From positions 7,087 to 39,231 of the forward strand of contig JALHQM010000016.1 in the NCBI GenBank assembly GCA_022841965.1: a DNA stretch of 32,145 bases, read 5' to 3'. Source of the stretch: Hyphomicrobium sp. Its GTDB lineage: Bacteria > Pseudomonadota > Alphaproteobacteria > Rhizobiales > Hyphomicrobiaceae. A model generated the notes under the pieces. The model saw only the letters and a program-made list of their open reading frames with translations. It was not told the DNA's origin and did no database searches. Positions 1 through 32,145 of this stretch are shown here, one piece after another (the stretch's first letter is position 1; every line of letters begins with the position of its first letter). A program made the translations under genes and the position numbers.

Positions 1-1260
1 GGCCGAGCCCGCCCCGTCACGCTCAACAAAGATGTTCTCAAACGCCATGCAGCCGTCCTCGGCGGCTCCGGCTCCGGTAAGACGACGCTCGCCTTGTGCC
101 TCATCGAACAGCTTCTGCTGCAAGGCATCCCCGCCGTCCTCCTCGACCGCAAGGGCGACCTGTGCTCTTACGCGAACCCTGACGTCTGGCGCGCAAACGA
201 CGACGAATTCAGTGAACGCCGTGGCGATCGCGAAAAACTGGCCGATGCCATCGACGTCGCCGTCTACACGCCGGGCCGAGCTTCAGGCCGTCCGATCTCG
301 ATCACGCTGCTTCCCAATGGCATCAACGAACTCCCCGAGCACGAACAGCAGCTGCTCGCAAATCTCTCTTCCGCAGCACTCGGCGAAATGCTGCATCTCA
401 AAAATTCGGCCACCCATCAAAAGCAGTCGGGTACGCTTTCCGTGGCGCTGCGTATCCTCGGCTCGCGCTACAGTCGCGAAGTGACGCTCGCTGATCTCAT
501 CGCACTCCTGGAAGATGAGGATCCCGAACTCACCGATCTCACACAGCGCATGGATCCATCGGGCAAGATCCGCCGCGATCTCGTCGCCCAGCTCGACAGC
601 TTGCGCCATCGCAACTCCGCGCTTTTCGAAGGCGGCGGCGAAAGCCTGCGCATGGAGAGCTTGCTCGGCATCGGCCCATTCGCGCGCGACGGCCGCACCC
701 GCCTGTCGATCATCTACACGGGCTTCCTCGGCGACAACGAGAACATCCTTTTCTGGGTTTCGCAGTTCCTGTCCGAAGCGCTGCGCTTTTGCCAGCGCAA
801 TCCCAATGACGAATTGCAAGCCGTCGTCATGTTCGACGAGGCCGACCTCTACATCCCAGCCAACGCCAAGCCTGCCACCGCCGAGCCGCTGCAAAGCTTG
901 CTGAAGCGCGCCCGTTCTGCTGGCCTCGGCCTCATGCTCGCGACCCAGTCGCCGGGCGACCTCGATTACAAGAGCCGCGATCAGATCACGAGTTGGTTCA
1001 TCGGCCGCGTTCGCGAAGACACCGCGCTGCGCAAACTGAAAGCTGCCTTCCAGAGCGAGAGCGGCCTCGATCCGGCCGCCGTTCTGCCCCACCAGACGGT
1101 CGGCGAATTCCATCTCGTACAAGAGGGTCACGTTCGCTCGATGAAGGCGCAACGGTCGCTGATCGAAGCTGAACAGGTTCCCTTCGATCGCATCGAACAA
1201 TTGGCCCACGAGACCAAGGGACAGGACGAAAAACAGCTCAAACTGTTCGACGTGCGATAA
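1..1260 (+). CDS. HerA-like P-loop ATPase, 5'-truncated by the window edge
   Basis: The frame is open from base 1, so the true start lies upstream. At least 419 codons are visible. A Walker A motif (GGSGSGKTT, nt 61-87) is followed by LLDRKGDL, typical of the HerA/DUF87/DUF853 group. Walker B is VVMFDEADLY (about nt 823-852). After it comes LMLATQSPGDLDYK, the ATQ-type sensor segment of HerA/FtsK-family DNA-pumping ATPases. The family contains hexameric DNA translocases and helicases that often partner a nuclease, but no partner is visible here because the upstream side is cut off. The C-terminus ends KQLKLFDVR, which resembles a sliding-clamp peptide (QLxLF). A weak hairpin terminator lies about 135 nt downstream. 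The family call is firm; the specific role (repair, conjugation or phage defence) cannot be set from this window. Confidence 0.85.
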   Translation, partial: GRARPVTLNKDVLKRHAAVLGGSGSGKTTLALCLIEQLLLQGIPAVLLDRKGDLCSYANPDVWRANDDEFSERRGDREKLADAIDVAVYTPGRASGRPISITLLPNGINELPEHEQQLLANLSSAALGEMLHLKNSATHQKQSGTLSVALRILGSRYSREVTLADLIALLEDEDPELTDLTQRMDPSGKIRRDLVAQLDSLRHRNSALFEGGGESLRMESLLGIGPFARDGRTRLSIIYTGFLGDNENILFWVSQFLSEALRFCQRNPNDELQAVVMFDEADLYIPANAKPATAEPLQSLLKRARSAGLGLMLATQSPGDLDYKSRDQITSWFIGRVREDTALRKLKAAFQSESGLDPAAVLPHQTVGEFHLVQEGHVRSMKAQRSLIEAEQVPFDRIEQLAHETKGQDEKQLKLFDVR

Positions 1261-1301
1261 TTTCCAGCATCGCGATGCGAAATTAGACAGCGTTTAGGAA
1301 A

Positions 1302-1427
1302 ATGAAATCATTGGCTTACGACGTTTTCTGCTACATTTTGTGCAGTGCGGCATCACGTTCGCCCATGCGAGATCACATTATGACAGAACAGCGAAAAGCC
1401 AGATCCAACGGCTTTTTTCCCATGTAA
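1302..1427 (+). CDS. Possible 41-residue peptide, unsupported
   Basis: ATG at 1302 opens a 41-codon frame ending at TAA 1425-1427. An AGGA lies only a few bases before the ATG, closer than a normal ribosome site. The peptide starts MKSLAYDVFC and has no recognisable domain, and the proposed terminator at 1394-1418 lies within it. It is listed because it is the only ATG-started frame directly after the ATPase gene. It is more likely chance than a gene. Confidence 0.12.
   Translation: MKSLAYDVFCYILCSAASRSPMRDHIMTEQRKARSNGFFPM
1394..1418 (+). terminator. Weak intrinsic terminator after the HerA-like gene
   Basis: A 7-bp stem AAAAGCC / GGCTTTT (1394-1400 and 1410-1416) with a 9-nt loop is followed by two more T residues. 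It sits 135 nt after the ATPase stop on the same strand. The stem is short and AT-flanked, so it is only a moderate candidate. Confidence 0.4.
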
Positions 1428-1516
1428 GCATTGTGTCGTCGCGAAGTTTCAGGGCGTTGGCACATCGCGATGGAAGGCGTTTCGAGGCACTTGGGGAAGC
1501 GCTGAGAAATGCGGTT

Positions 1517-1651
1517 ATGCCGGTGAAGGACCGGCGGTTGCGTGCGGGGTTGCGTAGTATGGCAGGTAAATCGTTTTTCGCGTTAGTGCTAGCATCGATG
1601 CTAGGGCCAGCGGTTGGTGTGGGGCTGTTCGTTCTTTTGAACGTTTTCTAA
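1517..1651 (+). CDS. Possible small membrane protein, 44 residues
   Basis: The frame is open from a GTG at 1340, but only the end looks protein-like. From the ATG at 1517 it encodes a basic N-terminus (PVKDRRLRAGLR) followed by one hydrophobic helix, roughly residues 19-44, ending LFVLLNVF. Basic then hydrophobic is the pattern of a single-span inner-membrane miniprotein with the N-terminus inside. No clear ribosome site is visible before 1517. The longer version from 1340 would add 59 residues without recognisable features. I do not recognise a family. Confidence 0.28.
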   Translation: MPVKDRRLRAGLRSMAGKSFFALVLASMLGPAVGVGLFVLLNVF

Positions 1652-2102
1652 TCCACACGCTCAACGCGGCGAAAACCCACTTGTGCTCGGCGGCACTGTA
1701 TGCCGGAGCAAGTGTGGCCGGTGTGTAATATCATTTGCCCCCGTCAAGGTCAGACGGAAATCTCGCCGTTGCGCGCTGCGCTGTGACGATACTCATCACT
1801 TGCAAAATGAATTGAGGCCCGTTCGCAATCTATCCGGCAGCGGGGGCTTCCGGGTTAGCAGCGAAACGGGCCTCGCATCGGGGACTGGCCAGGAGGGCGG
1901 TTAGGCCATTCCCCATCCTGGTGTCGCTCTAGCTCTTGCCCGTGCGGGAAAGCTCAAGCTGGAGTGAGCACCAAGTCTCCTGTTCGACAGTGCGCCGGTT
2001 TTGATCCTTCGGGGCGGAATGGACGTCTTCCCGGCAGTCTGTCTCAGGGAGCCAAGAACAAGATCAAAACGAATGGGCGCGCGCCCTATTCCAGAACCAT
2101 GA
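1652..2102. other. Gene-poor intergenic stretch
   Basis: No credible protein-coding frame is visible. The short plus-strand frames here have no recognisable content or ribosome sites. The notable content is the run of four hairpins at about 1814-2053, listed separately. The remainder (1652-1813) shows nothing I can name. Confidence 0.6.
1814..2053. ncRNA. Candidate structured RNA: four consecutive hairpins, strand unknown
   Basis: Four adjacent inverted repeats fill about 240 nt of non-coding sequence. Hairpin 1 (1814-1874) pairs GAGGCCCGTT with AACGGGCCTC, with a nested CCGG/CCGG and AGC/GCT inside. Hairpin 2 (1880-1914) pairs GGGGACTGGCC with GGCCATTCCCC, one mismatch in 11. Hairpin 3 (1919-1973) pairs TGGTG/CACCA, CTCTAGCT/AGCTGGAG and CCCG/CGGG. 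Hairpin 4 (about 1977-2051) pairs CTCCTG with CAGGGAG (one bulge), GACAG/CTGTC and GCCGG/CCGGC. Since inverted repeats fold on both strands, direction is undecided; a minus-strand transcript could continue from the sigma/anti-sigma operon. I could not match it to tmRNA, 6S, RNase P or SRP RNA by eye. Confidence 0.4.
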
Positions 2103-2903
2103 TCAATTTCCGGCGCCGGGCGCCGGCATCACCGGCACGCCGCCCCATCCCTTGTCGATGAGATAAAGTTCTTCCGCGCCTGTGAGTTCGCTATGGGCCG
2201 GCATGCTCTTGATGGCTGTGCCGATCATCTCGTCCATCACATCGCCTCCGTCCTGGCTCGCGTTACGCGCAGTGGCAGCGCCTTCGCCTCCGGTCAAAAC
2301 GGTGATGCGCCAGTTGCCATCGCGCTCGCGGCAGGCCAAGCCCTGCGGCCCCTTTCGCCGTCCGACAATTTCATAATGCCGGCAAACTCGGCCCTCTCCG
2401 TCTCGAATGGTCACCAAGGGCCGGATATCCCCTTCATTGACGAGGTTCTTGTTGCCCGACACTTGCCTGTCGAGAGCCACTTCTAGCCTGCCGGAAGCGA
2501 CAAAACCTTCCCGATCCGCAACGATCAACGGGTCTAGCGCGGGCGGTGCCGTCAGCAGCGCCGATCCAATGCCGACGCCAACCACGAGCGCCGCCGCATA
2601 ACTGGCAGCCGGCATAAGGCCGAACCCATTCGGGAAGAATCGCTCAAGCAAACTCGGTTGCGGCGCTGGCGCCCGCGCGTCGGACCGCGTGCCGCGCACC
2701 GTTGCAATAAGGCGATCCGGAATCGGCGCGTTCATGATCGAATCGAACGGCGAAAACTGTCCCGGTCCGGTCGCCACGAAAACTTCGAGACGCGACCGCA
2801 CCGCCGGATCGACGGCCAGAATGCCGTCGAGCCAAACCTTCTCTTCAGGCGACACCTGCCCGTCGGCGTAGGCCATGATGAGTTCGTCAGGAACGTGAAC
2901 CAT
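2103..2903 (-). CDS. Transmembrane anti-sigma factor with a periplasmic 17-kDa-antigen-like tail
   Basis: 266 residues from ATG 2903. The start is set by an AGGAG seven bases upstream and by overlap with the end of the sigma gene; a longer frame to 2942 lies inside that gene. Residues 1-45 (PDELIMAYADGQVSPEEK) match the cytoplasmic N-terminus of proteobacterial anti-sigma factors. No HxxxCxxC zinc motif is present. One membrane helix lies at about 97-117. The outer part contains CRHYEIV (C174) and GLACRERDGNW (C191), the two-cysteine pattern seen at the C-terminus of rickettsial 17-kDa surface-antigen-like proteins. It presumably holds the adjacent ECF sigma factor at the membrane until an envelope signal arrives. 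The anti-sigma role follows from operon position and the N-terminal pattern; the sensor role of the tail is inference. Confidence 0.82.
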   Translation of the reverse strand: MVHVPDELIMAYADGQVSPEEKVWLDGILAVDPAVRSRLEVFVATGPGQFSPFDSIMNAPIPDRLIATVRGTRSDARAPAPQPSLLERFFPNGFGLMPAASYAAALVVGVGIGSALLTAPPALDPLIVADREGFVASGRLEVALDRQVSGNKNLVNEGDIRPLVTIRDGEGRVCRHYEIVGRRKGPQGLACRERDGNWRITVLTGGEGAATARNASQDGGDVMDEMIGTAIKSMPAHSELTGAEELYLIDKGWGGVPVMPAPGAGN

Positions 2904-3429
2904 GGAGGCGCTCCTGAATTTGTGCGGTGGACACGCCGGCATCGGCGGCGATGTGTTGATAGAGAGCTTGCCGTGCCCGCGAGAGCCGGCTCATCACCGT
3001 CCCGATCGGCACGTTGAGGATCGAAGCGGCATCCTTGTAGGAAAGCCCGTCGACGCAAACCATGGCGACGAGCACCTGCTGATCTGGCGGCAACCGGTCC
3101 ATACCCTCGCTGACGGCCGCCAGCGTCAGCCGGCTTTCGGTAACGGCCCGGCCATCCTCGCCCATGACGCCGACGGCTTCGTCGATGTCCAAGACGGGGC
3201 CGCGCACCTTTTCAGAGCGCTTGCGGTCGAGCCAAAGATTTTGGGCTATCCGGTACATCCAACTCTCGAGTTTGGTTCCCGGCTCCCATTGGTCAAGACG
3301 TGAGAGCGCTCGCTCGCACGTGTCTTGAACGAGGTCGTCGGCCTGATCCATATTTCTCGTCAGCGCGAATGCGAACCTGCGTAAACGCGGCAGGAATTCG
3401 ATCATCCGGGCCCTTACATCTTCCGTCAC
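2887..3429 (-). CDS. ECF-type RNA polymerase sigma factor
   Basis: 180 residues from GTG 3429, chosen because GGAGAGG lies about eight bases upstream and the length fits ECF factors; the frame runs further upstream without sigma content. Region 2 is at about residues 9-72 (FALTRNMDQADDLVQDTCERAL, then WMYRIAQNLWLD). Region 4 is at about 110-160, with LPPDQQVLVAMV and a helix-turn-helix DAASILNVPIGTVMSRLSRARQAL. The gene overlaps the anti-sigma gene by 17 bp, implying coupled translation. A GGAAC element lies on the minus strand at 3502-3506, about 73 nt before the start. It could be the -35 of an autoregulated ECF promoter, but I see no convincing -10. The target genes are unknown; the divergent PBP gene is one candidate. 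Confidence 0.93.
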   Translation of the reverse strand: MTEDVRARMIEFLPRLRRFAFALTRNMDQADDLVQDTCERALSRLDQWEPGTKLESWMYRIAQNLWLDRKRSEKVRGPVLDIDEAVGVMGEDGRAVTESRLTLAAVSEGMDRLPPDQQVLVAMVCVDGLSYKDAASILNVPIGTVMSRLSRARQALYQHIAADAGVSTAQIQERLHGSRS

Positions 3430-3639
3430 GGAATGCCCTCTCCGCGGCGCTTCGCCATGAGAACGAGGTGGTTGCCCGGATATTCCATACCTCGCAGACC
3501 AGTTCCAAGGCCCGATTCCAGCCCGAAGCCGACACCGCCAAGCCGCAAACGGGCCGAGGCAGCGCCACAAACCAAGGCTACGCCTTGTTGAGGCGCTGCC
3601 GTGAGACCGGCATTCGTGCGCCCGCATTCAGCTAGGTCC

Positions 3640-6135
3640 ATGGGAAATATCATCAAATTCCTAACTGCGCTTTTGGAGACACTGGCCCGCTTGCCGGTGC
3701 TCGTGGTGCGTTTCCTGACCGAATGGATAGCGTTTAATCCCCGTCTCGGTCCCTTAAGGCATGTAGTCCTGGCCGCCTTTGCCTATGTCATCTTCGCAGT
3801 GTGTCTCGTTTATGTCGTCGCCCCCATTCGCGCGGTCACGGGTGCCTATACCATCGCCGACAAGCTCAAGTACGACGCCGAGCGCTGGATCGCGACCGCC
3901 ATCTACGACCGACGCGGCAGTTTCGTTGGCACCTTCGATCCCCGTCTCGATAGCGTCCGCGACGTGAACTACACCGACCGCTCCATCGAACTGGGAGACT
4001 ACACCGCCAATCCCGACCACAAGTCGATCCCCGTCCGAGAGGTCCCCGAGTACTACTGGAAGTGTCTCGTCTACCACGAAGACCGCTATCTCGGCACGTG
4101 GCTCAACCCCTATGGCATCGACCTGCTGGGCGTCCTCAAAATCCCTCTGTCGTCGATCCAACGAACCATAGCCAACAAGCGCCCAAGCATCGGCGTCGGC
4201 GGCTCCACGCTGCCGATGCAATTCGTCCGCGTCATCTACAAGACCCCGCCCGACGTCAGCGAAGGCGGTCTCACCAAGCTGCGCCGCAAGTTCGGTGAAT
4301 GGTGGCTCGCCCCCGTCGTTCATCGTGTGCTGACTCAAGACGGTGACACGCCGCTCAAGCAATGGGCGGCCAACCACATCTGGCTCGCACAGCGCACGGG
4401 CGGATCGCCCCTGCACGGCGTTGAAGTCACGAGCCGCATCGTCTTCGGCAAAGAAGCGGGCGAACTCACCATCGCCGAGCAGATGGTCCTCGCGTCCGCC
4501 GTCAACAAGCCGATCATTCTCATGCCGGGCAGCGACAAGCTGAACGAAGTGCGCCTCGATCGCTGGCGCTACATCACGGAAGTCCGCGCCCGAACCTGCG
4601 CCGAAAAGCTCATCACGGATGAGAAAACAAAAGCTGAAATCGTTTTCGAACTGGTTAGCCTCGCCGGCGGCCCGCCAGATCCAAAGGTTCGCCCGCGACT
4701 GCAGGAAGCGCTCGACAAGTTCGCCCCCTCGCTCGCCGCACGCGCCCAGGCCAACCCCGTCATTCGCGCCAATGCGCTCATGCCATCGGCCCGTTTCGGT
4801 ATGCGCGAAGAGATGAAGCAGACCTACGGCTTCTCCTGGCGCTCGTATGTCCGCGGCGTCACGACGACACTCGACACCGTCGAAAACCTCGAATTCAGCG
4901 CCAAGGTCACGGCAGCGCTGGCCCGCATCGACCAGAATGAGCGCTCAAAGATTTCCGCCGGCTACGCCCTCGATCCCGCTCGCGCCGACGGCGAGACGAA
5001 GATCCCCAACGTCGTCGTGGTCGCCGCCGACCACAAAGGCGAGATCGTGCGCTACTATGAGACCGGCGAAACCGCCGCCTACTTCGGCGCCTCCGTTGCT
5101 CGCAGCCCTGAGACCGGTCGCTACGAAGCCGAACACGATCCGCGCATGATCGCCTCCACTGGCAAAATCATTGCAGCCATCGCAATCGCGAATACGATGC
5201 GCGACACCCAGAACAGCCTCTACCTCGACACCGAAGCCCCTGCGACTGGCCTGGACACCTGCGCCCGAGGCGGCACGCAACGCCACGGCCGCCGCGCGAT
5301 CGTCTCCTTCGCCTGCTCGCTCAATCCACCGCTCATCAATCGCACCGCGCTCGTCGGCCAATCCCGTGTTCAAAAACTCATCGACCGTCTCGGCTTCACG
5401 ATGCCACCGGCCGATGCCGCCGGCGACGGCGTTCCGCCCTCCACTGCCGTGGTCCTCGGCCAGATTTCAGGTAGCCCCCGCCGGGTACACATGATGTCGT
5501 CCGTCGTGCTGTCCGCTCTGCTACGCCGCGGTTCCGTCCCCGTAAAATTGCCAACCCTCGTCAAATCCTACGATTTCACCAGCACCGCTGCCGCAGACGC
5601 CGCCGCCGGGCCGCTAGGCACGGGCGTTCTACCCTCCGATGTCATCAGACCGGAAGCCGTGCCGTTGGTTCGCGCCCTGCTCGAGGCGCCACTCTGTTAC
5701 ACCACGGGTAAAAAGCCTGCCGGCACGCTCCGCTCGCTATCGCACTGGTGCGCCGCCCGCCGTAACGATCTGCGCTTCCACTTCGCCAAGACCGGCACGC
5801 AAGTCACCGAAGACCCGAACGCCACCGTCGACGTTTGGACGACCGGCGGCCTCCAGTTCGCAAACGGCGCCGCCTACAGCTACGTCGTCCTCGTCGGCAC
5901 CGGCGCGGTTCGCGAACCCTGGGCCACGTCCCTGCACGCAGCCCAAGTCGCAGCACCGCTCCTGGAAGTCCTCCTCGACGACCTGACGAGCCACGCGCGC
6001 ACCAACCCACAAAACCAGCTCTTGCCGCCCCCGCCCGCCAAACCAAACGTCCCCGTCCCCGTGGCCGGCACCGCGACCGGGGCGTCCAAGTTCACCGCCG
6101 CCGATGAAATCACCCGCAATCTCGGCCGCCCTTAA
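3640..6135 (+). CDS. Atypical class A penicillin-binding protein (GT51 plus transpeptidase)
   Basis: 831 residues from ATG 3640; a GTG at 3601 would add 13 residues, and neither has a strong ribosome site. One N-terminal membrane anchor is at about 41-64. The glycosyltransferase-51 domain has the glutamate motif HEDRY (about 146-150) and GGSTLPMQ (187-194), matching the usual GGSTxxxQ. The transpeptidase half carries SxxK as STGK (506-509), SxN as SLN (560-562) and KTGT (717-720). All three penicillin-binding motifs are therefore intact. It should polymerise and cross-link peptidoglycan in the periplasm. Motif 1 is unusual: the segment between the Glu-Asp pair and GID is longer than normal and lacks the usual His. 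The C-terminal tail is proline-rich. The gene is divergent from the ECF sigma operon. Confidence 0.88.
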   Translation: MGNIIKFLTALLETLARLPVLVVRFLTEWIAFNPRLGPLRHVVLAAFAYVIFAVCLVYVVAPIRAVTGAYTIADKLKYDAERWIATAIYDRRGSFVGTFDPRLDSVRDVNYTDRSIELGDYTANPDHKSIPVREVPEYYWKCLVYHEDRYLGTWLNPYGIDLLGVLKIPLSSIQRTIANKRPSIGVGGSTLPMQFVRVIYKTPPDVSEGGLTKLRRKFGEWWLAPVVHRVLTQDGDTPLKQWAANHIWLAQRTGGSPLHGVEVTSRIVFGKEAGELTIAEQMVLASAVNKPIILMPGSDKLNEVRLDRWRYITEVRARTCAEKLITDEKTKAEIVFELVSLAGGPPDPKVRPRLQEALDKFAPSLAARAQANPVIRANALMPSARFGMREEMKQTYGFSWRSYVRGVTTTLDTVENLEFSAKVTAALARIDQNERSKISAGYALDPARADGETKIPNVVVVAADHKGEIVRYYETGETAAYFGASVARSPETGRYEAEHDPRMIASTGKIIAAIAIANTMRDTQNSLYLDTEAPATGLDTCARGGTQRHGRRAIVSFACSLNPPLINRTALVGQSRVQKLIDRLGFTMPPADAAGDGVPPSTAVVLGQISGSPRRVHMMSSVVLSALLRRGSVPVKLPTLVKSYDFTSTAAADAAAGPLGTGVLPSDVIRPEAVPLVRALLEAPLCYTTGKKPAGTLRSLSHWCAARRNDLRFHFAKTGTQVTEDPNATVDVWTTGGLQFANGAAYSYVVLVGTGAVREPWATSLHAAQVAAPLLEVLLDDLTSHARTNPQNQLLPPPPAKPNVPVPVAGTATGASKFTAADEITRNLGRP

Positions 6136-6243
6136 TCCGTCCGCGACGCACTGGCCCGCCCCGGTCGCTTGCGCACCCACTGGTTTTCGCGCATGGAGGA
6201 CGCCGATTGCGCGGCGCCGCGACAACATTGGGGGAGAGCGACC

Positions 6244-7089
6244 ATGAAGCTTGTGCGGTTCGGGAATGCCGGTTCGGAAAAGCCGGGCCTCGTCGATAGC
6301 GCGGGTCAGATCCGCGATCTCTCCGCTCACGTCCCCGACATCGGCGGCACCACGCTCGGCAAAGAAGCTCTCGACCGCCTGCGTGCCCTTGATCCCGTAA
6401 GCCTCCCCCTCGCCCCCGCTGGCGTACGCCTTGGCGCGCCCGTGTCCCGCCCCTGGAATTTCATTGCCGTCGGCCTCAACTATGCCGACCACGCCCGCGA
6501 AACCGGCCAAGAAATCCCCTCCGAGCCGATCCTCTTCAACAAGCTCGGCAACGCCATCTGCGGCCCCAACGACGACGTCATCTATCCCAAGAACTCCGAT
6601 CGCATGGATTGGGAACTCGAGATCGCCTTCGTCATGGGCAAGCGCGCCCGCTACGTCGAAGAAAGGGACGCGCTTGCGTATGTCGCCGGCTACACGATCT
6701 GCAACGACGTCTCCGAACGCCGCTTCCAGATGAAACGCAACGGCCAGTGGATGAAGGGCAAGTGCGCCGAAACGTTCGGCCCCCTCGGACCGTGGCTCGT
6801 GACCACCGACGAAATCGATCCCGGCAACCTCGCCATGGAATTGAAGATCAACGGCGAGACCCGTCAAAAGGGATCAACCTCCACAATGATCTTCTCGATT
6901 CCTTATCTCGTCGCCTACATCACGCAATTCTGCGTGCTCGAAGCCGGCGATGTCATCACCACCGGTACGCCTCCTGGCGTCGGCTCCGGTATGAAGCCAC
7001 CGCAGTATCTCAAAGCCGGTGACGTGATGGAACTCACCATCGAAGGCCTCGGCACGCAGCGCCAGACCGTCATTCCTTTCCCTGGCTGA
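6244..7089 (+). CDS. Fumarylacetoacetate hydrolase (FAH) family protein
   Basis: 281 residues from ATG 6244, preceded by GGGGGAGA. The frame is open upstream to 6169 but without this ribosome site. The N-terminal lid-type segment (MKLVRFG) is followed by the FAH core: NFIAVGLNYADHA (about 72-84), metal ligands in WELEIAFV (E124, E126) and CNDVSER (D155), then KGKCAETFGPLGPW (about 171-184) and ITTGTPPGVGSGM (about 238-250). These are hallmarks of the Mg/Mn-dependent hydrolase/lyase group that includes 2,4-diketo-3-deoxy-L-fuconate hydrolase and enzymes annotated as ureidoglycolate lyase. It cleaves C-C bonds in 2,4-dioxo acids, but the exact substrate cannot be read from sequence. It lies 108 bp after the PBP gene with no obvious metabolic partner nearby. 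Confidence 0.9.
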   Translation: MKLVRFGNAGSEKPGLVDSAGQIRDLSAHVPDIGGTTLGKEALDRLRALDPVSLPLAPAGVRLGAPVSRPWNFIAVGLNYADHARETGQEIPSEPILFNKLGNAICGPNDDVIYPKNSDRMDWELEIAFVMGKRARYVEERDALAYVAGYTICNDVSERRFQMKRNGQWMKGKCAETFGPLGPWLVTTDEIDPGNLAMELKINGETRQKGSTSTMIFSIPYLVAYITQFCVLEAGDVITTGTPPGVGSGMKPPQYLKAGDVMELTIEGLGTQRQTVIPFPG

Positions 7090-7102
7090 ATTTTATACGG
7101 CC

Positions 7103-7139
7103 CACAAAGAAAAGCCGCCGCCCCTGTGAGGGCGGCGGC
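7103..7139 (-). terminator. Intrinsic terminator for the TadG-like gene
   Basis: A 10-bp perfect stem GCCGCCGCCC / GGGCGGCGGC (7114-7123 and 7130-7139) has a 6-nt loop. On the minus strand it is followed by TTTTCTTTG. It lies 27 nt past the stop of the minus-strand TadG-like gene. The plus-strand side has no T-run, so it works mainly leftward. Confidence 0.8.
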
Positions 7140-7165
7140 GAAGAACACCGTGCTGCTGAGCGCGA

Positions 7166-8404
7166 TTACGACGACAGCCGCAGGCCGTTGAGCCGCTTAG
7201 CAATGTCCTTGAACGTCAGGCGGAGCGCCGCACCGTCCTCGGCGGGGTAATAGTGCGCCGGCGAAGTCGCGCAGTATTGGAGCGTCGGCACGACGTCAGC
7301 GGGAACCTGGAAGCCCACTGTATAAATCGTAACACCGTTCGCCTTCATCGAGTCGCACAACGCCCGCGCCTGCGTGACCGACGTGCCGTTGGGGTTCTCA
7401 TAGTAGTTGTTGAACATGCCGTCGGTCATCAAGATCGCAACTTTGCGGAAGTCGGTATTGTCGTAATCCACGGGCGTGCTTTCGCTAGGGAATACAGACG
7501 CCCATTGCGGGGAAAGGAGATAAGACGCCCACGCAATCCCGAGATGCCCAGCCGTCATGCCGCTCGCGGACAGCGAAGCGATCGCATCATCCAGCGCATC
7601 GAGGTCGTTCGTCAGCGGCTGGATTTCCGCGGCCGGACAGCTAGCGGAGCGCCGGTTCAGCTTGTCGGTCACAGGGCTTGCGTCGGTGAAGGCATTGGTG
7701 CCCCGCCGCTCGGTGACGCATGAGGTATAGCGCCCGGGCAATGACCGCCCGCGTGAGTCGGTACCGTTTGAGATGGTCGCGGCAAGATCACCGGCATTCA
7801 CCGCGGTAGAGAACGGCGCAATAGCCACCTTGTTCGAGTGCGGCACATCGGCCGGCAGCAAGATCTCGATGAGGTCCGCGGCAGCAAGTTTCAGATCTTC
7901 AATTTTTGATCCAGCCATCGATCCACTGACGTCCAGCATCATCGAGACCTCGACATCCTTGACGTCGAACACGGCCTCAGCGTTCAAGGTCAAATCGAGA
8001 TAATTGGTACCGGTAATGGCCATGATGGTCGTCGGCACGCGGACGTTGGCGACCAACTGGACGCTGTTGTCTTCGCGATTGGGCGTCACCGTAACACCTT
8101 GGACAAGGGCATTTGCGGCATTTTGCTGGAAATTCGTATTGAAATACTCAAGCACCAGCGCTGTGAGCTCAGCGTCGGTCGGATTGCTCAATCGCAGAGC
8201 CTTCGCCCCCGCCAGCGCCGCCGCATCAAGAGCGCTAGCCGCCATGCTCGAGACCCGGCTCCCGCGCGCCGTATCGACGCTCATGCCAACGGCAACTGTG
8301 ATGACCAGCATCATCAGTCCGAAGATGGGAGCGATGGCCCCCGATTCGGATGTGTGGAACTTCAGCAGAGACTGTTTAACGCGGGACATGTTTTTATCTG
8401 CCAT
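7166..8404 (-). CDS. TadG-like pilus-associated protein with von Willebrand A domain
   Basis: 412 residues from ATG 8404; an alternative ATG is at 8389, and neither has a strong ribosome site. The N-terminus (FHTSESGAIAPIFGLMMLVITVAVGM) is a TadE/TadG-type segment, with one hydrophobic helix at about 23-42 followed by VDTARG. A von Willebrand A domain follows, with the metal-ion site DVSGS (D158, S160, S162), a threonine in SGMTAGH (T284) and an aspartate in MTDG (D328). All MIDAS residues appear present. Family members sit in the envelope and are linked to Flp/Tad pili or adhesion. No other tad gene is in this window, so it is an orphan here. It is transcribed alone, with a terminator just downstream and another upstream. 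Confidence 0.87.
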   Translation of the reverse strand: MADKNMSRVKQSLLKFHTSESGAIAPIFGLMMLVITVAVGMSVDTARGSRVSSMAASALDAAALAGAKALRLSNPTDAELTALVLEYFNTNFQQNAANALVQGVTVTPNREDNSVQLVANVRVPTTIMAITGTNYLDLTLNAEAVFDVKDVEVSMMLDVSGSMAGSKIEDLKLAAADLIEILLPADVPHSNKVAIAPFSTAVNAGDLAATISNGTDSRGRSLPGRYTSCVTERRGTNAFTDASPVTDKLNRRSASCPAAEIQPLTNDLDALDDAIASLSASGMTAGHLGIAWASYLLSPQWASVFPSESTPVDYDNTDFRKVAILMTDGMFNNYYENPNGTSVTQARALCDSMKANGVTIYTVGFQVPADVVPTLQYCATSPAHYYPAEDGAALRLTFKDIAKRLNGLRLSS

Positions 8405-8590
8405 CCAGAGTTGATGCGTTAAAGCTAGCCCTCCAGATGTAAACAAAATATTGCATTAATTAAATCGAGAGGCTGATTGGATCGAATTCGAAATATCCGG
8501 GTTATTTTTATAAAAACAGAAATGATCAAATGTTGTCGGCACCGGAAAGACAAAGCTAACCATCCGGGGGCGAACTCAACGAGCCCTCAA

Positions 8591-8617
8591 AGGAAAAGGC
8601 CCCGCATCGCGGGACCT
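8591..8617 (-). terminator. Intrinsic terminator for the 1112-residue membrane protein gene
   Basis: Stem AGGCCCCG / CGGGACCT (8597-8604 and 8610-8617, one G-U type pair) has a 5-nt loop. On the minus strand it is followed by TTTTCCTTT. It lies about 30 nt after the stop of the large minus-strand gene. Confidence 0.75.
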
Positions 8618-8646
8618 CTCGGTAAATTCAGGGGATCGGGTATGTT

Positions 8647-11600
8647 CTAATTGGGTCGCCGCTGCCCAGCATCCCACCGATAGTCGCCGGGTGGCGCGCT
8701 CTCCGCGAAATCCTCGATAAGGCCGCTCAGCTTCTGCCAATCACCACCGTCGCTGCGTCCAATCTTGCTTAATTGAGATTCATGTAACTTAAGCCGTTGC
8801 AGCAATTGCTTGCCCTTGAGGTCGAGATCGCCCGCACCGTCTTCTGCCTCCAGGCTTCCAATGAGCTTGAGCACGATTTCCTGGTATCGCCCGCCCTGGA
8901 TCAGGAGCAACGCCGGCAGGATCTGCCGCAGCTGGTCGGCAACAGAATCTATAGCTTCGCTTGGAAATTCCTCGTGCCGCAGCGCGCTCGCCGCAAGATC
9001 GAGTTCCTCATTCAACTCCTGTAGATCGGTATCGATATGGACGCCGATGGTACGCTGCTGCTGGCAAAGCCGCCGCAGTTGCTCGCCCAGAACATTGGCG
9101 TGTTCAAGTGCGCCGGTCCCGGCGAGATCGCGGTAGATCGACGGCGCAACACCCATGCCCATCATGAGTCGCTGCCGGATAACTTTGAGATCGACGTCTT
9201 TGCGCGGCGGATGCACAACGGCGGTTACCGGGTCGTCGGCAGGGAGATTGGCGAGGTGATGCTCCAGCGCAGGCGGCGTCGCATCGAGCCGGCCGCCGGC
9301 AATCGGTGCGCTCGCTCGCCGCCCCTGATCAAGCTGATAACTCCCAGACGTAAACAGCGACCGCGCCCTGAGGCGCGCCAGAGTCTGGTAGAGATCGCGG
9401 TGGATGAAATAGTGCGAGCCCGCAGCGTCGGTGCGTTGCACCCGCTGATGCACGGACCCGGCATTCAAGAGCTGACGCACCACGCGCTTGTCGGTGTCGT
9501 CCGTCACCTCCGCCAACTTGATCTCGGCCATGAACCCATGCTTCTCGGTAATCGGATGCATGTATGAGAGAACGGTGTCGATGTTACGCGCAACGTCCGG
9601 CAACAGAGCAACGGAAACGGTCTTCTCCATGTCGGCAATGGTGGCGTGCTGCGCGTTCGCCTGGAACGCCTTCTTCGAGATGCCCGACAGAAACTCGAAC
9701 AATTCTGCCCGCACCAGATACCGGTCCTGCTCGTGATCGAATTCGACCGCGTGGATCGTCGTGCCAGCATTGAGCACGCCCAGAACCCGCTCTGCACTTT
9801 GCGGATCGAGCCGCTCTGGGCGCACCTCGGCCATGAATCCGCGGTCGTTCGTGATCGGTCGCATCGCCATCAGCGTCACGCGCGCGGTCTCGAACGTATC
9901 GGGAAGCAGCGCGTTCTCAATGATGCCTTCCAGCTGTTCTGCGGTCCGCGCCTTGCTCGTCGGCACGTCGGAAAGCGGTGAGCGCACGGCATTGGCGCCG
10001 AACAGACCGGACATGAAGATCAAGCTGTCGATCGCAATGGCGATGCCGAGCGCCAAATAGGCCAGCCGGTTGCCATCTTGGAAGGCGTTGATCGACACCA
10101 CGAAGTTGTGCGCCTTGTCGTCCCGGTTGAGCTCGATGAAATTGATCTTCGTGCGTAGCGTATCGGTATCGATGGACGGCAGTCCGCTATCGGCAAGGCA
10201 GCGCCGGGAAAAGCCAAGCAGAGCGTCAGTCGACGTGTTGGCGTTGAGCTTGTCGCCGCCAATACAGGTGGCGGCAAAAACCTGCGCGCCGGTATCGAGC
10301 GCTAACAGCAGCTGTGCCGCTTCCTGCGCGCGCTTGGGATCGCAATCGATGGCCGCCACGCGCTCCTTCGTCTTCGGCGTCGATATCATGGCGTTCAAAA
10401 GCTGCGAGCACTGCTCCTGGACGGACTTCAAGCCCGCTCCGTCGGGCTTTTGCCGGAAGGCGACGCGCGCGGCTTCAAACTCCGGCAAGACCCGCGCAGG
10501 GTCAACCTTTGGCAACGCGTCGGCTTGGCGGGCCGGCTCGCTGGCAGCCGCAATGCGCTGCTGGGCCGTATCCGCTTCCCCTGTGAGCTTGGCGAGACTC
10601 CCGTCGATGCCGGCCAATTCCCGCCTGATGGCATCGATGCGGCCGCTGGTCTCGTCCACGCGCTTTTGCGCGTCCCGCACCCGCTGCTCACCGATCTTGT
10701 AATAATCTTGCAGCTTACCGAGTTCGGCCAACCGTTCCCGATAGATCTGCCCGCGGCCGACCTTCAGCGTTCCTTCGACACCCTTCTCCTCGGCCATGGC
10801 CTCGACGCGCTTGGCGTCAACTTCCTTAGCGCGTGCATCCAGGTCGCTCTTTTTCGTCTGCAATTCGGCAACGAGCCCCGGGCGCTCCGCCTCGAGCCGC
10901 GCAACCTCTTCCGTGAGCGACGCCTTTTTCAGCGACAATCCCGCCTGACTGCTCTGCGCCGTGGCGATCCGCTCCTGCTGCTCGGCAATCCCGCGCCGCC
11001 GCTCTTCCATCTGCTCGACGTAGAACGCTTCGATGAGCTTCTCCGCCCCGCGTGACGCCGTCGCCAGCTTGTCGAGTTCACCGTCGTAAGCGAGCCATCC
11101 TTCGGACTTGAACAGAGCGTCCGCCGCATCGAAGCGGCGCGTCTCGATCGTCTGACCAATATCTGCGACAATGCCAGCGACTTGGTTTTGCGCGCGCAGT
11201 TCCGCCGCCCGCACGCGCTCCTCCTGCGGGAAGATCGCATTGAACCGGCTGTCGAACGAAAAGAACACCGATGACGCCATGCACGCGAGAAACATCACCC
11301 ACAACATCGCATTCTTCGCGATCACACGCGTCGATTGCAGATAGGGCTTCACCACGTCGCTGGCCGAATAGAGCGCCACGAGTGCTGCCACCAGCAACCC
11401 AACCACGATGATCAGCAAGCCGTCGCCCGTCGCCATGGGGGTTTGCGCACCCGCGCCGTCGCCGCCCATCAGTGAACCGCGAAACAGGAACATGGCAGCG
11501 AGGGTCACAAACAGAAGGACGCCGATGAGGCCGCCCATGGCAGCCTGCACCGGCCGGGGCAGCGTGCCCGAATGCCCGGCCGCCTTCTGGCTCATGCCGG

Positions 11601-11985
11601 TCGCGAAGCTTTCGCCGATCAACCAAGCAATGATCAACATAATGCCTTGAATGCCGAACGTGATCATGAACGAGAGCACCGGCTCGTTCGTGAAGTTCCG
11701 CATCCCGTCCCATGTCGTCCAACCCGAAGCGAGCGATAGGACGATGCCGGTTGTGCCAAGCAACGCCAGCCGCCAGTTAGTGAAGAACACGTCTTCAATG
11801 GCCTTCCAGATCCGCGGCATGATGCGGTAGAGCCCCGCGAGCGCCAACAGGATCGCGACACCCAAAAAGATCTTGGCTGAAAGCGCTTGTACGGCAGCGG
11901 GGTCCTGCAAAGCCGAAACATCCGGCCAAGCCATGCCGGACGGCGGGCCAACGGCCGGTGAGGTGGGAACAGTCGTCTCAGCCAT
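8647..11985 (-). CDS. Large unrecognised membrane and coiled-coil protein with internal duplication
   Basis: 1112 residues from ATG 11985, with AGGGG about eight bases upstream. I do not recognise a family. Residues 1-245 contain about six membrane helices (near 36-53, 72-88, 103-125, 148-168, 188-208, 225-243). Residues 320-480 are charged and heptad-like, with many Glu, Arg, Gln and Ala, and are probably coiled coil. Another hydrophobic helix lies at about 641-661. Residues 685-775 and 786-878 are two copies of one domain, sharing ALLPD, PIT(N/E)(D/K)xGFMAE and LNAG in the same order. The last 230 residues are soluble and helical. The layout suggests an inner-membrane scaffold or sensor with cytoplasmic or periplasmic repeats. 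It is a single-gene unit with its own terminator, and base use resembles its neighbours. Confidence 0.85.
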   Translation of the reverse strand: MAETTVPTSPAVGPPSGMAWPDVSALQDPAAVQALSAKIFLGVAILLALAGLYRIMPRIWKAIEDVFFTNWRLALLGTTGIVLSLASGWTTWDGMRNFTNEPVLSFMITFGIQGIMLIIAWLIGESFATGMSQKAAGHSGTLPRPVQAAMGGLIGVLLFVTLAAMFLFRGSLMGGDGAGAQTPMATGDGLLIIVVGLLVAALVALYSASDVVKPYLQSTRVIAKNAMLWVMFLACMASSVFFSFDSRFNAIFPQEERVRAAELRAQNQVAGIVADIGQTIETRRFDAADALFKSEGWLAYDGELDKLATASRGAEKLIEAFYVEQMEERRRGIAEQQERIATAQSSQAGLSLKKASLTEEVARLEAERPGLVAELQTKKSDLDARAKEVDAKRVEAMAEEKGVEGTLKVGRGQIYRERLAELGKLQDYYKIGEQRVRDAQKRVDETSGRIDAIRRELAGIDGSLAKLTGEADTAQQRIAAASEPARQADALPKVDPARVLPEFEAARVAFRQKPDGAGLKSVQEQCSQLLNAMISTPKTKERVAAIDCDPKRAQEAAQLLLALDTGAQVFAATCIGGDKLNANTSTDALLGFSRRCLADSGLPSIDTDTLRTKINFIELNRDDKAHNFVVSINAFQDGNRLAYLALGIAIAIDSLIFMSGLFGANAVRSPLSDVPTSKARTAEQLEGIIENALLPDTFETARVTLMAMRPITNDRGFMAEVRPERLDPQSAERVLGVLNAGTTIHAVEFDHEQDRYLVRAELFEFLSGISKKAFQANAQHATIADMEKTVSVALLPDVARNIDTVLSYMHPITEKHGFMAEIKLAEVTDDTDKRVVRQLLNAGSVHQRVQRTDAAGSHYFIHRDLYQTLARLRARSLFTSGSYQLDQGRRASAPIAGGRLDATPPALEHHLANLPADDPVTAVVHPPRKDVDLKVIRQRLMMGMGVAPSIYRDLAGTGALEHANVLGEQLRRLCQQQRTIGVHIDTDLQELNEELDLAASALRHEEFPSEAIDSVADQLRQILPALLLIQGGRYQEIVLKLIGSLEAEDGAGDLDLKGKQLLQRLKLHESQLSKIGRSDGGDWQKLSGLIEDFAESAPPGDYRWDAGQRRPN
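9352..9630 (-). repeat. Second copy of an internal domain duplication
   Basis: Residues 786-878 of the 1112-residue membrane protein. Shared landmarks with the first copy are ALLPD, MHPITEKHGFMAEI (against MRPITNDRGFMAEV), LLNAG (against VLNAG) and a closing RDLYQTLARL (against AELFEFLSGI). Similarity is clear in protein and not obvious in DNA, so the duplication is old. Confidence 0.8.
9661..9933 (-). repeat. First copy of an internal domain duplication
   Basis: Residues 685-775 of the 1112-residue membrane protein. It precedes the second copy by about ten residues and begins about 24 residues after the last predicted membrane helix. Confidence 0.8.
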
Positions 11986-12336
11986 GTCAGAAACCCCTGC
12001 AACCTCAAGCGGTGCGTTTGCGGTCAGTGTTCGTTCGGGTCACGCCCCGTCCGCACGTATAGCCCGCTTCAACCCCGGAACGGCCTTGTCCGTGTGATCC
12101 GTCGCACGAGTTGCCAATTCAAGGTCGTACGGCGTCTAAATTGCGGCGCGCGACACTTGAAGCTAATTAAAGTTTATTCACTCCGGGCCGGCCACGTCTT
12201 GTCAATCCCGGTCGCACCGAAGTCAGCACCAATATCCTTGGCTCGGACACCTGTTATGATATAACTATAACCGTCCTCGGTCTGGACAGAACCGGGGACC
12301 GGCTAAAGGCAGCAAGAACGGCAGCAAGGGTGAACA
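11986..12336. promoter_or_regulatory. Divergent promoter region between the large membrane protein gene and zur
   Basis: 351 bp without a credible gene. It must hold promoters for the leftward 1112-residue protein gene and the rightward zur-znuCB operon. The right part contains the Zur-type operator at 12253-12265. An AT-rich patch near 12160-12180 (CTAATTAAAGTTTATTC) stands out against the GC-rich surroundings and may be promoter DNA. Confidence 0.6.
12253..12265. promoter_or_regulatory. Zur-type operator upstream of zur-znuC-znuB
   Basis: GTTAT-GAT-ATAAC is a perfect palindrome of 5-bp half sites, the form expected of Zur boxes in alphaproteobacteria. It is followed at once by another TATAAC. 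It lies 72 nt before the zur start, where a repressor would block the promoter. This implies zinc-dependent autoregulation. Confidence 0.82.
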
Positions 12337-12873
12337 ATGAGCGAAACTCAGGCCCCAACCAAGTCCGACGCGAACCAGCGGTCACCCTTTCCCAACCCCG
12401 ACCAGCAGACGGCCAAAAAGCTCGCTCAGACAGTGGAGCGCGCCGCCAAAGTCTTCGCCGATAAGAGCTTGCGCTTTACCAAACTGCGCCAGCAGGTCTT
12501 CGAGGAAATCGCCGCCACCCACGCCTCAATCGGAGCCTATGAAATTCTGGCCCGCCTCGGCGACAAAGGCACCCGCGTCGCCCCCATCTCGATCTACCGC
12601 GCCATCGATGCGCTGCTTGATGCCGGCGTCATCCATCGCCTCGAAAGCAAAAACGCCTTCTTCGCCTGCCGCCGAACCGACCACACGGTCAAAGGCCGCC
12701 GCCCCATCTTTCTATCGTGCGAGAAATGCGGCGCCGTCGGCGAAGTCGATGGCCAGCACATTTTCGATCTGATTGGCGAAGCCGCGAAGGAAGCGAAATT
12801 CACGCCGCGCATCAAGTTCGTCGAGGTCCAAGGCCTCTGCCCGCGCTGCACGGCCGCCGCTGAAAAAGCCTGA
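12337..12873 (+). CDS. zur: Zinc uptake regulator Zur (Fur family)
   Basis: 178 residues from ATG 12337, preceded by AAGGGTG. A Fur-type winged helix spans about residues 45-105 (RFTKLRQQVFEEI, then ISIYRAIDALLDAGVIHRLES). The dimerisation domain carries two CxxC pairs, CEKC (C128, C131) and CPRC (C168, C171), which hold structural zinc in Zur and Fur proteins. With zinc bound it should repress zinc import genes. It is first in an operon with znuC (30 bp gap) and znuB, directly behind a Zur-type palindrome. That context makes Zur far more likely than Fur, Mur or PerR. Gene order zur-znuC-znuB is common in Rhizobiales; here znuA lies elsewhere. Confidence 0.95.
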   Translation: MSETQAPTKSDANQRSPFPNPDQQTAKKLAQTVERAAKVFADKSLRFTKLRQQVFEEIAATHASIGAYEILARLGDKGTRVAPISIYRAIDALLDAGVIHRLESKNAFFACRRTDHTVKGRRPIFLSCEKCGAVGEVDGQHIFDLIGEAAKEAKFTPRIKFVEVQGLCPRCTAAAEKA

Positions 12874-12903
12874 CGCTCCGGACCAGACGGGAGATCTGAA
12901 CGA

Positions 12904-13773
12904 ATGACCGGCGCGACACCCGCTGAGACCGCCCATGACCATGATCACGGCGACGACTGTGCCTGTGGTCACGACCACGGCCCCGCAAAGCCATTCGACA
13001 CCGCAGCCCTCATTTCAGCCCGCGGCCTCACACTCATGCGCGGCGATCGCCTCATCCTCGATCACGTCGACGTTGACATCCACCCCCGAGAGATCGTCAC
13101 CCTCATCGGCCCCAACGGCTCCGGTAAAACGAGCCTCGTGCGCGCACTCCTCGGCGTGCAAGAACTCACCGGTGGCGAGATTAGCCGCGTCGAAAGGCTA
13201 AAAGTCGGCTACGTCCCGCAACGGTTCGATATCGACCGCGCGCTGCCGATGACGGTCGCCCGCTTCCTCTCCCTTGGCCACAAAGCGCCGCCGAGCGCAC
13301 TGAGCGCGGTTCTCGCCGAAGTCGGCGCCGAACGCTGCTTCGGCCAGCAGTTGAGCGAACTCTCCGGCGGCGAACTCCAGCGCGTTCTTCTCGCCCGCGC
13401 CCTCGTCGCCAATCCCGAACTCCTCGTCCTTGACGAACCCGTCCGCGGCGTCGACTACACGGGCGAAGCCGATCTCTACGCCCTCATCGGCAATCTGCGC
13501 GACAAGCGCGGCATCGGCGTCCTGCTCGTCTCCCACGACCTGCACGTCGTCATGGCCCAGTCCGATCGCGTTCTTTGCCTGAACGGCCATATCTGCTGCT
13601 CAGGCGTCCCTGAAACCGTCGCCCAGCATCCCGAGTACATGCGCCTCTTCGGCCCCGAGACGGCGCGCGCCTTCGGTGTTTATCGCCACCATCACGACCA
13701 CGCCCACGGCCTCGATGGCCGCGAACTGCGAGGCGCACACGATCACGGTCACAGCCACGGGGACGCCCTGTGA
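12904..13773 (+). CDS. znuC: Zinc ABC transporter ATPase ZnuC
   Basis: 289 residues from ATG 12904, with GGGAGA upstream. It is the ATPase that drives zinc import through ZnuB. Walker A is GPNGSGKT (69-76), the signature LSGGE (153-157), Walker B LLVLDEP (173-179) and the H-loop histidine is H211. Both ends are histidine-rich: AHDHDHGDDCACGHDHG at about 10-26 and YRHHHDHAHG plus AHDHGHSHGD at about 260-287. These tails probably bind zinc and may buffer it or sense it; that is inference. The gene overlaps znuB by four bases. Confidence 0.95.
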   Translation: MTGATPAETAHDHDHGDDCACGHDHGPAKPFDTAALISARGLTLMRGDRLILDHVDVDIHPREIVTLIGPNGSGKTSLVRALLGVQELTGGEISRVERLKVGYVPQRFDIDRALPMTVARFLSLGHKAPPSALSAVLAEVGAERCFGQQLSELSGGELQRVLLARALVANPELLVLDEPVRGVDYTGEADLYALIGNLRDKRGIGVLLVSHDLHVVMAQSDRVLCLNGHICCSGVPETVAQHPEYMRLFGPETARAFGVYRHHHDHAHGLDGRELRGAHDHGHSHGDAL

Positions 13774-14558
13774 TCGAGCCGTTTCTTCTGCGCGCGCTGG
13801 CCGCCGGCATTGGCCTCGCGATCATCGCCGCCCCGCTCGGCGCCATTCTCGTCTGGAACCGCATGGCCTACTTCGGCGAGACGGTGGCCCAAGCGAGCCT
13901 CGTCGGCGTCGCACTCGGCCTCCTGCTCAACATTGATGTCACACTCAGCGTCATCGTCACGACGCTCGCCGTCGCGTCTCTACTCATTGTGCTTGGCCGT
14001 CAGAAGCTCGTCCCACTCGATGCCATCCTCGGCCTCACCCATCACGGCACGCTGGCCCTCGGCGTCATCGCCACCGCCCTCATCGCCGGCCCGTCCGTCG
14101 ACCTGATGGGCTACCTTTTCGGCGACGTCTTTGCCGTCACGGAAGGCGACCTCTGGCTCATCTACGGCGGCGGCGCTGTCGTCCTCACCGTCATGGCCTG
14201 GCTCTGGCAGCCGCTCCTGCGCGTCGCCGTGCATGAGGAATTGGCCTCCGCCGAAGGCGTCCCCAGCCGCCGCGTCCGCGCAGCCTTCATCGTCGTCTTG
14301 GCACTCACCATCGCCATTGCCATGAAAATCGTCGGTGTGCTGCTCGCCATTGCCTTTCTGATCGTGCCCATCGTCGCTGCGCGCCCCTTTGCCGCCACCC
14401 CCGAAGGCCTTGTGGTCACAGCCGCCACCGTCGGCGCGGCCAGCGTTGCCCTAGGTCTCGCCTTCTCGTCCAATGTCGATGCGCCCGGCGGCCCGTCGAT
14501 CGTTCTCTGCATGGCCTTGATCGCAGGAGTGTCTCTCGCCATTTCCAGCCGCCGCTAA
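13770..14558 (+). CDS. znuB: Zinc ABC transporter permease ZnuB
   Basis: 262 residues from GTG 13770, whose last two bases share the znuC stop (GTGA overlap), so translation is coupled. The protein is almost entirely hydrophobic, with about seven to eight membrane helices. It shows the ABC-3 family segments [20 protein letters not shown] (about 31-50) and, later, [20 protein letters not shown]. It forms the inner-membrane channel that accepts zinc from ZnuA. It is last in the zur operon; the next gene, ispG, starts 91 bp later and is probably transcribed separately or by read-through. Confidence 0.95.
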
Positions 14559-14649
14559 CCACGCGGCCATCTGGCGATCCCGTGTCCAATGCGCTAGTGA
14601 AACGAGTATCCCGGCGGTGTCGCGCCGGATCGAAAGAGGCAACGGCTCG

Positions 14650-15939
14650 ATGACAACCGACGCTAGTCCCACCCGCGCACCCCGGCGCCCCTCAATCGCC
14701 GTCTCGGTCGGTGGCGTCATCGTCGGCGGCGGCGCCCCCGTGGTCGTCCAGTCGATGACCAATACCGATACCGCCGATATCAAGGGCACCATCGAACAGG
14801 TAGCAAGCCTGTCCCGCGCGGGTTCCGAAATCGTCCGCATCACCGTCGACCGCGACGAAGCCGCCAAAGCCGTTCCCCATATTAAAGAAGGCCTGCTGAA
14901 GCGCGGTGTGAATGTCCCCCTCGTCGGCGACTTCCACTACATCGGCCACAAGCTCCTCGGCGAAAATCCCGCCTGCGCCGAAGCCCTCGACAAATACCGC
15001 ATCAATCCCGGCAACGTCGGCTTCAAAGACAAGCGCGACAAGCAATTCTCCTCCATCGTGGAAATGGCGATCCAATACGGCAAGCCCGTCCGCATAGGCG
15101 TCAACTGGGGCTCGCTGGATCAGGAACTCCTCACCCACCTGATGGACGAGAACGCCGTCTCGGAAAATCCCAAAGGCGCCCGCGAAGTCATGCGAGAAGC
15201 CATGGTCCAGTCAGGCCTCCTCTCCGCCGCCCGCGCGGAAGAACTCGGTCTCGGCGCCGATAGGATCATCATCTCGGCTAAAGTCTCCGCCGTCCAAGAC
15301 CTCATCGCCTGCTACGAAATGCTAGCCGCCCGCTGCACCTACGCGCTCCACCTCGGCCTCACCGAAGCTGGTATGGGCTCGAAGGGGATCGTCGCCTCAT
15401 CCGCCGCCATGGGCATCCTGCTCCAGAAGGGCATCGGCGACACGATCCGCTTTTCCCTTACCCCCGAACCCGGCGGCGACCGCACGCTGGAAGTCCGCGC
15501 CGCCCAGGAACTCCTCCAGACGATGGGCTTCCGCGCTTTCGTCCCCGTCGTCGCTGCCTGTCCCGGCTGTGGCCGCACCACGTCCACGACCTTCCAGGAA
15601 CTCGCCCGCGACGTGCAGGACATGATCCGCGATCGCATGCCCGACTGGAAAACGCGCTACCCAGGCGTCGAAAATCTCAACCTCGCCGTCATGGGCTGCA
15701 TTGTGAACGGCCCCGGAGAATCCAAGCACGCCGATATTGGCATCTCGCTTCCCGGCACCGGCGAAGCCCCCGCCGCCCCCATCTTCGTCGACGGCGAAAA
15801 GTTCACGACACTGCGCGGCCCTCGCATCTCCGACGAATTCAAGGAACTCGTCGAAGAATACATCGAAGCCCGCTTCGCCCGCGGCGCCCCCAAAGGCCAC
15901 CGCATCGCCACCAAATCAAAGCCGGAAACGGTTGCCTAA
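14650..15939 (+). CDS. ispG: 4-hydroxy-3-methylbut-2-enyl diphosphate synthase (flavodoxin) IspG
   Basis: 429 residues from ATG 14650, with AAAGAGG about ten bases upstream; a GTG at 14617 in the same frame lacks a better site. It catalyses the seventh step of the MEP isoprenoid pathway, turning ME-cPP into HMBPP with a [4Fe-4S] cluster. The N-terminal barrel begins with [11 protein letters not shown]. The cluster cysteines are in ACPGCGR (C304, C307) and [10 protein letters not shown] (C350), followed by the conserved Glu (E357). Length and motifs fit a complete proteobacterial IspG. No other MEP gene lies in this window. A strong terminator follows 17 nt after the stop. Confidence 0.97.
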
Positions 15940-15943
15940 CCCC

Positions 15944-15992
15944 CCCAAAAAAACAAAGGCCGGACCTCTGGGCAGAGGGTCCGGCCTTGTTT
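15944..15992. terminator. Bidirectional terminator between ispG and the convergent Cas2/VapD-like gene
   Basis: A 14-bp stem, AAGGCCGGACCTCT against AGAGGGTCCGGCCTT with one bulge (15956-15969 and 15974-15988), has a short loop. The plus side continues TTGTTT, and the minus side continues TTTGTTTTTTT. It therefore ends both ispG and the opposing gene at 16121-16492. Confidence 0.9.
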
Positions 15993-16120
15993 GACCGCCT
16001 CGGGGGGAGGCGGAGTGGCTGTCTCGCCTCAGAAACGGAGATGAACAATCCCCGCGGGAGAGAGAGGGGCAAGACAGCTCATTCGACTGGGCAGTCGAAA
16101 GGGATGAACTCAGAACATAC

Positions 16121-16492
16121 TCAGCACGCGGTCGCGAACGGCAGTTCCGGCTCATCGGCCCGCTCGCCGGCCAAAGGCGCGACGACCGGGAACGCAATAA
16201 TGTTCGTGTGCTCGGAGACGTCGATGCCGGCGCGGCGCTGACGGAACCAGCGGAGCGACGTGTTCGTCATCACCGCATCTTCCTTCACCGGCTGGATCAG
16301 GAGACCATCATCGGTCTCGAGGTACCGGCCGAGCCAGGTTTCGAGTGTCTCTTCGCTTTCGTCCGAGCGCACGTACCACGTGTTCTCCAGCGGACGCGCC
16401 CAGCTCGAGCCGAGGCTCATGATGGCGTGGGCGACAACGTGCTTGGAAACGTGGGGCTTCGCGAGGTCGTAGGAGATGAGGTAGGTGCGCAT
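16121..16492 (-). CDS. Small Cas2/VapD-like (SinR-type) protein with a LexA-type box upstream
   Basis: 123 residues from ATG 16492, with AAGGAG eight bases upstream. The start MRTYLISYDLAKP has the hydrophobic strand followed by YDL and proline seen in Cas2, VapD and stand-alone SinR-family proteins, which share a ferredoxin-like fold. The next segments, HAIMSLGSSWARPLENTWYV (about 22-41) and DDGLLIQPVKEDAVM (about 61-75), fit the helix and later strands. The last 40 residues are probably disordered. No cas1, effector or repeat array is nearby, so it is not part of a CRISPR system. Relatives include nucleases and toxins, but activity here is unproven. A GAAC-N7-GAAC box lies 75-89 nt before the start, which suggests SOS control. 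Fold assignment is by eye. Confidence 0.78.
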   Translation of the reverse strand: MRTYLISYDLAKPHVSKHVVAHAIMSLGSSWARPLENTWYVRSDESEETLETWLGRYLETDDGLLIQPVKEDAVMTNTSLRWFRQRRAGIDVSEHTNIIAFPVVAPLAGERADEPELPFATAC

Positions 16493-16566
16493 CGGGGGAG
16501 CTCCTTGGGCTGGAGGAGAAGGCGAGGTCTATTCTACGGGGAACGCGGGGGGGACTCTATGGCCGT

Positions 16567-16581
16567 GAACATAGGAAGAAC
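16567..16581 (-). promoter_or_regulatory. lexA box: LexA-type SOS box upstream of the Cas2/VapD-like gene
   Basis: GAAC-ATAGGAA-GAAC on the plus strand (GTTC-N7-GTTC on the minus strand) exactly matches the alphaproteobacterial LexA direct repeat. It also fits the longer pattern GAACA-N6-GAACA shared with the imuA box in this window. It stands 75 nt before the start codon. An eight-base match is expected about once per 32 kb by chance, so position and the extended match carry the argument. Confidence 0.6.
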
Positions 16582-16697
16582 ATGCCGTGAGTCGCGGGCC
16601 CCGTCCAGCCAAAGTTCAGGTTTTGTTCTTTTCTGATGCGGCGAAATATATTATATCGTAAAAACAATAGGTTGCACGGTTGTATGGTGAGCTTGTA

Positions 16698-17021
16698 TCA
16701 GCCAAACAGGTTCAGTTGGTCCGGCGAGCGAGTCTTGAGCGGGAGCCGCTTATGGAGGCTGGCATCAACATGTCCGGCAAGCTGTGGATAGCGTGTTGAA
16801 AACGCGCCGAGTGCTTTCTCGCGCGCCCGCGGAAATCGCACGCCTTCCCAAATTTCATAGATGCGGCGCGGGTCGCAATCATACCGCGCGATGAGATCCT
16901 TGCGCCGGACGCGCAGCCATTTGGCGATCCAGATCTCGATGGCATCGGTCTCGGTGAGCGGCCGCGTTGTGTTGAACGCGGGCGGGGCAGGCTCAGGACG
17001 ATGATAAAACGGCAGCGGCAT
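16698..17021 (-). CDS. Small putative DNA-binding protein with C-terminal QLNLFG
   Basis: 107 residues from ATG 17021, without a strong ribosome site. I do not recognise the family. Residues 26-70 (DAIEIWIAKWLRVRRKDLIARYDCDPRRIYEIWEG) look like two helices and a turn, with a basic patch, and resemble a resolvase-type helix-turn-helix. The N-terminus is proline-rich. The protein ends SPDQLNLFG, and QLNLF closely matches the sliding-clamp binding pentapeptide (QLxLF), placed at the very C-terminus as in several clamp partners. It is transcribed toward the Cas2/VapD-like gene, with the LexA box between them. A plus-strand gene, hisA, starts about 97 nt upstream in divergent orientation. Clamp binding is a prediction from the peptide alone. 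Confidence 0.65.
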   Translation of the reverse strand: MPLPFYHRPEPAPPAFNTTRPLTETDAIEIWIAKWLRVRRKDLIARYDCDPRRIYEIWEGVRFPRAREKALGAFSTRYPQLAGHVDASLHKRLPLKTRSPDQLNLFG

Positions 17022-17117
17022 CGGATACTCGAACGCTTGACGAACGGAACGGAACGCGATTGATCGCGCTGAACTCCAGCAATCTTATGACCGCACCCCA
17101 TCGGCCGCGAGAAAAAA

Positions 17118-17846
17118 GTGATCCTCTTCCCCGCCATCGACCTCAAAGACGGCCAGTGCGTGCGCTTGAAGCTCGGCGAAATGGACCAAGCAACTGTCTT
17201 CAATGACGATCCCGCCGATCAAGCGGCCCAATTCGAAGCCCAGGGCTTCTCTTATCTCCACGTCGTCGATTTGAACGGCGCGTTCGCCGGCAAACCCGTC
17301 AATGGCGCCGCCGTTGATGCAATCCTCGCCCGCGTGAAGATGCCAGTTCAACTCGGAGGAGGCATCCGCGATCTCGCGACCGTCGAAACCTGGCTCACCA
17401 AAGGCATCCGCCGCGTCATCCTCGGCACCATCGCCGTCCGCGATCCCGCCCTCGTCAGGGAGGCCTGCAAACGCTTCCCCGGTCGCATCGCGGTCGGCAT
17501 CGACGCCAAAGGCGGCAAAGTCGCCGTCGAAGGCTGGGCCGAAACGTCTGAACTCACCGCCATCGACCTCGCCCGCCGCTTCAAAGACGCCGGCGTCTCG
17601 TCCATCATCTATACCGACATCGAACGCGACGGCATCCTGAAGGGCCTAAACCTCCCCGCCACCGCCGAATTGGCCCGCGCAACGTCCATCCCCGTCATTG
17701 CCTCCGGCGGCCTCGCCTCCATCGCCGACGTAAAGGCCCTCATGCAGCCCGAATACCGCCTCCTCGAAGGCGCCATCACCGGCCGCGCCCTCTACGACGG
17801 CCGCATCGACCCCAAGGAAGCCCTCGCCGTCCTGGCGGCTGCGTAG
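17118..17846 (+). CDS. hisA: Phosphoribosylformimino-AICAR ribotide isomerase HisA
   Basis: 242 residues from GTG 17118. The start is set by the family's usual first residues [12 protein letters not shown]; the upstream ATG at 17087 is out of frame. HisA opens the ribose ring of ProFAR to PRFAR, the fourth step of histidine synthesis. The (beta/alpha)8 barrel has the two catalytic aspartates D8 (PAIDLKDG) and D129 (VGIDAKGG), and the phosphate loops QLGGGIR and ASGGLAS. The length is normal. In most alphaproteobacteria hisA lies beside hisH and hisF; here neither neighbour belongs to the his pathway. It appears complete and functional. Confidence 0.96.
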
Positions 17847-17868
17847 AATGATCGGTCGCTGACAACAC

Positions 17869-18147
17869 TTAGATTTGAGGCGGGGGATCCCCGTCCGCTT
17901 TGCGTAATTCCGGCGGCGGCTCGCTCTTGCCCCCACGCCACCACGTCTTGAAATTCTGCCGCCACAGCCGCACACGCGGAATGTCATAGGCGAGCACGGC
18001 GAGCCCCAGCGGCACCATCCAGAAACCGAGGATCGGAAGAAATCCCAAGAACCCGAAGATGATCAGCAGCACGCCGATCGCCATCCGTGCCGGTGCATAG
18101 TCCGGCAGATCGTAGCTCCAACTTCCAATGCGAATGGTGCGCGCCAA
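17869..18147 (-). CDS. Small two-helix membrane protein, PGPGW-like
   Basis: 92 residues from ATG 18147. Two membrane helices lie at about 20-38 and 42-58, joined by GFLPILGFWMVPLGL. This resembles the PGPGW family of small bacterial membrane proteins (PGPGW then LGL), though the exact motif is degraded. A cytoplasmic basic stretch (RVRLWRQNFKTWWRGGK) and a proline-rich tail follow. Function is unknown. It converges on hisA with about 22 bp between the stop codons and is divergent from the MgtE-like transporter gene. Confidence 0.72.
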   Translation of the reverse strand: MARTIRIGSWSYDLPDYAPARMAIGVLLIIFGFLGFLPILGFWMVPLGLAVLAYDIPRVRLWRQNFKTWWRGGKSEPPPELRKADGDPPPQI

Positions 18148-18293
18148 AGGGTGCTCCTGTCTCGGTCAACGATCACCCGAACATAGGGTCATCGTGGTCA
18201 TTTGGGGAAGTGTTCAAGACGGTAAAGCGCGATCCTTTGTCCCCGGTTCCGGGTAGACTGCCGGTCCCGGCCGCAAGTGAGGACCTTTGAGCC

Positions 18294-19289
18294 ATGGTTG
18301 ATGAGGTGCCCCCCCGCCGCTACGAACTCGAAACCGCCGGCCACCTGGCGCTCAAGCGCGTTCCCATCGTGTCTCAATCAAAGAGCGTCGGTGATGCCCG
18401 GCAACTCATGCGTTCGGCTGATTTCGAAACCGTCGACCTGATCCTTCTGACCGACGCCGCCGGCCGCCTCACCGCATCTGTCGAATTGCGCGCGCTCGTC
18501 GAAAACGATGATTCGACGCCGCTCGCGTCTATCGCCCGTACGGATTGGCCAACCATTCCAGCGGAAATGGATCAGGAGGACGCGGCATCCATCGCCATCC
18601 GCGAAAAAGTCACCGTCCTTCCCGTCGTCAATGAAAATGCCCGTCCGGTCGGCTTGCTTGCCGCGCACACGCTGATTGACGTTTTGGGCCGCGAGCATCG
18701 CGAGGACGTCCACTTGATGGCCGGCATTTTGCGAGAGAGGGAGGGTGCGCGTCACGCACTCGAAGATCCACCACTGAGCCGCGTTGCACGCCGTCTGCCC
18801 TGGCTGTTGGCCGGCCTCGCATTGAGCTCGGCCGCGACCGGCGTTATGGCGACCTTTGAAAAGACCCTGCAATCAAATGTTATGATCGCATTCTTTATTC
18901 CTGCCATTGTCTACTTGGCTGATGCTGTCGGCACCCAGACCGAAGCCATCGCAGTCCGTGGCTTGGCCACGCGCAGTCAGCCGCTGATCGCGCTGCTCTG
19001 GTCCGAGGTGCTCACCGGCGCCATCATCGGCCTCATCCTTGGCGTGCTCGCCTTCGCCGGCGTCTGGATTGTCTTCGGATCCATCTCTGTGGCAACCGGT
19101 GTAGGCGTATCGTTGTTTGCCGCCGGAGCCATCGCCAGCGGGATCGGATTGATGTTCCCCTGGGTCCTGGGACGCATCGGCCTTGATCCGGCGTTCGGCG
19201 CAGGTCCCGTCGCCACCATCGTCCAGGATGTCTTCACGATCATGATCTACTTCATCGTCATGACGAAAGTGATTGGATTGACGGCCTGA
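18294..19289 (+). CDS. MgtE-type divalent cation transporter lacking the N domain
   Basis: 331 residues from ATG 18294. Two CBS-like repeats occupy about 22-130 (LKRVPIVSQSKSVGDARQLM, then IREKVTVLPVVNENARPVGLL). The MgtE membrane domain occupies about 165-330, with five helices. It contains YLADAVGTQTEAIAVRGL and LDPAFGAGPVATIVQDV; the latter is the family's ion-pathway loop. Classic MgtE is about 450 residues and has an N-terminal helical domain before the CBS pair, which is absent here. Mg is the usual substrate, though related carriers move Co, Zn or Ni, so the metal is not settled. It stands alone, with ubiE converging 48 bp beyond its stop. Confidence 0.88.
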   Translation: MVDEVPPRRYELETAGHLALKRVPIVSQSKSVGDARQLMRSADFETVDLILLTDAAGRLTASVELRALVENDDSTPLASIARTDWPTIPAEMDQEDAASIAIREKVTVLPVVNENARPVGLLAAHTLIDVLGREHREDVHLMAGILREREGARHALEDPPLSRVARRLPWLLAGLALSSAATGVMATFEKTLQSNVMIAFFIPAIVYLADAVGTQTEAIAVRGLATRSQPLIALLWSEVLTGAIIGLILGVLAFAGVWIVFGSISVATGVGVSLFAAGAIASGIGLMFPWVLGRIGLDPAFGAGPVATIVQDVFTIMIYFIVMTKVIGLTA

Positions 19290-19337
19290 CGGACAGGAAG
19301 CGCCCCATTCGCAGATATCGCCGACAGAAAGCCGGCG

Positions 19338-20114
19338 CTAAATCTTCCATCCCGAATGGATCGCCGCCACCCCGCCGGTCAAGTTCCGGTAGCTCACGTT
19401 CCCGAATCCGGCCTCGCGGATCATCTGCGCAAAGGCCTCCTGCTTAGGAAACTTGCGGATCGATTCCACGAGATATTGATACGGCTGCGCGTCCCCTGCC
19501 GTCAGCTTTCCAAGCCGCGGAATGACCTCGAACGAATGGAAATCATAGATCCGGTCGAGGATCGGAACCTGCACGTCGGAGAACTCCAGGCACAAGAAGT
19601 GCCCGCCGGTTTTCAAAACACGAAACGCTTCCTTCAGTGCAACATCGATATGCGTCACGTTCCGGATGCCAAACGAGATCGTGTAGGCATCAAACGTCTT
19701 CTGATCAAAAGGCAGCTGCTCGGCGTTCCCCTCGATCAGCGTGATGCGGTTCGCATAGCCCGCGTCCGCCACGCGCTGCCGTCCCACATCCAGCATCTCC
19801 GGACTGATGTCGCAGATCACCGCGCTCGTATTGGGCCCACCGGCCGCCAGCGCCCGCATCGCGATATCGCCCGTGCCACCCGCCACATCGAGCAGCCGGA
19901 ATGCCGCTTCGCCCCTTGGCGGATTGAGCATCGAGACGAAGTCGGATTTCCAAAGCCTGTGCAGCCCGCCCGACATCAGATCGTTCATGAGGTCGTAACG
20001 TTCCGCGACCTTCGAGAAGACGTCATTCACGAGGCCCTGACGCTCCTCTTCGCGCACGGTGCGGAAGCCGAACGAGGTGCTGGTATCAGTCGAATTGGGA
20101 TTGGATGTGCTCAT
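19338..20114 (-). CDS. ubiE: Bifunctional demethylmenaquinone/2-methoxy-6-polyprenyl-1,4-benzoquinol methylase UbiE
   Basis: 258 residues from ATG 20114. The open frame runs 27 codons further but into the thiO-like gene, and the family length is about 250. It is the SAM-dependent C-methylase of ubiquinone (and, where present, menaquinone) synthesis. The SAM loop [10 protein letters not shown] is at 74-83. Further family motifs are [11 protein letters not shown] (about 147-157), the LEFSDVQ segment (about 176-182) and the C-terminal [12 protein letters not shown]. It is last in an apparent ggt-thiO-ubiE operon, 49 bp after the thiO-like gene. Grouping with those genes is unusual, since ubiE more often lies beside ubiB and mutM in this class. 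Confidence 0.95.
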
Positions 20115-20163
20115 GCGCAAAACATACGCGGCATCACGCGCCATCGCCAGTGGGCAATTGCGA

Positions 20164-21159
20164 TCAGTGTTCCAGCAACCGGTGCCCCGTCCCACTCTGG
20201 AGGAAATCCGCCACCGCCTGCGCCAGCACCGGCGCCAGCAGAAACCCGTGCCGATACGCTCCGTTCACCATGATGCTGGCCCCGCCATCCACCACCCGGG
20301 CGCGCGGAACGTTGTCGGGGAACGCCGGCCGCACGCCCGCGCTCAGTTCCAAGATCTCCGCCTCCCCGAACGCCGGATGCAGCGTGTAGGCGGCCCCCAT
20401 CAATTCCAGCGCCGACCGCACGGACACCGGTCCTGCGTCCTCGCTCTCGATCATCGTCGCGCCGACCAGATAGCGGTTCTCGCCCCACGGCACGACGTAG
20501 AGCGGATGCCGGGGATGGAGCAGCCGGATCGGCCGCGAGAACCGCACATCCGCCGTGCGGATCAACAGCCGCTCGCCACGCACCCCCCGCAGATCCGGCA
20601 GCCGGTGCCGCGACCCCAGACCTCGGCAATCAATGATAATCGTTTCGCGATCGCTCTCCTCCAGCGCCCGCCCGAAATGCAAATCGACTCCCGCCTCCTG
20701 GCAAGCCGTCAACAAGAAGGCCAGCGCATGGGGCGTCGCCACATGCGCTTCGTCCGCAAAAAACAGTGCGCTTGCAAAGCGATCCGCAAGATCGGGCTCG
20801 ACACCCGCCAGCGCCGCGCGATCGAGCCTCTGGTGATGGGCGGTCAGCTTGGCAAAGCGCACCATATCCGGCTGGTCGCGCGGCACGGCCACCACGAGAC
20901 TACCGTTATTGACGACATCGGGATAAACCGCGCGCCACAGCACCAAGCCTTCGGCACCAAAATCGCGCACGAGCGGCGGCGCCGATTCCGCCTCCACCCA
21001 AGGTGCGAGCATCGCCCCCGCATGCCGGCTTGCACTGCTGGAAAGCGGTTCAACTTCGCGGTCAACCAGCATCACGCTGAACCCGCGCCGCGCCAGCGTC
21101 AACGCCTGCCACAACCCGATGATCCCTGCCCCCGCGACTGTGATGCGTCGGCGCGTCAT
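20164..21159 (-). CDS. thiO: FAD-dependent amino-acid oxidase, probable glycine oxidase ThiO
   Basis: 331 residues from ATG 21159, chosen because GGAG lies ten bases upstream and the FAD-binding strand starts at once ([12 protein letters not shown], residues 4-15). It belongs to the DAO family. ThiO oxidises glycine to iminoglyoxylate for thiazole synthesis. Motifs are GxGxxG at 10-15, [11 protein letters not shown] (about 40-50), the substrate-domain [14 protein letters not shown] segment and the C-terminal [16 protein letters not shown], whose R and G residues are typical of ThiO. No thi genes are in this window, so a more general D-amino-acid or sarcosine oxidase role is possible. It starts four bases after the ggt stop, so translation is coupled. 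Confidence 0.82.
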
Positions 21160-21163
21160 GGTC

Positions 21164-22954
21164 TTAATCTCCAAGGGCCGCACCCTCGCGGCGCGGATCG
21201 CTGGCACCTTCCAGGGTGCCACCGCGCACGGCAAGGATGTTGAGACCCGAGTTCATGAGATCGGCATGGACGGCATGCCCATAACCTCTCAAACGCAATC
21301 CCGTCATGATCGACTGCCAGTCCGTTTCAATATCTGCACCCTCACCCATGCTGCCGAAATTCATCAGTGACGACGCCTGATACGCATCGAGCTTCCAGTC
21401 CATCAACGCAACAAGTGCCTTAGTGACGAACAGTATGATCCGCCCGCCGCCCGGCGAGCCCAAGACAGCAAACACATCGCCTTTGTCGTCAAACACAATT
21501 GTCGGCGACATCGTGCTACGCGGACGCTTTCCGCCCTCCACCCGATTGGCGATCACCTGTCCGTCAGCATCGATGGGCAGGAACGAAAAATCCGTCAATT
21601 CGTTGTTGAGCAGAAATCCGGCCGCCATCACGCCCGACCCGAACACGCCCTCAATCGTTGTCGTCATCGCCACCGCATTGCCATCCGCATCAATCACGGA
21701 GACATGGCTGGTGCCCGTCGTCTCCAACGTCGCGTCAGTCCCGAACGCGCGCTTGGCCACCCCCGGCGGCAATCCCGGTGGCGGTGGCGGCATAGCTTTC
21801 GCAGGATCGATAAGTTTGCGCCGCTCAGCGAGATACGCCGGATCGATGAGACCAGACGGCACCGGCACGAACGCCGGGTCCGCCAGATACCGCCCACGAT
21901 CCGCATACGCGAGTTTCTGCGCCTCCAAGATGAGATGCACGCCGTGCGCGGGCAATCTCCCATCGGTCACGCGCCCGAGATCGAACGGCTCGATGAGGTG
22001 CAGAATTTGCGCAATCGCGGTGCCCCCGGACGACGGCGGCCCCATCCCGCACACCCGATAGACGCGATAGGGCGCGCACACTGCTTGCCGCTCGATCACG
22101 GCATAGCCGGCAAGGTCCGCGACCGTCAGATCGCCGGCAACGTTCGGCGCCCGCGCCACGGCACGCAGCACTGCCTCTGCCACGTCGCCTGCATAGAACC
22201 CGTCCGGTCCCCTCTCCGCAATCGCCCGCAGTGTCGAAGCATAGGCCGCGTTTTTGACGATCGTTCCCGCCGCGAGCGGCGAACCGCCATTGTCGAAAAA
22301 GTACGCGCGCGCGGTTTCGTCGAACGCATCGATCCCCGTCAGCCGCAACAACAAATGCAGTCGCGGAGTAACCGTGAACCCCCCCTCCGCCAACCGGATC
22401 GCCGGCTCGAACAGCCGCGCCCACGGCAGCTTGCCGTGTTTGTCATGGGCAGCCTTCAACAGCCGCACGAGCCCTGGCGTCCCGATGCTCAACCCCGACC
22501 GCACAGCCGTCTCGAACGGCATCGGCCTGCCGTCTTTCAAGAAACGGTCCGGCTTCGCCGTCGCGGGCGCTGTTTCGCGTCCGTCATAGGCCACGAGCGA
22601 TTTCGCAGCCTTGTCCCAATGCAACAGAAACGCGCCCCCGCCGAGCCCCGAAGACTGCGGCTCCACCAGCCCCAGAACAAGCTGCGCCGCGATCGCCGCA
22701 TCAACGGCCGATCCACCCGCGCGCAACATGTCGCGTCCAGCTTCCGATGCCGGTCGGCTCGATGTCGTCACCATGAAAGTCTTAGCCCGCGCGAGGCTGC
22801 CCTCGGTGCGCGTCGTCGTCGCCTCCGGCTCAAACAGCTGGCGCTGGGCAAGCGTCCCAGTCGCCGACAGCGTTTGCCAAGCAAAGAGTGCCGCCACCAG
22901 AAAGAGACGTCGATTCCATGTCGAGTGACTACGTGCAGTCGTGCGAAACATCAT
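21164..22954 (-). CDS. ggt: Gamma-glutamyltransferase (periplasmic)
   Basis: 596 residues from ATG 22954. A frame open to 23059 must be rejected as the start: an intrinsic terminator of the gene upstream lies inside it at 23018-23044. A signal sequence follows (NRRLFLVAALFAWQTLSATG). The precursor self-cleaves before the catalytic threonine, T415, in ETTGTSHVSVIDADGNAV. It breaks the gamma-glutamyl bond of glutathione and related peptides in the periplasm. Other motifs are GLGGGAFLLHW, GPPSSGGTAIAQ and, near the C-terminus, RPRSTMSPTIVF and GSPGGGRI. It heads the apparent operon with thiO and ubiE. Confidence 0.94.
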   Translation of the reverse strand: MMFRTTARSHSTWNRRLFLVAALFAWQTLSATGTLAQRQLFEPEATTTRTEGSLARAKTFMVTTSSRPASEAGRDMLRAGGSAVDAAIAAQLVLGLVEPQSSGLGGGAFLLHWDKAAKSLVAYDGRETAPATAKPDRFLKDGRPMPFETAVRSGLSIGTPGLVRLLKAAHDKHGKLPWARLFEPAIRLAEGGFTVTPRLHLLLRLTGIDAFDETARAYFFDNGGSPLAAGTIVKNAAYASTLRAIAERGPDGFYAGDVAEAVLRAVARAPNVAGDLTVADLAGYAVIERQAVCAPYRVYRVCGMGPPSSGGTAIAQILHLIEPFDLGRVTDGRLPAHGVHLILEAQKLAYADRGRYLADPAFVPVPSGLIDPAYLAERRKLIDPAKAMPPPPPGLPPGVAKRAFGTDATLETTGTSHVSVIDADGNAVAMTTTIEGVFGSGVMAAGFLLNNELTDFSFLPIDADGQVIANRVEGGKRPRSTMSPTIVFDDKGDVFAVLGSPGGGRIILFVTKALVALMDWKLDAYQASSLMNFGSMGEGADIETDWQSIMTGLRLRGYGHAVHADLMNSGLNILAVRGGTLEGASDPRREGAALGD

Positions 22955-23005
22955 CAGGGGCGGTTGCCTTAAAAACCAAGGAGCCGCAACCCTACGCGCC
23001 ATCCG

Positions 23006-23044
23006 CAAAAAGAAAAAGGGCAGACGCCCCTGCGGCGTCTGCCC
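23006..23044 (-). terminator. Strong intrinsic terminator of the secreted C2-like gene
   Basis: An 11-bp perfect stem GGGCAGACGCC / GGCGTCTGCCC (23018-23028 and 23034-23044) has a 5-nt loop. On the minus strand it is followed by TTTTTCTTTTT. It lies 30 nt past the stop of the C2-like gene and separates it from ggt. Confidence 0.93.
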
Positions 23045-23074
23045 TGTCTCAAATCTCAAAAATCGCGTCTAAAA

Positions 23075-23572
23075 TTACTTCTTCACCGTCACGACGAAGG
23101 TCACTTCAGCGGCCTTCTTTTCCTTGCCCGCGCGCGAGATCGTGGCGCCGGTCTTGTACGTCTGCGAGAAGCCTTCGACCTTGCGCGTCTTGGTGTTCAC
23201 CGTGAAGTCGAGATCGCGCTTGTTGTCGACGCGGTTGATGTCGATGGGATCGTCGACGCTGACGTCCTTGTCGAGCACGGCAAGGTTCACCTTCACGACG
23301 CCAGCCTTCACCTTCTTGGAGATGACCCAGTTCGGCGTGATCGAGGTTTCCTGCTTCACCCGCGGCGTCGTCACGCTCTCGCCGTTGATTGTCACCTTGG
23401 CGTAGAAGTCGCCCTTCGAAAAGGCGTCCGGCTGATCGAGCGCACGCACGCGCGTGATCTTGATGATCAACTCCGGATCCTTCGCGGCGGCTGTCGTGGC
23501 CGTCGCGCCGAGAACGAAGGTCGAAAGGGGGAAGGCAGCAAGCGCACAGGCAAGGGCGCGGAACTTGGACAT
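23075..23572 (-). CDS. Secreted protein with a C2-like beta domain
   Basis: 165 residues from ATG 23572, chosen because GGAGAG lies seven bases upstream; the frame extends further but without a site. A signal peptide ends near residue 30 (TTAAA-KDPEL). The mature part starts LIIKITRVRALDQPDAFSKGDFYAKVTINGES, the opening strands of a C2-type beta sandwich (a hydrophobic strand, then GDFYAKVTI). Acidic loops at about 100-120 (DKDVSVDDPIDIN) could bind calcium. The C-terminus, AAEVTFVVTVKK, is the last strand. C2 domains bind calcium and sometimes lipids, and a periplasmic one is less usual. Function is unknown. It is single-gene, between dnaE2 (same strand, 216 bp upstream) and its own terminator. 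Confidence 0.78.
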   Translation of the reverse strand: MSKFRALACALAAFPLSTFVLGATATTAAAKDPELIIKITRVRALDQPDAFSKGDFYAKVTINGESVTTPRVKQETSITPNWVISKKVKAGVVKVNLAVLDKDVSVDDPIDINRVDNKRDLDFTVNTKTRKVEGFSQTYKTGATISRAGKEKKAAEVTFVVTVKK

Positions 23573-23788
23573 GGACACTCTCCAAACAATGACAAAACGC
23601 GAGATCACACCGCACGGGTACGCCACCCTGGATGGGGCCGCGCTGCCTGGAGTGTCGATCGTCCGGGAACGCTAGCAGGAAGCAGCACACCTGTGACGAA
23701 CCGAGCCGCAATCGCGGCGCGATCCTCGACCAAGCGTTGCCTTTCTGTGACAGGGGTTCTCTCCCGCATCAGAAATTTTCCAACGGTA

Positions 23789-26700
23789 TCAATGGAAGTC
23801 CCGGGATTTTGGGATCACGCGCTCTTCGCGCGGATGCATCGGCCGCGGCCGCACCGCAAGACCGCCGCGCGACCATCGCGGATGCCCCTCCACCTCAGCA
23901 GTCTGCGGTTCGGGCCCCGGACTTTTCACCTCGTCCGCATTGGCGATCGGGATCGGCATTGCATTCCCCCACTCCGACAGGAGCATCAGCCAATCGCTGC
24001 GATCCTCCAGATGGTTCGACACCACATGAATGATGCTCTCGTGCCTCTGGATGCGTCCCGAAATCACCATCAACCGCGCCTGCATCACCGTCTTGCGGTA
24101 CTTTTCCAGCATCTTCGGCCACACGACCGCGTTGGCGACCCCGGTTTCGTCTTCGAGCGTCATGAACACGACGCCCTTGGCCGACCCTGGCCGCTGCCGC
24201 ACCAGTATGACGCCGGCCACCTTCACGAACTGCCCGTCGCGCAGCCCCCGCAACTCCTGGCAGGTCACCACCCGCTCCGCCCTAAGCCGTCCGCGCAGGA
24301 AACTCATCGGGTGTGCTTTGAGCGACAGCCGCAACGTCTGGTAGTCGTTCACGACATGCTCTGAGAGCGCCATCTGCGGCAACGCGACCTCCGGCTCTGC
24401 TCCCGTCTCGCGCGCCGCACTCCACGAAAAAAGCGGCAGCGGCGGCGCGTTCGCCAGCGCCGTCACCTCCCACAGCGCCTGCCGCCGGTCGAGACCGATC
24501 GAACGAAACGCATCCGCCGCCGCGAGCTTTTCCAGCGTCGGCAACCGCAACGCCGCCCGCTGCCACAGATCGTGCACCGAACTGAACCCGCCCCGCGCCC
24601 GCGCCGCCACGAGTTTGCCGATCTCCACCTCCTGCAACCCATCGATCTGCCGCAACCCAAGCCGCAGCGCCGGCCCGCCCTCGCAGACGTCCTCCAGCGT
24701 CGAATCCCACTCGCTGCAATTGATGTCGGCGGCCCGCGCCTCCACGCCGTGCTCGCAGGCATCCCGCACGATCTGCGCCGGCGCGTAAAATCCCATCGGC
24801 TGCGAGTTCAACAGCGCACACGCGAACGCCGCCGGATAATGGCACTTCAGCCACGACGACACGTAGACGAGATGCGCAAAGCTCGCCGCATGGCTTTCTG
24901 GAAAACCATACTCGCCAAAGCCCTTGATCTGATTAAAGCAGCGCTGGGCGAACTCGCGATTGTATCCGCGCGCCGTCATCTGCTCGACCATCTTTTCTTC
25001 CAAAAGCCAGATCGTCCCGCGCCGCCGGAACGTCGCCATCGCCTTGCGCAGATCGTTGACGTCCTCATCCGAAAACTTCGCCGCCTCCATGGCGATCCGC
25101 ATCGCCTGCTCTTGAAACAACGGCACACCCTTCGTCTTGCCGAGGATCTGTTTCAATTCATCCGCCGGCCCATGCTCCGGTGCCGGCGATGGATAGATCT
25201 CCGGCTCCACCCCCGAGCGCCGCCGCAAATACGGATGCACCATATCGCCCTGGATCGGCCCGGGCCGCACGATCGCAACCTCGATGACGAGATCGTAGAA
25301 ACAGCGCGGCTTCAATCGCGGCAGCATGTTCATCTGCGCCCGGCTCTCCACCTGGAACACGCCGATGGAATCCGCCCGGCACAGCATGTCGTAGGTCTCG
25401 GCATCCTCGCGCGGCACCTTGGCGAGCGTCATGTCAAGCCCGTGATGGCCCTTCAAGAGTTCGAACGCACGCCGGATGCACGACAGCATCCCGAGCGCTA
25501 AGATATCGACCTTCAACAGCCCGAGCGCTGCGATGTCGTCCTTGTCCCACTCGATGAAGGTGCGGTCATCCATCGCCGCGTTGCCGACCGGAACCATCTC
25601 GATCAGCGGCCCCCGCGTTAAAACGAACCCGCCCACATGCTGCGACAGATGCCGCGGAAACCCGATCAACTCCTCCGTCAGTTCCAGAACCGTCGCGAGC
25701 AGCGGATCGGTCGGATCGAGGCCCGCCTCGCGCACGCGCGTGTCTCCCAAAACACCGCCCGACCGCGTGCCCCACACCATGCCGGCCAGCGCCGAAACGG
25801 TATCCTCCGACAACCCCATCGCCTTGCCCACATCCCGCACCGCCGACCGCGCGCGATACGAAATCACGGTCGCCGCCAACCCCGCCCGGTCACGCCCGTA
25901 GCGCGCATAGATGTATTGAATGACCTCCTCGCGCCGGTCGTGCTCGAAATCGACGTCGATGTCCGGCGGCTCCTTGCGCGCATGGCTGACGAACCGCTCA
26001 AACAGCAGGTTCACCTCCGTCGGATTCACCGCCGTAATCCCGAGGCAATAACACACGACTGAGTTCGCCGCCGATCCGCGCCCCTGACAGAGAATGCCGC
26101 GCGACCGTGCGAACGCGACGATATCGTGGACGGTCAGAAAGTAGGGCGCATAGTTAAGATCGGCGACAAGCTGCAACTCGCGCTCAATCGTCGTCCGCAC
26201 CTTATCCGGAACGCCCTCCGGAAAACGCCACGCCGCCCCCTCCCACGCCAACGCCTCCAGATGCGCCTGCGCCGTTATCCCATGCGGCACAGGTTCATCG
26301 GGATACTCATAAACAAGTTCATCGAGCGAAAACTGGCACGCGTCCATGATCTCGATGGTCCGCGCGACAGCCTCTTCATATCCACGAAACAGCCGCACCA
26401 TCTCCGCGGGCTTCTTCAAATGCCGCTCCGCATTCGCCGCCAGCAGGTAACCCGCCCCATTGATCGTCGTGTGGTCGCGCACGCACGTGAGAACATCCTG
26501 CAGCGGACGCCGATGCAGCGCGTGATAGAGCACAGCGTTTGTTGCAACCAGCGGCGCACCGCACGTCCGCGCCAGCGCCGCAAGCGCCCCCATCCGCGCC
26601 CGGTCATCGCCGCGAAATCCATGCGACGCTGCAAGATAAAGGGTCGCTCCCGCCAGCGCATCGCGCACCCGCCGCAGCTCTGTCTCGAACGCATCGCCAA

Positions 26701-27082
26701 TCGTATCGGGAGGAACAGCAATAAAGATGTTGCCCTCCGCGTGCGCCGCCACATCGGCCAGCCGCAACAGACACTGCCCTTTCGTAGCCCGGCTCTGCCC
26801 CAGCGAAATCAGCCGCGACAGCCGCCCATAAGCGGCGCGGTTCGTCGGCAGGCATAAGAGGCTCGGCGCATCGGCCAGATCGAGCCGCGCGCCGGGAATA
26901 TAACGCAACCCCACCGCCTTCGCCGCCGTGTGCGCGCGCACGATCCCGGCGAGCGTATTGCGGTCGGTCACGGCAATGGCGTCCAGCCCCAACGCCTTCG
27001 CCTGTGCGACAAGCTCATCCGCATGCGACGCCCCGCGCAGGAACGAGAAGTTCGTTGTGACATCGAGTTCAGCGTAACGCAT
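23789..27082 (-). CDS. dnaE2: Error-prone DNA polymerase DnaE2
   Basis: 1097 residues from ATG 27082, 13 bp after the imuB stop. An open extension to 27388 lies inside imuB. It is the C-family polymerase of the SOS translesion complex. A PHP domain fills about 1-205, beginning MRYAELDVTTNFSFLRGASH. The usual HxH metal pair of the replicative enzyme is replaced there, as common in DnaE2. The palm carries PDIDVDF (D374, D376), the conserved catalytic pair, and HDRREEVIQYIYARYG. An OB-fold near the C-terminus (about 985-1060) includes KVAGVILVRQRPGSAKGVVFMTLED. Full length, no frameshift. It is third in the imuA-imuB-dnaE2 operon, so it should follow the LexA box upstream of imuA. Confidence 0.96.
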   Translation of the reverse strand: MRYAELDVTTNFSFLRGASHADELVAQAKALGLDAIAVTDRNTLAGIVRAHTAAKAVGLRYIPGARLDLADAPSLLCLPTNRAAYGRLSRLISLGQSRATKGQCLLRLADVAAHAEGNIFIAVPPDTIGDAFETELRRVRDALAGATLYLAASHGFRGDDRARMGALAALARTCGAPLVATNAVLYHALHRRPLQDVLTCVRDHTTINGAGYLLAANAERHLKKPAEMVRLFRGYEEAVARTIEIMDACQFSLDELVYEYPDEPVPHGITAQAHLEALAWEGAAWRFPEGVPDKVRTTIERELQLVADLNYAPYFLTVHDIVAFARSRGILCQGRGSAANSVVCYCLGITAVNPTEVNLLFERFVSHARKEPPDIDVDFEHDRREEVIQYIYARYGRDRAGLAATVISYRARSAVRDVGKAMGLSEDTVSALAGMVWGTRSGGVLGDTRVREAGLDPTDPLLATVLELTEELIGFPRHLSQHVGGFVLTRGPLIEMVPVGNAAMDDRTFIEWDKDDIAALGLLKVDILALGMLSCIRRAFELLKGHHGLDMTLAKVPREDAETYDMLCRADSIGVFQVESRAQMNMLPRLKPRCFYDLVIEVAIVRPGPIQGDMVHPYLRRRSGVEPEIYPSPAPEHGPADELKQILGKTKGVPLFQEQAMRIAMEAAKFSDEDVNDLRKAMATFRRRGTIWLLEEKMVEQMTARGYNREFAQRCFNQIKGFGEYGFPESHAASFAHLVYVSSWLKCHYPAAFACALLNSQPMGFYAPAQIVRDACEHGVEARAADINCSEWDSTLEDVCEGGPALRLGLRQIDGLQEVEIGKLVAARARGGFSSVHDLWQRAALRLPTLEKLAAADAFRSIGLDRRQALWEVTALANAPPLPLFSWSAARETGAEPEVALPQMALSEHVVNDYQTLRLSLKAHPMSFLRGRLRAERVVTCQELRGLRDGQFVKVAGVILVRQRPGSAKGVVFMTLEDETGVANAVVWPKMLEKYRKTVMQARLMVISGRIQRHESIIHVVSNHLEDRSDWLMLLSEWGNAMPIPIANADEVKSPGPEPQTAEVEGHPRWSRGGLAVRPRPMHPREERVIPKSRDFH

Positions 27083-27095
27083 CACACAGCGACCC

Positions 27096-28748
27096 TCAGA
27101 ACAAACCATGCAGGAACCAGCGCGGTTGGCCCGCCGCATCCGCCGCGCCATAAAACCCCTCGCGGAACATCCAGAATCGCGCCCCGTCGCCCGTCTCGGC
27201 GACGTAGTAATCGCGCGTCTTTTCGCGCTGGGCCGGATCGGCGATCTCCCCGTCGAGCCCGTCATCCGGCGGCACCACATCGGGATGCGAAAGCTGCCGC
27301 CACCACTCCGGCGCGATCCGCTCCGGCCCCGCCGCCTTTGCCACCGCATAGGCCACCCGCCGCCATGTAAACCGCAACGGCGGCCCATCCGGCACTTCCG
27401 CCATCACGCTGATCGCCTCGGGTGGCGACAGCAGCAGAAACGGCCGCTCGCCCGGCGCCACGCCCGGCAATCCGCCGCTCTCCATGAACGGGGCCAGCGG
27501 TGCCATCCGCCTCGCTGCCTGTTCGGGAATGTGGCTCGCGCGCGGAGCGAGCCGGAACACGTTCTTGGCACCCAGCCGGTTCGCGAGCCGATCGACAAGC
27601 GCTGCGATCGCCTGCTCGGGTGCTGCTCCGCCCCGCCCGAGCGTGGCCTGCTCTGGATCGAGCGGCTCCACCAGAACCGCATCGAGCACGGCGACATCGA
27701 TGCCGAACCCCGCGTCGATCCCGGCCAGCTTTTCAAGGAGCAAGCGCAGAACGTGCGCCGCCTCCGCACTCGCCCGCGCCATGCCCGCCTCCGCATGCGC
27801 CACCGTGCCGTCGGCGCGATAAAGCGACAGAGCGATCCGCCGCGCGCCCAGCCCCGCCGCCTTCAGTGCGCATGCAAGATCTTCCGCCAGCAGGCCCACT
27901 TCCGAGACAAGCGCCTCCGATGAAATGAGTGGCTCGCCCCATGAGCGCCGCTCCGACAGAACCGGCGGCTCACCGAGCGGCGCCCGCGGTTCTTGCCTCC
28001 GCCCCAACGCCTGATCGAGCCGCACCAGAACCGCGTCTGCCAACCCTTTCGCTTTGGCTTGACCTCCCTTGGAGCGTGACGACGCCTCCGACGCAAAGCG
28101 CCGCTCCAGGCTCACACGCGGCAACTCCGCCAGATGTCCGATCTTGGCAAGCCCCAGCCGCCGCAGCAAAACCACCGTATCCGGCGCCAGCCGCAGCGCT
28201 TCGACCGGCAATCCCGCCAGCGCTGTGAGCGTTGCCGCCTCCCCCGCCGGCGCCAGCACCGCGCTGCGCCTTTGGGTCGCAAAACGCGCCAGCGCGAAGG
28301 CTGCCCCTGGCGTACCGGCCAGACCCACCCGCGCGGTAATGCCGAAATCCAAAAGCCGCCGCACAAGATCATCCAGCAGCGCCGCCTCTCCACCGAAGAG
28401 ATGCGCAACACCTGTCGTATCGATCCACACGCCGTCATCGCACTCGACGTTGCGATTGGGGCCGTAACGTCCAAGCCAGAGCGCAAGACGCGTCAAGGCC
28501 CGCGCATCCCGCTCCATCTCGGCCGGATGCGACACGAGGATCGGCACCGCCGCCCGCGCATCCGCAAGGCTCATCCCTGACCGCACGCCCTCCCGCGCCG
28601 CGCGTGTGTTGACGGCCGTGATGCGGATGCCGTGCGCACCGCCAGCGACGAGCGCGAAAGGTTTGTCATCCGGCACGGCGCCGGGCCGGTGCCGTTTCAG
28701 CCGCTCGATCGGCCATTGCGGCAGCCACACGGAAACGAGACGCTTCAT
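27096..28748 (-). CDS. imuB: Y-family polymerase-like mutasome subunit ImuB
   Basis: 550 residues from ATG 28748, starting MKRLVSVWLPQWPIERLKR, the usual ImuB opening. It has a Y-family polymerase fold but has lost catalytic acids. The first motif WLPQWP has no Asp where a polymerase has DxDxF. The second reads GVWIDTTGVAHLF, without the DE pair. It therefore acts as an adaptor linking DnaE2 and ImuA to the sliding clamp. I could not see a clear QLxLF clamp motif in it. The gene overlaps imuA by 83 bp and its stop lies 13 bp before dnaE2, whose ribosome site overlaps its end. Confidence 0.94.
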   Translation of the reverse strand: MKRLVSVWLPQWPIERLKRHRPGAVPDDKPFALVAGGAHGIRITAVNTRAAREGVRSGMSLADARAAVPILVSHPAEMERDARALTRLALWLGRYGPNRNVECDDGVWIDTTGVAHLFGGEAALLDDLVRRLLDFGITARVGLAGTPGAAFALARFATQRRSAVLAPAGEAATLTALAGLPVEALRLAPDTVVLLRRLGLAKIGHLAELPRVSLERRFASEASSRSKGGQAKAKGLADAVLVRLDQALGRRQEPRAPLGEPPVLSERRSWGEPLISSEALVSEVGLLAEDLACALKAAGLGARRIALSLYRADGTVAHAEAGMARASAEAAHVLRLLLEKLAGIDAGFGIDVAVLDAVLVEPLDPEQATLGRGGAAPEQAIAALVDRLANRLGAKNVFRLAPRASHIPEQAARRMAPLAPFMESGGLPGVAPGERPFLLLSPPEAISVMAEVPDGPPLRFTWRRVAYAVAKAAGPERIAPEWWRQLSHPDVVPPDDGLDGEIADPAQREKTRDYYVAETGDGARFWMFREGFYGAADAAGQPRWFLHGLF

Positions 28749-29721
28749 GGGACCATTCCAAAATCATTGCTGCTTCGGTCGCGGGTGGCGCCGAGCGGCA
28801 GCGCTCGAGCCGCACGGCAAGCCGCGCGACACCCGGCGCCCTGGGATCAAACGGATGCGCACCACTCACCGCCGGATCGATCCGCCAGCGCGTGGCGGTC
28901 GCAGCACTGGGCGCCGAGCGTGCGCTGGTCAGCAAAAGCAGCGGTGTCGCCCCGTCCCGCGCCGCCAGACTGAGACGTCGCGCTGGCGTCAGCCCGATCG
29001 AAGACAGCGCCCCGACCGCCAGCGCCAGGCTGCCCGAGCGCAGGCCTTCTTCCAGAGCCCAAAGCACGTCGTCCTCGCGCCGGCCGTCGATGAAAAGGAA
29101 TGATGAGGCCGCAAGCCCGAAGCGCGCCAAACCGGGAGGATACAAAGACCCCGTATCGAGCATCGTGCGCGGTGACGTGCACCACAGAATGCGCGGCAGA
29201 CCTTGCCCGGCGCGCGTGGCCCCATCGAGCCGCCGCTTCGCCAGCGCCAGAGCGAACGCCAGCGCCGCCGCGCGCGACGCCGCCTTTGCCGATTGAGGTT
29301 TGAGTTCGTGACAGGCCGCCGTATCGAGCGCCGTGGCTCCAATAAGCGCATCCACCTCCGGCGCGCCGAGCGACCAAGCCGCCGTCCGCGGTCCTGCGCC
29401 AAGTCCAGCCGGCATCTCGCACGCGGGACGCTCCTCGCCGATCCCCCCCTCGCCAATCCCCTGCCTGATCTCGAGCTTCGGCCGCTCGATGGCGAGAATG
29501 CGTTGGCGCAAGATTTCAAGGCTGTCTCTCTGCACACCCGCCGCCGGGGGCGCCGGAGCAGCCACTGAGAGGGCGCTGCTCCGGCGCGGGGGCACCCGGG
29601 GAGACAGGTACGCAACAGAACGCATCTCCCCGGATAAACTCACAAACTCATCTGAATCCTCATTGGGCGCGGGCCTTGGCAGCGCGGACGGGAGATCGAG
29701 GGGGTGGGCCGCCTTGTCCAT
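28666..29721 (-). CDS. imuA: Mutasome protein ImuA (RecA/SulA-like)
   Basis: 351 residues from ATG 29721; a TTG at 29739 would add six residues, and neither has a strong ribosome site. ImuA is the RecA-like partner in the ImuA-ImuB-DnaE2 complex. Segments visible include LRQRILAIERPKLE (near 65-80), AWSLGAPEVDALIGA, AALAFALALAKRR and RILWCTSPRTMLDTGSLYPPGL (about 180-200), typical of this family. There is no intact Walker A. The first 65 residues are a low-complexity, proline-rich extension. A perfect LexA-type box lies about 100 nt upstream. The gene leads the SOS operon and overlaps imuB by 83 bp in another frame. Confidence 0.9.
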   Translation of the reverse strand: MDKAAHPLDLPSALPRPAPNEDSDEFVSLSGEMRSVAYLSPRVPPRRSSALSVAAPAPPAAGVQRDSLEILRQRILAIERPKLEIRQGIGEGGIGEERPACEMPAGLGAGPRTAAWSLGAPEVDALIGATALDTAACHELKPQSAKAASRAAALAFALALAKRRLDGATRAGQGLPRILWCTSPRTMLDTGSLYPPGLARFGLAASSFLFIDGRREDDVLWALEEGLRSGSLALAVGALSSIGLTPARRLSLAARDGATPLLLLTSARSAPSAATATRWRIDPAVSGAHPFDPRAPGVARLAVRLERCRSAPPATEAAMILEWSHEASRFRVAAAMADRAAETAPARRRAG

Positions 29722-29772
29722 GGGCTTAAACGCTCGCAACGGGGGTTCACAACAAAGACGCCACGCAACAAT

Positions 29773-29787
29773 GTACTTGTTTTGTTC
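29773..29787 (-). promoter_or_regulatory. Degenerate second LexA-like site before imuA
   Basis: GTAC-TTGTTTT-GTTC has one mismatch to GTTC-N7-GTTC and stands 52 nt before the imuA start, closer than the perfect box at 29821. It could be a weak second operator or chance. The flanking TGTTCTT also pairs as an inverted repeat with AAGAACA at 29818-29825. Confidence 0.3.
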
Positions 29788-29820
29788 TTAAAGCCCAGAC
29801 CCAAGAAGGTCAAGAAAAAA

Positions 29821-29835
29821 GAACAAGACAGGAAC
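29821..29835 (-). promoter_or_regulatory. lexA box: LexA-type SOS box of the imuA-imuB-dnaE2 operon
   Basis: GAAC-AAGACAG-GAAC on the plus strand (GTTC-N7-GTTC on the minus strand) exactly matches the alphaproteobacterial LexA direct repeat. It lies 100 nt before imuA ATG 29721. These operons are known to be LexA-controlled in this class, so the site is well supported by context. Confidence 0.85.
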
Positions 29836-29970
29836 AAAAAGTGCCGCCTCTGCAACATAAACGCCGCCGGCCCGCCCGACTCCGGCCCTCACCCACCCGC
29901 AAACAAGAGCTACGGACATGCAGTGCGATCAAATTGTGCAGCGCAACCCTCTGATCGACCCGCATTCATA

Positions 29971-29993
29971 AGGAACACGGCCAGGAACACGGT
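29971..29993 (+). repeat. Short tandem repeat, two 12-bp units
   Basis: AGGAACACGG occurs twice with a 12-bp period (29971-29980 and 29983-29992). It contains two GAAC elements separated by eight bases, one too many for the LexA pattern. No function is evident. Confidence 0.5.
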
Positions 29994-30223
29994 AGGTCGG
30001 CTCAGCAACTGACCACGGAATGCTCAAGCCATGGACAAGACACGCATATTTTTCTCCATGGATTTGGTCGCTTCGCGTCGAAGTGTGGCCGGAAAGACCT
30101 CACCTAAAAAACGAACCTGCGATATACGATCCCTTCACCATACTGAGACTAACGATAGGCCTTCGGGCACGGTCGCAATCCGGGCCTCGTCCCATCGTTG
30201 AGCATAAGACTGGAGTTAGCAGA

Positions 30224-30913
30224 ATGCGGGTTTGCTCCATCCTCACCCGGGCCCTGACAATCGTCTGTGCCACGGTCATCATGACGGCCGTGCAGTCGGC
30301 GCAGTCGCACGCCCAGTCATTATGGGGCGGCGATTCTGAATGGGGCGGTAAGCGTTCCGTTGTCAGCTTCAATACCAAATTCCGTCCCGGTCAGCTGATC
30401 GCGTCCTTCGGCGACCGCCGACTCTACTATGTCACCAAACCGGGCACGGCGATCAGCTACCCGATCGCCATCCCGCGCGAGCAAAGCCGCTGGCAGGGCC
30501 GCCTCAACGTGACCCAGAAGCGCGAGAACCCGTCGTGGACGCCGACGCCGGAAATGCTGCGCGAAAACCCGCGCCTGCCGGCCTGGGTCCCGGGCGGCCA
30601 TCCGATGAATCCCATGGGCGTCCGCGCTCTTTACCTCGGCTCCAGCACCTACCGCATTCACGGAACCGATGCGCCGTGGACCATCGGCGAGGCGGTCTCT
30701 AAGGGCTGCATCCGTATGTTCAACGAAGATGTGCTCGATCTGTATCCTCGCATTCCCGTCGGCACCGTCGTGACCGTCACGTGGGAGCGCTTCAAGACCG
30801 GCCCGGCTATGGCCAGCGAAAGTGAAACCGCGCCGGTGGCCCCCGCCAAGCGCCGCGTCGTCACCTACGGACGCAAGGGCGAAGCACCGACGCGCACCGT
30901 CGCCGTCGAGTAA
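30224..30913 (+). CDS. L,D-transpeptidase (YkuD/ErfK family)
   Basis: 229 residues from ATG 30224, fixed by GGAG eight bases upstream; the frame extends to 30020 without a site. A signal peptide ends near residue 30 (AQSHA-QS). The YkuD domain spans about 55-190. Its catalytic motif is HGTDAPWTIGEAVSKGCIRM (H146, S159, C162, R164), the usual HG then SxGCIRM. The catalytic Cys forms 3-3 cross-links in peptidoglycan or attaches proteins to it. GHPMNPMGVRALYL (about 125-138) is the preceding family motif. The C-terminal tail is basic and disordered. It is a single gene ending at a strong shared terminator. Confidence 0.93.
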   Translation: MRVCSILTRALTIVCATVIMTAVQSAQSHAQSLWGGDSEWGGKRSVVSFNTKFRPGQLIASFGDRRLYYVTKPGTAISYPIAIPREQSRWQGRLNVTQKRENPSWTPTPEMLRENPRLPAWVPGGHPMNPMGVRALYLGSSTYRIHGTDAPWTIGEAVSKGCIRMFNEDVLDLYPRIPVGTVVTVTWERFKTGPAMASESETAPVAPAKRRVVTYGRKGEAPTRTVAVE

Positions 30914-30935
30914 AGCTGACCTCGCACACCAAACA

Positions 30936-30979
30936 AGCAAAACGGGTGGTCCCTTTCCGGTGACCACCCGTTTTGCGTT
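30936..30979. terminator. Bidirectional terminator between the L,D-transpeptidase gene and znuA
   Basis: A 13-bp perfect stem AAAACGGGTGGTC / GACCACCCGTTTT (30939-30951 and 30962-30974) is followed by GCGTTT on the plus side and by GCTTGTTT on the minus side. It lies between convergent genes and probably serves both. Confidence 0.88.
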
Positions 30980-31027
30980 TCAGACCCTTGCAGACAATCC
31001 TTCCAGCGCCCCTTCGTGATCCCCACT

Positions 31028-32029
31028 CTACGATTGCAGACACGTCGTCAATCCCTGCGCCAGATTGCGCAACAGCGCCGCGTAGGCACCATCTCCCGCG
31101 TCGACAGACGCGCCTTCCGGATCCAATGTCCCAGCCTTCGCCCCTGTTCCTTCGATCACCGTCGCAACGAGCTTCGACTTGAACTGCGGCTCGGCAAAAA
31201 CGCAGGCCACACCGAGTGTTTTGATCTTGCCGCGGATCTCTGACAGCCGCTTCGCTGATGGCTGCACCTCCGGTGAAACCGTGATGGCCCCCGCCGCCGT
31301 CAGCCCGAAGCGTGCCTCGAAGTATTGATACGCGTCGTGGAACACCACGAACGATTTCCCCTTCAATGGCGCCAAAGCGGCATCGATCTCCTTGGCCAGC
31401 GCATCGATACCCGCAATCGTCTTTTCGCCGTTCGCTTTGAAGACCGCCGCATGCTCGGGCGCGGCCTCGGACAACGCGCGAGCGATCTCGCCCACCATCG
31501 CGACCGCGTTTTGCGGATCGAGCCACACGTGCCCGTCGCGCACAGGGCCGTGGTCGTGATCGCCGTGGCTGTGATCGTCATGCCCGTGGTCGTGCGCTTC
31601 GAACGTGTCGCCCCGGCGCTTGTCGAGCAGTTTCAGCCCTGGTGAGTTGGCCAGCGTCACGACCGTGACGGTCTTAGGCAACGACGCGACGATCCGGCGG
31701 GTGAACGGCTCGATCTCCTCCGAAACGCGAAACACCACCGTCGCTGCATTGAGCGCGCGGGCGTCCGACGGCTTCAGCGAGTAGGTATGCGGCGAAGCGG
31801 CCCCGCCGACCAGCAGACGCGGTTCACCCACGTCCCCCATCACCTGCGTCACGAGCGAGTGAATAGGCTTGATCGTCGCCACGACCTTCAAATCCTCGGC
31901 CCTGGCGGTCCCGGACGCCAGCAGCGCTGCCGCGAGGGCGGACGCGGCGGCAGTCCGTCGATAAAAACGGCTTAACTGAATGATATAACGAGCGTTTTCT
32001 GCCGGGGTGCCCGGTTGTGCCGTCGTCAA
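31028..32029 (-). CDS. znuA: Periplasmic zinc-binding protein ZnuA
   Basis: 333 residues from TTG 32029. This start is chosen because AGGAGGG lies seven bases upstream and it puts a Zur-box-like site 34-45 nt before it. The frame is open to 32128, where ATG codons lack ribosome sites. A signal sequence ends at about residue 44 (ASGTARA-EDLK), with a long N-region. Zinc ligands are H81 (ASPHTYSLKP), H167 (DGHVWLDP), H231 (VFHDAYQYF) and D303 (GTLDP). A histidine-rich loop lies at about 146-161 (AHDHGHDDHSHGDHDHG). Two Cys (C276 in GVACVFAEPQF, C330 near the end) fit the ZnuA disulfide. It delivers zinc to ZnuBC, encoded about 17 kb away. The role is firm; the TTG start is less certain. Confidence 0.93.
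   Translation of the reverse strand: MTTAQPGTPAENARYIIQLSRFYRRTAAASALAAALLASGTARAEDLKVVATIKPIHSLVTQVMGDVGEPRLLVGGAASPHTYSLKPSDARALNAATVVFRVSEEIEPFTRRIVASLPKTVTVVTLANSPGLKLLDKRRGDTFEAHDHGHDDHSHGDHDHGPVRDGHVWLDPQNAVAMVGEIARALSEAAPEHAAVFKANGEKTIAGIDALAKEIDAALAPLKGKSFVVFHDAYQYFEARFGLTAAGAITVSPEVQPSAKRLSEIRGKIKTLGVACVFAEPQFKSKLVATVIEGTGAKAGTLDPEGASVDAGDGAYAALLRNLAQGLTTCLQS
31978..31989. promoter_or_regulatory. Possible second Zur-box-like site in the znuA 5' region
   Basis: The plus strand reads GAATGATATAAC. Its last nine bases, TGATATAAC, are identical to the zur operator at 12257-12265, while the other half site is lost. It lies inside the signal-peptide codons if znuA starts at TTG 32029. Confidence 0.35.
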
Positions 32030-32062
32030 GCGATAACCCTCCTGAGAATGGATCGATGCAAT

Positions 32063-32074
32063 GGATAGTATAAC
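32063..32074. promoter_or_regulatory. Zur-box-like operator upstream of znuA
   Basis: On the minus strand this reads GTTAT-ACT-ATCC, matching GTTAT-N3-ATAAC with one half site weakened. It stands 34-45 nt before the proposed znuA start, a normal repressor position. Confidence 0.6.
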
Positions 32075-32145
32075 ATCCAACTTGCGCCACATGGCAAACG
32101 TATGGCCAGTGCGGCACGAATCCACCAACCGCCAACCGCCAACCG

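Follow-up and report, generated by a model that had tools for sequence, protein, structure and literature searches.

The 1112-residue protein encoded in the window (the whole 32,145-nucleotide stretch of Hyphomicrobium sp. DNA that was analysed) carries a long coiled-coil hairpin which, together with its glycine-rich tip, is homologous to DUF4407 (PF14362), followed by a true tandem duplication of a domain that resembles a winged helix. Our data tentatively point to a giant DUF4407-like inner-membrane transducer or tether with a winged-helix-like output. The gene is nearly universal, strongly conserved and unnamed in the Hyphomicrobiaceae genomes examined, and its architecture is now concrete (Table 1).

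Table 1. Features of the gene, its product and its downstream side, in window coordinates
Feature	Position	Strand	Basis or remark
Whole gene, 1112 aa	8647..11985	-	stop codon included; ORF and homologues
Residues 29-251, six membrane helices, N terminus predicted outside	11233..11901	-	model, conservation, loop charges
Residues 252-485, coiled-coil hairpin, predicted periplasmic, DUF4407-related over 350-431	10531..11232	-	model, hhalign
Residues 398-416, hairpin tip AEEKGVEGTLKVGRGQIYR	10738..10794	-	sequence, profile comparison, conservation
Residues 490-639, helical domain, predicted periplasmic, with C526, C548, C574 and C596	10069..10518	-	model, conservation
Residues 640-666, TM7	9988..10068	-	model, conservation
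Residues 682-777, repeat 1, winged-helix-like	9655..9942	-	alignment, model, fold comparison
Residues 778-884, repeat 2, winged-helix-like	9334..9654	-	alignment, model, fold comparison
Residues 885-927, linker, predicted disordered	9205..9333	-	pLDDT < 50 over 882-928
Residues 928-1112, variable acidic helical bundle and tail	8650..9204	-	model, conservation
Intrinsic terminator, 12-bp stem, 3-nt loop, U-rich 3' side	8594..8620 (about)	-	z -3.4
Downstream neighbour, TadE/G-like protein with von Willebrand A (vWA) domain	7166..8446	-	Pfam PF13400 and PF00092

Domain order and predicted membrane orientation

The reading frame, which runs from ATG to stop, was judged to be real, and the AlphaFold2 model of the whole protein (63 sequences, mean pLDDT 81.1, pTM 0.49) bears out the membrane and coiled-coil protein proposed in the first-pass annotation. 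Six membrane-type helices were modelled at the N terminus (29-69, 71-99, 102-131, 144-172, 184-208 and 226-251), the number claimed earlier, of which a strict plain-hydropathy cut-off detects five, helix 2 falling below it. The further hydrophobic helix of that annotation corresponds to TM7 and its long coiled coil to a helical hairpin with arms at 254-401 and 413-482, while a third domain, the acidic helical bundle at 928-1095, had been absent from it. TM4-TM5 and the hairpin were modelled with low to moderate confidence, the hairpin having a block pLDDT of 59-81 over 321-480 except at its tip (49).

Homologues were aligned as A1 (26 of 30 loci, omitting the near-identical L003 and the cut or interrupted L017, L022 and L025, with the window protein P0001 standing for L001) and as A2 (62 of 80 loci plus the window, giving 63 rows), the 18 loci left out of A2 being near-duplicates or having frames that were truncated, interrupted or oddly started; for A3, L104 was additionally dropped. 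Five of the 80 loci (L061, L064, L088, L099 and L103) have an interrupted frame. Conservation is high in the membrane and hairpin parts and the C terminus is variable. Invariant residues include E125 in the membrane part (in ..WLIGES..), and D653, near the middle of TM7, as well as each of the four cysteines, is identical in all 73 rows.

The mean number of lysines and arginines per sequence, not scaled to length, is 3.3, 2.3 and 2.4 in the segments preceding TM2, TM4 and TM6, and 0.7-0.9 in the N-terminal segment and in the TM2-TM3 and TM4-TM5 loops. However, the segments after TM6 (3.7) and before TM7 (3.8), both predicted outside, exceed the one after TM7 (3.0), which is predicted inside. 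In the short homologues of family f33, TM1, TM4 and TM5 are missing as judged by eye, and a lysine-rich segment lies at the position expected for a cytoplasmic loop. The four invariant cysteines fit an oxidising compartment, and the domain that holds them is probably disulfide-bonded. Taken together, the loop charges and the cysteines suggest an external position for the coiled coil and an internal one for the doubled domain. The protein probably crosses the inner membrane with a long, disulfide-capped coiled-coil arm outside and, given the doubled domain on the inner side, would therefore probably connect the cell envelope with something in the cytoplasm.

Kinship of the hairpin with DUF4407

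The comparison of the hairpin with DUF4407 by hhalign gave a score of 68.1 (probability 93.7), which none of 100 heptad-block shuffles reached (maximum 42.0), the reversed control scoring 24.7; without the tip, the score was 45.1, and 40 shuffles reached 24.0 at most. The comparison set is small, since it holds ten sequences of which four are near-identical phage copies. Both families share the hairpin sequence and a tip of the E..G..GTG..G.GP.Y type, whose glycines G402, G410 and G412 are invariant across all 73 rows. When single proteins were scanned with PF14362, P0001 gave no match, whereas five of seven distant homologues matched at 20.0-26.4 bits, all over the same hairpin stretch (L135 and L139 did not match); the curated cut-off of 31.3 bits was reached by none of the eight members scanned, the best being 26.4. 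Within the window's own genome, PF14362 matched solely outside this gene, below cut-off and on a coiled coil. At family level, DUF4407 matched in 9 of 142 genomes of the class at 0.001, none above cut-off, in 22 of 299 genomes of the phylum, three of them above cut-off, and in 2 of 78 genomes of one order at 1e-7.

The likeness extends to the general plan, in which membrane helices precede the coil and one last membrane helix comes after it, with an aspartate or glutamate in that helix in nine of ten DUF4407 proteins (by eye). An alignment threshold lowered to 0.05 was needed to align the membrane segments with DUF4407, and the short homologues, one of them 811 aa long, have a helix count of 3+1, again judged by eye. 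Three extra membrane helices, the four-cysteine domain and the winged-helix-like pair of the window protein were not seen in the ten aligned DUF4407 proteins. The C-terminal output also differs: a Rhodococcus plasmid DUF4407 protein ends in a protein kinase domain (Pfam) and a second such protein has a stretch that aligns with it, so that a variable C-terminal output on the DUF4407 plan has a precedent. DUF4407 is thereby extended to proteins that are much larger and differ in their cytoplasmic output, a pattern suggesting that the hairpin module serves as an exchangeable input on the envelope side. In those portions of the literature that were available, the name DUF4407 occurs solely in table listings.

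The architecture had been called unassignable, which still holds for the curated families, since Pfam, NCBIfam, PHROGs and PADLOC gave only matches below cut-off for the window protein, mostly coiled-coil, but no longer for the hairpin with its DUF4407 homology or for the winged-helix-like repeats. Consensus sequences of the two repeats and of the four-cysteine, membrane and C-terminal parts found nothing above cut-off in Pfam, and three of these domain consensus sequences found no match in NCBIfam. In the PDB, P0001 had no match by sequence and the family profile retrieved coiled coils and helical bundles. Fold searches with the full model were filled by coiled coils, and the membrane and four-cysteine parts were therefore barely probed by fold. 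The weak likeness to SMC and other coiled-coil ATPases (SMC_prok_B, 8.3e-5, and PDB neighbours) covers the coiled coil only (profile positions 287-475 of 1181). The SMC ATPase head has no counterpart in the window protein, whose coil is predicted to be periplasmic, and no ATPase family was found; an SMC relative was rejected.

The duplicated domain

The two repeats share ALLPD (at residues 692 and 793), GFMAE (716 and 817) and LNAG (738 and 840), and the duplication of about 90 residues proposed on the basis of such motifs is a true one: the repeats align with 27 identities in 91 columns at a local score of 104 (shuffle mean 25.2, with 0 of 1000 shuffles reaching 104), and their profiles match each other with a probability of 99.8. 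Two repeats are present in 61 of the 63 A2 rows, with a third match in the other two rows, and a single one was found in L141 and, weakly, in three short forms. The GFMAE motif, which the model places on a beta hairpin, had been taken for a conserved binding or structural core, but across the 63 rows only its glycine (G716 97%, G817 92%) and, less so, its phenylalanine (F717 68%, F818 87%) and glutamate (E720 68%, E821 62%) are kept, no residue reaching 60% at the M and A positions.

Structure prediction of the repeat pair, as had been proposed earlier, gave a block pLDDT above 90 nearly throughout and a winged-helix-like fold, although the scores are modest. The repeats superpose on winged-helix domains (CRP/CooA, CodY C-terminal, AspA, ArsR/MarR) at Z 4.4-7.0, the best match (7.0, 2.7 A over 82 residues) and all others lying below the Z of 8 that the fold-comparison tool asks for. 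Among the 50 top VIA rows obtained with the tandem model, 38 are DNA-binding winged-helix proteins, and the other 12 are presumably proteins with a winged-helix domain. Foldseek with the repeat model gave a best E of 0.017, and 16 of its 50 rows are I-DmoI or intein endonucleases, which have another fold. By sequence, profile searches with each repeat separately gave no Pfam placement above cut-off, which agrees with the first-pass view; no HTH-type Pfam family did better than E 0.0022 (SpoIIID, 2 of 62 members), the repeat consensus sequences matched no HTH-type Pfam family, and a repeat found nothing in the PDB better than E 0.32. Each repeat thus resembles a winged helix as modelled, and differs from the known domains in being acidic on average, without a sequence-family match and joined to a membrane protein.

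Charge counts over the 63 rows give a mean net charge of -3.5 for repeat 1 and -1.2 for repeat 2. In the putative recognition helices the mean is close to zero (-0.2 and +0.6, respectively), and in the putative wings it is about +1; in the window protein itself, repeat 2 has a charge of +1. Given the modest fold scores and the acidic average of both repeats, the partner is no less likely to be a protein than DNA.

Distribution, candidate roles and locus

A homologue is present in 35 of 36 Hyphomicrobiaceae genomes; within the same order, 11 further families have it in some of their genomes, and 189 other genomes sampled from the class yielded none. A plasmid or phage origin was rejected, since P0001 matched none of 72,556 plasmid and 50,697 phage records; the short form L133 had no counterpart among the plasmid records, and a viral-contig scan with L152 found no relative.

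In the tentatively favoured transducer or tether, the membrane-helix bundle, its N terminus outside, would hold the coiled-coil hairpin, whose arms of about 70 to 105 residues would project into the periplasm with the conserved glycine-rich tip at the end. The chain would return through the four-cysteine domain to TM7, with its buried invariant aspartate, and pass to the winged-helix-like pair and the acidic helical bundle in the cytoplasm. The tip and the four-cysteine domain could then contact an envelope partner or sense the state of the envelope, and TM7 would relay this input to the winged-helix-like pair, which may recruit or release a cytoplasmic partner, a protein being the better candidate than DNA. 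Hyphomicrobiaceae are known for budding, prosthecate bacteria. It is doubtful, if conceivable, that the protein represents a new class of transmembrane one-component transducers, in which a disulfide-capped DUF4407-type hairpin would control a tandem winged-helix output as the product of a core gene central to envelope or hyphal growth.

A purely structural role as a passive tether or spacer in the envelope, without signalling and for instance in polar or hyphal growth, is rather unlikely but would suit several of the observations. The hairpin and four-cysteine domain would bind a cell-wall or outer-membrane partner and the cytoplasmic domains would anchor cytoskeletal or division proteins, consistent with the near-universal presence in the family, membrane and hairpin parts that are highly conserved beside a variable C terminus, and a coiled coil long enough, by its modelled helix lengths, to span much of the periplasm. 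However, the invariant acids in the membrane helices (E125 and D653) exceed the needs of a passive anchor, and homologues also occur in the 11 other families. The structural neighbours of the repeats and their putative wings would suit a membrane-anchored DNA-binding regulator or chromosome tether, of the ToxR/CadC type turned round, with the tandem domains on DNA; this we consider unlikely, as the acidic repeats, the about neutral recognition helices and the HTH-type Pfam results argue against it. Least probable is an ion- or proton-coupled machine, in which buried D653 and E125 would form an ion path moving the periplasmic hairpin in a TolQ/ExbB/MotA-like manner. The invariance of D653 and the acid in the last helix of most DUF4407 proteins are in its favour, as is a weak GldL match over 192-371; yet this match (13.4 bits) is far under the cut-off of 68.3 bits and largely coiled coil, and no motor-type partner gene was seen among those recurring neighbours that were identified.

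The gene-neighbourhood analysis of the homologues, also proposed earlier, revealed no consistently linked partner, and a functional linkage read from the neighbours was rejected. A thiolase gene lies near the homologue in 41 and zur in 48 of 81 loci (window included), and the downstream vWA gene is found in 24 of the 67 loci with enough sequence; with the first two near at least as often as the third, gene order by itself does not single out a partner. We likewise rejected a connection to zinc regulation, as a loose GTTA-palindrome pattern precedes zur in 5 of 48 loci, four of the five being the window and three near relatives. At the window locus, the vWA gene follows 200 bp downstream on the same strand and is counted here as a neighbour. 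The gene had been credited with a promoter region and a terminator of its own; a sigma-70-type scan yielded no promoter for it, and the terminator is supported by its 12-bp stem, although a simple scanner missed it. Upstream, a divergent intergenic region of 351 bp is common to the 1112-residue gene and the zur-like gene.

Occurrence, architecture and topology of P0001

The previously unannotated 1112-residue protein P0001 is an envelope protein widely kept in its family. Among relatives with a name, metagenome-assembled genomes of Hyphomicrobium come closest (90% identity), and homologues occur in named species including H. zavarzinii, H. facile and H. sulfonivorans as well as in Filomicrobium genomes (109 relatives were found and 80 kept). 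Among 60 genomes searched, 40 had a homologue, own genome counted: 35/36 from the same family, some of them with fragmentary matches (e.g. genome G032) and the lone exception (G013) being only 1.8 Mb, and 5/24 from other families. In an order-wide sample 19 of 150 genomes, spanning 12 families (own included), gave a match, some as fragments, and in a class-wide sample of 190 genomes, with at least two others from the same order, the own genome alone matched. The latter, whose assembly is 88.8% complete, holds a single match. In a 70-row tree built by a quick method, with long branches flagged, the other-family rows and locus L104 fell outside the main Hyphomicrobiaceae-type group.

Modelling with AlphaFold2 (63 sequences, mean pLDDT 81.1, pTM 0.49) reproduced the six N-terminal membrane helices, long coiled coil, further hydrophobic helix and duplicated domain described in the first-pass annotation. 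Six membrane-type helices are followed by a helical hairpin (residues 254-401 and 413-482), a domain made of helices (496-619), the membrane helix TM7 (640-666), two alpha-alpha-beta-beta-alpha-beta-beta-alpha domains, a low-confidence linker and a C-terminal helical bundle. Confidence was high in the four-Cys domain, the repeats and the C-terminal bundle, whereas TM4-TM5 and the hairpin were modelled with low to moderate confidence. All 73 of 73 rows have the same residue at the four cysteines, at the hairpin-tip glycines (402, 410 and 412) and at D653 of TM7. Loop charges predict that the repeats lie inside the membrane and that the N-terminal end, the hairpin and the four-Cys domain lie outside: the segments before TM2, TM4 and TM6 average 3.3, 2.3 and 2.4 K+R, while the N-terminal segment and the TM2-TM3 and TM4-TM5 loops average 0.7-0.9. 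Contrary to this topology, however, are the values after TM6 (3.7) and before TM7 (3.8), which flank the hairpin, and after TM7 (3.0).

The duplicated domain

The repeats (residues 682-777 and 778-884) are a true duplication, as had been proposed, sharing 27 residues in 91 columns, a likeness that none of 1000 shuffles reached, with a profile-profile probability of 99.8. A profile built from both copies gave two matches in 61 of the 63 aligned rows and three in the other 2. L135 and L136 had two as well, L141 had one, the short homologues (811-827 aa) of family f33 had one weak match each (i-E 3e-5 to 1.3e-4), and L137, L139, L140 and L142 had split or partial later copies. Because copy number varies in this way, a single ancestral domain was probably duplicated later. 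The GFMAE motif, earlier suggested to be a binding or structural core, is intact in no more than some of the relatives and so does not define a motif of the family.

The output domain is new and probably winged-helix. With the tandem model (pLDDT 90.0, pTM 0.56) Foldseek gave no match below E 0.001; the top matches were CooA/CRP and CodY (E ~0.02), and 16 of the 50 matches listed were I-DmoI or intein endonuclease. The best VIA-align matches had Z 7.0 for repeat 1 (82 residues at 2.7 A) and Z 6.8 for repeat 2 (90 residues at 3.3 A), and 38 of the best 50 rows were DNA-binding winged-helix proteins. The other 12 were six ribosome chains, five methyltransferases and one NLR protein, from families with winged-helix domains. 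Although the wings average about +1, both repeats have an acidic mean charge and their putative recognition helices are roughly neutral; protein binding is therefore favoured, with DNA as the less likely partner. Tentatively, P0001 might be a transducer or tether linking envelope and cytoplasm, a role we hold slightly more doubtful than probable.

Likeness to DUF4407 proteins

The Pfam model PF14362 (DUF4407) matched the f33 short homologue L133 at 5.1e-6 (26.4 bits; cut-off 31.3) and the same stretch of L134, L138, L141 and L137 at 1e-5 to 4.6e-4, and the Pfam scan gave no PF14362 match in L135, L139 or P0001. Ten DUF4407 proteins made up the comparison set: Pfam or the record annotation names five, which come from four loci, and a protein search supplied five relatives, four of them near-identical phage copies. 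The profile-profile comparison with the window family scored 68.1 (probability 93.7, residues 350-431). In comparison, 100 shuffles of seven-column blocks, preserving much of the heptad pattern, gave a mean of 21.4 and a maximum of 42.0, and the reversed profile 24.7; with the tip excised the score was 45.1 (probability 49.2), whereas none of 40 shuffles exceeded 24.0. Since real scores surpass these controls even without the tip, the likeness exceeds that of a generic coiled coil, and the profiles point to a DUF4407-type hairpin, distant yet recognisable. The membrane parts gave no confident alignment. As in P0001, DUF4407 proteins place the coil between membrane helices, and by eye 9/10 have D or E in the last helix (compare D653). 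The literature found names DUF4407 in table rows only, which give no function. One Rhodococcus plasmid member, from L172, has a C-terminal protein kinase domain (Pfam). Lak phages of Prevotella (L175-L178) also carry a DUF4407 gene, where the standard code gives no 250-aa ORF and TAG read as glutamine gives 418-431 aa.

Gene neighbourhood

Feature coordinates in the window and comparison loci
Locus	Feature	Position	Strand	Remark
Window	P0001 reading frame, ATG to stop, 1112 aa	11985 down to 8647	minus	
Window	Stem-loop terminator 3' of P0001 gene	~8594-8620		
Window	TadE/G-like vWA gene	7166-8446	same as P0001	200 bp downstream of P0001 gene; VWA and Tad domains (Pfam)
Window	Palindrome-like GTTATGATATAAC	12253-12265		84 bp ahead of zur-like gene (start 12337)
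Window	zur-znuC-znuB-like genes, adjacent	12337-14558		
Window	znuA-like gene (PF01297)	31028-32128	other strand	~16-17 kb off
Window	123-aa ORF (MRTYLISYDLAKP...)	16121-16492	minus	relatives in cluster of 8 loci, window included
Window	Candidate mutagenesis cassette ORFs	23789-29739	minus	
L033	Two TadG-like vWA copies in tandem	11310-12770, 12926-14206		
L072	vWA gene	11376-12749		
L133	~1200-aa protein upstream of f33 short homologue	9660-13256		
L134	as above	2970-6635		
L138	as above	9858-13514		
L172	Rhodococcus plasmid DUF4407 gene	1917-4403		after NYN-domain gene
L173	Two consecutive Rhodococcus plasmid DUF4407 genes	234-3876		after NYN-domain gene

The first-pass annotation had given the gene its own promoter region and terminator; the stem-loop bears out the latter, and the promoter scan found no sigma-70-type promoter. 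A same-strand vWA gene lies within 2.5 kb downstream at 24 of the 67 loci with at least 1.7 kb of downstream sequence, window included; 18 of these genes form one secreted-looking family and 6, including that of the window, a TadG-like family. L135, from another family, likewise has one. Thiolase (41/81 loci) and zur (48/81) lie nearby too, however, so shared synteny accounts for the proximity and no functional link is needed. The TadG-like genes of the window's near relatives and the secreted-looking ones of the others occupy the same slot directly downstream. Similar-looking proteins stand upstream of the f33 short homologues, and that of L133 had no Pfam match at 0.001.

Upstream, 351 bp away and divergent, is a FUR-family gene (FUR domain, Pfam match) that we read as zur-like, and the next two as znuC and znuB. 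The palindrome, a candidate Zur box, recurs in L031, L032 and, as GTTATATTATAAC, in L033. Further off, the minus-strand cassette ORFs are taken by us to be dnaE2, an imuB-type Y-family polymerase and imuA.
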